Assembly (NCBI RefSeq): GCF_001279005.1
Contig: NZ_LGCN01000132.1
Location: forward strand, 62,001 to 126,000
DNA: 64,000 nucleotides
Direction of reading: 5' to 3'
From: Streptomyces caelestis
GTDB lineage: Bacteria > Actinomycetota > Actinomycetes > Streptomycetales > Streptomycetaceae
Within the stretch, counting starts at the first letter, position 1. Each line of letters begins with the position of its first letter. Shown one piece after another: positions 1 to 64,000 of the stretch. The notes beneath the pieces were generated by a model, which was not told the DNA's origin, did not search any database, and saw nothing but the letters and a program-made list of their open reading frames with translations. Position numbers and translations under genes: made by a program.

Positions 1-384
1 GGAGACCGGCTCGTCGTCCTGACGACCGCCAAGCGGCCGGGGATCCTCCGCCGGGCGTTCGACGGCGGTGCGCTCGGGCTGGTCGACAAGAACGCCCCGG
101 CGCGCCGGCTGATCACGGCCGTCCACGCGGTCGCCAAGGGGGAACGTTTCCTCGACCAGACGCTCACGGTCGCCCTGCTGGAGGGCGCGGAGATGCCGCT
201 GACCACCCGGGAGCTGAGCGTGCTGTCCCTCGCCTCCCAGGGGGCGCCGATGGCCGAGATCGCGGCCCGTCTGCACCTGTCCCGGGGGACCGTCCGCAAC
301 TACATGGCCACGGCGATACGGAAGGTGGGCGCCCGCAACCGGGTCGACGCGATACGCATCGTCCAGAGCGCCGGATGGACGTGA
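1..384 (+). CDS. ramR: RamR/AmfR-type response regulator, C-terminal part (cut by window edge)
   Basis: The gene is already open at base 1 and ends with TGA at 382-384. The visible 127 residues are the end of a receiver domain (LVVLTTAKRPG, then GALGLVDKNAP, matching the switch Thr and Lys region) followed by a LuxR/FixJ helix-turn-helix (LTTRELSVLSLASQG, then IAARLHLSRGTVRNYMATAIRKVG). It lies convergent to the ramCSAB genes, the position occupied in S. coelicolor by RamR, the atypical response regulator that activates ramC transcription. The name rests on family plus context; the phosphoacceptor pocket lies outside the window. Confidence 0.85.
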   Translation, partial: GDRLVVLTTAKRPGILRRAFDGGALGLVDKNAPARRLITAVHAVAKGERFLDQTLTVALLEGAEMPLTTRELSVLSLASQGAPMAEIAARLHLSRGTVRNYMATAIRKVGARNRVDAIRIVQSAGWT

Positions 385-423
385 CGGACGTGCGGTGAAC
401 CCGTCCGGGACGGCCGGCTCCGG

Positions 424-2325
424 TCAGGGCGTCCGGGCCGGGCCGCCGTTCCAGTGGCCCGTCAGGTCACGGTAGAGCGGTGAGCGCTCCAGCGCCTCCT
501 CGTGCGTGCCGCACACCGCCTCCGTCCCGTCCAGCACCAGCACCCGGTCGGCGCGGACGGCCGACGACAGGCGGTGCGCCACCACCAGCAGCGTTCCCCG
601 GCGCCGCGCGAGGGCCTCCTCCGCGCGCGCCTCGGACGCCGGGTCGAGGTGGCAGGTGGCCTCGTCGAGCAGCAGCAGGGGCGCGGGGGACAGGTGGGCG
701 CGTGCGAGCGCGACGAGCTGCCGTTCGCCCGGGGACAGGTCGGCGGGCCGCACCGGGGCGTCGAGCCCGCCCAGGCGCTCGACCAGCGGCCGCAGGCCGA
801 GGGCCCCGACGGCGGCGTCGAGGTCCGCGCGGTCCGCGTCCGGACGCAAGTACGCGAGGTTGTCCGCCACGGTCCCGGAGAAGACGTACGCCTCCTGGGG
901 CACCAGCACCCGCAGCGCGGCGAGTTCGGCGGGGGCGCGCCCGGTCACCTCCCGGCCGGCCACCCGCACCTCGCCGCCGCTCGGCGCGAGCGTCCCCGCG
1001 ACCAGGCGGGTGAGCGTCGACTTGCCGATGCCGCTCGGTCCGACGACGGCGAGGCGCTCGCCCGGGGCGACGCGCAGGTCGAGCGAGTCGAGGACCGGCT
1101 GCGCGCGGGCGCCGTAGGACAGGGTCACGGACCGCAGCTCCACCGCCGCGGCCGGTCCGCCGCGCACCGGTGACCGGGCGCCGACGGGGTCGGCGGAGTC
1201 GGGGCCGGCGGCGTCGGGGAGGTCGGCGTCGGGGGGGTCGGCGGCCGGACGGGGCGCGGCCGGGTACGCGGGCTTCGGCCGCGCGCGGTGTCCGGGCGCC
1301 GGCATCCCCGTCCCCGGCCCCGACGCCTTCGTCGCGTCCGGCTCCGGGCCGATGATCCGGTCGAGGACCACCAGCAGCCGGGCCCCCGCCGCGCCGAGCG
1401 CGGTCATCAGCGTGTGCAGGGCGGGCAGCAGCGACTGGACGAGGTAGGTGAAAGCCCCCAGCAGCGCGCCCGCCGTCACTCCCCGCCCGCGCAGCCACGG
1501 CACCGCCAGCAGCAGCGCCAGGACGGGCAGCTGACCCGCGACACCGAGCGCCGCCGTGCGCACCGCCGCCCAGCCGGCCAGGGCGCGGGCCGCCGCGGCG
1601 GCCGCGTCGACCAGCTCCGCGCCGCGCCGCGCCGCTCCGGGCCCGGTTCCGCAGGCCGTCAGGTCCCGCAACGCCGCCCGTGACCGGGCCGCGTGGTCGC
1701 CCAGCGCCTCGTCGGCCGCCAGGGCGCGCCGCTGGGCCGCCGCCATGGGCCGCAGCGTCGCCAGGAAGAGCAGCAGGCCGCCGGTCAGCGGTGGCAGCAC
1801 CACCACGAGGAGGGCGGGGTGCAGCGACAGCAGGCCCAGCAGCGCTCCGGCGGCGGTGAAGACGAAGGACCGCAGGGTCAGGACGAGGCCGGCGAAGCTG
1901 TCCCGGGCGATCTCGACCTGATTCGTCAGCCGGGAGACGGCCGCCCGGTCCGTCCCGCCGGCCCCGCCCCAGGCGGCCCGGGCCAGGGACCGGTCGACCG
2001 CGCGCCGCACCAGGCCGTCGCGCAGCGGCTCCGTCAGCCCGGCCAGCTGGGTGAACACGCCCCGGATCACCGGGGCGCCGAACAACACGGCGACCAGCGC
2101 GATCGCGAGCCACAGCAGCCCCCGGCGCACGTCACCGGCGAGGAACCCTTGGTCGACGGCCCGGGCGACGCCGTAGCCCACGAGGAACGCCTGTCCGGTC
2201 TCGGCCAGCGACCAGAGCGCGAGCCGCGCCAGCACCCCGGGGCGGCGGGCGAGGAAGCGGCGGGCGGGCGGCGTGACGCGGCGCAGCGCCCCGGCCCCCT
2301 CGCCCGTCTGCGCGGCGCGCGTCAC
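424..2325 (-). CDS. ramB: ABC transporter, fused TMD-NBD, SapB export (RamB)
   Basis: A 633-aa half-transporter with an N-terminal six-helix membrane domain (about residues 25-300) and a C-terminal nucleotide-binding domain. Visible motifs are Walker A (GPSGIGKST), Q-loop (VPQEAYVFSG), signature (LSPGERQLVALARAH) and Walker B (LLLLDEATCHLD). The GTG start at 2325 overlaps the ramA stop (GTGA) and has a GAGGAGG ribosome site, which fixes it over the much longer open frame upstream. A Pro/Ala/Asp-rich linker of about 70 residues separates the two domains, longer than usual. It is expected to pair with RamA to export the SapB lanthipeptide; that role comes from the homologous S. coelicolor cluster. 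Confidence 0.9.
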   Translation of the reverse strand: MTRAAQTGEGAGALRRVTPPARRFLARRPGVLARLALWSLAETGQAFLVGYGVARAVDQGFLAGDVRRGLLWLAIALVAVLFGAPVIRGVFTQLAGLTEPLRDGLVRRAVDRSLARAAWGGAGGTDRAAVSRLTNQVEIARDSFAGLVLTLRSFVFTAAGALLGLLSLHPALLVVVLPPLTGGLLLFLATLRPMAAAQRRALAADEALGDHAARSRAALRDLTACGTGPGAARRGAELVDAAAAAARALAGWAAVRTAALGVAGQLPVLALLLAVPWLRGRGVTAGALLGAFTYLVQSLLPALHTLMTALGAAGARLLVVLDRIIGPEPDATKASGPGTGMPAPGHRARPKPAYPAAPRPAADPPDADLPDAAGPDSADPVGARSPVRGGPAAAVELRSVTLSYGARAQPVLDSLDLRVAPGERLAVVGPSGIGKSTLTRLVAGTLAPSGGEVRVAGREVTGRAPAELAALRVLVPQEAYVFSGTVADNLAYLRPDADRADLDAAVGALGLRPLVERLGGLDAPVRPADLSPGERQLVALARAHLSPAPLLLLDEATCHLDPASEARAEEALARRRGTLLVVAHRLSSAVRADRVLVLDGTEAVCGTHEEALERSPLYRDLTGHWNGGPARTP

Positions 2326-4109
2326 GGCCGTGCCTCCTCGGGTTCGGCCCGGCGCGCGGTGCTCGCGCCCGGTGCCGCGGCCCCGGCGCCCCCGGCCCCG
2401 AAGACCGCCCGGTAATCGGCCGTCTCCCACAGCTCGCGGTGGGGCGCGACGGCCCGCACTCCCCCGTCCTCCAGCCAGATCACCAGGTCCGCCCGGGCGG
2501 CCACCGACGGGCGGTGCGCCACGACCAGCCTGGTTCCGGGCCGCACCGAGTGGCGCAGCGCCCGGTCCACCTCGTGCTCCGTGGCGGTGTCCAGACTGGA
2601 CGTCGCGTCGTCCATGATCAGCAGCCGTCCGGCGTGCGCGAACGCCCGGGCGAGTCCGAGGCGCTGGTACTCGCCGCCCGAGAGCGGCGCCGCGGACAGC
2701 GGGGTGTCGTAACCGCTCGGCAGCCGGCGGACGAAGCCGTCGGCGCCCGCGGCCCGGCAGGCCTCCCCGACCTGTTCGGGCGAGACCCGCCGGGGGCCGG
2801 CGGCGACCACTTCGGCGATCGTGCCCTCGGCCGGCGCCGGGCGCTCGAAGGCGTAGGCGACCTCGGTGCGCAGCGCCTTCCGGGTCAGCCGGTCGAGGGG
2901 GACGCCGTCCAGCAGCACCTGTCCCTCGTCGGGGTCGGTCAGCCGCCCCGCCACGGCGGCCAGGACGGACTTCCCCGCACCGCTGCGGCCGACCACCGCG
3001 GCGGTGGCGCCGCCCGGCACCCGCACGCCGTCGACGCGCAGGACCTGCCTGCCGTCGCGCACCACCCGCACGCCGCGCAGTTCGAGCTCGCCCGGTCCGG
3101 CCGGGGGAAGACGCCGCGTCCCGTGGACCAGCGCGGGCACGCGGGCCAGGGCCAGGGTCCGGTTCCGCGCCTCGCGGCCCCGCACCACCGCGCCCAGCAG
3201 GGACGCGGCGCCGCCGACGCCGGCCGTCAGCTGCGCGTACCGGCACACGGCGAGCAGCTCGCCCACGCTCAGGGCGCCCGACGCGAGGCGCAGGCCGCCG
3301 ACGGCCGTGGCGACCAGGATGAGCAGGGGGACCAGGACCCCGCTTCGGCCCAGGGCCCGTCCGTGCAGCGCCCACATGTGCCGGCCCAGGGCGGCGAGCG
3401 GCGTCAACGGCTCCAGCACGCGCGCTCGTTCACGGGCTCCGGTCCCCGCGGCGGCGATCGTCGCCGCGCCCTCCAGGGCTTCCAGCAGCCGGGACGCGAT
3501 CTGTGACTGCGCGTCCTGGTAGGCGGCCACCGAGGCGCCGGTGTCGCGGGCGAAGGTCCGCAGTACCAGCGCCAGGGCGGGCAGTCCGGCCAGCACGCAG
3601 GCCGCCACCCACACGTCGACGACGGCCAGCGCCGCGAGCGCGCCCACCGGCGTGACCATCGACGCGGCCAGCGCCGCCCGGGCCGCCGGGGCGCCGCCCG
3701 CGTCGGCGGCGTTGAGGGTCAGGCGGGTCCCGACGTCCCCCGGGGTGAAGGGCCGCGCGCGGTCCGGTACGGCGCGCAGCAGACCGTCGAAGGCGCGGGA
3801 GCGGAGGGACGCCGTCCACACGGCGTTGCAGCGGCCGGTGAACAGGGAGGTGAGACTGTCGAGCAGCAGTTCGCCGACGAGCAGCGCGGCGCTCAGCGCC
3901 AGCCAGCGTCCCGCGGCGCCGCCGGTCCCGCCGTCGCGCAGGAGCAGATCCAGTGTGCGGCCGAGCGCGAAGGGCTGGGCCACCGTCGCCACGGCCGCTC
4001 CGACCGAGCACAGCAGCACCAGCACTTCGGGCGCGCGCCCCGGCTCCGCGCCGTCGGCTCCGTCCCGCGCCCTGTCCGCCCGCCGTGCCCGGAACCCGGT
4101 CGTCAGCAC
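2322..4109 (-). CDS. ramA: ABC transporter, fused TMD-NBD, SapB export (RamA)
   Basis: A 595-aa half-transporter. Membrane domain is about residues 25-310, NBD about 340-570 with Walker A (GRSGAGKSV), signature (LSGGEYQRLGLARAF) and Walker B (LLIMDDATSSLD). The Walker B/catalytic position is D rather than E (MDDAT), so this half may hydrolyse ATP poorly and rely on RamB, whose box reads LDEAT. The GTG start at 4109 has a GAAGGAG ribosome site. It is translationally coupled to ramB by a 4-nt overlap and is separated from ramS by a strong hairpin. Confidence 0.9.
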   Translation of the reverse strand: MLTTGFRARRADRARDGADGAEPGRAPEVLVLLCSVGAAVATVAQPFALGRTLDLLLRDGGTGGAAGRWLALSAALLVGELLLDSLTSLFTGRCNAVWTASLRSRAFDGLLRAVPDRARPFTPGDVGTRLTLNAADAGGAPAARAALAASMVTPVGALAALAVVDVWVAACVLAGLPALALVLRTFARDTGASVAAYQDAQSQIASRLLEALEGAATIAAAGTGARERARVLEPLTPLAALGRHMWALHGRALGRSGVLVPLLILVATAVGGLRLASGALSVGELLAVCRYAQLTAGVGGAASLLGAVVRGREARNRTLALARVPALVHGTRRLPPAGPGELELRGVRVVRDGRQVLRVDGVRVPGGATAAVVGRSGAGKSVLAAVAGRLTDPDEGQVLLDGVPLDRLTRKALRTEVAYAFERPAPAEGTIAEVVAAGPRRVSPEQVGEACRAAGADGFVRRLPSGYDTPLSAAPLSGGEYQRLGLARAFAHAGRLLIMDDATSSLDTATEHEVDRALRHSVRPGTRLVVAHRPSVAARADLVIWLEDGGVRAVAPHRELWETADYRAVFGAGGAGAAAPGASTARRAEPEEARP

Positions 4110-4180
4110 CGGCCGGTCTCCTTCCGTCCGTCCCCCGTGACCGCGTACCGCCCGGCCCGCCGGGCGTCCGCCGGAACGTG

Positions 4181-4216
4181 CTCCGGCGCCCCGGGCCGAA
4201 ACCCGGGGCGCCGGAG
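4181..4216 (-). terminator. Intercistronic 15-bp hairpin between ramS and ramA
   Basis: Perfect inverted repeat: arms 4181-4195 and 4202-4216 with a 6-nt loop (TTTCGG on the transcribed strand). There is no U-tract behind it. It probably lowers or modulates transcription from the abundant ramS message into the transporter genes, or protects the 3' end of ramS RNA. The hairpin is seen directly; the role is inferred. Confidence 0.7.
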
Positions 4217-4262
4217 CCGGGCGACGTGACTCACCACGTCGCCCCGGCGGTCAGCACCGGTG

Positions 4263-4391
4263 TCAGTTGCAGGTGGTGACGCTCAGGCTGCTGTCGCCGC
4301 AGAGCAGCAGGCTCGCGCGGCTGCCGGTCTCGACGTCGCCCATGGCCTCTTCCTTCGGGGTCTCCATCGACTGCAGGTCGAACAGGTTCAT
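4263..4391 (-). CDS. ramS: SapB prepropeptide (class III lanthipeptide precursor)
   Basis: A 42-aa precursor with a 21-residue leader (MNLFDLQSMETPKEEAMG...) containing the LF/LQ-type recognition helix typical of class III leaders, and a 21-residue core starting TGSRAS and ending TTCN. Core Ser3/Cys10 and Ser13/Cys20 are the residues that form the two lanthionine rings in SapB; Ser6 and Ser16 correspond to the dehydroalanines. Against the S. coelicolor RamS sequence I remember, the only difference is Val for Ile near the C-terminus. The ATG overlaps the ramC stop (ATGA). The mature peptide is a surfactant needed for aerial growth on rich medium (established for SapB). Confidence 0.96.
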   Translation of the reverse strand: MNLFDLQSMETPKEEAMGDVETGSRASLLLCGDSSLSVTTCN

Positions 4392-7051
4392 GACATCTTC
4401 CCTTCGTAGGACAACGGGTTCTCTTGCATCACGACCCCGGGAGGGGCCGAGTCGTGGGGCCGCCCCGGCGTGCGCGGCGGCGGGAGGAACGGCAGCCCGG
4501 CGGACCGGGCGCCGTGGACGGAGGCGACGGCCAGCAGGCATCCCGCCGTTCCGGTGGAGAGGTCCATGGACAGGCGCATCATCTGCTCACCGGGGAAGGC
4601 GAGCCGGTCGCGGTAGGACATGGCGTGCCAGGACAGCGCGTCGAGCTGACGCCGGACGGCCCGCGCATCGGTGCCGGGCACGTCGGCCGTCGTGCGGCCG
4701 AGGTACAGCACCATCCCGGCCACGCCCCGGTACAGGCCCGGCTGGGCGTAGAACATGGCCTGCGCCGCCGCCACGATCTCGCCCCTCGCCCGCGCGAACT
4801 CCTCGTCCTCCCGGTGCGCCAGGTAGTCGTCGAGCACCATGCCGATGCCCACGCTGCCCGCGCCCAGGTAGGGCATGGTCCGCCAGCCCTCGTCGACCTG
4901 CAGCGCGCCGCCCGCGCCGCGGACGCAGCGGGAGAGGTCCTGGCGCAGCGCGTCCCGCGCGAGGTCGAGCAGGGCGGGGTCCCGGTCGCGTTCGTACAGC
5001 CGCAGGAAGAGCAGGGCGCGTCCCGCCGCGCCGTGCAGCAGCCCCGCACGGCCCCGCCCGGTGCTCCCGTCCCCGGCCGCCGGCCCGCCCCGGGCGGTCA
5101 GCTCGGCGCAGCGCCGGGCCGCCGCGCGCAGGGCGGTCTCCCCGGTGGCCGCGGCCAGCGAGTCCAGGGCCAGGCCCACTCCGGCGGTGCCGCTGTGCAG
5201 GTCCGGGGCCAGACGGTCGAAGGACTGGTCGAGGAGCAGTTCGGCGAGGTCGAGGGCGCGGTCGCGGTGGCCGAGGTACTCCAGCGTCCAGGCGAGGCCG
5301 GCGAGGCCGTCGTGAAAACCGGGCGGCATGCCCGACGGCGGTTGCTTGGTCCGCTCCAGCAGCCACTGCTCCCCGTCCTCGTCCCGCCCCGCCCCGCTCT
5401 CGGCCAGGGCGTACAGCACTCCCGCCGCGCCGTGGCCGAAGGCCAGCCCACCGCCGGCGGTGGCGAACTGCGCGATGTCGCCGGGGAAGAGGCGGTCGGT
5501 ACGGGACGGTGTCGCCGACGCGCGGATGGCCGCGGCCATCGAGTCCCGGCTGCGGGGCCAGTCGTCCGGCCGGACCGGCACCACCGGTCCGTCCGTCCGT
5601 CGCGCCGCCGGGGCGCCGGTGGAGACGGTGGCGCCGCCCGTGATCTCCTCGACCGCCGCGTCCAGGAAGGCCCGGTCCACCGGGAACCGGCCGGCCACCA
5701 CATCGGCGAGATGGGCCGCCTTGCGCCGGTCCAGCGCCAGCAGACTGGTGAGCGGGAGGAACAGCGCGAGCCGCAGACAGGCCAGCGCGTACCGGTCCAC
5801 CGCGACGCCCCTCCGGTCGGACGGCGCCACGAACCCCGGGTTGGCGACGGTCTGCCGGCCGGCTTCGTCGACCCGGTGGGCCGCCTCGAAGTCCAGCAGG
5901 GCGACGCTGTCGTCCTCACGGATCATGATGTTGAACAGGTGCAGGTCGTTGAAGACCACGCCCCGGGCGTGGACGGCCTCGACGGCGCGTTCCACCCGCG
6001 CGTGGACGTCGAGGGCCCAGGCGGTGTACTCGGCCAGCCGTTCCTCACCCGGGTCGGCCTCGATGAGCGGGTGACGGCGGGCGAAGAACGTGTTGAGCGG
6101 CTTGCCGTCGATGTGCTCCAGCACCAGGAAGTGGTGTTCGCCGACCGTCAGGTGGTCGAGCACCTCGGGTGTGCAGTCGAGGCCGGACAGCCGCTCCAGC
6201 GCCCGGCGTTCGCGGTGCAGCCGGGTCACCGCGTCCGCGCCGTCGGCCGCCAGACCGGCGTGCGGGCGGGCCTCCTTGAGGACCACCCGCTCCCCGGTGC
6301 GGGAGTCGCGGGCGAGGTAGACACCGCCGCCGTTGGAGAAGTGCAGCGCCGACTCGACGGTGTAGGGCAGGCCGCCCACGGTCAGCGCGTCGCGCGCCTC
6401 GAGGTGCGGGCGCAGGAAGGCGGGAGGCTCCACCCAGTCCGGTATGCGGAAGACGGGGCCCCGCAGGTCGGGCACCAGCACGCCGTCGGGACCGGTCACG
6501 GCCGGCCGCAACTCCCCTTGCGCGTCGTAGCAGTCGCGCCGGGTGAAGCCGCCGTACCGGACGTGCACGGGGCCTTCGCCGAGCCGCAGGTCGCTCAGGA
6601 TGTACGGTCCGGGCTCGCCCGCCAGCAGCTCCGACAGCTCGCCCGCGAGCCGTTCGCACCGCGCCTCGTCCGCCGGGTACACGGTGATGAACTTGCCGCT
6701 GCCCGCCCGGTCCGCGTACTTGGCGTTGCGCTGGTGCAGCAGGTAGCGGCTGGGGACGAACTTGAAGGCCGTGCCGCCGGCGACACAGTGCCGCCACACG
6801 CGCTCGAGCACGGACTCGGCGTTGTCGAGACAGGCGGAGACGTGGATCTTCCACCCCTGGTCGGGCAGTTCGGCGTCGACCGGACGCAGGGCGAGCCAGT
6901 CCCCGCTCTCGTTGCGCTGCCATCCCGACGGGACGGGCCACGAGGCCGCGGCGTACCGGGAGCTCCCGGCGCCGGCCGGGGAGACGGTGCGGTGCGGAGC
7001 GTCGTAGAAGCACGGGTCCGCGTCGCAGTACACGGCATAGCCCTTGTTCAC
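4388..7051 (-). CDS. ramC: Class III lanthionine synthetase (kinase-cyclase), RamC
   Basis: An 887-aa enzyme that phosphorylates core Ser residues, eliminates phosphate and cyclises the SapB precursor. An N-terminal lyase-like region (about 1-220) precedes a Ser/Thr-kinase-like domain (about 220-500; VVLKEARPHA lysine, VVFNDLHLFNIMI catalytic loop, LLDFEAAH metal loop) and a C-terminal LanC-like barrel (about 540-860) that lacks the zinc-ligand set of classical LanC, as usual for class III. I chose the GTG at 7051 because it follows GGAGGGAG by 5 nt and matches the RamC N-terminus (NKGYAVYCDADP); the frame stays open upstream to 7303 without a better start. The last codons overlap ramS (ATGA). 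Confidence 0.93.
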   Translation of the reverse strand: MNKGYAVYCDADPCFYDAPHRTVSPAGAGSSRYAAASWPVPSGWQRNESGDWLALRPVDAELPDQGWKIHVSACLDNAESVLERVWRHCVAGGTAFKFVPSRYLLHQRNAKYADRAGSGKFITVYPADEARCERLAGELSELLAGEPGPYILSDLRLGEGPVHVRYGGFTRRDCYDAQGELRPAVTGPDGVLVPDLRGPVFRIPDWVEPPAFLRPHLEARDALTVGGLPYTVESALHFSNGGGVYLARDSRTGERVVLKEARPHAGLAADGADAVTRLHRERRALERLSGLDCTPEVLDHLTVGEHHFLVLEHIDGKPLNTFFARRHPLIEADPGEERLAEYTAWALDVHARVERAVEAVHARGVVFNDLHLFNIMIREDDSVALLDFEAAHRVDEAGRQTVANPGFVAPSDRRGVAVDRYALACLRLALFLPLTSLLALDRRKAAHLADVVAGRFPVDRAFLDAAVEEITGGATVSTGAPAARRTDGPVVPVRPDDWPRSRDSMAAAIRASATPSRTDRLFPGDIAQFATAGGGLAFGHGAAGVLYALAESGAGRDEDGEQWLLERTKQPPSGMPPGFHDGLAGLAWTLEYLGHRDRALDLAELLLDQSFDRLAPDLHSGTAGVGLALDSLAAATGETALRAAARRCAELTARGGPAAGDGSTGRGRAGLLHGAAGRALLFLRLYERDRDPALLDLARDALRQDLSRCVRGAGGALQVDEGWRTMPYLGAGSVGIGMVLDDYLAHREDEEFARARGEIVAAAQAMFYAQPGLYRGVAGMVLYLGRTTADVPGTDARAVRRQLDALSWHAMSYRDRLAFPGEQMMRLSMDLSTGTAGCLLAVASVHGARSAGLPFLPPPRTPGRPHDSAPPGVVMQENPLSYEGKMS

Positions 7052-7521
7052 GCCGTCTCCCTCCCACCGATTGCCGACGAGGACGACGGTGTCACGCGGC
7101 GCTCCGTCCCGCACAGTCACCGCTGTCATCACTCCGATGTGCGGAACGCACGGGTAACTTCGCGGGGGTCGCGCACGGCAGAAACCCCGTCGCCGCGGTG
7201 GTGGCGACACGATGCCGAGGACGTCGGGGCCTCGGCGACGACGGGTCCGCCCTCGGCCTCGTGCTCGACCGGCCCGCCCGGCTCCTGGGCCGGCTGCGCC
7301 CACGACCGGTGGGACGGCAGGGCGAGTTCGGGTTCGGGGCCGGGCGCCTCGTCGGGGACGAGGAGGTTCCCCTCGCCCGCGCCGCGTGCGGAGCGCGGTC
7401 GGCGCCCGTCGTCCCGCCGCCCGCCACCGCGACGTCGCAGGTCAGCGGCTCGCCCACGCCGGTACCGCGTCACACGGCACGGTGCCGTGAGGTGCGCCGG
7501 CCTCGTCGGCGAAGGGCCGCT
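7052..7521. promoter_or_regulatory. 470-nt gap upstream of ramC: promoter region plus a possible coding remnant
   Basis: The ramC promoter with its RamR sites should lie in the first 150-200 bases; I could not pin a -10/-35 pair. On the minus strand, 7457 down to about 7370 encodes a peptide starting MGEPLTCDVAVAGGGTTG, which resembles the dinucleotide-binding N-terminus of FAD oxidoreductases. The continuation (LLVPDEAPGPEPELALPSHR) lies in another frame. I regard this as a possible frameshifted relic, not a gene. Confidence 0.35.
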
Positions 7522-8181
7522 TCAGTCGGTGGAGTGGACCACGCGCAGGTGGGAGGCGGCGCGGCGGGACCCACGGCCCCCGGACGGGGTGCGGCGCGTC
7601 TCGCGCAGGACCAGCGTCAGCCGGGTGCAGTCCATGTCCCGCAGGGCCGGGGTCGTCTCCGCGACGATCCGGCAGTCCGTGGCGCCCCAGCGCGGGTCGG
7701 GGTGGAGCAGCGGCCGTACGGCGCCGTCGGGTTCGGCGGCCCGCTCGCCGACGGCCCGCAGCCAGTGCGGCAGTCCGTGCCGGTAGGCGGCCTCCATGAG
7801 GGGATCCTGGGCGATGTCGCGGCGAATGGCCTGCAGCCCGTGGTCGTGGCCGTACCGCTCGACGGTCTCGGCGAAGTGGGCCAGCATCGGCAGGCACCAG
7901 CTCGACTCGTGGTCGCCGAGCACCATGGCCGCGTCCGGGTGGAAGAGGACGAACCGGAGGAAGTTGTCGGAGGGCAGCGCCGTGGGGTGCGGCTCGACGC
8001 CCTGGAAAAGTGTCCGGAAAGCGGTGTTGGCGAGCAGCACGTCCCAGCGGTGGTCGACCACCAGGGAGGGGAAGGGGACCGCCTCCAGGAGTACGGCGTA
8101 GTCCTGGAGATAGGCCTGGGCCTCGGGAGTCCCGGGGACGGGCCGCGGTGCCGGCCGCTGCCCTCCTGCCTGATGTGCCAT
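7522..8181 (-). CDS. MmyB-like ligand-binding (PAS-type) domain protein without HTH
   Basis: A 219-aa soluble protein. Residues about 20-190 match the sensor domain that follows the HTH in MmyB-like Streptomyces regulators: YAVLLEAVPFPSLVVDHRWDVLLANTAFRTLF at the front, then DNFLRFVLFHPDA and a C-terminal LTLVLRETRR strand. These domains have a PAS-like fold and are thought to bind small hydrophobic ligands. The usual N-terminal XRE helix-turn-helix is absent, so it is either a stand-alone sensor or a partner of another regulator. It is divergent from the XRE gene at 8405 with 223 bp between. The family call is from recognition; the ligand is unknown. Confidence 0.7.
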   Translation of the reverse strand: MAHQAGGQRPAPRPVPGTPEAQAYLQDYAVLLEAVPFPSLVVDHRWDVLLANTAFRTLFQGVEPHPTALPSDNFLRFVLFHPDAAMVLGDHESSWCLPMLAHFAETVERYGHDHGLQAIRRDIAQDPLMEAAYRHGLPHWLRAVGERAAEPDGAVRPLLHPDPRWGATDCRIVAETTPALRDMDCTRLTLVLRETRRTPSGGRGSRRAASHLRVVHSTD

Positions 8182-8295
8182 CGGGAGGTCACCCCTCTTG
8201 CCTGTGCGGCCCTGACGCGGCGCCCCGATCCTGCTGCCCGCACGCGAGGTGTGTCAACTATCGTGGCATTCCATGGCGGTTGACGGCTGAAATTG

Positions 8296-8309
8296 GCCAC
8301 AGTTGTGGC
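8296..8309. promoter_or_regulatory. 14-bp inverted repeat, possible operator
   Basis: GCCACA-GT-TGTGGC, perfect 6-bp arms, in the divergent gap between the MmyB-like gene and the XRE regulator at 8405. A position about 100 bp upstream of the regulator start suits an autoregulatory site. Only the symmetry is observed; binding is inferred. Confidence 0.35.
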
Positions 8310-8404
8310 GAGACCTGGATGTGGGTTCGCGGCAACGGCTAGTCTCCGTGAAGTTCACGGCAATCGTCTGTGAGAAGCCTGTGAGAGACGTAGGAGATCT
8401 TTCG

Positions 8405-9061
8405 GTGACGGGTGGCTTCGAGGGTCCGGACGCCGTGCCGACGACCGCGCTGCCGGCCGTCGTCGCCCGCGTCACCGCACTCGCCGACCGGCTCGGCGTG
8501 GCGCACGCCGAGGTCTTCGACGTCGGCCGGCTGTCCGCCGCCTGCGGTGTCCCGGAGTCCGTGGTCAAGGCGCTGCTGGGCGGCCGGCCGGCGGGCGAGC
8601 CCGATGTGCAGGCGCGGTTCGTGCAGCGGCTGGACCTGCTGCGCCGCACCCGGTTGAAGCCGAACGGCCGCAGGTACACGCAGCAGGAGATCGCCGACGG
8701 CGCGGGCATGTCCCGGCAGCAGGCCGGCGCGCTGATCAACGGCGACCGGCGTCCGACCATGGAGCACTGCGACGCCATCCAGCGGTTCTTCCGGGTGCAC
8801 GCCGGTTTCCTCACCGCCGAGGACCCCGAGGCGCTCGCGGGCGCGCTCCAGCACACCGAGCAGGAACTGCTGCAAAAACTCGCGGACCGGGAGCGGGCGG
8901 CGGCCGCGCCGGCCGACGACCCGCTGGAGCGGCTGCTGCAGGACCACGGGGTGCGCGGGATCGCCTGGCGGGCCGCCCAGCTGCCCACCGACCAGCACCG
9001 CGACAAGGTCGCGGAGTGGCTGGACATGCTCCTGGAGAGTGTCCAGCGGCCCAAGGCCTGA
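8405..9061 (+). CDS. XRE-family regulator paired with an ImmA/IrrE-like protease
   Basis: A 218-aa protein with a helix-turn-helix at about residues 75-140 (GRRYTQQEIADGAGMSRQQAGALINGD carries the two recognition helices, quoted in part). The C-terminal region is helical. The GTG at 8405 was chosen because it has an AGGAGA site 8 nt before it; longer versions of the frame lack one. The next gene begins 13 nt after the stop, so the two are probably one transcript. In ImmR/ImmA-type pairs the XRE protein is cleaved or antagonised by the HExxH partner; applying that here is inference from gene pairing. Confidence 0.75.
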   Translation: MTGGFEGPDAVPTTALPAVVARVTALADRLGVAHAEVFDVGRLSAACGVPESVVKALLGGRPAGEPDVQARFVQRLDLLRRTRLKPNGRRYTQQEIADGAGMSRQQAGALINGDRRPTMEHCDAIQRFFRVHAGFLTAEDPEALAGALQHTEQELLQKLADRERAAAAPADDPLERLLQDHGVRGIAWRAAQLPTDQHRDKVAEWLDMLLESVQRPKA

Positions 9062-9074
9062 CCCGGGGAGAACA

Positions 9075-9635
9075 GTGGGCATCGGCAGGGAGATGCGCCG
9101 CCTGTGCGGCGAGTTGCTGGCGGAGCTGACGCTTCCCGTCCCGGCGCGGCCCGCCGATCTGTACGCGGCTCTGTGCGAGGCGACGAGCAGGCGCCGCGGC
9201 CGTCCCGTGCTGTTCCGCACGGCGGTCTTCCCGCCCGGCACGGCGAGCGGGCTGTGGCTCGACATGGCGGACCAGGACCTCGTCGTGATCGAGGAACGCA
9301 CGGCCCCGGACCACCAGTTGGTGATCCTGGGTCACGAACTGTGGCACATGCGGGCCGGCCACCGCGGTCACCACCACGTCCAGGGAGCCGAGGTGGCGAC
9401 GCGCCTGCTGGGTCACGCCCTCGACGAGGACGCCCTGCGGACGACCGTCCTGAAGGTCGCCGCGCGCACCCGGTTCGATCTCGCCGAGGAGAAGGAGGCC
9501 GAGGCCTTCGGCCTGCTGCTGGCCAGCAAGTGCCGGACCCGGCTGGCGGGTTCGTCGCTGCGCGGGCCGGTGCGGCGGGACCGGCTGGCGGGACGCATCG
9601 AGGCGTCGCTGGGGTATCTGGGGCCGCAGGGCTGA
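9075..9635 (+). CDS. ImmA/IrrE-like zinc metallopeptidase (HExxH)
   Basis: A 186-aa protein with the zinc-protease motif HELWH (LVILGHELWHMRAGH) at about residues 90-104 and a downstream acidic LAEEKEAEAFG segment, which could provide the third ligand in the gluzincin manner (EKEAEAF). GTG start at 9075 with a GGGGAG site. Size and placement directly after an XRE gene fit the ImmA/IrrE group, which cleaves a partner repressor in response to stress or mobile elements. Substrate not known. Streptomyces chromosomes commonly carry such pairs as regulators or toxin-antitoxin-like modules. Confidence 0.7.
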   Translation: MGIGREMRRLCGELLAELTLPVPARPADLYAALCEATSRRRGRPVLFRTAVFPPGTASGLWLDMADQDLVVIEERTAPDHQLVILGHELWHMRAGHRGHHHVQGAEVATRLLGHALDEDALRTTVLKVAARTRFDLAEEKEAEAFGLLLASKCRTRLAGSSLRGPVRRDRLAGRIEASLGYLGPQG

Positions 9636-9761
9636 GCGGGCACGCCCCGGCGCGTGGATCCGCCGGGCGGACGAACCGGACCGGGCGGCATCCCCTTGTC
9701 AGTGGGGGGCGGCAAGCTGGAGGCGAATCGTCACCGACCGCGACACGGGGAGAACCGAGCG

Positions 9762-9998
9762 ATGTCCACCGCCGTACTGACCGACCGCGAGCGCACCGCC
9801 GTCCAGGCCTACCTGCGGCTGCTGCACACGGTGCGCGCCGCCCTCGACACCCGGCCGGGCCCGGCGGGGCCTCCCGGGCTCCCGGTGGTGCCGCCCGCCG
9901 TGCTCGCCGAGGCGGAGACCGCCCTGGCCCGGGCGGGCCTGTCCGGCAACGAGGAGGTGTTCTTCCGGATGCTGCGCGACTGGCATCCCGAGCCGTAG
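9762..9998 (+). CDS. Small uncharacterised protein (78 aa)
   Basis: The ATG at 9762 follows a GGGGAG site. The product is acidic to neutral and largely helical (RERTAVQAYLRLLHTVRAAL, then AEAETALARAGL) with a Pro-rich turn in the middle. No motif I recognise. Codon use (third-position G/C) and the ribosome site support a real gene. It stands alone between the metallopeptidase and the convergent phosphopantetheinyl transferase. Confidence 0.6.
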   Translation: MSTAVLTDRERTAVQAYLRLLHTVRAALDTRPGPAGPPGLPVVPPAVLAEAETALARAGLSGNEEVFFRMLRDWHPEP

Positions 9999-10037
9999 CC
10001 GGCCGTGTCACGCCCGTGGCGGCGGTCGCCGTCCCGC

Positions 10038-10715
10038 TCAGCCGTGCGGGACGGCGACCGCCGTCGCGACCAGGCCTCTCCCGGTGGTCCAGCGGCCGGT
10101 GAAGTGATCGACCACCCGGGCGCCCACGCGCGGGCCGGGGACGAGAAGGGTGGCCCGGAAACCGCCGCGGGTGCGCTCGCCGGGGTCGGTGAAGAGGTCG
10201 AGGTCGGCCTCCATGAAGTCCAGCCACTTCCCGGTGAGCGGGAACCACGCCTTGTAGACGGACTCCTTGGCGCTGAACAGCAGCCGGTCCCAGTGCACGG
10301 CGGGCAGTTCCTCGGCCAGCCCGCCGATCCGCGCCGCCTCCCGCGGCAGCGCCACCGAGGACAGGACGCCCTTGGGCAGTGGAGCGTGGGGCTCCGCGTC
10401 GATGCCGAGGGACGCCAGGTCGGCGGCGCGCACCAGGGCGGCGGCGCAGTAGCCCTGGCAGTGGGTCATGCTGCCGGCCAGCCCGTCCGGCCAGACGGGG
10501 GCGCCCCGCTCACCGGGCAGCACCGGCCGCGCGGGCACGCCCAGCTTGTCCATGGCGCGGCGGGCGCAGGCGCGTACGGCGGTGAACTCCCGGCGGCGCT
10601 TGGGGACGGCGCGCTTCAGCAGCGCCTCCTCCTCGGGGTACAGCGGGGCGTCGGCGCCCTCGTCGCCGTAGGCCTCGACGGCGACCACCGTCTGCGGCAG
10701 CAGTTCCTCGATCAT
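10038..10715 (-). CDS. 4'-phosphopantetheinyl transferase, Sfp/EntD type
   Basis: A 225-aa enzyme that moves phosphopantetheine from CoA to carrier-protein Ser residues of polyketide or peptide synthases. Visible signatures: RREFTAVRACARRAM (CoA-binding start), SMTHCQGYCAAAL, LGIDAEPH (first metal Asp/Glu pair, I-D-A-E) and FSAKESVYKAWFP (the conserved W/F-x-x-K-E-A/S-x-x-K motif). The ATG at 10715 overlaps the upstream phosphoesterase stop (ATGA), so the two genes are co-translated. The EntD subgroup fits from the FSAKES motif. Which carrier proteins it serves cannot be read from the window. Confidence 0.93.
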   Translation of the reverse strand: MIEELLPQTVVAVEAYGDEGADAPLYPEEEALLKRAVPKRRREFTAVRACARRAMDKLGVPARPVLPGERGAPVWPDGLAGSMTHCQGYCAAALVRAADLASLGIDAEPHAPLPKGVLSSVALPREAARIGGLAEELPAVHWDRLLFSAKESVYKAWFPLTGKWLDFMEADLDLFTDPGERTRGGFRATLLVPGPRVGARVVDHFTGRWTTGRGLVATAVAVPHG

Positions 10716-11569
10716 CGTCCCTCGTCCTCCCGCGGCACGATCCGGCGCAGCCGCCCCGGCGGCTGTTCCCGCTTGCGCCACTCGCGCGGATAGCCCACCG
10801 ACACCTCCTCGAAGCGGACGCCGTCCCGCCGGGTGGTCCGGGGGATGTGCAGATGGCCGTAGACCACGGTGTGGACGGGGAACCGCCGGTGCCAGTCGTC
10901 GGTGAGCACCGTGCCGCACCACATGGCGAACTCGGGGTACCACAGCACCTCCGTCGGATGGCGGTGCAGCGGCCAGTGGTTGACCAGGACCAGCGGCGGT
11001 CCGTCGGGCACCTCGGCCAGCCGGCGTTCGGTCTCGGCGACCCGGGCGCGGCACCAGGCCTCCCGGCTCGGGTAGGGGTCGGGGTGCAGCAGCCGCTCGT
11101 CGGTGCAGACGACCCCGGTGCCGTGCGCGTACTCCAGTCCCTGGTCCTTGGTGGCGCACCCGGGCGGCAGGAACGAGTAGTCGTACAGCAGGAACAGCGG
11201 CGCGACGACGACCGGGCCGCCGGGGCCGTCCCAGACGGGGTACGGATCCTCGGGCGTGAGCACCCCGAGGTCGCGGCACCGTTCGACCAGGTGGTCGTAG
11301 CGGGCGGCGCCGCGCAGGGTGACCGGGTCGCTCGGATGGGTCCACAGCTCGTGGTTGCCGGGCGCCCAGACGACCTTGGCGAACCGGCCGGCCAGGGTCT
11401 TGAGGGCCCAGTGGATATCCTCCACGGTCTCCGCGACGTCACCGGCCACGATCAGCCAGTCCTCGTCCGACTCGGGCCGCATGCCGTCGACCAGGGCACG
11501 GTTCTCGGCGTAGCCGATGTGCAGGTCGCTGATGGCCCAGAGTTGTCCGCCGCCTGTCCCCGACATCAC
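10712..11569 (-). CDS. Calcineurin-like metallophosphoesterase
   Basis: A 285-aa enzyme with the ordered metal-binding blocks of the calcineurin superfamily: WAISDLHIG (D-x-H), VAGDVAE (G-D), APGNHELW (G-N-H-E), VNHWPLH and YGHLHIPR (G-x-H). Starts GTG (11569) or ATG (11566), both behind GGAGGAG; the GTG spacing is the better. Its 3' end overlaps the phosphopantetheinyl transferase start by 4 nt. Such pairs are frequent in Streptomyces; the substrate is unknown. Confidence 0.9.
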   Translation of the reverse strand: MMSGTGGGQLWAISDLHIGYAENRALVDGMRPESDEDWLIVAGDVAETVEDIHWALKTLAGRFAKVVWAPGNHELWTHPSDPVTLRGAARYDHLVERCRDLGVLTPEDPYPVWDGPGGPVVVAPLFLLYDYSFLPPGCATKDQGLEYAHGTGVVCTDERLLHPDPYPSREAWCRARVAETERRLAEVPDGPPLVLVNHWPLHRHPTEVLWYPEFAMWCGTVLTDDWHRRFPVHTVVYGHLHIPRTTRRDGVRFEEVSVGYPREWRKREQPPGRLRRIVPREDEGR

Positions 11570-11677
11570 CCGTCGCTCCTCCAGCCGTCGTACCCGCCTC
11601 TACGAGATCACATCGGCGCCGCCGGAACAAGCGTGTCCCGCCGTTCGCGTGTGGTACGGGAACAACCCGCGAAGCCG

Positions 11678-11683
11678 TATGAT
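11678..11683 (+). promoter_or_regulatory. Possible -10 box upstream of the ATP-grasp gene
   Basis: TATGAT stands out in the 232-bp divergent gap (11570-11801). No good -35 hexamer is seen 16-18 nt upstream, so this is only a candidate -10 of a promoter reading toward 11802. Confidence 0.3.
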
Positions 11684-11801
11684 CTGCCCCGACACCACCG
11701 CCGCGAAACACCCTTCCCCAGGGCGGTTCGGTGACCCTCCACACTCCTGCCCGGGCAACGGGCCGCCCAGCCCTGCCCGCGAACCCCGAAAGGCGGCCCG
11801 C

Positions 11802-12923
11802 ATGGTCTCTCGCGTACGCGTCTGGCTCAACCGCACGTACGCGGAGAACGTGTTCTTCATGGATCAGCTGCGGAGGAATCCCGACGACCGGGCGGTCGAG
11901 ATCCACGCCACCCACGGCGACCCCGACTCCCCCGTGCCGGCCGCCGCCGACACCTGCGAACCGGAACCCGAGGGGCTGTCCCCGGCGGCGTACGTCGAGT
12001 ACGCGCTCGCCCAGTGCGAGCGGCGCGGCATCGACGTGTTCGTGCCCCGGCTGCACCAGGCGGCGATCGTCGCGCACCGCGCCGAGTTCGAGGCGGCCGG
12101 TACGGCGTTGCTGGCGCCGCCGCCCGAGGCGGTGGCCGTGTTCCACGACAAGGTGATCGCCTATGAGGCGGTCCAGGCGATCGGGGTGCCCGTGCCGCCG
12201 TGGTGGCGGGTCCGCACCGCGGACGAACTCGTCGCCGCGGTGGAGGAGTTGGAGGCGCGCGGGTACCGGGCCTGCTTCAAGCCCGCCTCCGGAGCGGGCG
12301 GGGTGGGCTTCCGCGTGATCACTCGCGCGCCCGTGTCGCTCGCCCAGCTGAGCGGTTTCCCGAGCCCGTACGTGCCGCTCGGCCCGGTGCTGGACGCGGT
12401 GCGGGAGGCCGACGAGCCGGTGGACTGGCTGGTGATGCCCCGGCTGGAGCAGCCCGAGGTGTCGGTGGACTGTCTCACCGGCACCGACAACCGGGTCCGG
12501 CTGGCGGTGGGGCGCACCAAGAACGGCCGGCGCAGGGGCTTCACGCTGCACGAGCAGTGGCTGGAGCCGGCCCGGCGGATCGCGGAGGGCTTCGGACTGC
12601 ACCACCTGTCCAACATCCAGTTCCGGATGCTGGACGGGCTGCCCGTGCTCATGGACGTCAACACCCGGCCGGCGGGCGGGCTGCACCAGCTGGCGCTGTG
12701 CGGGGTGAACGCCCCGTGGGCCGCCGTGCGGCTGGCGCTCGGCGAGGACCCGGGCGAGATGACGCCGCCGTTCCTGGGCCGGGACTACACGGTGGTGTCG
12801 GGTCCGCGTCCCCTGCTGCCGGTGCCCCTGCCGCAGCAGCGGGCCGACGCGGGCACGCTGGGGGCCGTACCGGCTCCGGCGCCGTCCGTGGAGCCGCGGA
12901 CGGCGACCGGGGCCCCCGCGTAG
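11802..12923 (+). CDS. ATP-grasp domain protein
   Basis: A 373-aa protein in which about residues 105-300 show the ATP-grasp layout: DKVIAYEAVQAIGVPVPPWW (pre-ATP lid), CFKPASGAGGVGFRV (glycine-rich loop with the ATP Lys), and HHLSNIQFRMLDGLPVLMDVNTRPAGG (metal-binding acid and Asn-x-Arg-x-x-x-G). This superfamily joins carboxylates to amines or thiols using ATP. The N-terminal VWLNRTYAENVFFMDQL resembles carbamoyl-phosphate-synthase-like stand-alone members. ATG at 11802 follows AAAGG. The C-terminal 35 residues are Pro/Ala-rich and probably unstructured. Substrates unknown. Confidence 0.8.
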   Translation: MVSRVRVWLNRTYAENVFFMDQLRRNPDDRAVEIHATHGDPDSPVPAAADTCEPEPEGLSPAAYVEYALAQCERRGIDVFVPRLHQAAIVAHRAEFEAAGTALLAPPPEAVAVFHDKVIAYEAVQAIGVPVPPWWRVRTADELVAAVEELEARGYRACFKPASGAGGVGFRVITRAPVSLAQLSGFPSPYVPLGPVLDAVREADEPVDWLVMPRLEQPEVSVDCLTGTDNRVRLAVGRTKNGRRRGFTLHEQWLEPARRIAEGFGLHHLSNIQFRMLDGLPVLMDVNTRPAGGLHQLALCGVNAPWAAVRLALGEDPGEMTPPFLGRDYTVVSGPRPLLPVPLPQQRADAGTLGAVPAPAPSVEPRTATGAPA

Positions 12924-13036
12924 GAATGCTCCGGAAGGGATGTCCGCCGGGGGTGGATCGGGGGCCGGGCCGCGTGCTCTTGAGGGTGAGGGCGACCCGG
13001 GGAGGCCGCCGGGGCGAGCACGGGGGAACGGGGGGC

Positions 13037-13080
13037 TCGGGCCGGCCGGCCGCTGTCACGGGGGCGACCGGCCGGCCCGA
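13037..13080. terminator. Bidirectional hairpin between ATP-grasp and GH4 genes
   Basis: Perfect 13-bp arms 13037-13049 and 13068-13080 around an 18-nt loop, in the convergent gap. It probably ends both transcripts. No U-run, as is common in Streptomyces. Confidence 0.6.
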
Positions 13081-13095
13081 AACCGTGCCCGCCCG

Positions 13096-14433
13096 CTATC
13101 CGAGGTAGGCGAGGCCGGGGTGGACGGCGGTGTAGCCGTCGACGAGACGGCGGGCCACGTTCACGGAGTCGACGAGCGGATGCAGCGCGAACGCCTTGAC
13201 GGCCGTCGCGCGGGAACCCGACCGGGCGGCGGCGAGCACCTCGCGCTCGACGGCCTTCACGGCGCAGACCAGACCGGTGGCGTGGTCGGGCAGCGGGTCG
13301 ACGGAGACGGGGTGCGTGCCACTGGCGTCCACCAGGCAGGGGACCTCGATGACGGCGTCCCCGTCCAGGGGTGACAGGGTGCCGCGGTTGCGGACGTTGA
13401 GGATCAGGGTGGCGCGTTCGTCGCGGGCGATCGCCCGCATCAGGGCGAGCGCCACGTCCTCGTAGCCGCCGGACAGGTCCTCGTCCTCCCGTTCGCCCGC
13501 GCCCGCCGTCTCCCGGTTCTCGGCCATGTAGGTGGCCTCGCGTTCGGCACGGGTGCGGTTCCACAGTTCCAGGGCGGGGGCGCCGGGCTCGGCCACCCCG
13601 GCGTAGAACCGTGCCTGCTGGTCGTGGAGGAACGCGCCCCGGGTCCGGTCCGCCTGCCGGTAGGCGCGCACGGCCTCACGGGTGAAGTAGTAGTAGTGCA
13701 GGTACTCGTTGGGGATCGCGCCCAGGGACCGCAGCCAGTCGGCGCCGAAGAGCCTGCCCTCCTCGAAGGAGCCGAGCAGGACGGGATCGGCGAGCAGGCG
13801 CGGGAGTTCGTCGCGGCCGGCGACCCGCAGGCCGCGGACCCAGCCGAGGTGGTTGAGGCCGACGTAGTCGACCCACGCCTCCCCCGGCCGCGCGCCGAGC
13901 ACCCGGGCGACGCGGCGGCCGAGGCCGACCGGCGAGTCGCAGATGCCGATGACGCGGTCGCCGAGGTGGCGGGACATGGCCTCGGTGACCAGTCCGGCGG
14001 GGTTGGTGAAGTTGATGACCCAGGCGTCGGGGGCGAGGCGGGCCACCCGCCGGGCGATGTCGACGGCGACGGGCACGGTGCGCAGACCGTAGGCGACGCC
14101 GCCCGCGCCGACCGTCTCCTGGCCGAGCACGCCCTCGGCGAGGGCGACCCGTTCGTCGTGCGCCCTGCCCTCGAGGCCGCCCACACGGATCGCGGAGAAG
14201 ACGAACGCGGCGCCGCGCAGCGCCTCGTCGAGGTCGGTGGTGACGGTCACCGCGGGCGCGTCGGGCACTCCGGCGGCCTGTTCGGCGAGCACCCGGGCGA
14301 TCGCGCGCAGCCGTCCGGCGTCCACGTCGTGCAGGACGACACGGGTCACCCGGCCCTCGGCGTGGTCCCCGAGCAGCGCCCCGTACACCAGCGGCACGCG
14401 GAATCCCCCACCGCCCAGAATCGTCAGTCTCAC
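13096..14433 (-). CDS. Family 4 glycosidase (6-phospho-beta-glucosidase type)
   Basis: A 445-aa enzyme of the NAD- and metal-dependent GH4 family. It begins with a Rossmann loop (LTILGGGGFRVP), followed by RVGGLEGRAHDERVALAEG, GLRTVPVAVDIAR, NFTNPAGLVTEAM, GICDSPVGLGRRVA (metal Cys in the I-C-D/N-x-P motif), VGLNHLGW (N-H metal and catalytic part) and IPNEYLHYYYF. These are the hallmarks of the 6-phospho-beta-glucosidase branch; activity on phosphorylated versus free sugars cannot be settled here. GTG start at 14433 with GGGAAGG. It is a single-gene unit with its own terminator. Confidence 0.9.
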   Translation of the reverse strand: MRLTILGGGGFRVPLVYGALLGDHAEGRVTRVVLHDVDAGRLRAIARVLAEQAAGVPDAPAVTVTTDLDEALRGAAFVFSAIRVGGLEGRAHDERVALAEGVLGQETVGAGGVAYGLRTVPVAVDIARRVARLAPDAWVINFTNPAGLVTEAMSRHLGDRVIGICDSPVGLGRRVARVLGARPGEAWVDYVGLNHLGWVRGLRVAGRDELPRLLADPVLLGSFEEGRLFGADWLRSLGAIPNEYLHYYYFTREAVRAYRQADRTRGAFLHDQQARFYAGVAEPGAPALELWNRTRAEREATYMAENRETAGAGEREDEDLSGGYEDVALALMRAIARDERATLILNVRNRGTLSPLDGDAVIEVPCLVDASGTHPVSVDPLPDHATGLVCAVKAVEREVLAAARSGSRATAVKAFALHPLVDSVNVARRLVDGYTAVHPGLAYLG

Positions 14434-14558
14434 ATCCGCACCTTCCCACCACGACGAACCGGGACGACCCTACTCGCGGCGCGACCGCGCCGGGCGCGCC
14501 CCGCCGCCCCGGCCCGCTGGAGGACAGCCGGCCACGACCAGCCGCTCCGCGCCCGTCC

Positions 14559-15044
14559 GGCGTCCGCCTCGTCGACCACGTGCGGGTGCTGACCTCCGGT
14601 GGCGGCGGCACCGCTCCCCCGCCGGCCGGCAGCCGCGACGCCCACGGCACCGTCCAGGCCGAGTCCTGCGCCGGCCGGAGCGGCACGATGACGGAGAACA
14701 CCTCGGACTCCGGCGGCGGCCGGAACGTGGGCGCGCCGGCAGGCGGCGACCGGCTGCAGTCCAAGGGCGTCGCCTTCGGCCCGACCCCGGCCCGGTGGTT
14801 CTCCGCGCGGGTGGCCGGCGGCGCCGCCTCCGGTGTGGGCGGGTTGGTCGAGGTGCGTCCGGACAGCCGGAGCGACGCGCCCATCGGCGGCTTCGCCGTG
14901 GGCGACACGGGCGGCCGGCAGTCCTGGCAAACGATCCCGGCGAACATCAGCGGCGTGACGGGCGCCCACGACGTCTGCCCGACCTTCACCAGCGGCCGGC
15001 CGTCGGACTTCGTGAACGTCAACCGGTTCACCTTCGGCCACTGA
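14559..15044 (+). pseudogene. Decayed CBM6 module, remnant of a secreted glycosidase
   Basis: Reading from 14580, residues 25-154 align with a carbohydrate-binding module family 6 (TVQAES, then TSDSGGGRNVG, GLVEVRPDS, APIGGFAVGDTGG, FVNVNRFTFGH). No signal peptide or catalytic domain precedes it; just upstream VDHVRVLTSGGGG looks like the last strand of a catalytic domain plus a Gly-rich linker. Family-typical aromatics are lost: Cys30, Arg58, Ser61, Arg113, Cys133, Pro134 and Arg149 stand where Tyr, Trp, Tyr, Trp, Tyr, Leu and Trp are expected. There are no frameshifts or stops, so the frame survived while ligand-binding and core residues changed. I read it as a relict, not a working protein. 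Confidence 0.65.
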
Positions 15045-15079
15045 TCCCACCCCCCGCACCGGCCCTCCCGGCCGGGCAG

Positions 15080-15107
15080 GAGGGCTCCACGCGCGCGTGG
15101 GGCCCTC
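15080..15107 (+). terminator. Rho-independent-like terminator behind the CBM6 remnant
   Basis: 12-bp stem (15080-15091 with 15096-15107, one G-U pair) with a CGCG loop and TTT directly after. It is a proper terminator left behind a gene that no longer has a catalytic part, which supports the remnant view. Confidence 0.7.
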
Positions 15108-15216
15108 TTTCGCACGCCCCGGCCAAAGACCGCATGGCCATGACGGTTCCGCGGTACCCGACGCCACGGGAGGAGGGCCGGGCCGTCGGGGCCGAGGACG
15201 CCCCGCCGACCGGGAG

Positions 15217-15245
15217 TGGACCCGCCATCAGAAAGGTCATACTTT
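15217..15245 (+). promoter_or_regulatory. Possible promoter of the zwf operon and AT-rich leader
   Basis: TGGACC (15217-15222) and TACTTT (15240-15245) are 17 nt apart, a weak sigma-70-like pair. The following 15240-15300 is strikingly A+T-rich for this genome, includes the palindrome ACTTC-TT-GAAGT and a 12-codon open frame (ATG at 15259, TGA ending at 15297). The leader to the first remnant gene is about 150 nt. Promoter assignment is tentative. Confidence 0.35.
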
Positions 15246-15400
15246 TAAGCATGAACACATGAAGGCATCGATGTTGCTTGAACCGAGAACTTCTTGAAGT
15301 GATGCGGCGGGCCGTCCGCCCCGCGCGGCGCCGTCCCGGCGACGCGGCCGCCGGGAATCACCGGCCGCCGCGCACGGTTGCCGTGACCGCGAGAAAGAAG

Positions 15401-15661
15401 ATGAGCACTGTGAGCGAAGCGACCGTGAGGGCCTTCTCCGGTGAGCGCCGGGCGTCCGCCGAGGTGAAGGACCCGGCGGACCAGGACACCCTGGGTGGGG
15501 AGGCACCGGCCGCACCCGGCTCCGTCCGCAGGGTGTCACCGTGCGACGAAGTGGTGCGACAGCCGGTGGACGAGGGCGTCGCGACGTGCGGGGACGCCCG
15601 GCGCGAGCTGCTCGACGCGGTGACGAAGTCGCTCGACAGCAAGGGAGTTGACGCGGAATGA
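15401..15661 (+). pseudogene. Degraded transaldolase (tal) with internal deletions
   Basis: An 86-codon frame immediately before zwf. Its start (MSTVSEAT) resembles the actinobacterial Tal N-terminus. Then VKDPADQDTLGGEAPAAPGSV resembles the Tal segment VKDPAYxDTLYVxELVAPGTV, quoted as a pattern. The end, DEVVRQPVDEGVATCGDARRELLDAVTKSLDSKGVDAE read in pieces, resembles the Tal C-terminus. A functional Tal is about 370 aa, so about three quarters is missing, in frame, and several conserved aromatics are substituted. The stop overlaps zwf ATG (ATGA), as expected for the last gene before zwf. In S. coelicolor I recall tkt-tal directly upstream of this zwf; tkt is absent here. The similarity is by eye and should be aligned. 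Confidence 0.65.
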
Positions 15662-17262
15662 CCGACGAGACGACCGAACCGACGACGGACGCCCCGGAGG
15701 AACGGGAGGAGACCCCCACCGCCCTCCACGCGCCCCCGGCCGACTGGGCCAACCCGCTGCGCGACCCCCGGGACCGGCGCCTGCCCCGGGTGGCGGGCCC
15801 CTCCGGGCTGGTCATCTTCGGGGTCACCGGCGACCTGTCCCGCAAGAAGCTGATGCCGGCCGTGTACGACCTCGCCAACCGGGGCCTGCTGCCGCCGGGC
15901 TTCTCGCTGCTCGGGTTCGCCCGCCGGGACTGGGAGGACCAGGACTTCGCCCAGGTGGTGCACGACGCCGTCAAGGAGCACGCGCGGACCCCGTTCCGCG
16001 AGGAGGTCTGGCAGCAGCTCTCCGAGGGCATGCGGTTCGTCCCCGGCGACTTCGACGACGACCACGCGTTCGAACAACTGCGCAAGGCCGTCGACGAGCT
16101 GGACGCCTCCCGGGGCACCAGCGGCAATTACGCCTTCTACCTCTCCGTACCGCCGCGGTTCTTCCCGAAGGTCGTCCAGCAGCTCAAGAAGCACGGGCTG
16201 GCCGACGCCCCCGAGGGGTCCTGGCGGCGCGCGGTGATCGAGAAACCGTTCGGGCACGACCTGAGGTCGGCCCAGGAGCTCAACGCGATCGTCCACGAGG
16301 TGTTCGCCCCGGACCAGGTCTTCCGCATCGACCACTACCTCGGCAAGGAGACCGTCCAGAACATCCTGGCGCTGCGCTTCGCCAACCAGATGTTCGAACC
16401 GGTCTGGAACCGGTCCTTCGTGGACCACGTGCAGATCACCATGGCGGAGGACATCGGCATCGGCGGCCGCGCGGGCTACTACGACGGCATCGGCGCCGCC
16501 CGCGACGTCATCCAGAACCACCTCCTGCAGCTGATGGCGCTCACCGCGATGGAGGAACCGGCCTCCTTCGACGCGGCCTCGCTGCTGACCGAGAAGCTGA
16601 AGGTGTTCCGGGCCGTGCAGCTCCCGGACGACCTGGGCCGGCACACGGTGCGCGGACAGTACGAGGGAGCCTGGCAGGGCGGCGCGAAGGTGTGCGGCTA
16701 TCTGGAGGAGGAGGGCATCGACCCCTCCTCGAAGACCGACACCTACGCCGCGATCAAGCTCGGGGTGGACAACCGGCGCTGGGCGGGCATCCCCTTCTAC
16801 CTGCGCACCGGCAAGCGGCTCGGCCGCCGGGTCACCGAGATCGCGGTGGTCTTCCAGCGGGCGCCGCACTCCCCCTTCGACTCCACCGCCACCGAGGAGC
16901 TGGGGCAGAACGCGGTCGTCATCCGGGTCCAGCCGGACGAGGGCATGACGGTCCGGTTCGGCTCCAAGGTGCCGGGGACGTCGATGGAGCTGAGGGACGT
17001 GACCATGGACTTCGCCTACGGCGAGTCCTTCACCGAGTCCAGCCCGGAGGCGTACGAGCGGCTCATCCTGGACGTCCTGCTGGGGGACGCCAACCTGTTC
17101 CCCCGTCACCAGGAAGTGGAAGAGTCCTGGAAGATCCTCGACCCGATCGAGGAGTACTGGGCGGCGCACGGCCGGCCGGCGCGGTACACCTCGGGCAGCT
17201 GGGGACCCGCGGAAGCCGACGAGATGCTCGCACGAGACGGACGGAGCTGGCGCAGGCCATGA
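15658..17262 (+). CDS. zwf: Glucose-6-phosphate 1-dehydrogenase
   Basis: A 534-aa enzyme oxidising glucose-6-phosphate to 6-phosphogluconolactone, making NADPH, the first step of the pentose-phosphate pathway. Seen: LVIFGVTGDLSRKKL (nucleotide loop), RAVIEKPFGHD, and the substrate/active-site motif FRIDHYLGKE with catalytic His, then RTGKRLGRR. An N-terminal extension of about 35 residues is acidic and disordered-looking. ATG overlaps the tal remnant stop and its own stop overlaps opcA (ATGA both times), so it is in a tightly coupled operon zwf-opcA-pgi-gnd. Confidence 0.97.
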   Translation: MTDETTEPTTDAPEEREETPTALHAPPADWANPLRDPRDRRLPRVAGPSGLVIFGVTGDLSRKKLMPAVYDLANRGLLPPGFSLLGFARRDWEDQDFAQVVHDAVKEHARTPFREEVWQQLSEGMRFVPGDFDDDHAFEQLRKAVDELDASRGTSGNYAFYLSVPPRFFPKVVQQLKKHGLADAPEGSWRRAVIEKPFGHDLRSAQELNAIVHEVFAPDQVFRIDHYLGKETVQNILALRFANQMFEPVWNRSFVDHVQITMAEDIGIGGRAGYYDGIGAARDVIQNHLLQLMALTAMEEPASFDAASLLTEKLKVFRAVQLPDDLGRHTVRGQYEGAWQGGAKVCGYLEEEGIDPSSKTDTYAAIKLGVDNRRWAGIPFYLRTGKRLGRRVTEIAVVFQRAPHSPFDSTATEELGQNAVVIRVQPDEGMTVRFGSKVPGTSMELRDVTMDFAYGESFTESSPEAYERLILDVLLGDANLFPRHQEVEESWKILDPIEEYWAAHGRPARYTSGSWGPAEADEMLARDGRSWRRP

Positions 17263-18194
17263 AGATCGACCTGACCGACACCACGGCAAGCAAGGTCAAC
17301 AAGGCGCTGGTGCAGGGCCGCCGCGCCATCGGCACACCGGCCGTGGGCATGGTCCTGACGATGGTGATCGTCACGGACGAGGAGAACGCCTACGACTCGA
17401 TCAAGGCGGCCGAGGAGGCCTCGCACGAGCACCCCTCGCGCACCCTGGTGGTGATCAAGCGGCACACCCGCAACCCGCGCGAGCGCACCCACTCCCGGCT
17501 GGACGCCGAGGTCCGGGTCGGCTCGGAGGCGGGCACCGGGGAGACGGTGGTGCTGCGGACGTACGGCGAGGTGTCCGACCACGCCGACTCGGTGGTGCTG
17601 CCGCTGCTGCTGCCGGACGCCCCGGTGGTGGTGTGGTGGCCCGCGAACGCGCCCGAGGACCCGGCGAAGGACCCGCTGGGCCGGCTGGGCCAGCGCAGGA
17701 TCACCGACCTGTACGCGGTCGAGAACCCCATGGAGGTGCTGAAGGCCCGCAGGCGCACCTACGCGCCCGGCGACACCGACCTCGCCTGGACCAGGCTGAC
17801 GCTGTGGCGTTCCATGCTCGCGGCGGCGCTGGACCAGGCGCGGGCGACGGTGACCTCGGCGATCGTGGAGGCCGAGGCCGACAACCCGGCCGCCGAGCTG
17901 CTGGCGCGCTGGCTGGAGGCACGGCTGCGGGTCACCGTCGACCGGGTGGTGACCGCGGGGCCCGTCGTCACGGCGGTCCGGCTCGGCACCGCCGACGGCG
18001 AGGTGGTCATCGACCGTCCCGAGGGTCCGCTGGCCACGCTGACCCTGCCGGGGCAGCCCGCGCGCCGGCTGGCGCTCAAGGTCCGTGCCACCTCCGAACT
18101 CATCGCCGAGGAGCTCAGGCGCCTCGACGCGGACGAGATGTACGCCGTCGCCCTGCGCGGCGAGGCCACCGAGGAGATCCCCGCCCATGTCTGA
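17259..18194 (+). CDS. opcA: Glucose-6-phosphate dehydrogenase assembly protein OpcA
   Basis: A 311-aa OpcA/DevA-type protein that promotes activity or assembly of the adjacent G6PD. It starts [19 protein letters not shown] and contains [13 protein letters not shown], the [10 protein letters not shown] segment, and a C-terminal winged region ([25 protein letters not shown]). ATG at 17259 overlaps the zwf stop; the stop lies inside the pgi start region (8-nt overlap), so translation is coupled on both sides. Confidence 0.95.
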
Positions 18195-19833
18195 CGTCCC
18201 CGAGCCGACCCGGCGACCCGAGTGGGCCGCCCTGGAGAACCACCGCGCGGACACGCTGCCGCAGCCGGACCTGCGCGAGCTGTTCGCCGCCGACCCGTCC
18301 CGCGCGCAGCGGTACGTCGTGCGCGTGGGGGACCTGCGCATCGACTACTCCAAGCACCTCGTCAACGACGAGACGCTCGCCCTGCTGCTCGAACTGGCCG
18401 AGGCCACCGATGTGTTCGGCCTGCGCGACGCCATGTTGCGAGGGGAGCGGATCAACACCACCGAGGACCGGGCCGTGCTGCACACCGCGCTGAGGGCCCC
18501 GCGGGACGCGGTGATCGAGGCCGACGGGGAGAACGTCGTCCCGGCCGTGCACGCCGTCCTCGACAAGATGGCCGACTTCGCCGGCCGGATCCGCTCCGGC
18601 GAGTGGACCGGCCACACCGGCAAGCGCGTCCGCAACGTCGTCAACATCGGCATCGGCGGCTCCGACCTCGGCCCGGCGATGGCGTACGAGGCGCTGCGCG
18701 CCTACACCGACCGCTCGCTGACCTTCCGGTTCGTGTCGAACGTGGACGGCGCCGACCTGCACGAGGCGGTGCGCGACCTGGACCCGGCGGAGACGCTGTT
18801 CATCGTCGCGTCCAAGACGTTCACCACGATCGAGACGATCACCAACGCCACCTCGGCCCGCTCCTGGCTGCTCGCCGGGCTGGGGGGCGACGAGAAGGCG
18901 GTCGCCCGGCATTTCGTCGCCCTGTCGACCAACGCCGGGAAGGTCACGGACTTCGGCATCGACACGGCGAACATGTTCGAGTTCTGGGACTGGGTCGGCG
19001 GCCGCTACTCCTACGACTCCGCGATCGGCCTCTCGCTGATGATCGCCATCGGCCCGGACCGCTTCCGGGAGATGCTCGACGGGTTCCGGATCGTCGACGA
19101 GCACTTCGTCAACGCCCCCGCGGAGGCCAACGCCCCCCTGCTGATGGGCTTGCTGGGAGTCTGGTACAACAACTTCCTCGGCGCCCAGTCGCACGCCGTG
19201 CTGCCGTACTCGCACTACCTGTCGAAGTTCACCGCCTACCTCCAGCAGCTCGACATGGAGTCCAACGGCAAGTCGGTGGACCGTCAGGGCCGCCCCGTCA
19301 CCTGGCAGACCGGGCCGGTGGTGTGGGGCACGCCGGGCACCAACGGGCAGCACGCGTACTACCAGTTGATCCACCAGGGGACGAAGCTCATCCCGGCCGA
19401 CCTGATCGGCTTCGCCCGCCCGGTCGCCGAACTGAGCGACGAACTCCAGGCGCAGCACGATCTGTTGATGGCCAACCTGTTCGCGCAGGGCCAGGCCCTC
19501 GCGTTCGGCAAGACCGCCGAGGAGGTGCGGGCGGAGGGCGTGCCCGAGGAGCAGGCGCCGCACCGCACCTTCCGGGGCAACCGTCCCACCACCACGATCC
19601 TGGCCACCGAATTGACCCCCTCGGTGCTCGGCCAGCTGATCGCGCTGTACGAGCACAAGGTGTTCGTACAGGGCGCGATCTGGAACATCGACTCCTTCGA
19701 CCAGTGGGGCGTCGAACTCGGCAAGGTCCTCGCCAAGCGGGTCGAGCCCGCCCTCACCACGGGCGCCGACGTCCCCGGCCTCGACCCGTCCACGGCCGCG
19801 CTGGTGGCCGCCTACCGCGAACGCAGGAAGTGA
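18187..19833 (+). CDS. pgi: Glucose-6-phosphate isomerase
   Basis: A 548-aa enzyme interconverting glucose- and fructose-6-phosphate. Signatures: [33 protein letters not shown] (phosphate loop), [14 protein letters not shown] (signature 1 region with the catalytic Glu/Arg set), and [18 protein letters not shown] (signature 2). ATG at 18187 overlaps the end of opcA. Its placement between zwf/opcA and gnd lets fructose-6-phosphate be recycled through the oxidative branch; with tal and tkt missing locally the non-oxidative steps must come from genes elsewhere. Confidence 0.97.
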
Positions 19834-19839
19834 GCTGAC

Positions 19840-20724
19840 ATGCAGATCGGTCTTGTTGGGCTCGGCAAGATGGGCGGCAACATGCGCGAGCGCCTCCGCA
19901 ACGCCGGCCACACCGTCATCGGGTACGACACCAACCCCGAACTCTCCGACGTCGACCACCTGTCCGACCTGGTCGACCGGCTCGAGAGGCCGCGCGCGGT
20001 GTGGGTGATGGTGCCGGCCGGCGCCGTCACCCAGCACGTCATCGACCAGCTGTGCAGTCTGCTCAAGCACGGCGATGTGGTCGTCGACGGCGGCAACTCC
20101 CGCTGGACGGACGACGAGAAGCACGCCAAGGAGCTGGGCGCCCGGGGCATCGGCTTCGTCGACGCGGGCGTCTCGGGCGGGGTGTGGGGCCTGAAGAACG
20201 GGTACGCCCTGATGGTCGGCGGCGACGAGGAGCACGTGGAGCGGCTGAAACCGATCTTCGACGCGCTCAAGCCGGACGGTCCGTACGGCTACGTCCACGC
20301 GGGCAGGGTCGGCGCCGGGCACTTCGCGAAGATGGTCCACAACGGCATCGAGTACGCCATGATGCAGGCCTACGCCGAGGGCTGGGAGCTCCTGGAGAAG
20401 GTCGACTCGGTGGACAACGTCCGTGAGGTGTTCCGCTCCTGGCAGGAGGGCACCGTCATCCGCTCCTGGCTGCTCGACCTCGCGGTGAACGCCCTCGACG
20501 AGGACCAGCACCTGGAGCGGCTGCGCGGGTACGCCGAGGACTCGGGCGAGGGCCGCTGGACCGTGGAGGCGGCCATCGACAACGCCGTGCCGCTGCCTGC
20601 GATCACCGCCTCGCTGTTCTCGCGGTTCACCTCCCGCCAGGAGGACTCCCCGCAGATGAAGATGGTCGCGGCGCTGCGCAAGCAGTTCGGCGGGCACGCC
20701 GTCGAGGCGGCGGAGAAGGCGTAA
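19840..20724 (+). CDS. gnd: 6-phosphogluconate dehydrogenase (decarboxylating), short form
   Basis: A 294-aa enzyme with the Rossmann loop GLVGLGKMGGNM, DGGNSRWTDD, the substrate motif GVSGGVWGLKNGYALMVGG, and catalytic HFAKMVHNGIEYAMMQAYAEG (Lys and Asn-Glu). The length of about 300 aa is that of the short prokaryotic Gnd branch, not the 470-aa enterobacterial one. It begins 6 nt after the pgi stop with the site GAGCTGAC, and completes NADPH production from 6-phosphogluconate to ribulose-5-phosphate. Confidence 0.95.
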   Translation: MQIGLVGLGKMGGNMRERLRNAGHTVIGYDTNPELSDVDHLSDLVDRLERPRAVWVMVPAGAVTQHVIDQLCSLLKHGDVVVDGGNSRWTDDEKHAKELGARGIGFVDAGVSGGVWGLKNGYALMVGGDEEHVERLKPIFDALKPDGPYGYVHAGRVGAGHFAKMVHNGIEYAMMQAYAEGWELLEKVDSVDNVREVFRSWQEGTVIRSWLLDLAVNALDEDQHLERLRGYAEDSGEGRWTVEAAIDNAVPLPAITASLFSRFTSRQEDSPQMKMVAALRKQFGGHAVEAAEKA

Positions 20725-20729
20725 CGCCG

Positions 20730-21314
20730 GTGGGAGACCTGCTGCTGGCACGGCACGGCGAGACGGAGTGGAGCAGAGCGGGCCGGCACACCGGCCGGAC
20801 CGACCTCCCGCTGACCCCGGCCGGTGAGGCCCAGGCCGAGTCCCTCGCTCCGCTCCTGGCGGGGCGGACCTTCGGGCTGGTCCTCACCAGCCCGCTGGCC
20901 CGCGCCCGGCGCACCGCCGGGCTGGCGGGGCTGGCCGGGGCCGTGGAGGAGCCCGACCTGCGGGAATGGGACTACGGCGGCTACGAGGGGATCACCACCG
21001 CGGACGTCCACCGCACCCGGCCCGGCTGGGACCTGTGGACCGACGGGGTGCCGCCCGGCCGGGAGTTCCCCGGCGAGTCCCCCCAGCAGGTCGGCGAGCG
21101 CGCGGACCGGGTGCTGTCCCGGGTGGCCGGGGCGCTCGACGAGGGGGACGTGATGCTGGTGGCGCACGGCCATCTGCTCCGTGTCCTGACGGCCCGCCGG
21201 CTGGGTCTGCCGCCGACCGCCGGCCGGCTGTTCCGCCTGGAGACGGGCACCCTGAGCCGGCTGTCGCTGGAGCACGGCAGCCCGGTCGTCGCGGAGTGGA
21301 ACACCCGTCCGTGA
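20730..21314 (+). CDS. Histidine phosphatase family protein
   Basis: A 194-aa protein of the phosphoglycerate-mutase-like (branch 1) phosphatases. The catalytic motif LLLARHGETEW (R-H-G with phospho-His) is at residues 4-14, TSPLARARRTA carries the second Arg, and LVAHGHLLRVL the second His. GTG start only 5 nt after the gnd stop, so it ends the zwf operon. Its frequent pairing with pentose-phosphate genes suggests a sugar-phosphate phosphatase or mutase role, not proven. Confidence 0.88.
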   Translation: MGDLLLARHGETEWSRAGRHTGRTDLPLTPAGEAQAESLAPLLAGRTFGLVLTSPLARARRTAGLAGLAGAVEEPDLREWDYGGYEGITTADVHRTRPGWDLWTDGVPPGREFPGESPQQVGERADRVLSRVAGALDEGDVMLVAHGHLLRVLTARRLGLPPTAGRLFRLETGTLSRLSLEHGSPVVAEWNTRP

Positions 21315-21373
21315 CCCGTGGGCCGGCCCCGGACACCCGCCCGTGACCCGCGGGCCGGCCCCGGACACCCGCC
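21310..21373. repeat. Two tandem 32-bp direct repeats
   Basis: Units 21310-21341 and 21342-21373 differ at one base; a partial third follows. The first unit contains the stop codon of the preceding phosphatase gene. It is probably a slippage product. Confidence 0.8.
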
Positions 21374-22008
21374 CGTGGGCGGCCGTGGCCGGCCCGGCCC
21401 GCCCGGCCCTCCGGCAGGGCGACGCCCTGCCGTCCGCCCGCGCGACCGCGGGCCGGGAGGAGGCCGGCCGGCGGGCACCGGTGACGCGACCGTCCCGTCC
21501 ACGCCCGGCGCCCGGCCGGGCGCTCAGCCTCCCGTGCGCGTCCGCGCCGCGTGCCGGGCGGCCGGGCGGCCGGGCGCCTCCACTCGTTCCTCGGGCCGGA
21601 GCCCGAGGGGTCCGGCCTTCTCGATCGTCGCCGCGCCGCTACGCGGCACGGGATCCGGCCGGGCATTCGTGGCCCCCCGTTTCTCCGCGCTGCGCCGGGG
21701 CGGGTCCTGGCCCCACCGGCGCTCCGCGGGCCGGCGCGGAGCGCCGGGCCGGGCGGCGGCGACCGGACGGCGGTGGCCCTCTTCACGGCCGCTCCGTGCG
21801 TGTCCCCGGTCATCGCGGCGATCACGGCCCGTGAGACCCGCCGCGTCCCCACCGAACGGCTCGGCGGGCGCGTCCCCGCCCAGGGCGCGGAGCGGCCCGG
21901 GAAGGTGACGGCCTGACCCGTGCCGAGGGCGTTCCCCGACCGGTCAGGAATCGAGAAGCGCAGGTGAACACGGGCCCCCTAGCCTAGCCTTGCCGCGATG
22001 GGGACGCC
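21374..22008. other. Long stretch without a convincing gene
   Basis: Open frames here are extremely Arg/Pro/Gly-rich in all phases, typical of non-coding high-GC DNA. The end (21780-21916, plus strand) gives a more protein-like tail (TAVALFTAAPCVSPVIAAI), which could be the last trace of a lost gene. TAGCCT at 21981-21986 could be a -10 box for the UvrA-like gene. Confidence 0.5.
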
Positions 22009-22036
22009 GGCGGGGACCGCGCACGCGGTCCCCGCC
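22009..22036 (+). promoter_or_regulatory. Leader hairpin just before the UvrA-like gene
   Basis: Perfect inverted repeat: 12-bp arms 22009-22020 and 22025-22036, loop GCAC. It ends about 4 nt before the ribosome site (GAAGGGGA) and 15 nt before the ATG at 22052. It may act as an attenuator or limit ribosome access. Confidence 0.5.
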
Positions 22037-22051
22037 CGACGAAGGGGAACG

Positions 22052-24442
<2,391 letters not shown>

Positions 24443-24455
24443 GTACTCGCCGTAC

Positions 24456-24485
24456 GCGCCGGGGTGTCGTCCTACGCCCCGGCGC
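24456..24485. terminator. Convergent hairpin between UvrA-like and PPOX genes
   Basis: 9-bp perfect arms 24456-24464 and 24477-24485 with a 12-nt loop that includes the stop codon of the minus-strand gene. Likely shared terminator. Confidence 0.5.
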
Positions 24486-24918
24486 CGCGCGGGATGCCGT
24501 ACGCCCGTTCCACCCGCAGCCGCAGCACCAGGCGCCGGTCGCGGACCATCGCGGCGCGGTAGTCGTCCCAGTCGGCGTGCTCGCCGTTGATGTCGCGGTA
24601 CAGCCGGATCAGTTCCTCGACCGTCCCGTCGTACGGGTCCCCGGCGACGGGCGACAGGTCGGCGGTGCCCTCGGCGACCGTGTAGGCCCATCGGTCGTCG
24701 CTGGTGACGTGGTAGGAGGCGCGGGGGTCGCGCCGCAGGTTGCGGGTCTTGGCCCGGTCGTCCGTGAGCGAGACGCGGACGACCCGCTCGTCGGGGTAGT
24801 AAGCGTGCATGACGTTCGACAGCTGGGGCCGTCCGTCACGTTTCAGGGTGACGAGCACTCCGTCGTGCAGCTCGGAGAGCAGGGCGAGCAGTGCGTTCTG
24901 TTCGGCGTCCTGGGTCAT
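24472..24918 (-). CDS. PPOX-class / F420-dependent flavin-fold protein
   Basis: A 148-aa split-barrel protein: [22 protein letters not shown] at the N-terminus, [25 protein letters not shown] (cofactor phosphate-binding strand-turn) and [11 protein letters not shown]. This is the pattern of the PPOX-class F420-dependent enzymes of actinobacteria (about 130-150 aa), which reduce varied substrates with F420H2; FMN use is possible. Divergent from the serine hydrolase at 24967 with only 48 bp between. Confidence 0.8.
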
Positions 24919-24966
24919 GACTCGTTCAACGGCCCGTACCGGGCCGGCGTTCCCCCGAGGAGAGCG

Positions 24967-26196
24967 ATGGCAGTGCTGCGGCAAGAGGCCGATCCCGCCG
25001 AGGCCGGACTGGACGCGGAGGCGCTGGAGCGCCTGGACCGGCACTTCGCCCGTCTGGTCGACGAGGGGAGGCTGCCCGGGTTCCTGGTGGCCGTCGCCCG
25101 GGGCGGGCGCGTCGCGCACCTGACGGCGTACGGGGCGCGGGACGTGGCGGCGGGGCTGCCCGTGGAGAGCGACACGCTGTGGCGGATCTACTCCATGACC
25201 AAGCCGGTGACGGCGGTCGCCGCGCTGATGCTGATGGAGGAGGGGCGCCTGTCGCTGGACGACCCGGTCGGCCGCCACCTGCCGGCGTTCGCGCGGCCGC
25301 GCGTGTACGAGAGCGGGTCGGGCGACGGGGTGCGGACCCGCCCTCCCGCCGGCCCCCTCCTCGTACGGCACCTGATGACGCACACCGCCGGTCTGACGTT
25401 CGCCTTCTACCACTCCCACCCCGTCGACGCGCTGTACCGGGCGGCCGGGCTGGAGTCGTCGGTGGCGCCCGGCGCGGACCTCGCAGGGACCACGGAGGTG
25501 TACGCGCGTCTGCCGCTGCAGTTCGATCCGGGCACGCAGTGGAACTACTCGGTCGCCTCGAACGTGCTGGGGCGGATCGTCGAGGTCGTGTCGGGCCGGC
25601 CGCTCGACGTGTTCCTCGCCGAGCGGGTCTTCCGGCCGCTCGGCATGACGGACGCCGGGTTCGAGGTCACCGACGAGCAGGCGGAGCGGCTCGCGGAGCT
25701 GTACGGGGAGTCCGACGACGGCGGCATCGAGCCGATCGCGGGACTGCCGCTGCGGGGCCGGCCCCGGTTCCTGTCCGGCAGCGGCGGCATGGTGGCCTCC
25801 GCCCACGACTACCACCGCTTCATGGAGCTGCTGCGCCGGCGCGGCGAACTCGACGGCGTGCGCCTGCTCTCCCCGGCGACCGTGGACCTGATGACCCGCA
25901 ACCACCTCCCCGGCGGCGCCGACCTGCGCGCCTTCGGCAGCCGCCCCGCGCACGACGTGCCCGGCAACGACGGCGTCGGCTTCGGCCTCGGCGTCTCCGT
26001 GGTCGTCGACCCGTCGCGCACGCAGGCCCCGTCCGCCGCCGGCAGCTACGGCTGGAGCGGGGTGGCCACGACCACGTTCTGGGTCGACCCGGGCCGCGAC
26101 CTGACCGTGCAGTTCCACACGCAGGTGCGGCCCAGGTCGTCCCACACCGTCTTCCGGGACCTCAAGCGGCTGGTGCACGAGGCGGTGACGCGCTGA
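24967..26196 (+). CDS. Serine hydrolase, class C beta-lactamase / esterase family
   Basis: A 409-aa protein without signal peptide, so probably cytoplasmic. Catalytic SxxK motif is SMTK (IYSMTKPVTAVAAL, about residue 78), the Tyr motif is WNYSVASN, and the third box is probably GWSGVATT near the C-terminus, replacing KTG as in esterase-like members. Serine hydrolases of this kind (EstB/LovD-like) cut or transfer acyl esters. ATG follows CGAGGAGAG. A beta-lactamase role is less likely without secretion. Confidence 0.87.
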   Translation: MAVLRQEADPAEAGLDAEALERLDRHFARLVDEGRLPGFLVAVARGGRVAHLTAYGARDVAAGLPVESDTLWRIYSMTKPVTAVAALMLMEEGRLSLDDPVGRHLPAFARPRVYESGSGDGVRTRPPAGPLLVRHLMTHTAGLTFAFYHSHPVDALYRAAGLESSVAPGADLAGTTEVYARLPLQFDPGTQWNYSVASNVLGRIVEVVSGRPLDVFLAERVFRPLGMTDAGFEVTDEQAERLAELYGESDDGGIEPIAGLPLRGRPRFLSGSGGMVASAHDYHRFMELLRRRGELDGVRLLSPATVDLMTRNHLPGGADLRAFGSRPAHDVPGNDGVGFGLGVSVVVDPSRTQAPSAAGSYGWSGVATTTFWVDPGRDLTVQFHTQVRPRSSHTVFRDLKRLVHEAVTR

Positions 26197-26202
26197 CGGG
26201 GG

Positions 26203-26862
26203 TCAGGACAGGTGGGCCACCGCGTCCAGATGGGGCAGGTGGTGGTCGAGGCGTTCCCGCTTGGTGCGCAGGTAGGTGATGTTGTTCTCGCACGGCGGTA
26301 TCAGCAGCGGCACCTGCTCGGTCACCTGGACGCCGTGCCGTACCAACGCCTCGCGCTTGCGCGGGTTGTTGGACATCAGCCGCACCGAGCGTACGCCCAG
26401 GTCCTGGAGGATCCCGGCGGCGACCCCGTAGTCGCGGGCGTCCACCGGGAACCCGAGCGCCAGGTTCGCCTCGACGGTGTCCAGCCCCTCCGCCTGCAGG
26501 GCCATCGCCCGCAGCTTGCCGAGGAGCCCGATGCCGCGGCCCTCGTGGCCCCTCAGGTAGACGACCACGCCCGCCCCTTCGGCGACGACCGCGCGCAGCG
26601 CCGACGCCAGCTGGTCGCCGCACTCGCAGTGCCGGGACCCGAAGGCGTCCCCGGTCAGGCACTCCGAGTGCAGCCGGGTGAGGACGCCGTCCGCGCCGAT
26701 GTCGCCGTACACCAGGGCGACCTGCTCGTCACCGCGGTCGTGGTCCAGGTATCCGACCGCCTGGAACGCGCCGTACACGGTGGGCAGCGGTGCGTTCACG
26801 ACGCGCTCCACGCCGGTCCGCCGCGAGGGCTTCTTGCCGAGTACGCCTACTTTTTCTGTCAT
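26203..26862 (-). CDS. GTP cyclohydrolase II homologue, FAPy-forming type (Met at position 120)
   Basis: A 219-aa protein with the GCH II zinc site (Cys68, Cys79, Cys81 in SECLTGDAFGSRHCEC) and GTP site (VVYLRGHEGRGIGLLGK). Instead of the Tyr that is conserved in riboflavin GCH II (RAYALQ), it has Met120 (LRAMALQ). I recall that S. coelicolor SCO6655, with the same change, was shown to stop at the formylated pyrimidine FAPy. The ATG at 26862 was chosen over upstream frame since MTEKVG begins the family core. It is divergent, 41 bp from a creatininase-like gene, and lies in a pterin/lipid-like gene group, so it likely serves a special pathway rather than riboflavin. Confidence 0.88.
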   Translation of the reverse strand: MTEKVGVLGKKPSRRTGVERVVNAPLPTVYGAFQAVGYLDHDRGDEQVALVYGDIGADGVLTRLHSECLTGDAFGSRHCECGDQLASALRAVVAEGAGVVVYLRGHEGRGIGLLGKLRAMALQAEGLDTVEANLALGFPVDARDYGVAAGILQDLGVRSVRLMSNNPRKREALVRHGVQVTEQVPLLIPPCENNITYLRTKRERLDHHLPHLDAVAHLS

Positions 26863-26903
26863 GATTCCCGAGTTCCTAAGCAGAGACGAAAGGCCGTGAC
26901 GAT

Positions 26904-27722
26904 ATGGGTGGTTCACACAAGCGGTCGGCGGCATACGGCCCGGTGCACGGTCTGTTGCCGGCGGATACTACTGAGGATGTACGGACGCGGGGAGCCGGCG
27001 TCTCACGGCAGATCGCGGTACTTCCGGTCGGGAGTTTCGAGCAGCACGGTCCGTTCCTGCCGTTGGCGACCGACACGCTGGTCGCCTGTGCGATCGCGCG
27101 GGAGATCGCCGACGCCTACCCGGTGCACCTCCTCCCTCCGGTGACGATCTCCTGCTCCCACGAGCACGCGGCCTGGCCGGGGACCGTCTCCCTCTCCTCC
27201 GCCACGCTGCACGCGGTGATACGGGACATCGCCGACTCGCTCCGCAGGTCGGGCGTGGACGCCCTGGTGCTGGTCAACGGGCACGGCGGGAACTACGTGC
27301 TGGGCAACGTCGTTCAGGAGTCCTCCGCCCGCGGCGAGCGGATGGCGCTGTTCCCGGCCCCGGAGGACTGGGAGACGGCGCGGGCGCGGGCCGGCGTCGC
27401 CACGTCCCTCCTCACCGACATGCACGCGGGCGAAATCGAGACCTCCATTCTTCTCCACACCCATCCCGAATCGCTCCGTCCCGGTTATGAGACCTCCGAT
27501 CACGTCGCGGACGACCGCCGTCATCTCCTCACCACCGGTATGTCCGCCTACACCGATTCCGGCGTCATCGGCCGCCCTTCTCTGGGCGCGGCGGAAAAAG
27601 GCAGGGAAATCCTGGCGAGCCTGGCGGATTCGTTCGCCGCGTATTTCGCACTGCTGACGTCGCCTCCCGGCCCGCCCGGCACTCCCGGCCCGCCCGCGCC
27701 TTCCGGCCCGCCCGGCGTCTGA
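26904..27722 (+). CDS. Creatininase-family amidohydrolase, candidate FAPy deformylase
   Basis: A 272-aa protein with the creatininase metal set: GSFEQHGPFLPLATDT (E-x-H, then D), VNGHGGNYVLGN (His), and DMHAGEIETSILL (Glu). Family members hydrolyse cyclic or linear C-N bonds; archaeal ArfB in this family removes formate from FAPy, the product expected from the adjacent cyclohydrolase. That pairing supports, but does not prove, the same step here. The C-terminal 25 residues are Pro/Gly-rich and come from a copied intergenic repeat that also supplies the stop codon, so the natural end may have been shorter. Confidence 0.8.
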   Translation: MGGSHKRSAAYGPVHGLLPADTTEDVRTRGAGVSRQIAVLPVGSFEQHGPFLPLATDTLVACAIAREIADAYPVHLLPPVTISCSHEHAAWPGTVSLSSATLHAVIRDIADSLRRSGVDALVLVNGHGGNYVLGNVVQESSARGERMALFPAPEDWETARARAGVATSLLTDMHAGEIETSILLHTHPESLRPGYETSDHVADDRRHLLTTGMSAYTDSGVIGRPSLGAAEKGREILASLADSFAAYFALLTSPPGPPGTPGPPAPSGPPGV

Positions 27723-28852
27723 GGACGAGGCCGAAGGCCGTCCCCCACCCCGCCCGCCTTTTCCGGCCCGCCCGCGCCTTCCGGCCCGTCCGGCGTCCGA
27801 GGACGAGGCCGAAGGCCGGCAGGGGGTCCGGGGGCGACGCCCCCGGGGACGGGAAGGGAAGGGGCGGCGGGGGCGACACCACCACGCCCACCGCCCCGCA
27901 CCCCCGCGTACCACCGACCGACCAGCACCACCACGCCGGGCAGGCTGGCCACAAGACTGAGCACCCCGTAGACGACCGCGACGGTCAGCCCCCGCCCCGC
28001 CCCGAGCCCCCCCCCCCCGAACGCCCAAACGGTGACCCCCTCCCGGGGCCCCCACCCGCCGACGTTCAACGGCAGCCCCATGGCCAGCAGCGCCAACACG
28101 GCCAGCGGCAGCAGCTCGCCCACGGACGCGCCCGCTCCCGCGACATCGGCGGCGAGCACGAACATCGCCACGTACCCGGCCAGTACGACCACGGACGAGA
28201 CGAGGACACCGGGCGCGTTACGACGCGAGAACAACCCCTCACGCGCCTCGGCCAGCACCCCGCGCCCGACCGCCCTCCGCCGCCCCGGCGCCCGATTCAT
28301 CCGCACCGCCAGCACCACCGCACAGGCCCCCACCGCACCGAGCCCGGCCACCGGCGCGGCCTGCCGCACTTCCTCGAGCACCGGCGACGGCATGCTCATC
28401 AGCACCACCGCCCCCGCGGCGAACAGCGCGAGCTGTCCGGCGGTCCGCTCCAGCACCACCGCCCGCACCCCCCGCCCCAGGTCCCCGGCGCTCTGCCCGT
28501 GCCGCACGGCCCGGTGGACGTCGCCCCACACACCCCCGGGCAGCGCCGCGTTGAGGAACAGGGCACGGTAGTAGTCCGCGACGGCCGCCCCCAGCGGCAG
28601 CCGGATCCCGATCCCCCGGGCGACCAGCGCCCAGCGCCACGCGCTGAACACGGTGGTCACCAGCCCGATGCCGAGTCCCGCGAGCAGCGCCGGCCCGTCG
28701 ATGCGGCGCAGCCCTTCCAGCAGGACCCCGGTGTCGAGGCGCCACAGCAGCACCGCGAGGATCACGACGCCGCCGAGCGTGCCGAGCCGGGTGCGCACGG
28801 CGGGGGTGCCGAGCCGGGCGAGTGCACCTGCACCGCGCGGCCGCGCACTCAT
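27548..28852 (-). CDS. YbhN/UPF0104-type integral membrane protein
   Basis: A 434-aa protein with about eight hydrophobic helices over residues 15-310 (LGGVVILAVLLWRL, WRWALVARGIG, ALPGGVWGDVHRAV, NVGGWGPREGVTVWAF motif, VVYGVLSLVASLPGVVVLVG). The ALPGGVWGDVHR and GGWGPREG motifs are typical of the lysylphosphatidylglycerol-synthase membrane part/YbhN family, thought to move or flip lipids. After residue 310 the frame runs 120 residues through intergenic repeats and overlaps the convergent creatininase gene by 175 bp; that tail is probably meaningless. A run of 12 C at 28007-28018 encodes Gly4 inside it. ATG overlaps the methyltransferase stop (ATGA). Confidence 0.75.
   Translation of the reverse strand: MSARPRGAGALARLGTPAVRTRLGTLGGVVILAVLLWRLDTGVLLEGLRRIDGPALLAGLGIGLVTTVFSAWRWALVARGIGIRLPLGAAVADYYRALFLNAALPGGVWGDVHRAVRHGQSAGDLGRGVRAVVLERTAGQLALFAAGAVVLMSMPSPVLEEVRQAAPVAGLGAVGACAVVLAVRMNRAPGRRRAVGRGVLAEAREGLFSRRNAPGVLVSSVVVLAGYVAMFVLAADVAGAGASVGELLPLAVLALLAMGLPLNVGGWGPREGVTVWAFGGGGLGAGRGLTVAVVYGVLSLVASLPGVVVLVGRWYAGVRGGGRGGVAPAAPSLPVPGGVAPGPPAGLRPRPRTPDGPEGAGGPEKAGGVGDGLRPRPQTPGGPEGAGGPGVPGGPGGDVSSAKYAANESARLARISLPFSAAPREGRPMTPESV
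27701..27818. repeat. Streptomyces intergenic repeat, two 40-bp copies plus fragments
   Basis: Copies 27701-27740 and 27779-27818 match at 38 of 40 positions (core GAGGACGAGGCCGAAGGCC), with partial copies at 27660-27700 and 27760-27780. The motif family is common between Streptomyces genes. It supplies the TGA of the creatininase-like gene and repetitive Gly/Pro codons to the opposing gene. Confidence 0.8.
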
Positions 28853-29856
28853 GCGGCCCCGTCCACCGGCCGGCACAGCGCGAGCAGATCACTGTGGTGG
28901 ACGACGACCCGTAGCTCCCCCGCCGCGCAGGCCTTCAGCCGCTCGGTGAGGTAACCGTCGGCACGCGAGGCCAGTTCCGGCCGCTCCTCCACCGCCGCGC
29001 CGACCCAGCCCCGCAGCCACTGCTCGGTCAGCGCGGCCTGCCCGGGGCCGAGCCGCCAGGGGCTCGGGGCGATCCGTACGGTCGCGCCGTGCTCGGCGAA
29101 GACCTCGGCGGCGACCGTGACCGCGTCCGGGCCGAGCAGCCCGCCCCGGCGCTGGTGGGCGTTGAAGGCCTCCGCGATCTCCCGGTCCAGCGGGTGCGGC
29201 TCGGTCAGCTCCACCCGTCCGGCCACCGACAACGTCAGCAGGGCCGGACAGCCGGCTCCCGTGCAGGCGGCGGCGAGGGCGCCGACCTCCTCGCGGGTGA
29301 GGACGTCGAGCAGCGCGGACGCCGTCACCAGGGAGGCGCCGCTCAGCGCGTCCGGGGTGAGCCGGGCGACGTCGCCGCGCCGGGTCTCGGCGGTGACGTG
29401 GCTGCCGTCGGCGGCGGAGCGCGGGGAGGCGACGGCGGCGAAGTGCAGGAGGTAGGGGTCCCGGTCGTGCAGGACCCAGTGCTGGGCGCCGTCGAGACGG
29501 GGGGCGAGCCAGCGGCCCATCGAGCCGGTGCCGCAGCCGATGTCGTGGACGACGACCCCGTCGGCCCGGCGCGGCGGATTGGCGAGCCGGATGCGCAGCG
29601 GGTCGAGCAGGTCGTACGAGCGGGCGGCGGCGTCGGCCGGTTCGCGCAGCTGGAGCCACTCGGGGGCGTAGCGGGCCGGTTCGTCGTCGCCGGCGTCCCG
29701 CAGCCGCAGGGTGGCCCGCTCGCCGGGGCGGGGCGCGGGGCCGGCGCCGGGGATGACGTCCCGGTGGCCGGGCAGGTCCGGGACCGTCCCGCCGTTCCGG
29801 GTGGCGCCCGCCGGGTTCGTCCCGCCCTGCCGGGTGGTGGCTGCCGGTTTCGTCAT
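28849..29856 (-). CDS. SAM-dependent methyltransferase (class I fold)
   Basis: A 335-aa protein. Residues about 105-220 form a Rossmann methyltransferase core: motif I VVHDIGCGTGSMGRWLAP (SAM glycine loop) and acidic VLHDRDPYLL after it, then motif-IV-like DVLTREEVGALAAAC. An N-terminal low-complexity stretch (TTRQGGTNPAGATRNGGT) is probably disordered. It overlaps the glycosyltransferase stop upstream and the membrane protein start downstream by ATGA, so the three are co-translated. Substrate unknown; the setting suggests a sugar, lipid or pterin-like intermediate. Confidence 0.8.
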   Translation of the reverse strand: MTKPAATTRQGGTNPAGATRNGGTVPDLPGHRDVIPGAGPAPRPGERATLRLRDAGDDEPARYAPEWLQLREPADAAARSYDLLDPLRIRLANPPRRADGVVVHDIGCGTGSMGRWLAPRLDGAQHWVLHDRDPYLLHFAAVASPRSAADGSHVTAETRRGDVARLTPDALSGASLVTASALLDVLTREEVGALAAACTGAGCPALLTLSVAGRVELTEPHPLDREIAEAFNAHQRRGGLLGPDAVTVAAEVFAEHGATVRIAPSPWRLGPGQAALTEQWLRGWVGAAVEERPELASRADGYLTERLKACAAGELRVVVHHSDLLALCRPVDGAA

Positions 29857-31091
29857 GCGGCCCTCCGGGGTCCGGTGGGAAGCCGACGCAGTACCGCCGC
29901 CAGGCTCTGCGCGGTGCTCGCCCAGCCGCCGAGCGCGGCCCGCCGGCTGCGGGCGGCGGCCTTGAGCCGGCGCCGCACGTCCGCCTCGCCGAACCAGCCG
30001 CGCAGTTCGGCGGCGATGGCGGCGGGGTTCTCCGGCGGGACGAGGATGCCGGGCACTCCCCCGTCGGGGGCGCGGCCCACTGCCTCGGGCAGCCCGCCGA
30101 CGTCGGTCGCCAGGACCGGGATGCCGCGCGCCAGCGCCTCGGTGACCGCCATGCCGTACGTCTCCGCGTACGAGGTGAGCACCATGAGGTCGGCGGCGGC
30201 GTAGCTCGCGTCGAGCGCGGCGCCGGACTGCGGGCCGGTCAGTTCCAGCCTGTCCTCGAGGCCGTGTGCGCGGATGAGCCCGCGCAGGTGGGCGACGTAT
30301 TCGGGGTCCTGTCCGAGCCCGCCGACGAGTGCGCAGCTCCACGGCAGGTCGGCCACCGCCGCCAGCGCCTCCACGAGCCGGTGCTGTCCCTTGCGCGGGG
30401 TCACGGCGGCCACGCACAACAGCCGCGAGACGCCGTCGGTGCCGGGCGCGAGGGGCGCGATGTCGGCGCCGGGCGCGGCGGCGTGGACGCGGTCGGGGGC
30501 CAGGCCGTGGTGGGAGACCAGGCGCCGTACGGCCCAGTCGCTGGTGGCGATCACGGCGGGCGCCGCCCGCAGCACCGCGCGCTCGCGGGCGTCCAGTTCG
30601 GCGGCGACGGCCGCGTCGAGCCCGGTCTCGTCGCCGAGCGGCAGGTGCACCAGGACGGCCATGCGCAACCGCCCCTCCTCCGCCTGGGGGACGACGATCT
30701 CGGGCACCCCGCAGGCGACCAGCCCGTCGAGCAGGACGACGGCGCCGTCCGGCAGTTCGCGCAGGGTGCGGGCGAGTTCCGCGCGGGCGGCGGCGTCCGG
30801 GCGGGGCCAGTCCCCGGCCACGGTGTGCCGGTGCGCCCGCCAGCCGAAGCCGGGCAGGTCCAGGCAGACGCGCCGGTCGTAGGCGTTGCCGCCGCTGGGC
30901 GCGGCCGGGTCGTCGACGCCGCCCGGCATCACGAAGTGCACGGAGCGCAGCGACATGGGAATGATCCCGCCGTTCCTCGGAGAGGTCGCCTGTGCCGGAA
31001 CGTAGTCCAGGCGGGCGCCGCCGGCCCGGCCGACGGCCGCGTCGGCCGGGCCGATGACCGTGCCGGGCATGTCGATCGTCGTGTCGGTCAC
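29853..31091 (-). CDS. Family 4-type glycosyltransferase (GT-B)
   Basis: A 412-aa GT-B enzyme. The C-terminal half has the GT4 signatures: [38 protein letters not shown], and the E-x7-E donor motif in [30 protein letters not shown]. The N-terminal half carries [20 protein letters not shown], an acceptor-side loop. The GTG at 31091 overlaps the PTPS stop (GTGA); an internal ATG at 30958 ([13 protein letters not shown]) is an alternative start closer to the family core. Probably transfers a sugar to a lipid or to the pathway's heterocycle. Confidence 0.88.
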
Positions 31092-31486
31092 AGCGCACGC
31101 TCGTAACTCGCCCAGGCGATGTGCGACTCGTGCAGGGTGACGGCTATCTTCGCGATGCCCTTGGCGCCCTCGCCCAGGGCGCCCTTGTGGATGCGTTCGG
31201 CGAGCCGGTCGGCGACGACCTTGGCCAGGTACTCCGTGGAGGTGTTGACCCCCGCGAAGTCCGGTTCGTCGTCGAGGTTGCGGTAGTTCAGCTCGCCGAC
31301 GACGGACCCGAGTTCCTGCGTGGCCAGGCCGATGTCGACGACGATGTTGTCCTCGTCCAGCTGTTCGCGCCGGAAGGTGGCGTCCACGAGGAACGTGGCC
31401 CCGTGCAGGCGCTGGGCCGGTCCGAAGACCTCGCCGTGGAAGCTGTGGGCGATCATGATGTGATCGCGGACGGTGATGCTGAACAA
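31088..31486 (-). CDS. 6-pyruvoyl-tetrahydropterin synthase / QueD homologue
   Basis: A 132-aa protein of the T-fold PTPS/QueD family (the S. coelicolor homologue SCO6650 was, as I recall, solved as a PTPS homologue). It starts with TTG at 31486 behind GGAGGG, giving [16 protein letters not shown]. His14 and His28 are kept but the usual HGHNY metal motif is HGATF, so one standard zinc ligand is replaced, and the canonical catalytic Cys near residue 25 is not seen. [10 protein letters not shown] at the C-terminus keeps the Glu-x-x-H region. Thus it is likely not a standard PTPS or queuosine enzyme; with the FAPy-type GCH II it points to an unusual pyrimidine/pterin product. Confidence 0.85.
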
Positions 31487-31618
31487 CGGACGACCCTCCA
31501 GGTGCGGCGCGTCTGCTCCCCGGCCGATCTTTGACGGGGATGCCGTGTAGTACGGCCGACTTCCTTCCCCTGTTCAGCGTCCGCCACGTCTTTTCTCAGG
31601 TCAGGCGTGCCTGTTTTG

Positions 31619-32596
31619 CTACGGGGTGTCGTAGCGCACCCGGTGGCACAGCGCCGGGAGGTCCCCGGAGGCGAGGCGGGGCATGACGTCGGGCAGGTCC
31701 TCGAAGGCGGACTCGCCGGTGACGAGGGCGTCGAGGGCGGGGTCGGCCAGCAGGTCGAGGGCGAGGGCGAGCCGGTCGGCGTAGCCGCGGTGCGCGCGGG
31801 CCGGGGAGACGGTGCCGACCTGGCTGCCGCGGACGGTCAGTCGCCGGGAGTGGAAGGCCTCGCCCAGCGGGAGGCTCACCTTCCGGTCGCCGTACCAGCT
31901 CAGTTCGACGACGGTGCCCTCGGCGCGGAGCAGTTCGAGCGCCCGGCCGAGTCCCTGCTCGGTGGCGCTGGCGTGCACGACCAGGTCGCACTCGCCGAGG
32001 GCGTCCCCGGGCAGCGCGAAGCCGACGCCGAGCGCCGCCGCGGTCCTCGCGCGCGCCGGGTCGGTGTCGACGAGCTGCACCCGTACGCCGGGGAACCGGG
32101 CCAGCAGCGCGGCCACCGAGCAGCCGACCATCCCGCCGCCGACGACGGCGATCCGGTCGCCGACCAACGGCGCGGCGTCCCACAGCGCGTTGACGGCGGT
32201 CTCCACGGTGCCGGCGAGCACGGCCCGACCGGCGGGCACGCCGTCGGGCACGGGCGTGACGGCGCCCGCCGGGACGACGTACCGCGTCTGGTGCGGGTAC
32301 AGGCAGAACACGGTGCGTCCGACGAGCGCCTGCGGTCCCTCCTCCACCACGCCCACGTTGAGGTAGCCGTACTTCACGGGGGCCGGGAAGTCGCCCTCCT
32401 GGAACGGCGCCCGCATGGCGGCGCGCTGACTGCGGGGCACCCCGCCGCGGAAGACGAGCGTCTCCGTGCCCCGGCTCACCCCGGAGTACAGCGAGCGCAC
32501 CAGCACCTCGTCCGCGCCGGGCGCGGGCAGGTCGACCTCACGGATCGCCCCTCGGCCGGGCGCGTCGAGCCAGAACGCATGTGCGGTGCGGTTCAT
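31619..32596 (-). CDS. Medium-chain zinc-type dehydrogenase/reductase
   Basis: A 325-aa MDR-superfamily protein. The first part ([36 protein letters not shown]) is the GroES-like domain, followed by a Rossmann domain ([36 protein letters not shown]). The usual Cys/His catalytic zinc ligands (C-x-S-D-x-H) are replaced by SGVSRGTE, as in the BchC-like subgroup that oxidises hydroxyethyl groups. ATG at 32596 with AGGAGG. It is divergent, with 107 bp between, from the phosphatidyltransferase gene; NAD(P)-dependent oxidation of a side-chain alcohol is plausible. Confidence 0.82.
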
Positions 32597-32703
32597 CGGA
32601 GTCCTCCTGAACGATCGGGAAGCCGCGCGCGTACCGAGTGTGCACAGGCCGCGCACAAGGTAGCGGCGTTGATCGACTCTGTCACACGGCCGGAGGATGT
32701 TCG

Positions 32704-33468
32704 GTGGCCCTGAACAACAGTTACGACGCGAGGCTCGTACAGCAGGAGACCGCCGTGGGGGCGGGCGTGCAGGTCCTGGTGCTGGCACTGATCGGTACGG
32801 CGATCGGCATGGGCCCCGCGGGCTGGCTGACCGGTCTCGCGTTCGCGACAGCCACCTGGGCGGTGCTCTCCCGGGCCCTGCACCGGTCCCGGCTGCGCTC
32901 CTTCGGCGCGGCCAACCGGGTCACGCTCGGCCGGGCCGTCCTCGTCGGAGGGGTCACCGCGCTGGTCGCCGACTCGTTCCAGGACTCACCGCCCGTCTCC
33001 CTGTTCGTGGGCCTGACCGCCGTGGCCCTGATCCTGGACGGTGTGGACGGCAAGGTGGCCCGCAGGACCGGTACGTCGACGCCGCTGGGCGCCCGCTTCG
33101 ACATGGAGGTGGACGCGTTCCTCATCCTGGTGCTGAGCGTGTACGTGTCGATGGCGATGGGTCCGTGGGTGCTCCTCATCGGTGGTATGCGGTACGCCTT
33201 CGTGGCCGCCGCCCGCGTCCGGCCCTGGCTGACCGCCCCGCTCCCGCCGAGCACGGCCCGCAAGACGGTGGCCGCGCTCCAGGGCGTGCTGCTGCTGACG
33301 GCGGGCGCGGCGCTGCTGCCGCACGCGGTCAACGTCGGTGTGGTGGTGCTGGCGCTGGGGCTGCTGGTGTGGTCGTTCGGGCGGGATGTGCTGTGGCTGT
33401 GGCGGACGTCCCGGGTGGAGGCGGCTCCGGCCGGGCCCGAGGTGCGGCGGGAACTGGTCGCGGGCTGA
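32704..33468 (+). CDS. CDP-alcohol phosphatidyltransferase family protein
   Basis: A 254-aa membrane enzyme with about six hydrophobic helices. The CDP-alcohol motif D-x2-D-G-x2-A-R-x8-G-x3-D-x3-D is complete: [20 protein letters not shown] followed by FDMEVD (about residues 117-142), so it should be active. It joins a CDP-activated alcohol (usually CDP-diacylglycerol) to a second alcohol such as inositol phosphate or glycerol phosphate. GTG start at 32704 with GGAGGA. It is the plus-strand member of the GCH II/PTPS locus and suggests a phospholipid-like end product. Confidence 0.9.
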
Positions 33469-33766
33469 CGGCCGGCCGGGGCACGCCACCGCCGTCCCGC
33501 GGCTCGCGGCATTCCGCCGGCCGCCTCCCGAAACCTGAGGTGCGGGGCAACCGCCGGCTCCCCCGGCGGCCGGTGCACCACTCCCCTCACGCCCTTCGGG
33601 GCAGCGGCGCCGCCGCCCCCGTCGCACCGGCCGGTGCCGGCCACGGCACCGTCGGCGGCGGCCACGCGTCCAGCAGGGTGTCGGTGGCCGAGCCGCCGAG
33701 CCGGATTCCCCGCCACCCGCTGTGCGGCCTCGGGGCCCCGTCCCCCTCACCCCGCCACCCGCTCAA
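33469..33766. other. Convergent intergenic region with small hairpin
   Basis: About 300 bp without a credible gene. A 7-bp perfect hairpin (33551-33557 with 33563-33569) may be the terminator of the phosphatidyltransferase gene or its neighbour. Confidence 0.45.
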
Positions 33767-34309
33767 CTACTCGGCGCCCGCCGCGTCGAGGAGCCGGACC
33801 AGGTCCTTGCGCCCGTAGCCGAGCCGACGGGCCCGGTCGGTCGCCATGAGCACCAGGTGCGCCACGGTCTCCGCCGCGTATCCGTTCTTGTGGTCGGCGT
33901 CGAACCACTCCTGGGGCTTCTCGACACCCAGACTGTTCATCACCAGCCCGTGCTCACGGCGGATCTCCGCGACGGTGCCGGCGACCGCGTCCAGAAGTGT
34001 CTTCCCCGGCCGCTCGCACTCCAGGGCGAAACAGCCCCGGTCGACCGGCACGCACCCCTCCGGCGGACGCGCCCGCGGCCCCGCGTACCGCTCGTCCGCG
34101 AACCCCGCGTCGTCGAACTCCTCGTGCACCAGCGCGAACCGGTGGTGCCCGGGCGGCACCGGGGGTGGCGGTGGCGTGTACGCCCACCCCGCGTCCTCGT
34201 ACAACTGCCGCTTCACCTCCTCCTCTTCGGCGTGCGTCACGGTGAATCCGGTGGCCTCGTTCCGCCCGGTCGTCGTGCCGTCGGGGTTGTGGTGGAAGTG
34301 CAGGCTCAT
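33767..34309 (-). CDS. Uncharacterised 180-aa protein
   Basis: Starts ATG at 34309 (MSLHFHHNPDGTTTGRNEATGF). Acidic, soluble, with a Pro-rich turn (YTPPPPPVPPGHH) and a helical C-terminus (AETVAHLVLMATDRARRLGYGRKDLVRLL). No catalytic motif I recognise. Third-position G/C bias and a single clean frame support coding. The 249-bp divergent gap to 34559 carries a palindrome that may control the plus-strand gene. Confidence 0.6.
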   Translation of the reverse strand: MSLHFHHNPDGTTTGRNEATGFTVTHAEEEEVKRQLYEDAGWAYTPPPPPVPPGHHRFALVHEEFDDAGFADERYAGPRARPPEGCVPVDRGCFALECERPGKTLLDAVAGTVAEIRREHGLVMNSLGVEKPQEWFDADHKNGYAAETVAHLVLMATDRARRLGYGRKDLVRLLDAAGAE

Positions 34310-34531
34310 GGTGTGCTCCGGTCGTCCGTGTCCTGAGTGGACGGGAGATGTCCCCGTCACCGGATCGAACGGACCGCCCGTCCCGCACGTGCCCGCATCG
34401 CACAGCACCACCCGATCGTGTGAAGCCGCCCGCTGACGGCACCACCGTCGGCCACGGCCCACCGCCCGACGGAACGCCGTCGCGCCGGAAGCGGTTGTCA
34501 GGGGTGGGAGTTATCCTCACAAGGCGCTTGC

Positions 34532-34543
34532 GACACATGTGTC
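34532..34543. promoter_or_regulatory. 12-bp perfect palindrome, possible operator
   Basis: GACACATGTGTC, ending 15 nt before the GTG start at 34559. A spacing so close to the ribosome site would suit repression by a dimeric regulator, or TSS-overlapping control. Observation only. Confidence 0.4.
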
Positions 34544-34558
34544 TTACGACCACGGGGG

Positions 34559-37474
34559 GTGTCCATGCACGGCCGTGACCAGAGTTTCCCTCAGGACTGC
34601 CCGGGTGATCATCCGGGCATGTCGACCGAGGCGGGGATCGACGTCCAGCGGCAGCTGGAGTCCCTGATCCAGGACTTCCGGACCAGTGATCCCCCGATGC
34701 CGGTGATCGTGCTGCACGCCGAGGACGCCGCCGACGACGGCCGGGTCACCGAACTCGTCGACGAGCTGAGCGAGGGGCAGCAGCGTCACGGCACCCGCCT
34801 GGCCGTCGCCCCGACCGAGCCGCAGCCGGGGGACCTCGATCCCACCGCCCGGGCCGCGCGGCTCCTGGTCGACCTCGGCGACTCCAGGAAGTGGGGCGAC
34901 CGTTCCGCCTCCTACCGCCCCTACTCCTTCCCCCGCCTCAATCTGGTGCGCGCCCTCCAGGAGGCGACCGACGATCCGGAGATGCGCGAGCACTGGCCCA
35001 CCGCCCCCGGCGGCACTCCGGACGGGAACGTCCAGCGGGAGCGGGCCCAGACACATCTGCTGCGCATCCTGGCCCGGCAGCGCTGGCGCCCCCGCAGACC
35101 CTCGCGCCGGAACCGGCAGGTGCTGCTCAACGACGTGCAGCAGTTCCTCCCCATGGGCGCCCTGGGCGCCTTCACCGCGCTGCTCACCCGCCCCGAGTGG
35201 TACGTCGCCGTCCTGGCGGGCATCGGGCTGATGGTCCTCCTGGCCGGACTGAACCACGTCCCCGGGCGCGCTCCCCTCTTCCTGTGGCTGCGCAGGGAGA
35301 GCCGGTGGTTCCTGACCACGACGTTCCTCCAGTCCGCCGCCCGCCGCCGGTCGACCAGCGTGCGGCTGCTGCGGCCCGTCCGCTCCTGGCGGGCCATCGC
35401 GGCCCGCGCCTACGACGTGGCCGAGGCCATGCGCGAGGGCGGTCCTTTCCCCCTCCAGCTGTACGTGCTGGCGCTCTTCGAGGACCTGCGGGACAACCAC
35501 CGGCGCGGCAGCTGGGACCTGCGCGGGTTCAAGCGGACACGGCCGCCGGTGCTGTTCCTGCGCCGGGCGGCCCGGGAGAACGGCGGCATAGAGCTGATCC
35601 GGGCGGTCAGCGACGTCCGCAGCCGGCGCAGCGAACTCGACCCGCTGCTGATCGTGGCGGGCGTGGCGGCGGACGACGCCGCGCTGCTCGACCGGGGCGC
35701 GGACGCGCGTCCTGCGCCCGACCGGCCGCGGCAGCCCCCGTCCCCGCCCCCGCGTCTCCCGCAGCGGTTGCGTCACTGGTACGACGAATGGGCCGGGAAT
35801 CTCCGCGCCGATCAGTCGCCGAGCAGGACGAACGCCCTGCCCTGGGTGCTCAGACTCCCGCTGCCCCACGACGAGCTGGTCCAGCTGCGGCAGGCGGACT
35901 GGCGGTGCGTCAGGACCAGGCACCGGCCGCCCCTGGCCCGCGTGGTGTGGTCGGCCCACAGCCTGCTCCTCGTCCTCGCCCTGGTCGTCACCGCGGGTGT
36001 CGTCCACGCCCGTGAACTGCACCGGACGTACTGTTCGGCGGGCCTGCTGACCGCCGACCGCGACACCGAGCGGCGTCCCGCGCCCGGCGGCGGCACGGAG
36101 TGCGTCGGCATAGCCACCGGGGACGTCCGGTTCGGCGCGCACCTGAGCGGCGGGACCACCGGGGAGGGCAAGCGGCTGCAGGAGCTGGAGAGGCTGGTGA
36201 GCGCCGAGAACGGCGAGGTCCTGCGCGACCACCCCGACGCCTACGTCACCGTGGTGTACGCGGGCCCGCTGAGCTCCTCCTCGGTGGACCCGTCCCTGGT
36301 CAAGGGCGCCGAGGAGCTGACCGGCGTGTACCTCGCCCAGCGCGTGGTCAACGAGAACTACACGGTGAAACTGCGGGTGCTGCTCGCCAACGGCGCTGCG
36401 GACATGGGGCACCAGCGCGTCACGGCCGACGCGATCGCCGAGTACGCCGACCGCGACCCGACCGTCGTCGGCGTGGTCGGGTTCGGCCGCGACCTGCAGA
36501 GCAGCCCCGACGTCACGCGCCGGCTCCACGCGGCGGGGCTGCCCGTCGTCTCCGGCACCAACTCGGCGACCTACCTGCCGAAGGAGTTCTCCAACTGGTT
36601 CAGCCTCGCGGCCCCCGACGAGCACCAGGCAGGGGCGCTCGGTCTCGTCGCCCGGCAGCTGCGCGCCGGGGGCGGGTCCCCGCACGCCCTGGTGCTGGCC
36701 CGCGACACCAAGGAGTCGCAGGACCGCTACACCAGCGAACAGGCTCTGTACGGCGGCGAGATGCTGAAGCGGGAGGGCTTCCGGCTGCTGCCCGCGCAGC
36801 GCTACCGGGTGGCGAACGGCAAGCCCGAACTGCGGCTGCACGCCGAGAGCATCTGCCGGGGCGAGGACGTCCCCTCGGTGATCTACTTCGCCGGACGGGT
36901 CGAGGACGTCGGACCGCTGATGACGCAGCTGACCACCGAACCGGGCTGCGCCAACCGGCAGATCTCGATCCTCACGGGCGACGACCTGAGCAAGGCCAGG
37001 TTCTCCGGCACGGGCGGCCGCGACGGCGTGGCCCCGCGGATCACGCTGTACCACGCGGCCCTGGCCGAGCTGAAGGAGGCCGCCTCCAGGACCGCCTTCT
37101 ACGAGGACGCCGCCACGTACCTCCCCTGGCTGGAGGACGGGAAGGCCACGTACGACGCCGCCGACTTCGCGAGCGGGCAGACGGCCCTCTCCCACGACGC
37201 CGCGCGTGCCCTGTACTGGGCGGCCAGCCTCGGGGACGTGCGCCAGAGCCGCGCGGCGACCTGGGTCAACCTCAGACACGTCAGGCTCGACGGCATGGCC
37301 ACCGGGACGATCGACTTCACCGACGCGCCCCTGTACCAGGAGCGCCGCGGCCACAGCATCGTCCTCAACCGGGTCCGCAGGACCCCGGAGGGCGTCTCGC
37401 GGGCGGAGGTCCTGTGCAGCAGACCGGCCGGCAGCACCCGGCCGCTCACCGCGCGGGAATGCTCGATCGAGTGA
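34559..37474 (+). CDS. Membrane protein with N-terminal cytoplasmic domain and extracytoplasmic PBP1-like sensor domain
   Basis: A 971-aa protein. Residues 1-195 are soluble with no Walker A visible, one or two helices lie at about 199-230 (LGAFTALL, YVAVLAGIGLMVLLAGL), residues 240-455 are Arg-rich and cytoplasmic-looking, a second membrane helix is at about 460-485 (SLLLVLALVVTAGVVHA), and from about 510 onward there is a type I periplasmic-binding-like fold (VVGVVGFGRDLQSSPDV, HAAGLPVVSGTNSATYLPKEFSNWF, ALVLARDTKESQDRYTSEQAL). The order suggests a receptor that senses a ligand outside and signals inside rather than an ABC binding protein. GTG start at 34559, with ATG at 34565 as an alternative. 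No transporter genes nearby. Confidence 0.7.
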   Translation: MSMHGRDQSFPQDCPGDHPGMSTEAGIDVQRQLESLIQDFRTSDPPMPVIVLHAEDAADDGRVTELVDELSEGQQRHGTRLAVAPTEPQPGDLDPTARAARLLVDLGDSRKWGDRSASYRPYSFPRLNLVRALQEATDDPEMREHWPTAPGGTPDGNVQRERAQTHLLRILARQRWRPRRPSRRNRQVLLNDVQQFLPMGALGAFTALLTRPEWYVAVLAGIGLMVLLAGLNHVPGRAPLFLWLRRESRWFLTTTFLQSAARRRSTSVRLLRPVRSWRAIAARAYDVAEAMREGGPFPLQLYVLALFEDLRDNHRRGSWDLRGFKRTRPPVLFLRRAARENGGIELIRAVSDVRSRRSELDPLLIVAGVAADDAALLDRGADARPAPDRPRQPPSPPPRLPQRLRHWYDEWAGNLRADQSPSRTNALPWVLRLPLPHDELVQLRQADWRCVRTRHRPPLARVVWSAHSLLLVLALVVTAGVVHARELHRTYCSAGLLTADRDTERRPAPGGGTECVGIATGDVRFGAHLSGGTTGEGKRLQELERLVSAENGEVLRDHPDAYVTVVYAGPLSSSSVDPSLVKGAEELTGVYLAQRVVNENYTVKLRVLLANGAADMGHQRVTADAIAEYADRDPTVVGVVGFGRDLQSSPDVTRRLHAAGLPVVSGTNSATYLPKEFSNWFSLAAPDEHQAGALGLVARQLRAGGGSPHALVLARDTKESQDRYTSEQALYGGEMLKREGFRLLPAQRYRVANGKPELRLHAESICRGEDVPSVIYFAGRVEDVGPLMTQLTTEPGCANRQISILTGDDLSKARFSGTGGRDGVAPRITLYHAALAELKEAASRTAFYEDAATYLPWLEDGKATYDAADFASGQTALSHDAARALYWAASLGDVRQSRAATWVNLRHVRLDGMATGTIDFTDAPLYQERRGHSIVLNRVRRTPEGVSRAEVLCSRPAGSTRPLTARECSIE

Positions 37475-37502
37475 GCGAGCCGGAGGTTGTTACGCTCCCC
37501 GC

Positions 37503-38102
37503 GTGAGGATTCCGGGACCCGAAGAGATCCGCGCGCTGCACGAGAAGCACGCGCCCAGCGCCGAGGCGTTCGCGCTCGTCCACACGCACTGCGAGGTCGT
37601 CTGGAGCATCGCCGAGCGGCTCGTCTCGGCCTCACGCCTCGACGTCGACGTCGAACTGGTCCGCGCCGGCTGCCTCCTCCACGACATCGGCGTCTACCGC
37701 CTCTACGGGGACGACGGCCGGCTGGACCACGGGAACTACATCCGGCACGGGCTGCTCGGCCACGAGCTCCTCGGGCACGAGGGCTTCCCGGAGCCCCTGC
37801 GCCGGTTCTGCTCCCACCACACCGGGGTGGGGGTCACGAAGGACGACGTCCTGCGCCAGAACCTCCCGATCCCCGCCGCCGACTACCTCGCGGTGACGCG
37901 GGAGGAGCGGCTGGTGATGTACGCGGACAAGTTCCACAGCAAGTCCCGGCCGTCGGCGTTCCTCTCCCCGGACGCGTACGCCGCCCACGTCCGTCGCTTC
38001 GGCGAGGAGAAGGTCACCGCCTTCCAGGCCCTGCGCGCGGAGTTCGGCGACCCGGACCTCGACCGGCCGGTGCCGGGGGGCGGTGCGTCCGCCCGCCCCT
38101 GA
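37503..38102 (+). CDS. HD-domain phosphohydrolase
   Basis: A 199-aa protein with the HD motif set: HTHCEVVWSIAERL (first His), AGCLLHDIGVYRL (H-D), HGLLGHELLGHEGF and CSHHTGVG (later metal His residues), then VMYADKFHSKS (final Asp). HD proteins hydrolyse phosphoesters of nucleotides or second messengers; this short stand-alone type is often annotated as a hydrolase of unknown substrate. GTG start at 37503, 28 nt after the sensor-like gene, so possibly co-transcribed with it. Confidence 0.85.
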   Translation: MRIPGPEEIRALHEKHAPSAEAFALVHTHCEVVWSIAERLVSASRLDVDVELVRAGCLLHDIGVYRLYGDDGRLDHGNYIRHGLLGHELLGHEGFPEPLRRFCSHHTGVGVTKDDVLRQNLPIPAADYLAVTREERLVMYADKFHSKSRPSAFLSPDAYAAHVRRFGEEKVTAFQALRAEFGDPDLDRPVPGGGASARP

Positions 38103-38144
38103 GCGTCGCCGGCCGCCGACCGCGCCGGCGTCGCCGTCGCCGCC

Positions 38145-38171
38145 GCCCGTACGCTCACGCGGCGTACGGGC
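38145..38171 (+). terminator. Terminator after the HD-domain gene
   Basis: 10-bp perfect stem (38145-38154 with 38162-38171), 7-nt loop, followed by TTTCTCC. Good rho-independent shape. Confidence 0.7.
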
Positions 38172-38565
38172 TTTCTCCTGCTGCGCGCACGGGCGGAGCC
38201 TGCCGGTGCGGCGGCGCGGCCCGCCCGATGTGTGGGCCGCGTGACGGGACCGCGAGCCGTGTGTGAATCTTCCGCCGCTCCGAATGACGTTCGCCACAGC
38301 ACCGGAGCAAAGCAGCACGGTCGGCGGGCGCGGCACGACCCGTCGAATGACCGGGATGGCGGCGGTTCACGCCAATTCGGCACATGGGCAAGCCGTGTCG
38401 CACGCCGACCACGGTGACGAAGCATCCCTGCGCACCTGCCCTATGATCGTTGAACAGTTGACTTCATCGCGCCTGCAACCCTTCCCCGGTGGTTCCCGGC
38501 GACCGCGGACACGTCCATCGGTGCGGGCCTCGCGGTGGTGACACGCAGGAAGAAAGGTGACCCGC
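38172..38565. other. Non-coding stretch upstream of the YceI-domain gene
   Basis: About 390 bp with no coding signal. A TATGAT at 38442-38447 is a candidate -10 for the gene at 38566 (about 115-nt leader); no convincing -35 at the right distance. Confidence 0.4.
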
Positions 38566-39480
38566 ATGGCCCTCGGACTGCTCCGGCGTCGGCGTTCCCG
38601 CAGCGCCCCCGGCGCCGCACCGGACCTCTCGCTGCCCCTGCCGGCCGGCGCCGGCGCGTACGGCTGCGAGGTCGTCGATCCCATGGGACAGCCCCTGGGC
38701 GGCGCCGAGGTCACGGTGACCGCCCTGGACAGCCACCGGGTCGCCGCCCGCGGCACCACCGATCCGTACGGTCTGTTCATGGCGACGCTCCCGCCCGGCT
38801 CCTACAGCGTGTTGGTCGCGGCGGAGGGCCTCACCCCGGCCCGCGACAACGTCGACATACTCGCCGGCGCCGTCCTCCCCCCGGCGCGCGTCGCGCTGCT
38901 GCCCGCGCGCCAACTGGAACTGCCGCCGCCCGGCACCTGGCTGTTCGACCCGCCGCACACCGCGATCCGCTTCATCGCCAAGCACGTGGGCATGGCCCAC
39001 GTCCACGGACGCTTCACCCGCTTCACCGGCGGCATCCGCATCACGCCGGACATGGTCGACTCCCAGGTCTCGGTGCGCATCGACGCCGCCAGCATCACCA
39101 CGGGCAACAGGACCCGTGACAACCACCTGCGCTCCGCCGACTTCCTCGACGTCGAGCACTACCCGTACATCGACTTCACCAGCACCCGGTTCGTCTACCG
39201 GGGCGGCTCCCGGTGGACGCTGAACGGCACGCTCACCATGCACGGCACCAGCCGCTCCGTGGGCCTGGACACGACGTACCTCGGCACGGTGAACGGCGGT
39301 TACGAACAGGAGCTGCGCTGTGCGGCCCTGGCGAAGGCGGAGCTGCACCGCGAGGACTTCACCCTCAACTGGCGCTCGATGCTGGCCCGCGGCATCGCGG
39401 TCGTCGGCCCGACCGTGCAACTGGAGCTGGACGTCCAGGCGATGTACCGCACCGCCGAGACCCCCACGCCCCCGGAGTAG
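38566..39480 (+). CDS. YceI-family lipocalin-like protein with N-terminal carboxypeptidase-regulatory-like domain
   Basis: A 304-aa protein. Residues about 30-115 form a beta-sandwich of the carboxypeptidase regulatory type (EVVDPMGQPLGGAEVTVTAL, TTDPYGLFMATLPPGSYSVLVAAEG). Residues about 125-300 are the YceI fold (WLFDPPHTAIRFIAKHVGM, VHGRFTRFTGGIRI, NHLRSADFLDVEHYPYIDF), which binds polyisoprenoid or similar lipids. No signal peptide. ATG at 38566 after AAAGG; GTG at 38557 is an alternative. Such fusions are common in Streptomyces, function unproven. Confidence 0.85.
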   Translation: MALGLLRRRRSRSAPGAAPDLSLPLPAGAGAYGCEVVDPMGQPLGGAEVTVTALDSHRVAARGTTDPYGLFMATLPPGSYSVLVAAEGLTPARDNVDILAGAVLPPARVALLPARQLELPPPGTWLFDPPHTAIRFIAKHVGMAHVHGRFTRFTGGIRITPDMVDSQVSVRIDAASITTGNRTRDNHLRSADFLDVEHYPYIDFTSTRFVYRGGSRWTLNGTLTMHGTSRSVGLDTTYLGTVNGGYEQELRCAALAKAELHREDFTLNWRSMLARGIAVVGPTVQLELDVQAMYRTAETPTPPE

Positions 39481-39502
39481 GCCGGCGCCTCGACGGCGCG
39501 GA

Positions 39503-39519
39503 CGGGAGGAGGGCTCCCG
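39503..39519. terminator. Small convergent hairpin
   Basis: 6-bp stem (39503-39508 with 39514-39519) and 5-nt loop between the YceI-domain gene and the minus-strand gene ending at 39532. Weak. Confidence 0.35.
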
Positions 39520-39531
39520 AGCGGCCCCGGG

Positions 39532-39972
39532 TCACGCGTGGGGACCGGGGATCACCTCGGTCGCCGACTCGAGGACCTTCTCCACCCGCAGCACCGCGCT
39601 GCGGACGGCTCCCGCCTCCGCGACCAGCACGTCGGGGAGGTGGGACTCGTGGAAGCGGAGGTACCCGACGGTGCCCACGGTCGTCGTACGCGCGCCGAGC
39701 CACAGCACCATCCGGCGCAGGTCGTCGAACTCGTCGGGATGTGCCTCCTGCCGCACGGTCAGCGCCCACTGCGGCCCGTCGGAGCACAGCTCCCCGACCA
39801 GCGCGCCCCCGATCCGCAGCGCCGGCCCCCGGTCTCCCCAGAGGGGGTACGCGTACCCGTCGTCCTGCCGGCCGCCTTCCTCCCCCAGGTGCCAGCGCAG
39901 CAGGGCGAGGTCCCGCGGCGGGAGCGAGCCCGGCAGATCGAGCGTGAGCTGGAGTTCGTAGACGTCGGCCAT
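39532..39972 (-). CDS. Uncharacterised 146-aa protein
   Basis: ATG at 39972 (MADVYELQLTLDLPGSLPPRDLALLRWHLGEE). The product has alternating strands and helices and a GPALRIGGALVGEL strand pair; the amphipathic N-terminus resembles small Streptomyces conserved proteins of unknown role. No motif recognised. A clean frame with typical codon bias. Divergent, 109 bp, from the zinc-finger-like gene at 40082. Confidence 0.6.
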   Translation of the reverse strand: MADVYELQLTLDLPGSLPPRDLALLRWHLGEEGGRQDDGYAYPLWGDRGPALRIGGALVGELCSDGPQWALTVRQEAHPDEFDDLRRMVLWLGARTTTVGTVGYLRFHESHLPDVLVAEAGAVRSAVLRVEKVLESATEVIPGPHA

Positions 39973-40081
39973 GATCAGAAGGCTACGAGCCCCGGTGCCG
40001 TGTCCTCCACCGCGCCCCGTGGAGGGCCCCGAACACGGCAAAGGCCCCGAACCGTCACGTCCGTTGATCTACTGTGACCGC

Positions 40082-40417
40082 ATGACGACGAAGTCTCTTC
40101 CCCGCCTCACCCCGACCGGCACCTGCTGGTGCGGCTGCGCCAAGAAGGTCGGAGCCGGATCGTTCTTCGCCCCCGGGCACGACAAGGTGGCGGAGGCGGC
40201 GCTGCTCGCGGTCGAATACGGCTCCTCCGTCGCCCAGTTGCTGCACGGACACGGATACGGTCCCGGCCACTCGGTGAGCGCGCGTGCCGTGTCCGAGGGC
40301 GTGTGGCGGAAGTGCCCGGCCTGCGACTACGTCGGTGCGCCGGCGAGCATCGCCCACCACACGAAGAAGGCGCACGCAGCCGCCATCGGCGAGCAGACGC
40401 AGGGGGCAGGGCGTTGA
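40082..40417 (+). CDS. Small zinc-ribbon/zinc-finger-like protein
   Basis: A 111-aa protein with two likely metal sites: TCWCGCAKKVGAGSFFAPGHD (C-x-C-x9-12-H-type cluster) near the N-terminus, and CPACDYVGAPASIAHHTKKAH, a C2H2-like finger, near the C-terminus. Between them VAEAALLAVEYGSSVAQLL is helical. Possibly nucleic-acid binding. The stop overlaps the next small gene (TTGA), so the pair is coupled. Confidence 0.65.
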   Translation: MTTKSLPRLTPTGTCWCGCAKKVGAGSFFAPGHDKVAEAALLAVEYGSSVAQLLHGHGYGPGHSVSARAVSEGVWRKCPACDYVGAPASIAHHTKKAHAAAIGEQTQGAGR

Positions 40418-40635
40418 CCGGACCGGACTCCAGCCAGCGCGCCGACCTCGAGAAGGCCGTGCGCACGTACGGCGGTTACTGGGACACAGAACGCGGCCTG
40501 CGCGCACTGCGCGACGCCGGGCACGACCTGCAGGAGAAGCGCACCCGGCAGATCCCCCGCGATCTCGCGAGTGAGGGTTTGCTGGTGAAGGTGGAGGACT
40601 GGCCGGTCCGCTATCGCACAGTGCAGGCGCACTGA
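40414..40635 (+). CDS. Small uncharacterised protein (73 aa), TTG start
   Basis: TTG at 40414 overlaps the stop of the zinc-finger-like gene and has GGGGG upstream. Product: basic/acidic helical (SSQRADLEKAVRTYGGYWDT, then RQIPRDLASEGLLVKVEDWP), looking like a small winged-helix unit. No named family. It is the last plus-strand gene before the Hsp70-NYN operon, which is convergent to it. Confidence 0.55.
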   Translation: MTGPDSSQRADLEKAVRTYGGYWDTERGLRALRDAGHDLQEKRTRQIPRDLASEGLLVKVEDWPVRYRTVQAH

Positions 40636-40762
40636 AGCGACATCGACGGCGCGGGCGCGTCGCCTGCCCAATCTGGGTGATGCGTGCGCCCGCCGCTGAA
40701 ATGATCACTCCGCTCACCAGTACCGAGGTACCCGGTTCGTTAGCCTGTGGGCACTGTCTATC

Positions 40763-42814
40763 TCAGCTCCTCCCTCGCGGTGCTACGCAGGTCCGTGGAG
40801 TGAAGACCCACCTGTTCTTGGTGTGGGTGGCTCCGAGAACTCGTCCGTTCTCCCGCAACCATGGGTAGCGGCTCTGCAGTTCGACGTAGTTGTCGTTGGT
40901 GACGACAACCGCACCCGACTCATCGGCGATGGCCACGACCAAAGCGTCACCCTTCCCCTCTGTACCGGCCGGCGGCTGGAGGATGTCGCCCTTGCTGAGA
41001 GCGGCGGTCACGGCAGCTCTCTCCTCCTCGGCGACTTTGTGCCTGAAGGTGGCATCCACGACAACATGAATGTCCGCCAGGGGGTACTTCTCTGCCAACG
41101 TTTCTCGAGCACCGATGAGTTGGGCAAAACTCGGTCGGTCCTCTTCCTCGTAGACACCGGGGTGGATGGGCGAGTGCCCGATCCATGCCAGGTTGGAACC
41201 GTCGACCACAAGAGTGTGTACTTCTTCGCCCTGGTCGGGGTCGCCCACGTGGGAGTGGGACGGAACGGGCCGATCCTGCTTGTCGGAGCGGTTGGCGGGC
41301 AGAATGCGCGACGACGCGGGATTCATCGTGAGCAGGTCATCGAGCTCCTTGCGCACCTCCGGCGTCGGCCCACCGGAACCGAAGCTCTTCACCTCCTCGT
41401 CGACGACGACTTCGCCCGTGTGCTCCAAGGTGGCTTTCACGTGCAGCAGGCCGTCGGAGTCGTACGTGTACTCCAGATCGAACCGGGATTCCTCACGCAC
41501 GCGCGGTGTTGAGTACATGAGGGGCAATTCGGTGAGCTGGACGTTGTCGGAGTCGGTCAGCTCCTTGTCCGGGTCACCCTCCCAGATCTCCACAATGAGT
41601 TTGCGCTCGTAGTCGCGGGCGGGCGTATAGCTCTTCCGCTCGCTCCAGGGCAGCGGCGAGTTCCTGGGGATGATCTCGCTGAACTGCCGACGTCCGTCGG
41701 GCTTCCTGGTCACGGTCCCCAACGCGTGGCTGTTGGCGACTTGAATGACCCCGGGCATCTCGTTCGACAGAACGGCTGCGGCGATGGCGGCACCACGCGC
41801 CACGGCGGTCATGGGATCACACATGTAGGTCGGCACGGGCTCCATCTGCAAGGCCTCCGCCACCGCGGCCCGCACGCTCGGGATCTGGCTGGTGCCCCCG
41901 ATCATGAGGACGTCGTCCACATCGAGCGGGGCCATGTGCAGATCCCGGAGACACTCCTCGACCGGTGCCAGGGCACGATCGACGAGGTCCGTGATCGCTT
42001 CCTCCAACTCCTCCTGGAAAATCTCCACTTCCCTGTCGTCCGGAGTCCAGATCCGCACGGACCGCTGGGAGGACAGCAGAATCTTGCTGCGTTCCACGTC
42101 GAGCCGGAACTGACGCTTCTGGGCAGGCGACCACTCACGTCGTGCAGGCGCCCTTTCCAGAACCATGCTGCGCAGCCGACGGTCGATCTCGAGCCCACCG
42201 AGTTCCGTCACCCCGCGCGAGGCGCGTTCCTCGAAGAATCCGTCCTCGTGGTCGAGAACCGTGACGTCGATCGTTCCGCCACCCCAGTCGAACACGAGAA
42301 TCTGTGGCGCCTCGTCACGCAGTTGTTGAACATACGAGATCGCGGCGGCCGTCGGCTCGTTGAGGAGCGCTTGAACCTCGATGCCCGCGAAGCGGGCAGC
42401 GGCACGCGTGCGGTAGCGGGCGGCGCCCGTGGCGTTCGCGGGCACGGTGATGACGGCCCGGTTGATTTCGGTCAGGTTCTGCTGCGCGCCATCCTTCATG
42501 GCGGTGAAGACACCGGCTGCCACGGTGGTGGCGGCAAAGCGGCGCCCCTGCACGTTGACGTACTCGTCGCTCTTGAGCAGGCGCTTGCACGCCTCGGCGG
42601 CCTCCTCTGAGCGCAGCTTTGCCTCCCATCCGAAGAGGGGGCCGCTGCGCAGCGAGCTCATCCCGACCACTGAGGGGAAGAGCAGGTCGAAGCCGGGATG
42701 GCGCCAGTCGGCGTCGAGGTGGTGTCCGTCGAGCGGCAGTACCTCGACGTCGTCGCCCTGCCACTGGGCCACCACGGAGTTGGTGGTGCCGAAGTCGATT
42801 CCGGTGGCGGTCAC
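40763..42814 (-). CDS. Hsp70 (DnaK-like) ATPase fused to C-terminal NYN/PIN ribonuclease domain
   Basis: A 683-aa protein. Residues 1-370 are a complete Hsp70 ATPase: phosphate-1 GIDFGTTNSVVAQW, connect region NEPTAAAISYV, phosphate-2 VFDWGGGTIDVTVL, adenosine DVLMIGGTSQIPSV. Residues about 390-520 form a reduced beta substrate domain (IIPRNSPLPWSERKSYTPA, LLHVKATLEHTGEVV); the alpha lid is missing. In its place residues 532-675 are a NYN/PIN nuclease like Zc3h12a/YacP types: LVVDGSNLAWIG (Asp538), VVVDATFRHK (Asp587), GKGDALVVAIAD (Asp623), VVVTNDNYVEL (Asp641), so the four acidic metal ligands are present. It is the last gene of a coupled operon with GrpE-like and J-like partners. Suggests chaperone-gated RNA cleavage; inference. 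Confidence 0.88.
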   Translation of the reverse strand: MTATGIDFGTTNSVVAQWQGDDVEVLPLDGHHLDADWRHPGFDLLFPSVVGMSSLRSGPLFGWEAKLRSEEAAEACKRLLKSDEYVNVQGRRFAATTVAAGVFTAMKDGAQQNLTEINRAVITVPANATGAARYRTRAAARFAGIEVQALLNEPTAAAISYVQQLRDEAPQILVFDWGGGTIDVTVLDHEDGFFEERASRGVTELGGLEIDRRLRSMVLERAPARREWSPAQKRQFRLDVERSKILLSSQRSVRIWTPDDREVEIFQEELEEAITDLVDRALAPVEECLRDLHMAPLDVDDVLMIGGTSQIPSVRAAVAEALQMEPVPTYMCDPMTAVARGAAIAAAVLSNEMPGVIQVANSHALGTVTRKPDGRRQFSEIIPRNSPLPWSERKSYTPARDYERKLIVEIWEGDPDKELTDSDNVQLTELPLMYSTPRVREESRFDLEYTYDSDGLLHVKATLEHTGEVVVDEEVKSFGSGGPTPEVRKELDDLLTMNPASSRILPANRSDKQDRPVPSHSHVGDPDQGEEVHTLVVDGSNLAWIGHSPIHPGVYEEEDRPSFAQLIGARETLAEKYPLADIHVVVDATFRHKVAEEERAAVTAALSKGDILQPPAGTEGKGDALVVAIADESGAVVVTNDNYVELQSRYPWLRENGRVLGATHTKNRWVFTPRTCVAPRGRS

Positions 42815-43389
42815 GGCTTCTCCTCGCTTCCAGCGTTCTGCGTCTCGTCTGCGGAACCGGTGGGCTTGGTCACACCAGACACTCGGCGAAGCTGCCCTGA
42901 GAGAATCAACTTGCCAGTGGCTTGATCCACGTAGGCAGGCCGCACAATCTCGAACTGATCGCCGTCCCCCTCCACTACAACGAAAAGTTCTCGTTCTCCC
43001 GCGTCCTCAACGACACGTACGCCTAGCCCCAGCAGGGCCTTGCGAATTGAAACCTGCCACTTTAGTGTGCTCATCCGGTTGCCGGAACCTCGCGCTTCGA
43101 GGTCACTTTCGACCAGACGTGCCAAGTGTTCCTCGCGGGTCCTGAAAGCCTCCAGAACACCTCGCCGAAGAGCAGACACTATGTCCGCCTGCTTCGGTCG
43201 ATCCTCGTCAGGGATGCTCTCGATCAACCGTTGGGCGCTCTCTGAGAAGCGTTTCAACAGATCGGCTGGGTTGAGCAACTCGTCAGGCCGGTACAGAAGA
43301 AGTTCAGGAGCAAGTGTTCTCCCCTTCTCTCCGCGTCGTCGGTTCTTCGGGGAGTCGGACTCCCTGCTCCAGTGCTTTGGCTTGCTCAC
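42811..43389 (-). CDS. GrpE-like candidate nucleotide exchange factor (192 aa)
   Basis: Highly charged N-terminus (RESDSPKNRRRGEKGR), a helical middle (LLKRFSESAQRLIESI, RRGVLEAFRTREEHLARLVESDLE) that could form the GrpE dimer stalk, and a C-terminal beta part (LGVRVVEDAGERELFVVVEG, FEIVRPAYVDQATGKLILSGQLRRVSG) that follows the GrpE head pattern ending in G-x-L-R-R-V. Both ends overlap neighbours by 4 nt (ATGA), directly before the Hsp70 gene. The GrpE call is based on shape and place, not on strong identity. Confidence 0.55.
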   Translation of the reverse strand: MSKPKHWSRESDSPKNRRRGEKGRTLAPELLLYRPDELLNPADLLKRFSESAQRLIESIPDEDRPKQADIVSALRRGVLEAFRTREEHLARLVESDLEARGSGNRMSTLKWQVSIRKALLGLGVRVVEDAGERELFVVVEGDGDQFEIVRPAYVDQATGKLILSGQLRRVSGVTKPTGSADETQNAGSEEKP

Positions 43390-45083
43390 TGTGTCGTCCT
43401 GTGCTGGTGATCCGGGCGCCGAGGCGCGTTGAGAAGGGTGGGGAGGAGGTCGGCGACCGCTCGACGCCGCACCGTCTGCGCGTCGTCGAGGTCGTGGGAG
43501 GCCGTCTGCCGGGGCATGGGCTCGACCGGCGGTACGAGGGTCCCGGGCGGGTCGTCCGGGAGCTGGAAGACCGCTTCGTCGAGCGGCAGGATGAAGAAGT
43601 CGGACCAGTCTTCACGTTGTTCGGCCTGCTGGATGCGGCGCATGGCCCGGTTGAGCCGGGCCGCTTCCTCGCGATCGTCGGCGAACTCACGCCGGAGGTC
43701 GCGGTACCGCTGCTTCCAGACCACCGACTGATTGGGCAGACCGAGCTCCAGGTACGGGTTGGAGGGGTGCGGCCGATCGTTGCGCTGCGTGGCTTGCCGT
43801 CGCTTGATCAGATCAAGGTTGGGTTCCGCTGCTTGCCGGATGGCGACGACACGCGTCAGGGCGAACAGCGCAGTGTTCAGGTCCTCGTCCAGGAGGGCCA
43901 AGTAGGCGGACATGTTCAGCGCCTCGGCGTACTGCAGAGGGTCGCCGTCCTCGTGGTCCAGGAACCTGTTCACCTGAGCACGAGCTCTTTTCAGCTCGCC
44001 CGCGCAGATGCAGTCGTAGGCGTGACGCAGCGCGGCGAGGGCGTGGAAGGCGCTGCGTCGGGGCTGGACGGCGGCCTTGGGTTCCCACAGCGCTGACATG
44101 AGCCGCCACAGCCCGCGGTCGGCGAGGACGTCCGGCTCCCAGTTGCCGGTAAGGGCTCCGTCCTTGATGTGGCGCAGTCTCAGCACGAGGGTGCGCGGAA
44201 GAACGTACTCCAGTTCCTTGAGGACGTTGGTGTCTCCTTCGGCTGCCCGCTGGAGCAGGTCGTAGAGTTCCCCTTCCTCACTCTCCGTGTCCTGTCCGTC
44301 GAGGAACCGCTCGCGTCGCAGGTACTGCTGCCATCCGATCGCCCCGGCGGTTTCCCTGTCCACCAGTTCGGGTGCGAGTCGGGCTCTCAGGTAGTTCCGT
44401 TCCCACGGGTCGGATCGCCGTTCCCAAGGTGCGTCGTCACGGGTGACCACCCCTGCGTCGATGAGGTCGTCGACGGTCCCGAGGGGCGCCCAGGGCAGGA
44501 CCCGATCCCGCACGGGGCGTGGCAGTGCGGCAAGTTCGTCCTGCTGGAGGGCGTACTGCAGGGCGAAGGCCCCCGACACGTCCTCGGACGTCGAAGGACG
44601 ACCCTCTCGGGACAGCACGGCTGGTCCGGGGCCCAAGAGGTGCTCGAGCCAGGTCTGACCGTGCGGCGTCAGCCAGGGCAGACCGCACGCATGGATGACC
44701 GTCATGGTCGTCACGGTGTCGTCGGCCGTGCGGTGGTCCAGGAGAGCCCGGACAGCGGAGGGCAGTTGCGCGACAGGGTCCCCGTCGAGGCACTGGCGCA
44801 GTGTCCCCAGCGCCCAATCGGGCTCCTCCCCCTGACCGGACGCGGTATTGACGAGGTCGGTCAGGAGCCGCTCCACGCGTCGCACCGCGTCCGCGCCGAA
44901 CACACCGGCCCTGCGCCATCTGCGCAGGGCGAATCCGTCCGGGCCTGCCGTCTCCGCGGTGGCGGCTTCCTCCGACCGGGTGCGCCGTGCGCGGCGTCGC
45001 TCGCGCCACGCCTCGACCATCTCCGCCCGGGACATCGAAGCGTCCGGCCCGGGACCGACGTCCGGCCGTTCCTCTTGCGTCAT
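43386..45083 (-). CDS. Helical-repeat protein with C-terminal J-domain-like segment lacking HPD
   Basis: A 565-aa protein. The N-terminal 40 residues are very charged (VEAWRERRRARRTRSEEA), the middle (about 60-430) is helical, and about 340-430 is TPR-like (AYDCICAGELKRARAQVNRFLDHEDG, AEALNMSAYLALLDEDLNTALFALTRVVAI). Residues 442-490 read like a J-domain (NPYLELGLPNQSVVWKQRYR, then DLRREFADDREEAARLNRAM, RRIQQAEQR): PYLELGL start, W/K-rich helix II, loop, helix III, but the HPD tripeptide is ADD. It could dock the partner Hsp70 without the standard stimulation. Start ATG at 45083; overlaps the GrpE-like gene by 4 nt. Confidence 0.55.
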   Translation of the reverse strand: MTQEERPDVGPGPDASMSRAEMVEAWRERRRARRTRSEEAATAETAGPDGFALRRWRRAGVFGADAVRRVERLLTDLVNTASGQGEEPDWALGTLRQCLDGDPVAQLPSAVRALLDHRTADDTVTTMTVIHACGLPWLTPHGQTWLEHLLGPGPAVLSREGRPSTSEDVSGAFALQYALQQDELAALPRPVRDRVLPWAPLGTVDDLIDAGVVTRDDAPWERRSDPWERNYLRARLAPELVDRETAGAIGWQQYLRRERFLDGQDTESEEGELYDLLQRAAEGDTNVLKELEYVLPRTLVLRLRHIKDGALTGNWEPDVLADRGLWRLMSALWEPKAAVQPRRSAFHALAALRHAYDCICAGELKRARAQVNRFLDHEDGDPLQYAEALNMSAYLALLDEDLNTALFALTRVVAIRQAAEPNLDLIKRRQATQRNDRPHPSNPYLELGLPNQSVVWKQRYRDLRREFADDREEAARLNRAMRRIQQAEQREDWSDFFILPLDEAVFQLPDDPPGTLVPPVEPMPRQTASHDLDDAQTVRRRAVADLLPTLLNAPRRPDHQHRTTQ

Positions 45084-45113
45084 CTGTTCTCACATCACTC
45101 GTCCGGGAAGCCC

Positions 45114-45133
45114 CGGCGGACACGAGTCCGCCG
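45114..45133 (-). promoter_or_regulatory. Intercistronic hairpin between helicase and J-like genes
   Basis: 8-bp perfect stem (45114-45121 with 45126-45133) and a 4-nt loop in the 92-bp gap. Could set the ratio of downstream chaperone genes to the helicase or be an RNA-processing site. The nearby direct repeat ACCGGTAC (45135 and 45170 area) is also seen. Confidence 0.4.
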
Positions 45134-45175
45134 ACCGGTACTTTCCGCGTTTCACGACCGGCTACGTCACCGGTA

Positions 45176-48100
45176 CTACGACGTGCCGTATTCGTCCGGC
45201 AACGTGTGCCGGACGCGTTCCGCTGCCGGGCCGGCCCATGCGTCGCCGTCCCGCCAGACCAGGTCCACGCTGAACGCGCGGTCGCAGGCGTCCACGGCCC
45301 ATGGCTCGGCCGGCGGCTCACGTAGCACGACGACCAGGTACTCGGCGCGCTCCTGGGGGTGCAGGCTGGATGCCTCCAGCAGATGCAGGGCCGCCTCGCG
45401 GATCCGCTCGTACGTCGGTGTGCCATCGGCCAGCACTTCGAAGAGTGTCGTGCCGTCGGGCCCGTGGCTCCACGCGTCGGCGTAGACGGTGTCCCCCACG
45501 TCCCCGGGGCCCTCGTAGAGGTCGGCCAGCAGCCTGTGGCGCAGGCTTTCGTGCGCGCGATCGGCCCGAGCCGAACGTTCACGCTCCGCGACCATGTCGG
45601 CCAGGCTCGGATCGCTTCTCGGCGTCGTGACCTCGGTCGTGGCTTCATCCGCTGTGCCGGTCGTCGGCATGTCCGTCCCTTCGTGTGAGGACTCGTCGGC
45701 CTCTCCGGCCTCGAACCCCCGGTAGATCTCGGTCCCGGTGCTACGGACCGCCGTGAGGACCCGGCCGTCCGACCGCATCCACCATTGGCAGCGTTCGCCC
45801 TCGACGACCAGGCGGTCCCCCACCCACTCGATACGCCCCGTCGAAAGGTCGGCCGTGAGCTCTTCCCGGAGCCCTCTCACGAACGCTTCGTCCGCCAGGT
45901 GCGCGGACTGAGTGAGTCGTTCGAAGGTGACACAAGCCCCCTGGGTGACATGGAGGGCGTTCGGGTCGATCGCGCGCACGGCAGCGTCGTCGGCCAGCCC
46001 CGCGCCTGCCTTGGCCTCCGGGGGTGTGAGAGCCGATCGCCGTTCCCCTCGTGCCTGCTGCCCCACCCGCGAGGGAACCCCTGCGGTCACCTGTGCGTAG
46101 CTGCGCTCGGGATGTCCCGTGACGTAGGCCTTCACGGCTCGCGCGTCGGCATCGAGCAGAAGACGGTAGCCCTCCAGGTCCAGGAGCCACCCGTCCGGGG
46201 AGCGGAAGTGGCGGCCCTCGGCCAGGAACGGGGCGAGCATCGCGTGAAGTTCCACGGCCGCCTCACCGAGGCTGCCCCGATGCCGGACCACGAAGGCGCC
46301 GCACGCGGCCGAGGTGATACGGATGGCGGCGATCTGTTCCGGTGTGCGTTCGAGTCTCGCCTCGGTCGCGCCGTCCTTGGGCACTCCGAGGTAGTCGCTC
46401 CTGCCGAGGGACACGGGCTCCGCCGTGCGGAACCCTCCGCATCCCGGCTGCCGGCACCATCCGTCCGCCTGCCGTGTCTCGTTGGCGCACCGTGTGCCGT
46501 CCGCTCGGTACCGAGTGCACAAGCCCGACGTGCCGTGCGGGCTCTTCCTTCTGCTGACCTGCGCCAAGAACTGCTTCGGAGTGGGTACGGGGTTTGCCGG
46601 ACCGCCGATCCACTGCGGCAGTGGCCGCTCATGGACCACCGTCAGGGACTGGGTGCACCGGGTGAGCGCGACGTACAGACGACGCGGTCCAGCCGGGTCG
46701 TCCGCGGTGACCGCCGACGGTTCGGCCACGACCACGTGATCGAATTCGAGGCCTTTGGCTTCGTCGGCGGTGAGCACGGAGACCGATTCCTGCCCGGAAA
46801 CGGCAGTGGCCACGGTTTCCTTCCACGACGTCAGGTCAGGAACGATCACCGCTGTGGTTCGGTCCCGGCGTGCGCCATCCGGTCCCGTTGCAATGGCCAG
46901 GGCACGCTCGGCCGCACGCTGTGCAGGGTCACCGGCCCGCACGACGATCACTTCGGTGCCCGTTCGCCGTACGGAGTCGGGGACTCCGACGCCTGGCGCG
47001 CAGTGGGTACCGAGTGGTCGCACGTAGTCCATGACCTCACCGGGCACCCGGAATCCGGTCAGCAGCTCGGCCACCCGCCAGCCGTCCCTGCCGGTGAGCG
47101 TCGTCCCGAGCTCCTCCCAGTCCTGGTACGGAAAGGGGCCGGTAGCCTGAGCGAGATCGCCCAGGATGGTCATGGACCCGCCGGGACAGCGACGCGCCAG
47201 TGAGCGGGCCTGCATCGGTGTGAGGTCCTGAGCCTCGTCCACGACGACATGGCCATAGGTCCTCTCGGGGCGCCCTGAGAGCAGGTACTCCAACTCGTCC
47301 AGGCAGACCAGGTCCTCAAGACTGGCTTCCACGGTGGCTCGCGCACTGGTGTGACCGTCCTGCCGGTCCACGAGGGCCGTCTGCTCCTCCGGCGTGAGGA
47401 TCCCCTCGGCCGCCGCCAAGGCGGCACCGCCGGCAAGGAGCCGACGCAGCACGTCGCGGGCCGAGAGTTCGGGGGCGATACGGCGCAGCAGCCGGGTGAC
47501 GGAACGTAGTTGACGTACCTTAGGGAAGTAGTCGGTGTCGGCAGGTCCGGGGAGCATGCCGATGTAGGCCTGGGTGAGGTGCTGCACCAGCTGCTGGACA
47601 CAGCGTTCCTGGCGAACGCGGTATGGGCCGTCGCCGGTGAGGGCGTCGGCCGCGATGGCCGCGATCTCCGCGACGGGCACGACGACTTCCCGGCGCCGCA
47701 GTTCGAAGACGAACTCGGCGCCGCCGACGAGCGCTTCGAGGCGCTCGACCGTCGTGGTGGTGTGGTTGTCGACGGCCCGCCGCAGGACGCGGGCCATCCG
47801 TGCGTCGGACTTGACCATGGCGGTCTCGTACCGGTCACGGCGCGCGTTCCCGCCCGACCACAACGCGGACAGTTCGAGCATGGTCACGCCACGGCTGCCC
47901 AGCTCGACCAGAGCTCTGCTCGCGTAGTCCAGGAATCCACGACTCGGTCCGACGACCAGGATGTCGTTCGGTGCCACATGTCGGTTGTCGAGCAGCCAGC
48001 TCACGCGGTGCATGCCCACCGCTGTCTTGCCGGTGCCCGGACCCCCTTGGACGATGAGTACGCCTCCTGGCCGCTCCGCGACGAGCCGGAGCTGGTCCCT

Positions 48101-48760
48101 CTGGATCGTCTCGACGATGTCGTGCATGGCACCGTCGCGGGCTCGGTCCAGTTCGTCGAGCAGGGGGTCGTTCCAGTCCGGCTCCTTGAATTCGCCGGCT
48201 TCCCCAGGCTCCGGCTCGGCAGCGGCGTGGCCCCGCTCACAGCCCTCGGCGGAATCGTCCCCGACACCGGCTGCTGCGGTGTCCTCCGGCTCCTCCCGCA
48301 CAGCCCGGGGCGCGAGGCTCGCGCTGTCTTTCCCATGCAGATCGAAATACCGCTGAACGATCCGTTCGTCGCAGACGATCCGGCGCAGCAGGCGCACATC
48401 GCCCGGTTCCTGCTCGCTGGTCAGCCGCCATTCGATCGCGGCTGGCGCGTTCCATGAGATGACGGCAGGGTTGCGCTCCTCGTCGAACACCACTCGTCGT
48501 CCGATGTAGAACGACTCGCGACCGGTTCCTTCGTCGACGTCGACCCGCATGAACACCAGGGCGTTGCCGTTGAGGTCGAGGCGGGCCAGCTCGCTCTCCC
48601 ATGCCCGATTCACGTCGATCGCGTCCTTGCCGCTGGCTGCGGCGGACATTCCCTTGAGGCTTTCGGCCTCACGTCGCGTGCGTTCCAGGCAGCGGTAGGC
48701 ATGGTCGACCGCTCGCTGTTCCACAGCCAGCACATCGACCCGTCGTGCGCGCTTCGACAT
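45176..48760 (-). CDS. HelD/UvrD-like superfamily 1 helicase with zinc-cluster C-terminal extension
   Basis: A 1194-aa protein. An N-terminal coiled-coil-rich part (1-230, with an acidic insert 155-195) precedes a UvrD/HelD motor: Walker A GGPGTGKTAVGMHRV (239-253), Walker B VVDEAQDLTPMQ (507-516), motif V LTADEAKGLEFDHVVV (664-678), motif VI LYVALTR (695-701). The arrangement matches HelD-type RNA-polymerase-recycling or SF1 repair helicases. After about 735 comes a CxnC cluster (Cys748, Cys758, Cys769, Cys774 in CTRYRADGTRC and WCRQPGC) and 400 further residues without a known domain. First gene of the four-gene minus-strand operon with J-like, GrpE-like and Hsp70-NYN genes. Confidence 0.85.
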   Translation of the reverse strand: MSKRARRVDVLAVEQRAVDHAYRCLERTRREAESLKGMSAAASGKDAIDVNRAWESELARLDLNGNALVFMRVDVDEGTGRESFYIGRRVVFDEERNPAVISWNAPAAIEWRLTSEQEPGDVRLLRRIVCDERIVQRYFDLHGKDSASLAPRAVREEPEDTAAAGVGDDSAEGCERGHAAAEPEPGEAGEFKEPDWNDPLLDELDRARDGAMHDIVETIQRDQLRLVAERPGGVLIVQGGPGTGKTAVGMHRVSWLLDNRHVAPNDILVVGPSRGFLDYASRALVELGSRGVTMLELSALWSGGNARRDRYETAMVKSDARMARVLRRAVDNHTTTTVERLEALVGGAEFVFELRRREVVVPVAEIAAIAADALTGDGPYRVRQERCVQQLVQHLTQAYIGMLPGPADTDYFPKVRQLRSVTRLLRRIAPELSARDVLRRLLAGGAALAAAEGILTPEEQTALVDRQDGHTSARATVEASLEDLVCLDELEYLLSGRPERTYGHVVVDEAQDLTPMQARSLARRCPGGSMTILGDLAQATGPFPYQDWEELGTTLTGRDGWRVAELLTGFRVPGEVMDYVRPLGTHCAPGVGVPDSVRRTGTEVIVVRAGDPAQRAAERALAIATGPDGARRDRTTAVIVPDLTSWKETVATAVSGQESVSVLTADEAKGLEFDHVVVAEPSAVTADDPAGPRRLYVALTRCTQSLTVVHERPLPQWIGGPANPVPTPKQFLAQVSRRKSPHGTSGLCTRYRADGTRCANETRQADGWCRQPGCGGFRTAEPVSLGRSDYLGVPKDGATEARLERTPEQIAAIRITSAACGAFVVRHRGSLGEAAVELHAMLAPFLAEGRHFRSPDGWLLDLEGYRLLLDADARAVKAYVTGHPERSYAQVTAGVPSRVGQQARGERRSALTPPEAKAGAGLADDAAVRAIDPNALHVTQGACVTFERLTQSAHLADEAFVRGLREELTADLSTGRIEWVGDRLVVEGERCQWWMRSDGRVLTAVRSTGTEIYRGFEAGEADESSHEGTDMPTTGTADEATTEVTTPRSDPSLADMVAERERSARADRAHESLRHRLLADLYEGPGDVGDTVYADAWSHGPDGTTLFEVLADGTPTYERIREAALHLLEASSLHPQERAEYLVVVLREPPAEPWAVDACDRAFSVDLVWRDGDAWAGPAAERVRHTLPDEYGTS

Positions 48761-48895
48761 GCTGTCCGTTCTGCCCTTCTCTTACCGTTGTGCTCTGCCG
48801 ATTCCGGAACAGACGTCGGGCGCCGGCTCATGGTTCGACTCCGTCGACCCCTGTCTGGTTGTTGTGATGCTCGTCACTCTGTGGAACGTCGCCTT
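48761..48895 (-). promoter_or_regulatory. Upstream region of the helicase-chaperone operon
   Basis: The 135-bp gap between the membrane-anchored protein gene and the helicase gene must hold the operon promoter unless transcription reads through. TAAGAG, on the minus strand about 25 nt before the ATG, is a possible -10; no clear -35. Confidence 0.3.
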
Positions 48896-49483
48896 TCAGC
48901 CGATCCTCTTCCACTCCTGGCACCCGTTGGTCTTGAAGTACTCGCCGCTGTTGAGCTTCACCCGGCCCTGCCCGGTGAGGTTGTTGTTGGTGATGATGGA
49001 GTCGAACTCGCCGCTGGCGTCCTTGGCCCGTTCCCAGTAGCAGCCCCACTCGTCCTCCGGGCCGGCGGTCTTGTAGGTGCCGGCCTTGATGTCCTCGCCG
49101 ACCAGGTACTCGCCCTCGCCCGAGAAGGTGGTCGCCGGGCCGGGCTTCCTGGTCTTCTTCGGTTCGGCGGTGACCGTCTCGGTCACCGTTTCGGTGACGG
49201 TGGGGGCGGGTTCGGGGGCTTCGGCCTCGGCGGTCTCGGTGACGGTGACCGTGGGGCGGGGCGCGGCCTTGGTGTCGGCGGTCTTCTCGACGGTGTCCGC
49301 CGAGCCGCTGCCGGCGCCTATGCCGACCCCGACGAACAGGGAGACCAGCGCGACCGCCCCGTACGTCAGCCACCGTCTGCGGCTGCGGGCGGGCTGTCCG
49401 GAGCCGGTGGGTGTGCCGAGGCCGAAGGGGCCGGCGCCCTGGGGACTGTGGTCGGGTGGCGGGGGAGGCTGGTGGAAGGTCAT
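48896..49483 (-). CDS. Single-pass membrane-anchored protein of unknown function
   Basis: A 195-aa protein: Pro/Gly-rich cytoplasmic N-terminus (MTFHQPPPPPDHSPQG), one membrane helix at about 38-58 (YGAVALVSLFVGVGIGAG), a Thr/Val/Glu-rich spacer (TVTVTETAEAEAPEPAPTV), and an outer globular part (GEYLVGEDIKAGTYKTAGP, EDEWGCYWERAKDASGE, SGEYFKTNGCQEW) with two Cys (WGCYW and TNGCQEW) that may form a disulphide. Such small proteins are common in Streptomyces. Its link to the helicase operon downstream is unproven. Confidence 0.65.
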   Translation of the reverse strand: MTFHQPPPPPDHSPQGAGPFGLGTPTGSGQPARSRRRWLTYGAVALVSLFVGVGIGAGSGSADTVEKTADTKAAPRPTVTVTETAEAEAPEPAPTVTETVTETVTAEPKKTRKPGPATTFSGEGEYLVGEDIKAGTYKTAGPEDEWGCYWERAKDASGEFDSIITNNNLTGQGRVKLNSGEYFKTNGCQEWKRIG

Positions 49484-49547
49484 GGCGTGCTCCGTTTCCG
49501 GCGTGCGTGGTGCGTGGCGGGTGGGGTGTGCGGGCGTGCGCCCGGGT

Positions 49548-50774
49548 TCAGAGGCCGCGGATCCTGCGGCCCGCCTCGGTCGCCGGGTAGAGGATGGCGT
49601 CGGCGACCCGGCCGCCGGAGTCCTTGACCCCGCCGCTGAAGTTCAGGCGCCCCGAGGTACCGGTCTTGGCGGCGACGCCGTCCCAGTACTTCGCCTCCCG
49701 CTCCCAGCGGACGCCGTCGAGGAGGCGGACCAGGTCGTCCGTGCGGAAGGCGGACGACGGGTCGGCCCACGGCATGGCGTGGTGGGCGGCGATGCCGATC
49801 CCGGCGAGGACGGCGGGCGCGGTGATGGCGCTGCGCGCGGTGAAGTCGCGTGCGTGACGGGCGATCAACTGCCCGAGGACCGGTACGACGGCGGCCTCCA
49901 CCTGCTCCGGCCGGTGTCCCGCAGGCAGCTTGTCCTCGTGCACCGGCTCGGCGGACATCTGCACACCGTTTCGCCCGTAGAGCGTGGTGACGACGAGGGC
50001 GCGCAGTGCGGAGAGGGTGACGACCTCGCGGTCGCTCGCGGACACCTGCCGCTTGCTGACGTTCACGAGCCGCGCGAAGGGCACGCGCTGCCCGTCCACG
50101 TCGACCTTCACCGAGTCGGCGACCAGGTGCGCGAGCCGGGTGCCGTAGTCGCGCTGGTCCATGGACATGGCCAGGTTCTTGGCCACGTCCACGCCCTGCA
50201 CGTTGCGGTCGTAGAAGATCTGCCGCGCGTCGGCGGGGGCAAGGTCGACGTACAGCTCGAACGGCAGGCGCACCTGGGCGAGTTCCGGGTACGTCAGGCC
50301 GTACTTCTCGGGGTCGTCGTAGAGGTCGTGCCAGGCGGTGGTCTGGGTCTCGCCGTCGATGGCGACGACCATCGTGCCCGGCGCGACGGTGAGGGTGCGC
50401 AGGCCGCTGCCGGGGAGGAGTTCGTCGCTGAGCGCGGCGAGCGGTCCGGCGTGCCACAGGGTGACCGGCGGCGTGGACCAGGCCGCGCCGAGCTCGCCCT
50501 TCAGCCCGGCGGCGATGTACTCGGCGTACGGGCCGACGTTCTTGCCCTTCTGCGAGGACTTCAGCGTGCGCTGCACGGTGGCCCGCAGCTCGGCGTGCCG
50601 GCGCACCAGGCCGGACGCCGCCTTCAGCCTGCGCGGGTCCTCCTCGGCGCGGGGCGAGGGCACGAGCTGGACGAGCGTCGGCACGGACATCGTCCCGACG
50701 ACGGCGTCGGCACGGAACGGCATCACGGTGAGCTGGGTGCCCTCGACGACGGCGGTCGGCATGGTCAGGCGCAT
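49548..50774 (-). CDS. DndB-like / DGQHR-domain protein
   Basis: A 408-aa protein with VAPGTMVVAIDGETQTTAWHDL at about residues 130-150, recalling the DGQHR motif of DndB and related modification-associated proteins (here D-G-E-T-Q), followed by QIFYDRNVQGVDVAKNLAMS, which matches the N-x5-K region after it. DndB-type proteins regulate or target DNA sulphur modification. No dndACDE genes are in the window; the neighbour on the other side is a DNA methylase (150-bp divergent gap). ATG at 50774 with GGGGGAG. Function therefore uncertain, maybe DNA-target sensing in the adjacent modification module. Confidence 0.6.
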   Translation of the reverse strand: MRLTMPTAVVEGTQLTVMPFRADAVVGTMSVPTLVQLVPSPRAEEDPRRLKAASGLVRRHAELRATVQRTLKSSQKGKNVGPYAEYIAAGLKGELGAAWSTPPVTLWHAGPLAALSDELLPGSGLRTLTVAPGTMVVAIDGETQTTAWHDLYDDPEKYGLTYPELAQVRLPFELYVDLAPADARQIFYDRNVQGVDVAKNLAMSMDQRDYGTRLAHLVADSVKVDVDGQRVPFARLVNVSKRQVSASDREVVTLSALRALVVTTLYGRNGVQMSAEPVHEDKLPAGHRPEQVEAAVVPVLGQLIARHARDFTARSAITAPAVLAGIGIAAHHAMPWADPSSAFRTDDLVRLLDGVRWEREAKYWDGVAAKTGTSGRLNFSGGVKDSGGRVADAILYPATEAGRRIRGL

Positions 50775-50924
50775 GGGACTCCCCCGGAGTTCTGTCGAAC
50801 GGCTTCCAGTCGGAAGCAAGACCAGGTAAGCATGGAAACGAAAGCACCGTCAAACAGGTTGACCGACTTGACGGGTGCTGTAGGTTGTTGACTGTTCGCT
50901 ACCGAGAGGCCCAGGACTCCCGTC

Positions 50925-53111
50925 ATGCCCCAGTCATCCGCGCAGGTGACCGCCGCCGAGATCTCCCGCATCGCGGGTGTCACGCGCGCCACGGTCAGCA
51001 ACTGGCGTCGTCGGCACGAGGACTTCCCCGAGCCGTCCGGGGGTACGGAGAGCAGCCCTCTGTACGACCTGGAGTCCGTGCGTGCCTGGCTCGCCTCGCG
51101 CGGTCACGCCTCGGCGGCGACCCCGTCGGAGGAGCTGCGCACGATGCTGCGCCTGCGCACGCAGAGCGGGGGCGGAGGCGGCGGCAGGTCGGAGGATCTG
51201 CTGCTCCTCGTCCTCGCGGCGGCGGGCGGCCCGACGGAGGCGCTGACGGCCGCCACGCGGCTGCCGGACGCGGAGCTCGTCGCCCGCGCGCAGCGGGACG
51301 CGGCATCGGCGGCCGGTGCCGTGCCGGCCGCCGATGCGGACGCGGTCCGTTTCGAGGCGGGCGACGTGGCGGTGCTGCGCGCGTTGTACGCGTGTGTACG
51401 TGACGAGGGCGGCCAGGCCGCGCTGGGCGTGCTCGCGGAACGGGAGCTGGAGGACAGCGCCGCGTCCGGCGCGTACGTGACTCCCCCGCCGCTCGCGGAC
51501 CTGCTCGCCCGTCTGGTCCCCGGCTCCCCGGCCCGCGTCCTGGACCCGGCCTGCGGCAGCGGCACCCTGCTGGCGGCGGCGGCCCACCGGGGCGCGCGCG
51601 AACTGTACGGCCAGGACACGCTCCCCGTGCAGGCCCGGCGCAGCGCCGTGAGCCTGATGCTGACGGCTCCGGAGGCCACAGTCGCCGTGCGCGCCGCCGA
51701 CAGTCTCCGCGCGGACGCCTTCCCCGACCTGGTCGCCGACGCGGTGCTGTGCAATCCGCCGTACGGCGTCCGGGACTGGGGCCACGACGAGCTGGCGTAC
51801 GACCCCCGCTGGGCGTACGGAGTCCCGGCCCGCGCCGAGTCGGAGCTGGCGTGGGTGCAGCACGCGCTGGCCCATCTGGCACCCGGCGGCTACGCGGTGC
51901 TGCTCCTGCCGCCGGCCACGGCCGGGCGGGCGTCGGGGCGGCGCGTACGGGCGGAGCTGGTACGCAGCGGGGCGCTGCGCGCGGTGATCGCGCTGCCGGC
52001 GGGGGCATCGGTGCCGTTGCACATCGGTCTGCAGGTGTGGGTGCTGCGACGGCCGGAGCCGGGTGGTCCGGAGCGCAAGTCGGTGCTGTTCGTGGACACG
52101 GCGGCGGACGCGGTGACCACACGGACGCGGGGCGGGAGCCGGTCCGCGTCCGTGGACTGGGAGGGCGTCACGACGCGCGCCCTGGATGCGTGGCGGGCGT
52201 TCACGGAGGACCCGGACGCGTTCAAGGGTGAGCCCGGTGCCGCGCACGCGGTCGGCGTGGTGGACCTGCTGGACGACGTGGTGGACCTGACCCCGGCACG
52301 ACTCGTACGGGCGTCACGGGCCGAAGCCGATCCGGCGGAGCTGTCGGCGGAGGTCGCCGCCACGCGCCGGAAGCTCACCGAGGCCGCGGAGGCCCTCGCG
52401 CGGACGGCCGGCCGCGAGGAATGGAGCCCGGCGGGCGCCACGGCGCGCGAGTGGCGGACGGCCACGGCGTCCGACCTCTCGCGCGGTGGCGCGCTCACGC
52501 TCCTGCGGACGGTTCCGGACAGCGTGCGCACGCGGGCACAGGCCTCGAGCGGCGGGACCGGCGGGGGCGGGAAGCCCGAGACCCGGGCGGTGCTCACCGG
52601 CTCGGACATCACGACCGGGTCAGGCCCCACGGGAGAGCCGATGGGGCTGTACGACGACACCGCGCCCGTGATCGCCGTCGGGGACGTCCTCGTACGGGCG
52701 GTCGCGAACACGGAGGGTCCTATGGCCCGGGTCGCGGGAGGGGAGGACGCCGGCGCCCTGCCCGGCTCCCACGTCCACCTCTTCCGGCCGGACCCGGCAC
52801 GCCTGGACGCCTGGTTCCTCGCCGGGTTCCTGGGCGCGGAGGAGAACATCGCGGGCGCGTCGACGGGCAGTACGGTGCTGACCGTCAGCCCCGGCCGACT
52901 GCGGGTGCCGCTGCTGCCGCTGGAGGAGCAGCGGCGGTACGGGGAGGCGTTCCGGCACGTGCACGAGCTCCGGGCGGAGGCGCGGCGGGCGACCTCGCTG
53001 GCGGAGGAGACGGCACGGTTGCTGGCGGGCGGGCTCACGGGCGGGCAGTTGCTGCCGTCGGGAGAGACGGCGGCGGAGGTACGCGGCAGGGGTGGCGATT
53101 CACCCCATTAG
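50925..53111 (+). CDS. HTH-N6-adenine DNA methylase with HsdS-like C-terminus
   Basis: A 728-aa protein. Residues 8-60 form a helix-turn-helix (VTAAEISRIAGVTRATVSNW). Residues about 175-380 are a gamma-type N6-adenine methylase: SAM motif VLDPACGSGTLLAAA (206-216), catalytic NPPY (277-280). From about 500 on (VLTGSDITTG, PVIAVGDVLVRAVAN, FLAGFLGAEENI, VPLLPLEEQRRYGEAFRHVHEL) it resembles a type I specificity subunit half with the usual LPLEEQ motif and C-terminal coil. So one chain may hold methylation and recognition. Starts ATG 50925, divergent from the DndB-like gene; 107 nt before HsdM. It could be a solitary regulator-methylase or part of the type I system. Confidence 0.85.
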   Translation: MPQSSAQVTAAEISRIAGVTRATVSNWRRRHEDFPEPSGGTESSPLYDLESVRAWLASRGHASAATPSEELRTMLRLRTQSGGGGGGRSEDLLLLVLAAAGGPTEALTAATRLPDAELVARAQRDAASAAGAVPAADADAVRFEAGDVAVLRALYACVRDEGGQAALGVLAERELEDSAASGAYVTPPPLADLLARLVPGSPARVLDPACGSGTLLAAAAHRGARELYGQDTLPVQARRSAVSLMLTAPEATVAVRAADSLRADAFPDLVADAVLCNPPYGVRDWGHDELAYDPRWAYGVPARAESELAWVQHALAHLAPGGYAVLLLPPATAGRASGRRVRAELVRSGALRAVIALPAGASVPLHIGLQVWVLRRPEPGGPERKSVLFVDTAADAVTTRTRGGSRSASVDWEGVTTRALDAWRAFTEDPDAFKGEPGAAHAVGVVDLLDDVVDLTPARLVRASRAEADPAELSAEVAATRRKLTEAAEALARTAGREEWSPAGATAREWRTATASDLSRGGALTLLRTVPDSVRTRAQASSGGTGGGGKPETRAVLTGSDITTGSGPTGEPMGLYDDTAPVIAVGDVLVRAVANTEGPMARVAGGEDAGALPGSHVHLFRPDPARLDAWFLAGFLGAEENIAGASTGSTVLTVSPGRLRVPLLPLEEQRRYGEAFRHVHELRAEARRATSLAEETARLLAGGLTGGQLLPSGETAAEVRGRGGDSPH

Positions 53112-53218
53112 GCACGTAGACCTCCATACATAGACCACACTTGTCGGACCGTCCCGGTCGGCCTGTCGGCTCCGGGGTGGTGGGGTTGGGACATTTCGGA
53201 AGGAATCCGGGGATCCAG

Positions 53219-55210
53219 TTGAACAGCAGTAAGCACACGGAGTTGGCGAACCACGCGTGGTCCGTCGCCGACCTCCTGCGGGGGGACTACAGGCAGTCCG
53301 ACTACGGCAAGGTGATCCTGCCGTTCACGGTGCTGCGGCGCCTTGAGTGCGTGCTGGAGCCGTCCCGCGAGAAGGTCGCGGAGATCGCGGAGCAGCACAA
53401 GGACAGCGGGATCGACCCGGACCGCTTCCTGCGGCGGGCCTCCGGTCACTCCTTCTACAACCGGTCGAGCCTGACCCTGAAGAAGATCGCGGCGGACCCG
53501 CAGAACGCGGCGCAGAACCTCCAGGTGTACGTGGGGGCGTTCTCCGACAACGCGCGGGGCGTGCTGGAGCGTTTCGAGTTCGCGCAGCAGATCAAGCGGC
53601 TGGACGGCGCAGGGCTCCTCTACAAGGTCATCGGCAAGTTCACGGACCTGGATCTGCATCCCGACGTCGTGCCCAACCACAACATGGGCTACATCTTCGA
53701 GGAGCTGATCCGCCGGTTCGCGGAGCAGTCGAACGAGACGGCCGGTGAGCACTTCACGCCCCGCGAGGTCATCCAGCTGATGGTGCGGCTGCTGGTCGCT
53801 CCGGACGGTGACGCGTTGCAGTTGCCGGGTGCGGTGCGCACGGTCCTCGACCCGGCCTGCGGCACGGGCGGCATGCTCTCCGCAGTGGACGACCTGATCA
53901 AGGAGCTGAACCCGGACGCCACGGTGGAGGTGTTCGGGCAGGAGCTCAACCCCGAGTCGTGGGCGATCTGCCGGTCCGACCTCATGATCAAGGGGCAGGA
54001 CCCGGAGAACATCGCCTTCGGCAACTCCTTCTCCGACGACGGGCACGCCCGGAAGTCCTTCGACTACATGCTGGCCAACCCGCCGTTCGGCGTGGAGTGG
54101 AAGAAGGTCAAGGACGAGGTCGAGCACGAGCACAAGGCGCTGGGCGAGGCCGGCCGGTTCGGGGCGGGGCTGCCGCGGATCAACGACGGGTCGCTGCTGT
54201 TTCTCCAGCACATGATCTCGAAGATGAAGCCGGTGGACGTGAACGGCGGGGGCGGTTCGCGGCTCGCGATCGTCTTCAACGGTTCGCCGTTGTTCACGGG
54301 GGCGGCGGGGTCGGGTGAGTCGGAGATCCGGCGGTGGATCCTGGAGAACGACTGGCTGGAGGGCATCGTCGCACTGCCGGATCAGCTCTTCTACAACACC
54401 GGTATCTCGACGTATTTCTGGATCCTGACGAACAGGAAGAGCCCGGACCACAAGGGCAAGGTCGTGCTGCTGGACGCGCGCGACCAGTGGCAGAAGATGC
54501 GGAAGTCGCTGGGCGACAAGCGGAAGGCTCTGGGCAAGGAGCACATCGCGGAGGTCGTCAAGCTGTACGGGGAGGCGCTGGCCGTAGCGGGGGATGCGGA
54601 GCATCCGTTGCACGGCAAGGTGAAGGTCTTCGCGAACGAGGACTTCGGGTACCAGCGGATCACGGTCGAGCGTCCACTGAAGCTGCGGTTCGAGGTGACG
54701 GAGGAGACGCTGGCGGCGCTGGAGGCGTCGAAGGCGATCCAGAAGCTTCCGCAGGCTCCGGCGTTGACGGATGCGTGCAAGTCGCTGGTCGGGGCGAGCT
54801 GGGGCACGAAGCAGGACGCGTGGCTCGCCTTGAAGGACGCGGTGGTCCAGGCCGGCGGGACGTGGCCCACGGGGGCACCGTTCAACAAGGCGCTGCGGGA
54901 TGTCATCGGCGTGCGGGATCTGGAGGGCGAGGTGCAGCTCATCAAGGGGCAGCCGGAGCCGGATGGGGAACTCCGGGACTACGAGAACGTGCCGCTGGGT
55001 GAGGACGTCGAGGAGTACCTAGCGCGGGAGATTCACCCGCACGTACCGGACGCGTGGGTCGACCACAGCAAGACGAAGATCGGGTACGAAATCCCGTTCG
55101 CTCGGCACTTCTATGTATACCAGCCGCCACGCCCTCTGACAGAAATCGACGCCGAACTGAAGGCACTAGAAGCGGAGATCCAGGGCCTGCTAGAGGATGC
55201 CACGGAATGA
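53219..55210 (+). CDS. hsdM: Type I restriction-modification DNA methylase subunit M
   Basis: A 663-aa HsdM. It begins (L/M)NSSKHTELANHAWSVADLLRGDY, typical of the family, which is why I chose the TTG at 53219 (GGGG upstream) though the frame is open from 53141. The methylase core has EHFTPREVIQLMVRLL, SAM motif VLDPACGTGGML (209-220) and NPPFG (287-291). A C-terminal helical region is for subunit contacts. The stop overlaps hsdS (ATGA). With HsdS and HsdR it forms the M2S and R2M2S complexes of type I systems; also longer than usual HsdM (about 500 aa) as in the actinobacterial group. Confidence 0.93.
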   Translation: MNSSKHTELANHAWSVADLLRGDYRQSDYGKVILPFTVLRRLECVLEPSREKVAEIAEQHKDSGIDPDRFLRRASGHSFYNRSSLTLKKIAADPQNAAQNLQVYVGAFSDNARGVLERFEFAQQIKRLDGAGLLYKVIGKFTDLDLHPDVVPNHNMGYIFEELIRRFAEQSNETAGEHFTPREVIQLMVRLLVAPDGDALQLPGAVRTVLDPACGTGGMLSAVDDLIKELNPDATVEVFGQELNPESWAICRSDLMIKGQDPENIAFGNSFSDDGHARKSFDYMLANPPFGVEWKKVKDEVEHEHKALGEAGRFGAGLPRINDGSLLFLQHMISKMKPVDVNGGGGSRLAIVFNGSPLFTGAAGSGESEIRRWILENDWLEGIVALPDQLFYNTGISTYFWILTNRKSPDHKGKVVLLDARDQWQKMRKSLGDKRKALGKEHIAEVVKLYGEALAVAGDAEHPLHGKVKVFANEDFGYQRITVERPLKLRFEVTEETLAALEASKAIQKLPQAPALTDACKSLVGASWGTKQDAWLALKDAVVQAGGTWPTGAPFNKALRDVIGVRDLEGEVQLIKGQPEPDGELRDYENVPLGEDVEEYLAREIHPHVPDAWVDHSKTKIGYEIPFARHFYVYQPPRPLTEIDAELKALEAEIQGLLEDATE

Positions 55211-56490
55211 AGACCACAATTCGACTGCGTCATCTCGCACAGATCAATCCCGGCACTCCTCCCTTCGACCGGCTACCCGATGACGAAGAGATGACTTTCC
55301 TCCCCATGGAGGCGGTCTGGCCCGACTCCCGCCTTGACATCTCACAACGGCGCGTCAAGAAATCAGTTAGCACCGGATACACCCGTTTTCAGAACGGCGA
55401 CATCCTCGTCCCGAAGATCACCCCCACCTTCGAGGCCGGCCGTGCCGTACTAATCCAGGGACTGTTCGGCGGAGTCGGCGCCGGAACGACAGAACTCCAT
55501 GTGCTCAGGCCCGGAAGGGACATCGACCCGAGGTTTCTCCTGTACGTCGTCAACACGCACAGGTTCCTAAAGCTCGGTCAGGCGGAGATGTACGGCGTAG
55601 CCGGACAGCAGCGCGTGCCGGACAGTTTCCTGCGAGACCTTCCGGTGCTCCTTCCATCACTAAGTGAGCAACGACGCATTGTCGAATTCCTCAATACCGA
55701 GACCGCTCGCATCGACGGAATTCTACGAGCACGCACCGAACAACTCAGTCTACTGCAGGACAGGCGAGCGGCACTCAAGACGCAAAGCGTCACGTACAGC
55801 GAACCTGACGCTGTTCACCATCCCATCCTGGGCAGCCTCAACCCTGAGTGGAAGGTGGTGCCACTTCGTCGGGTGTTGCCAGCAATCAACGTTGGGGTTG
55901 TCATCAACCCGTCACATTACTTCACCGACTCCGGAGTCCCTTTCATCCACGGCTTCAACGTACGCGAAGGATTCATTTCCATGACGGGAATGAAGTACAT
56001 GACTGCCGAGAGCAACGAAGCCCATCGACGTTCCAAGGTTTACGCCGGAGATGTGCTGGTCGTGCGGGCAGGCGCGACTGCAGGAAGGGCATCCATGGTT
56101 GGCGACGAATTCAATGGGGCGAACTGCGCGTCGGTACTAATTCTCAGAAAATCCGAGACGGTCTATCCTAGATATCTGGAAGCGTTTATTAATTCTATGC
56201 CAGGAAAGGGGCAAGTTTCCTTCTCGCAGTATGGCGCAGCCCAGGAAGTCATCAGCGCTGGTCAAGTTGGTTCCTTCCTGATGTCAGTGCCCCCGTTGCG
56301 GGAACAAGCTTCCCGACTCTCAAGGTTGGCAGCCGCTACTGCACGCACCGTCACACTCGAAGAAAAGCTGCAGCGTCAAGTTCGGCTTTTGCAGGAACGT
56401 CGGCAATCCCTCATCACCGCCGCCGTAACCGGCCAGTTCGACGTGACCACCGCCAGCGGGCGCAACGTAACCGAAGGAGCCTCTGCATGA
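55207..56490 (+). CDS. hsdS: Type I restriction-modification specificity subunit S
   Basis: A 427-aa HsdS with two target-recognition domains, about 1-150 and 215-370, each followed by a coiled-coil: LPSLSEQRRIVEFLNTETARIDGIL after the first and VPPLREQASRLSRLAAATART after the second, ending in LLQERRQSLITAAVTGQFDV. The DNA is visibly richer in A and T than hsdM and hsdR (many AAT, TAC, TTC, CGA, ACT codons), as expected for recombining target domains. It is coupled to both neighbours by ATGA overlaps. The recognition sequence cannot be read. Confidence 0.95.
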   Translation: MKTTIRLRHLAQINPGTPPFDRLPDDEEMTFLPMEAVWPDSRLDISQRRVKKSVSTGYTRFQNGDILVPKITPTFEAGRAVLIQGLFGGVGAGTTELHVLRPGRDIDPRFLLYVVNTHRFLKLGQAEMYGVAGQQRVPDSFLRDLPVLLPSLSEQRRIVEFLNTETARIDGILRARTEQLSLLQDRRAALKTQSVTYSEPDAVHHPILGSLNPEWKVVPLRRVLPAINVGVVINPSHYFTDSGVPFIHGFNVREGFISMTGMKYMTAESNEAHRRSKVYAGDVLVVRAGATAGRASMVGDEFNGANCASVLILRKSETVYPRYLEAFINSMPGKGQVSFSQYGAAQEVISAGQVGSFLMSVPPLREQASRLSRLAAATARTVTLEEKLQRQVRLLQERRQSLITAAVTGQFDVTTASGRNVTEGASA

Positions 56491-59400
56491 GCCCCGTGCA
56501 CGACGAGTCGGCCTTCGGCGACGCAATCGTCGCCGCTCTCTGCGAGCGCGGTTGGCGGGAGGCGAATCCCGAGGACTACCAGGCCGATCTTGGGCTCGAC
56601 ACCAACGAGTTGTTCACCTTCATCGGTGCAACCCAAGCCGACGAATGGTATGAGCTGGCCACCGTCTACGGCGGCGACACCAACGAAGCCCAGCGCGGTT
56701 TCGCTCAGCGGCTCGACCGGGCCATCGCCGATGACGGGCTGCTCCATGTCCTCCGGAATGGTGTCAAGGACCGAGGTGTGCGACTCCGCGTCGCCTACTT
56801 CAAGCCCAACCTCATCTCCGCCGACTCCGTTCTCGACGGCTACCGGGCCAACCGTCTCACCGTTGTTCGCGAGCTGCGGTATGCCACCAAGCAGGCCGAC
56901 TGGGGACATGAGCTCGATCTAACTTTGTTCCTCAACGGCATCCCGGTCGCCACGGCCGAGTTGAAAAACCCGCTGACCAGGCAGGGCGTCGAGGACGCCA
57001 AAGAGCAGTACCGAATGAAACGCGACCCGACCGAGCTGATCTTCACGCGGCGGGTCATCGCGAACTTCGCCGTCGACCCGGACCTGGTCTTCGTCACCAC
57101 GCAGCTGCGCGGCAAGAACACCCGGTTCCTTCCCTTCAACACCGGCTCGAACGGCCCCGGCCAGCCCGGCGGAGCCGGCAACCCCGCTCCCACGGCCCAC
57201 GGCACGTACGCCACGTCCTACCTCTGGGAACAGGTCTGGGAGCGGGACAACTGGCTCGACCTCCTCCAGCGCTTCGTGCACCAGCAGAAGCACAAGACGC
57301 CCGGCGGTGGCACCACCAAGTCGACGATCTTCCCCCGTTTCCACCAGTGGGACGTGGTCCGCAAGCTCACCGCGCACGCTTCCGTTCACGGCGCCGACCA
57401 GAACTACCTGGTCATGGCCTCCGCCGGCTCCGGCAAGTCGAACACCATCGGCTGGCTGGCCCACCGGCTCAGTGATCTGCACGCCCGCACCGACCCGAGC
57501 GTCCTGAGGCCCGATGCCCTGGCCGAGGGCCGTATCAAGCCGGGCGAGCCCGTCTTCGACAAGGTCATCGTCATCACCGACCGGCGCAACCTGGACGCCC
57601 AACTCCGGGAGACCGTAGGCAGCTTCAGTCAGACCGACGGCCTGGTCGTGAAGGTTGACGAGAAGCACGGCGCGAAGAGCGAACAGCTCGCCCGTGCCCT
57701 CTCCCGGGACACCGGGAAGATCGTCACCGTCACCCTGCACTCGTTCCCGGCGCTGCTCGACTACATCAAGCGCAACCCCACCGAGATCAAGGGCACCCGT
57801 TTCGCGATCATCGTCGACGAGGCGCACTCCTCCCAGTCCGGCGACGCCGCCACCGCCGTGAAGTCCGCTCTGCGTGACCTCGGCCTGGACGCCGACTCCG
57901 ACGACGAAGGCGCAACCACGGTCACCGTGGACGACCAGCTCAAGGCGAAGGCGGTCGCGCGTTCCCGCGCCGCCAACCTCTCCTACTTCGCCTTCACCGC
58001 CACGCCCAAGTCGAAGACCCTCGAACTCTTCGGCACGGAAGGCGTCGAGAACGGCAAGACCGTCTACCGCCCCTTCCACACCTACTCCATGCGCCAGGCC
58101 ATCGAGGAAGGCTTCATCCTCGACCCGTTGCGCAACTACGTCACCTACAACACCTACTGGAAGCTCGCGAACCTCAACCGCGACGAGAAGGAGGTCGACC
58201 CCTCCAAGGCGAACAGCCTGCTCGCCCGGTTCGCGCTCATGCACGAGCACACGGTGTCCCAGCACGCCCAGGTGATCGTCGAGCACTTCGTCACCCACTC
58301 CCGCGGCCGGCTCGGCGGACGGGCCAAGGCCATGGTGGTCACGGCCTCCCGGCACTCCGCCGTGCAGATGGCCCGCGCCATCCGCAGTTACATCGCCGAC
58401 CGCGAGTACGACACGAAGCACCCGGACCTGGGTGTGCTCGTCGCGATCTCCGGCACCCTCACCATCGACGGTGAGGAGACCACCGAGGTCAAGGAGAACG
58501 GCGGTATCTCCGAGGCCGCGCTGCCGAAGGCCTTCGGCTACACCCGCGCTGACGACAAGGCCGCGAAGGCCGGCGGCAAGGGGCAGCAGGAGTACCGGAT
58601 CCTGGTCGTCGCGGAGAAGTACCAGACCGGCTTCGACCAGCCGCTCCTCACCACCATGTACGTCAACAAGACGCTCACCGGCATCGCCGCCGTGCAGACC
58701 CTCTCCCGCCTCAACCGCCCCGCCGAACGCAAGTCCCAGGCCGACCTGGCCGTCCTGGACTTCGTCAACGAGGCCGAGGACATCCAGGAAGCCTTCCGCC
58801 CGTACTTCGAGGAGGCGCACACCCTGCCCTCCGACCCGAACCTCCTCTACACGGCCCAGAGCCGCGTCATGTCCGCGCCGATCATCTCGGAACAGGACAT
58901 GAACGAGTTCGTCGCCGCGTACCTGGAAGCGGAGAAGAAGGCCGGCGGGGTCCAGTCCAAGTGGGAGAAGCTGCACGCCGAGCTGTACCGGCTCCTCTCC
59001 CCCGCCGTCACCCGCTTCACCGCCCTCCTGGAGAGCGAGGAGGAGGACGACGTCGAGACGGCCGAGGAGTTCCGCGCCAACCTCAACGACTACGTCCGCA
59101 AGTACGGCTTCCTCGCGCAGATCGTCCGGTACCGCGACGCCGAGTTGGAGCGCCTGCACCTCTACGGGCGCCACCTGCTCAACCGACTCCCCCGCCTCGC
59201 GGACGGTGGAGTCGACATAGGCGAGGTCGACCTCAGTCACCTGCGCGTCGAGAAGACCGGCGAGCACGACGTGTCCCTCAACCCCGAGGGTGCCGCCGAG
59301 CTCAAAGGTTTCGGCGACGGGGCCGGCGGTGCGAAGGACGCGGACAAGTCACTGCTGTCCGAGCTGATCGAGAAGTTCAACTCCAAGTTCGGTACGGAGT

Positions 59401-59669
59401 TCACCGAGGAGGACGTCCTCCCGGCCTTCAACGCGACGAAGAAGGACCCCAAGGTCCGGGCCGCCGCCGTCGTCAACGACGAGGAGAACTTCGGGATCGT
59501 CTTCGACAAGAAGTTCGAGGAGAACATGATGGATCATGTCTCCACCATCGACACCCTCGGCAAGCGGTACTTCGGCACCGACCGGGACTTCAAGTCCAAC
59601 CTGGACCGCAGCGCTCGCCGCGCGGCCTGGCGGATGATCCGCCGGGAGGAAGGGTTGGACGACTTCTGA
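56487..59669 (+). CDS. hsdR: Type I restriction endonuclease subunit R
   Basis: A 1060-aa HsdR. The N-terminal PD-(D/E)xK nuclease has Asp144 and Glu158-Leu-Lys160 (GIPVATAELKNP); the translocase has Walker A MASAGSGKSN (310-319), DEAH box IVDEAHSSQSG (444-447), and the later motifs FAFTATPKSKT, VVTASRHSAVQ and QTLSRLNRP. The C-terminal helical domain binds HsdM. The start overlaps the hsdS stop. All catalytic motifs look intact, so the system should restrict unmodified DNA. Confidence 0.96.
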   Translation: MSPVHDESAFGDAIVAALCERGWREANPEDYQADLGLDTNELFTFIGATQADEWYELATVYGGDTNEAQRGFAQRLDRAIADDGLLHVLRNGVKDRGVRLRVAYFKPNLISADSVLDGYRANRLTVVRELRYATKQADWGHELDLTLFLNGIPVATAELKNPLTRQGVEDAKEQYRMKRDPTELIFTRRVIANFAVDPDLVFVTTQLRGKNTRFLPFNTGSNGPGQPGGAGNPAPTAHGTYATSYLWEQVWERDNWLDLLQRFVHQQKHKTPGGGTTKSTIFPRFHQWDVVRKLTAHASVHGADQNYLVMASAGSGKSNTIGWLAHRLSDLHARTDPSVLRPDALAEGRIKPGEPVFDKVIVITDRRNLDAQLRETVGSFSQTDGLVVKVDEKHGAKSEQLARALSRDTGKIVTVTLHSFPALLDYIKRNPTEIKGTRFAIIVDEAHSSQSGDAATAVKSALRDLGLDADSDDEGATTVTVDDQLKAKAVARSRAANLSYFAFTATPKSKTLELFGTEGVENGKTVYRPFHTYSMRQAIEEGFILDPLRNYVTYNTYWKLANLNRDEKEVDPSKANSLLARFALMHEHTVSQHAQVIVEHFVTHSRGRLGGRAKAMVVTASRHSAVQMARAIRSYIADREYDTKHPDLGVLVAISGTLTIDGEETTEVKENGGISEAALPKAFGYTRADDKAAKAGGKGQQEYRILVVAEKYQTGFDQPLLTTMYVNKTLTGIAAVQTLSRLNRPAERKSQADLAVLDFVNEAEDIQEAFRPYFEEAHTLPSDPNLLYTAQSRVMSAPIISEQDMNEFVAAYLEAEKKAGGVQSKWEKLHAELYRLLSPAVTRFTALLESEEEDDVETAEEFRANLNDYVRKYGFLAQIVRYRDAELERLHLYGRHLLNRLPRLADGGVDIGEVDLSHLRVEKTGEHDVSLNPEGAAELKGFGDGAGGAKDADKSLLSELIEKFNSKFGTEFTEEDVLPAFNATKKDPKVRAAAVVNDEENFGIVFDKKFEENMMDHVSTIDTLGKRYFGTDRDFKSNLDRSARRAAWRMIRREEGLDDF

Positions 59670-59676
59670 GGCGAGT

Positions 59677-59707
59677 GGGGCCCGGTGCGACGCGCGCACC
59701 GGGCCCC
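59677..59707. terminator. Strong terminator after hsdR
   Basis: 13-bp perfect stem (59677-59689 with 59695-59707), 5-nt loop, then TTCGTC. It sits in the convergent gap and can serve both hsdR and the DUF397 gene. Confidence 0.8.
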
Positions 59708-59728
59708 TTCGTCTATCAACCTGCCGGT

Positions 59729-59935
59729 TCAGCGCGCGGCGGCCATCCGTACGAAGCCGCCCCATGCGTCGGGGCCGAACGCAAGCCTGGCCGCTGCGGG
59801 CTGCTTCGAGTCCCTGACGAGGACGATTTCGGAGACTGCGGCGACCTCCACGCACTCCCCTCCCCCGCCACTGCTGTAGCTGCTCTTGAACCAGGCCGAC
59901 TCCGGCACGGCCGAATCAGTGAGCTGATCCGTCAT
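59729..59935 (-). CDS. DUF397 protein
   Basis: A 68-aa protein with the DUF397 signature: WFKSSYSSGGGGECVEVAAV, then VLVRDSKQP and a C-terminal FGPDAWGGFV. These small proteins are partners of XRE/DUF5753 regulators in Streptomyces developmental loci (bldB, abaA, whiJ type) and probably act as antitoxin-like or co-regulators. Start ATG at 59935 overlaps the regulator stop (ATGA). Confidence 0.92.
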   Translation of the reverse strand: MTDQLTDSAVPESAWFKSSYSSGGGGECVEVAAVSEIVLVRDSKQPAAARLAFGPDAWGGFVRMAAAR

Positions 59936-60786
59936 GTCTCTCCCAACATTTCCTCAACGAAAGCCAACGACTCACAAGGAGTGAGCGCCTGTGACCGGAG
60001 GATGCCATATCGGGCTTCCAACTCGCGGATCTTGCCTGGTCGGTTGTACAGACGGCTGTCGTCCTGTACCTCCGTGTACGCCAGCCGTCGCCCGTCCGAG
60101 TTCTCGATCAAGGTAAAGGGACCGCCCAAGCCTGCATGGTCCTCACGTGCCGTCGGCATCACCTGGATCTCCACGTTGCGGTTTTGCCCCACGAGCAGGG
60201 TCTGTTCCAACTGCCCGCGCAGCGATGCCCTCCCGCCGATCGGCTTACGCAGCACCACTTCTTCGATGATGAAGCTCAGCAGCGGTGCAGGACGGCGCGT
60301 GAAAATGTCCTGTCGCGTCATCCGTGCTTGCAGACGCTGCTCGATGACGTCGTCTTCCAGCAACGGACGCTGCATGCGGAAGACAGCCCGGGCATACTCC
60401 TCTGTCTGCAGCAGGCCGGGCGCTGCATGAGCGGCGTAGACACACAGCCCCACAGCACTCGCTTCCAGTCGAGCCATGTCTCGGAAGAAGGCCGGGTACT
60501 GAGCCTTCGCCATCTCCTCCTTCAGCGCCGTGAGCACCCCACCCGCCCCCAACACCTCATCCGCCTGTTCGATGAACTGAGGCTGCGGAATCCGCCTCCC
60601 CTGCTCGATCGAAGCCACCGAGTCCGCCGAGTACCCCACCCGCTTCCCGAACTCGACCCGCTCCATCCCCGCCCGCGTCCGCAGCAGTTTCAACTGCCGT
60701 CCGAACGCGGTCACGACGCCCGTCCCCGGCTCGTCCTCCGGCCGCCGCTGCTGCCGTACCGTCTCCTCGTCCCGTACCTCGGTCAT
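59932..60786 (-). CDS. XRE-family regulator with DUF5753 (WhiJ-like)
   Basis: A 284-aa protein. HTH at about 30-85 (FGRQLKLLRTRAGMERVEFG, then GYSADSVASIEQGRRIP) and a DUF5753 ligand-like domain after residue 105 (GLLQTEEYARAVFR, FIIEEVVLRKPIGG, IQVMPTAREDHAGLGGPFTL, YTEVQDDSRLYNRPGKI). This is the WhiJ/AbaA-type regulator, coupled to the DUF397 gene and facing a HATPase gene, a standard Streptomyces trio. ATG at 60786. Confidence 0.92.
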   Translation of the reverse strand: MTEVRDEETVRQQRRPEDEPGTGVVTAFGRQLKLLRTRAGMERVEFGKRVGYSADSVASIEQGRRIPQPQFIEQADEVLGAGGVLTALKEEMAKAQYPAFFRDMARLEASAVGLCVYAAHAAPGLLQTEEYARAVFRMQRPLLEDDVIEQRLQARMTRQDIFTRRPAPLLSFIIEEVVLRKPIGGRASLRGQLEQTLLVGQNRNVEIQVMPTAREDHAGLGGPFTLIENSDGRRLAYTEVQDDSRLYNRPGKIRELEARYGILRSQALTPCESLAFVEEMLGET

Positions 60787-60906
60787 CGCCCTGCCGCCTC
60801 TCCCCGCGTACCGTCCCGTACAGCGCCCGCGCCCACCCCGTACGAAGGCCCGTGAGCGGCGCGTCACCACTGGTCACGCTAGGCCACGACACGCCACCGT
60901 GTGTGC

Positions 60907-61350
60907 ATGACCGCAACACGATCACCCCATACGGTGCACCAGTTCACGATGCGCTTCAGCTCCACCCCGCGCGGTGCCCGTCTCGCCCGGCGCATGTGCG
61001 AGCACTGCCTCGACGCCTGGGGCGTGCCGTACGACAGCGACGCGCACGACGTCGTCACGCTCGTGGCCGCGGAGCTGTGCGCCAACGCCGTCCAGCACGG
61101 GCACGTCGCGGGCCGGGACTTCCACGTACGCCTGACCGCCGACCCGGCCACCCGTACCGTACGGATCGAGGTCACCGACACCCGGGACGAAACCGTCCCT
61201 CACCTCCCCGCCGCACCCTCTCAGGACAGCGAGGACGGACGCGGTCTGCTGCTCGTCGAGGCGCTCGCCGACCGCTGGGGCTGCTCGCCCCGCGCCGGGG
61301 GCGGGCCCGGCAAGACCGTCTGGGCGGAGTACGCCGCCTACCCCGCCTGA
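60907..61350 (+). CDS. ATP-binding anti-sigma-like (HATPase) protein
   Basis: A 147-aa GHKL ATPase of the RsbW/SpoIIAB-like group: LVAAELCANAVQHGHV (N-box), VRIEVTDTRDETVP (G1 region Asp) and DGRGLLLVEALADRWG (G2). In Streptomyces these stand beside XRE/DUF397 pairs; a kinase or anti-sigma role is expected but partner unknown. ATG at 60907 (GTG at 60901 is possible); no clear ribosome site, perhaps leaderless. Confidence 0.88.
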   Translation: MTATRSPHTVHQFTMRFSSTPRGARLARRMCEHCLDAWGVPYDSDAHDVVTLVAAELCANAVQHGHVAGRDFHVRLTADPATRTVRIEVTDTRDETVPHLPAAPSQDSEDGRGLLLVEALADRWGCSPRAGGGPGKTVWAEYAAYPA

Positions 61351-61454
61351 CCTGATCACGCAACCAGCGCCCACCCTGGTTGGACGCACGCGCCCTCGCC
61401 CGGAAGACTGATCAGACTTCTTCGGGCACTCGACGCGAGTGGGGGCGGAACCAG

Positions 61455-63059
61455 GTGCCGGACGTACGACGGATCGCGGAACGCTACGAACTGCTGGAGC
61501 AGTTCAATCACGGCGGCATGGGGGACGTCTGGCGCGGCTACGACGCCGTGCTGGACCGACCAGTCGCCGTGAAGCTGATCCGGCCGCAGGCCGTGACGTC
61601 CCCGCACCTGGCGGAGGAGTTCGAGAAACGCTTCCGGCGCGAGGCGCGCGTCACCGCGCGGATCCAGCACCCGGGTGTGCCGCAGGTGTACGACGCGGTC
61701 CTCGACGAGTCGTACGAGCAGCTGTTCCTGGTGATGGAGCTGGTCGACGGCGTGCCGCTGACCGCGTACGTACGCCCCGACCAGCAGCCGCCTCTCCCCC
61801 TCAGCTGGGCGGCGGCCGTGGCGGCGCAGGTGGCGACCGTGCTGTCGTACGCGCACGACGTGCCCGTCGTCCACCGTGACCTGAAGCCCGGCAACATCCT
61901 CGTCGCCCGGGACGGCACGGTGAAGGTGCTGGACTTCGGCATCGCGGCGATCCTGCGCACGGACGTCACCAAGCTGACCGCGACCGGCAGTCCGATCGGG
62001 ACGCACCAGTACATGGCGCCGGAGCAGGTGCGCGGCGCCCGCGTCACACCGCGCACCGACCTGTACGCGCTCGGGTGCGTGCTGCACGAACTGCTCTGCG
62101 GACGGCCGTTGTTCACCGGGGACAGCGAGTGGCAGCTGATGATGCAGCACGTCAACGCGGCACCGACGCCGCTGCGGCAGGTGCGTGCCGACATACCGGA
62201 GGCCCTGGAGGAACTCGTCCTCCATCTCCTCCGCAAGGCGCCCGAGTCACGACCGGCGGACGTGCAGGAGGTGTACGAGCGGCTGCGGCCGTTCCTACCG
62301 GCGCCCGGCGAGGAGTCCGCACCGGGCGAGGCGGGGCCTGCCGGGGCGCCCGACCCCACCGGGATCTTCCGCCGCCCCTACGCGCCCCGCTCGCGTGCCG
62401 CTCCCCCGAGCGCCCGGCCCGCCGCGGCGTCGGACGCGCCTCCCGCCGTCCCCGCGGCCGAGCGGGAGGCGCTGCGGGAACAGGTCCGCGAGGTCCACGC
62501 GCACTACCTCGCGTTGATGGAGGAGGAGCGGTACGCGCAGGCCGCCGAGGTGGTGGGCGAGATGATCGAGCCGGCCGCGCGGGCGCTCGGCGCCGACAGC
62601 AAGCCGGTACTGGGACTGCGGATGCGCCGCGCGGTGAGCCGTCAGCTCGCCGGTGACCACCGGGCCGCGCTGCCCGAGTTCGAGTCGCTCGCCGACGCCT
62701 ACGCGCGCGTCAGCGGCCCGAGCAGCGAGGAGGCCCTGGACAGCCGCGCCCAGGCCGCCCGCTGCCGTGGCGAACTCGGCCAGGTGACCGAGGCGCTGGC
62801 CGGGCTGAACGGCGTACTCGACACCGTCCGGGTCGTCGACGGGGACGTGAGCGAGAACGCGGTGGAGCTGCGCCGCGACATCGGCATGCTCCTGCTCGCG
62901 CAGCAGCGGGCGGCGGAGGCGTACGACGTCCTGGAGCCGCTGCATGCGGACCTGTGCGTGGTGTTCGGCCCGGACGACGAGCTGACCGCCGAGGTGGCCG
63001 AGACACTGGCCGTGATCCGCCTGGACCTCGACGGCGGTTCCTCCGGTCCCACTCCCTGA
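61455..63059 (+). CDS. Soluble Ser/Thr protein kinase with C-terminal helical repeat region
   Basis: A 534-aa Hanks-type kinase. Gly loop HGGMGDVW (19-26), Lys40 (VAVKLI), catalytic VVHRDLKPGNILV (139-151; HRD 140-142), DFG 160-162, GTHQYMAPEQV. After the kinase (about 270) comes a Pro/Ala linker, and residues 335-525 are helical with TPR-like units (HYLALMEEERYAQAAEVVGE, LPEFESLADAYARVSG, ALDSRAQAARCRGELGQ). No membrane helix, unlike PASTA kinases. GTG 61455 with GGGGGCGGA was preferred over TTG 61380. Next to the helicase gene at 63110, 50 nt downstream. Confidence 0.88.
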   Translation: MPDVRRIAERYELLEQFNHGGMGDVWRGYDAVLDRPVAVKLIRPQAVTSPHLAEEFEKRFRREARVTARIQHPGVPQVYDAVLDESYEQLFLVMELVDGVPLTAYVRPDQQPPLPLSWAAAVAAQVATVLSYAHDVPVVHRDLKPGNILVARDGTVKVLDFGIAAILRTDVTKLTATGSPIGTHQYMAPEQVRGARVTPRTDLYALGCVLHELLCGRPLFTGDSEWQLMMQHVNAAPTPLRQVRADIPEALEELVLHLLRKAPESRPADVQEVYERLRPFLPAPGEESAPGEAGPAGAPDPTGIFRRPYAPRSRAAPPSARPAAASDAPPAVPAAEREALREQVREVHAHYLALMEEERYAQAAEVVGEMIEPAARALGADSKPVLGLRMRRAVSRQLAGDHRAALPEFESLADAYARVSGPSSEEALDSRAQAARCRGELGQVTEALAGLNGVLDTVRVVDGDVSENAVELRRDIGMLLLAQQRAAEAYDVLEPLHADLCVVFGPDDELTAEVAETLAVIRLDLDGGSSGPTP

Positions 63060-63109
63060 CCTGGTTGTTCGTCCGCACCCCCTGTCCGCCCGACCCATAG
63101 GATCCACGT

Positions 63110-64000
63110 ATGCCGCGACTCGCCTTCGACATCGGCTTCTTCGCCGAACTCCCCAAGCTCCAGCCGCCGGTCAGGAAAGGGGTCCTGGACGCCTGGGAGA
63201 AGTTCGACCGGCTCACCCTCGATCAGCTCTTCAAGGACCAGGGGCTGAAACTGGAGAGCCTGACGAAGGCGAAGGACAAGCAGATCCGGACGATCCGCAT
63301 CGACCAGTTCTGGCGCGGTGTAGTGCTCGCACCGCCCACCGGGGACACCTTCGTCCTGCTGCGGGTCATGCCGCACGACAAGGCCATCGACTGGGCGATG
63401 AAGCAGAAGTCCAGCATCAACGAGGTCACGCGGGCGGTCGAGATCCGGGACGCGGCGACCCTGGACGAGATCACGCCCGCGTACGAGCGGGTGGCGGAGT
63501 CGTCGTCGAAGCCCCGGCTGTTCGCGAAGTTCTCCGACGGGGACCTGACCGCGCTCGGCATCGACGCCGAGACGCTGCGGCAGGCCCGTTCGCTGGTCGA
63601 CCAGGAGCAGTTGGACGTCTTCGCGCCGCTGCTGCCGCAGGACCAGCGGGAGGTGCTGCAGTACCTCGCCGCGGGCTGCACGGTGGAGGAGGTCTGGCAG
63701 GACATCGTGGCGCCCGCCCTGCAGGCGTCCACGCAGCCGGTGGACACGCGGGACTACGAGACGGCGATCCAGCACACCCGGGCCCGTATCGCGTTGGTGA
63801 CGGCCCCCGAGGAACTGCGGGACATCCTCGAGAAGCCCTTCGCGGCCTGGCGGGTCTTCCTGCACCCCTCCCAGCGGAAGGTGGCGTACCGGGCGTCGTA
63901 CTCGGGGCCCGCTCAGGTCACGGGCGGGCCGGGCACCGGCAAGACCGTCGTGGCGCTGCACCGGGTCAAGCACCTGCTCGGGCACCTGCGCGACGGGGAC
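63110..64000 (+). CDS. UvrD-like helicase with RelE-like N-terminal domain (partial, runs off window)
   Basis: Open to the last base, 297 residues visible. Residues 1-95 look like a RelE/ParE-type fold (FFAELPKLQPPVRKGVLDAW, IRTIRIDQFWRGVVLAPPTG, FVLLRVMPHDKAIDWAM), a domain often fused to SF1 helicases in Streptomyces. At about residues 255-290 the helicase begins: Q-motif-like LHPSQRKVAYR and Walker A VTGGPGTGKTVVALHRVKHLL. Probably co-transcribed with the kinase gene. The rest lies outside. Confidence 0.85.
   Translation, partial: MPRLAFDIGFFAELPKLQPPVRKGVLDAWEKFDRLTLDQLFKDQGLKLESLTKAKDKQIRTIRIDQFWRGVVLAPPTGDTFVLLRVMPHDKAIDWAMKQKSSINEVTRAVEIRDAATLDEITPAYERVAESSSKPRLFAKFSDGDLTALGIDAETLRQARSLVDQEQLDVFAPLLPQDQREVLQYLAAGCTVEEVWQDIVAPALQASTQPVDTRDYETAIQHTRARIALVTAPEELRDILEKPFAAWRVFLHPSQRKVAYRASYSGPAQVTGGPGTGKTVVALHRVKHLLGHLRDGD

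Follow-up and report, generated by a model that had tools for sequence, protein, structure and literature searches.

Gene content and organisation of the locus

The window analysed here is a stretch of 64,000 nucleotides from Streptomyces caelestis (assembly GCF_001279005.1, contig NZ_LGCN01000132.1, positions 62,001-126,000 of the forward strand). Four minus-strand genes at 40763-48760 constitute a cassette encoding a HelD-like helicase, a J-like protein, a GrpE-like protein and an Hsp70-NYN fusion, the last three being joined by 4-nt overlaps, which bears out the single minus-strand operon proposed in the first-pass annotation. The helicase gene (45176..48760) codes for a HelD/HelR-like SF1 protein of 1194 aa, with a C-terminal extension beyond HelD (residues 740-1194; 45179..46543). 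It is followed by the genes for the J-like protein (565 aa; 43386..45083), with an all-helical, TPR-like body and a degenerate J region at about residues 441-495 (43599..43763), the GrpE-like protein (192 aa; 42811..43389) and the fusion protein (683 aa; 40763..42814). The latter consists of an ATPase domain, SBD-beta, a linker and an NYN/Zc3h12a-like domain; the Hsp70 part covers residues 1-490 (41345..42814) and the NYN (PIN-like) predicted RNase domain residues 534-668 (40811..41215).

The conserved flank outside the cassette carries, on the same strand, an Rv1352/Rv1906c-domain protein (48896..49483) and a DndB-like gene (49548..50774), and beyond these lie, on the plus strand, an N6 DNA methylase of 721 aa (50946..53111) and the HsdM (53219..55210), HsdS (Methylase_S; 55054..56490) and HsdR (56487..59669) genes of a type I RM system. 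The GC3 values of the four cassette genes (0.64-0.83) are lower than those of six other window genes (0.92-0.97). Plain GC does not set the cassette apart (0.673 versus 0.674 in the RM genes), and the lowest-GC 8-kb stretch of the window falls within the RM genes and not the cassette.

The chaperone triad and the fused predicted nuclease

Three retrievals, based on GrpE-like or J-like queries, yielded 57 related loci, of which 50 were unique once seven duplicates had been removed. Five of the six class-level matches outside the genus were taken in, the weak, stop-containing G373 being left out, and genes at the related loci were called with a home-made gene caller. The J/GrpE/Hsp70 triad was complete in 11/11 loci retrieved with the GrpE-like protein (window included) and in all 27 named loci retrieved with the J-like profile, the presence of the J gene being partly by construction because such queries were used for retrieval. 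The core of the cassette is this triad.

The Hsp70 domain of the window copy was matched by Pfam at 2.7e-66, and the eight DnaK catalytic positions checked, all present in the window, are identical in 49/49 Hsp70s of the related loci; the frameshifted Hsp70 of L077 was excluded from the residue counts and the tree. The equivalents of DnaK R167 and D393, which we take to be the J-docking residues, are gone from the window copy and replaced in 49/49 cassette-type Hsp70s (R167 by A, T or S and D393 by V or L), both being retained in the five canonical Hsp70 controls. The J-like protein has no Pfam match and its assignment is weak, being based on an alignment-dependent profile similarity: its A2 region resembles J domains at an E-value of 0.011 across 65 columns with one profile option and of 0.0019 (score 20.5, 30 columns) with default options, and the alignment A5 gave no match (E-value 0.58). 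J-like regions were located by pattern in 48 of the 50 loci (exceptions L019 and L088), and HPD was found in none of them. The GrpE-like protein has a predicted GrpE fold in its structure model and no match to the GrpE sequence family PF01025 or to other Pfam families. The single grpE found in the genome lies outside the cassette, in keeping with the earlier description of a private chaperone triad with J-like and GrpE-like proteins of its own.

The loss of HPD in the J-like protein and the loss of R167/D393 in the Hsp70 are paired; a J-like protein without HPD facing an Hsp70 without the matching residues is thus not an ordinary DnaJ-DnaK pair. Kinship with DnaK/Hsp70 chaperones holds as regards the catalytic residues of the Hsp70, but not as regards R167 and D393, and kinship with J-domain proteins does not hold as regards HPD. 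Intact ATPase residues beside these losses would also suit a decoy for chaperone-hijacking phages, in which phage proteins that would normally recruit the host DnaK/DnaJ/GrpE are captured by the triad, whose J interface is altered, and the NYN domain cuts RNA there. Lambda requires the host DnaJ, according to PMC12169576, but the conserved private J-like, GrpE-like and helicase partners would be superfluous for a decoy, and this explanation appears very unlikely.

In the fusion protein, the NYN domain and linker occupy the place of the DnaK lid. The acidic residues noted earlier as intact (D538, D587, D623 and D641) are invariant in all 120 homologues listed, 79 of which were assigned to PF11977 by our count; the window NYN, at 21.7 bits, falls just under the Pfam gathering cut-off of 23. 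The cassette domain shares the motifs VDGSN, GD and NDN with the Zc3h12a (Regnase-1) NYN RNases, from which it differs by its fusion to Hsp70. An Hsp70 ending in a predicted nuclease was confirmed for the window and, with the motif intact, for 37/50 unique loci, but it is not universal: the domain is degenerate in L020, L021 and L056 and absent from 7/7 Druantia-linked triads, so RNA cleavage cannot be the output in every lineage. A kinase-NYN fusion (P0086, one sequence) was rejected as an independent architecture, since its middle resembles, as judged by eye, the start of the kinase-DruE helicase fused to the Hsp70-NYN linker, making a deletion inside a kinase-DruE operon likelier.

PIN/NYN domains are known from toxins, and coupled genes beside a predicted nuclease could represent a toxin-antitoxin-like unit, in which the J-like and GrpE-like proteins would hold the NYN toxin in check. 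The intact Hsp70 ATPase residues, the helicase partner and the retention of the triad in NYN-less lineages make this highly improbable.

Partner motors, genomic neighbourhood and distribution

The SF1 core and N-terminal region of the window helicase align with Mycobacterium smegmatis HelD (6yxu, 1.1e-51; three stretches), and an insertion at residues 333-490 did not align; the insertion of HelD contacts RNA polymerase. Of the regions corresponding to the RNA polymerase-binding arms, the N-terminal one is thus aligned and the insertion is not. Against the NCBIfam HelD/HelR models, whose entries name RNA polymerase recycling motors, the protein scores 235.6 and 215.2 bits (cut-offs 1100 and 1051, respectively), and it differs from HelD/HelR in that this insertion is unaligned and in about 470 extra C-terminal residues. 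The extension was matched in 44/295 genus-sample genomes (best E-value 1e-20, window aside), with a long HelD-like protein in five of the seven inspected loci, and its end also occurs in other long Streptomyces HelD-like proteins.

A HelD-like helicase is present in 10/50 unique loci, all of one lineage, and lies directly upstream of the triad in nine of the 27 J-profile loci, these nine forming one clade (SH-aLRT 94) in a quick LG+G4 tree of 49 Hsp70s with SH-aLRT support only, for which the program flagged long branches (L124, L125 and L126) and long-branch joins near the Druantia side. A fixed four-gene system was therefore rejected, the helicase being confined to one clade; as for the co-occurrence in other genomes on which the first-pass annotation was to stand or fall, the triad holds in 27/27 loci, and all four genes occur together in 9/27.

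Elsewhere the triad has other partners. In 7/50 loci an NYN-less triad is immediately preceded by DruE4/DruF4/DruL4 (Druantia IV), other lineages have the triad directly behind a kinase-DruE/DpdE/DrmMI operon, and in further lineages its neighbours are Pgl-type genes or those of type I RM. The J gene overlaps a DrmMI-like gene by 4 nt in L069 and L047 and begins at the final base of DruE in L054. Such sharing of a transcription unit with different giant helicases, the lineage-specific partners and the missing NYN where the partner is Druantia are consistent with a triad that folds, assembles or recycles large complexes of defence helicases (HelD, DruE, DpdE/DrmMI), with the NYN as an accessory and not the main effector. 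We consider this unlikely, given the NYN acidic residues kept in 120/120 listed homologues and the loci L049, L013 and L016, where no neighbour was named as a motor by BLAST against our reference set.

At 11 triad loci, 41 neighbouring proteins match 79 PADLOC families at 1e-20; DruE and DruL alone make up seven of the 41 proteins, and of the 42 neighbours originally picked one was dropped as a fragment of the J gene of L056. The families are not independent, since Druantia accounts for four of the 11 loci, three of which are closely related, and a single helicase is hit by a large number of models. The control, 39 genes taken from predefined positions in the 10 genomes concerned, yielded three families and at most five proteins. 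A recognised defence gene was found in the fetched flank of 40/50 unique loci in our tally, which is based on BLAST labels and PADLOC/Pfam scans and counts L051 through a UvrD-type match to GajB models; none was recognised in the flanks of L013, L016, L017, L049, L065, L071, L084, L088, L127 and L128. Together with the type I RM, DndB-like and N6 methylase genes flanking the window cassette, this upholds the defence-island setting suggested earlier. A clearly housekeeping-like setting was seen in 2/50 loci (L127 and L128, both with NYN-less triads), the other eight loci of that list being unassigned; the constant housekeeping association that would have counted against the first-pass annotation is thus not seen.

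In the genus sample, 21/295 genomes were positive, that of the window included. In the window the cassette occupies a hotspot beside RM-rich flanks, where cassettes are swapped in relatives. A natural empty site was found elsewhere when eight of 25 DndB-like loci were inspected, each from a genome in which the J-like protein had no match. Searches for copies on plasmids, phages and viral contigs yielded none. The patchy presence, the slot swapping with an empty site and the excess of defence neighbours over the control speak against a phage-independent function in the quality control of RNA or transcription, in which HelD would clear stalled polymerase and Hsp70-NYN would remove RNA tied to misfolded nascent protein. 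The naming of HelD and HelR as RNA polymerase recycling motors and the housekeeping-like setting of L127/L128 point towards such a role, which we nevertheless regard as quite unlikely.

Proposed role and comparison with known systems

The explanation that we favour, at slightly less than an even chance, is an anti-invader cassette, carried on the chromosome and passed on horizontally, in which a dedicated Hsp70 cycle is coupled to a nucleic-acid motor and gates an RNase and/or the motor itself. The motor, here the long HelD-like helicase, would meet abnormal nucleic acid, in the case of HelD by encountering RNA polymerase on templates that are foreign or stalled. It would then present a client to the Hsp70 through the J-like TPR-type adaptor. 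The NYN domain may be kept idle by the ATP-bound Hsp70 until client binding and ATP hydrolysis free or position it for RNA cutting, which would halt phage expression or cell growth; the GrpE-like exchange factor would then reset the switch, and the rewired J interface would prevent tripping by the housekeeping DnaJ. In the NYN-less Druantia lineage, the target of the triad would be the motor complex, which it would either gate or help to assemble.

The pairing of the same triad with several defence machines suggests that protein-folding machinery has here been converted to an immune switch. A broader proposal, possible though doubtful, is that an orthogonal Hsp70 relay serves as a general immunity plug-in, a signalling switch and not a folding aid, that converts the state of HelD, DruE, DpdE/DrmMI and Pgl-type motors into an output, mostly via a lid-replacing RNase, and is insulated by the paired loss of HPD and R167/D393. 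If true, a dedicated chaperone cycle would be a regulatory layer common to several unrelated defence machines, and the unnamed genes behind Druantia IV and DISARM-like operons would gain a role. It also raises the questions of whether an Hsp70 can function with an HPD-less J partner and whether its conformational cycle can switch a fused nuclease.

The first-pass annotation knew of no named system with these parts, and none matching the cassette was found in PADLOC 2023 or the open-licence PMC literature. PADLOC gave one weak match for the J-like, GrpE-like and Hsp70-NYN proteins of the window, of the Hsp70 to the candidate PDC-M61B (6e-5), and no model matched the J-like, GrpE-like or Hsp70 proteins of the Druantia-linked L054 triad. 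DruE4/DruF4/DruL4 of Druantia type IV adjoin some related triads but are not among the cassette genes, within which PADLOC found no DruE/DruF/DruL match. With DnaK-DnaJ-GrpE the cassette has in common a three-part Hsp70 cycle, the catalytic residues and the predicted GrpE fold; it differs in lacking HPD and R167/D393, in the NYN in place of the lid and in the TPR-like body that replaces the client domains of DnaJ.

The type III CoCoNuT systems, predicted RNA-targeting conflict systems with Hsp70-like CnuD/CnuCD and HEPN RNases, share with the cassette helical repeats, an RNase and the NBD/SBD of an Hsp70-like protein, and type I RM and Druantia III are found with CoCoNuT in superoperons (PMC11090510). 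As described there, homologues of the McrB GTPase and of McrC form their core, they use HEPN, not NYN, and their Hsp70 is judged a poor ATP hydrolyser at best; the main text contains neither of the terms DnaJ and GrpE. The cassette, by comparison with that account, has intact Hsp70 catalytic residues and its own GrpE-like and J-like partners, and no McrB/McrC is found among its four proteins. The GAP1-N2 GTPase conflict systems bring together HSP70, GrpE and a DnaJ fusion, in actinobacteria among others, and centre on the GTPase, with DnaJ carried by an FNIII protein (PMC7159879). Pfam detected no GTPase family among the four cassette genes; the J-like region, which lacks HPD, lies on a protein modelled as all-helical, and the NYN is fused to the Hsp70. 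Finally, bNACHT25, a NACHT protein with a DNase, confers immunity via the host's own DnaJ, as reported in PMC12169576; on that description, both it and the cassette would represent bacterial immunity reading a chaperone system, the cassette having a J-like partner of its own.

Organisation of the cassette and its proteins

The four minus-strand genes of the cassette (40763-48760) were found at the positions proposed by the first-pass annotation, and the coupling by 4-nt overlaps that it described is present, with GTGA shared between the J-like and GrpE-like genes and between the GrpE-like and Hsp70 genes; the HelD-like helicase gene lies 92 bp upstream of these three. PF00012 is matched by the Hsp70 (2.7e-66), whose residues 534-668 also match the RNase_Zc3h12a (NYN) model (1.8e-4, slightly under the gathering score), while the J-like and GrpE-like proteins have no significant match in Pfam or NCBIfam. 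The closest relatives of the helicase are HelR/HelD (NF041258, 9.8e-70, under cut-off; solved M. smegmatis HelD, 6yxu, 1.1e-51). Since two further full dnaK, one grpE and two dnaJ genes (over cut-off) are located elsewhere in the genome, the triad of J-like, GrpE-like and Hsp70 proteins is private, as had been suggested.

By eye, the C-terminal ~160 residues of the HelD-like protein (45212-45688) resemble a PD-(D/E)xK-type fold lacking the lysine (EVL). This genome encodes another long HelD-like protein (contig C62, L156:90-5926; 1144 aa) that shares this C-terminal domain; its gene appears to form an operon with those of a 605-aa protein, weakly LmuB-model-like, and a 150-aa protein. GrpE-like proteins of one clade (L018, L048, L049, L051) carry an N-terminal, zinc-knuckle-like CPxCGQ(I/T)QPG motif.

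Chaperone interface and nuclease domain

The DnaK residues D8, T11, K70, P143, R151, E171, T199 and D201 are retained without exception in 49 family Hsp70s. The equivalents of R167 (A, T or S) and of linker D393 (V or L), which we take to be J-domain contact residues, are substituted in all 49, and R and D are present in all five controls (E. coli DnaK, HscA and HscC and the two other DnaKs of this genome). HPD is present in E. coli HscB and DjlC, and D35 and H33 of the J-domain are residues of this motif. The J-domain mutants D35N and H33Q are described in PMC12169576 as breaking DnaK binding or ATPase stimulation. A two-sided loss at one interface, with the catalytic residues kept, would be expected of an insulated chaperone pair. 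The DVLLLDVTPLS linker is gone in the aligned family Hsp70s shown; the Hsp70 profile match reaches position 490 of 599, and SBD-beta is therefore kept, with the lid replaced by a linker and the NYN domain.

All 120 NYN homologues listed, of 200 found, keep D538, D587, D623 and D641. The motif is intact in 37 of the 50 unique loci, degenerate in L020, L021 and L056, lost by frameshift in L077, and absent from L127, L128 and all seven Druantia-linked triads. Residues and fold together support a chaperone cycle, and the residues support a predicted RNase function. Because the Druantia lineage does without NYN, the strongest rival explanation gives the triad the main task of assembling or gating the motor. 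The preferred reading is that the cassette would act as a motor-coupled, chaperone-gated RNase module serving antiviral defence; what it would sense and cut, and whether cells would survive, belong to what we infer. One NYN homologue, P0086, is a kinase-NYN protein that looks like the product of a deletion fusing a kinase-DruE gene to the Hsp70-NYN end.

Distribution, partner genes and insertion slot

The GrpE-like search matched 11 of 150 Streptomyces genomes, this one included, with J-like and Hsp70 neighbours in all 11; the J-like search matched 21 of 295 genomes (this one included), and a class-wide J-like profile search matched 10 of 394 (four from the genus, six from outside it; some matches are partial). 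The triad is present in 27/27 named loci and the HelD-like gene in nine of them (HelD identity 88 down to about 53%). On the Hsp70 tree, the HelD lineage (10 loci) has one origin (SH-aLRT 94). A second lineage (8 loci in the tree, some truncated; SH-aLRT 99) has kinase-DruE, DpdE and DrmMI genes (PADLOC names) upstream and LeoBC/LeoA-like GTPase genes downstream, and a third, DruF4-DruL4-DruE4 (7 loci; SH-aLRT 99), includes L125 from another family (DruE identity 59%). Elsewhere, PglW adjoins L021 and L124, DrmD/mad6-type genes occur at L014 (PADLOC), L085 and L052 (BLAST), kinase-DruE and DpdE on the opposite strand at L015, and AIPR/AbiU and Nsn contexts at L126 and L129, respectively; a CBASS cyclase and 2TM effector (L068:14963-16410) lie about 0.7 kb downstream of a HelD cassette.

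A gene for a 534-aa Ser/Thr kinase and, behind it, a UvrD-like gene truncated at the end of the window (61455-64000) resemble a pair near the triad in L126. Triad-like genes with housekeeping-type neighbours occur in two genomes of another family (L127:7479-12468, L128:5168-10175). Their J-like gene is small and stands separately (130-137 aa), HPD is missing from the part of it that was read, and the Hsp70 has no NYN; these triads may represent the ancestral chaperone form.

In five HelD-clade relatives (L062, L063, L064, L066, L087) the match of cassette-bearing DNA begins exactly at 40762, adjoining the Hsp70 gene end, and continues into the restriction-modification (RM) flank; farther to the left, alignment is limited to short stretches at 33.1-34.4 kb. 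The RM side (from 48891-50811 on) is retained at about 81-90% in L082, L018/L086, L079, L050 and L081, of which L082 and L018/L086 also retain much of the opposite side (about 86-87%), and between the flanks only the Hsp70 gene aligns (~68%), HelD being missing; the left flank of L084 matches at 92%. One slot is thus occupied by different triads, and four changes along the Hsp70 tree are required to explain the RM-flank label (L084 counted). The DndB-like flank gene occurs in 25/295 genomes (1e-100), and the triad is absent from all eight DndB-like loci inspected in triad-less genomes. L182, with both flanks kept and 324 bp between them as against 8.9 kb in the window, is a natural empty site. 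In L183 (6160-14672) the slot is filled by two other large genes (740 and 2052 aa); neither product matches PADLOC at 1e-10, and the larger one has no match in Pfam either. GC3 is 0.64-0.83 in the four cassette genes against 0.92-0.97 in six other window genes; the plain GC of the cassette (0.673) is that of the RM genes (0.674). A 951-aa gene (no Pfam match) and a 199-aa gene (34619-38102) form a conserved opposite flank in some relatives.

Defence association and known systems

By our tally, a recognised defence gene was present in the flank examined at 40 of the 50 loci, with none recognised at 10. The 41 neighbour proteins of 11 triad loci (10 genomes; up to two per side) together match 79 PADLOC families at 1e-20, DruE and DruL alone accounting for 7 of these proteins, against 3 families and at most 5 proteins for 39 central control genes sampled at 20 preset positions of these genomes. 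The family counts are not independent, since many models can be hit by a single helicase and, of the four Druantia loci, three are closely related. The genomic context supports a defence association.

Hsp70-containing conflict systems have already been predicted, and the cassette shares this idea with GAP1-N2 GTPase systems carrying HSP70, GrpE and DnaJ fusions (PMC7159879) and with CoCoNuTs, in which Hsp70 and HEPN RNases have type I RM and Druantia III as neighbours (PMC11090510). Among its four genes no GTPase family was matched, unlike in the former, and no McrB/McrC, unlike in the latter. As judged by these four genes, the present system does not share the defining parts and adds features of its own, namely a lid-replacing NYN, its own GrpE-like protein, an HPD-less J protein and motor exchange.
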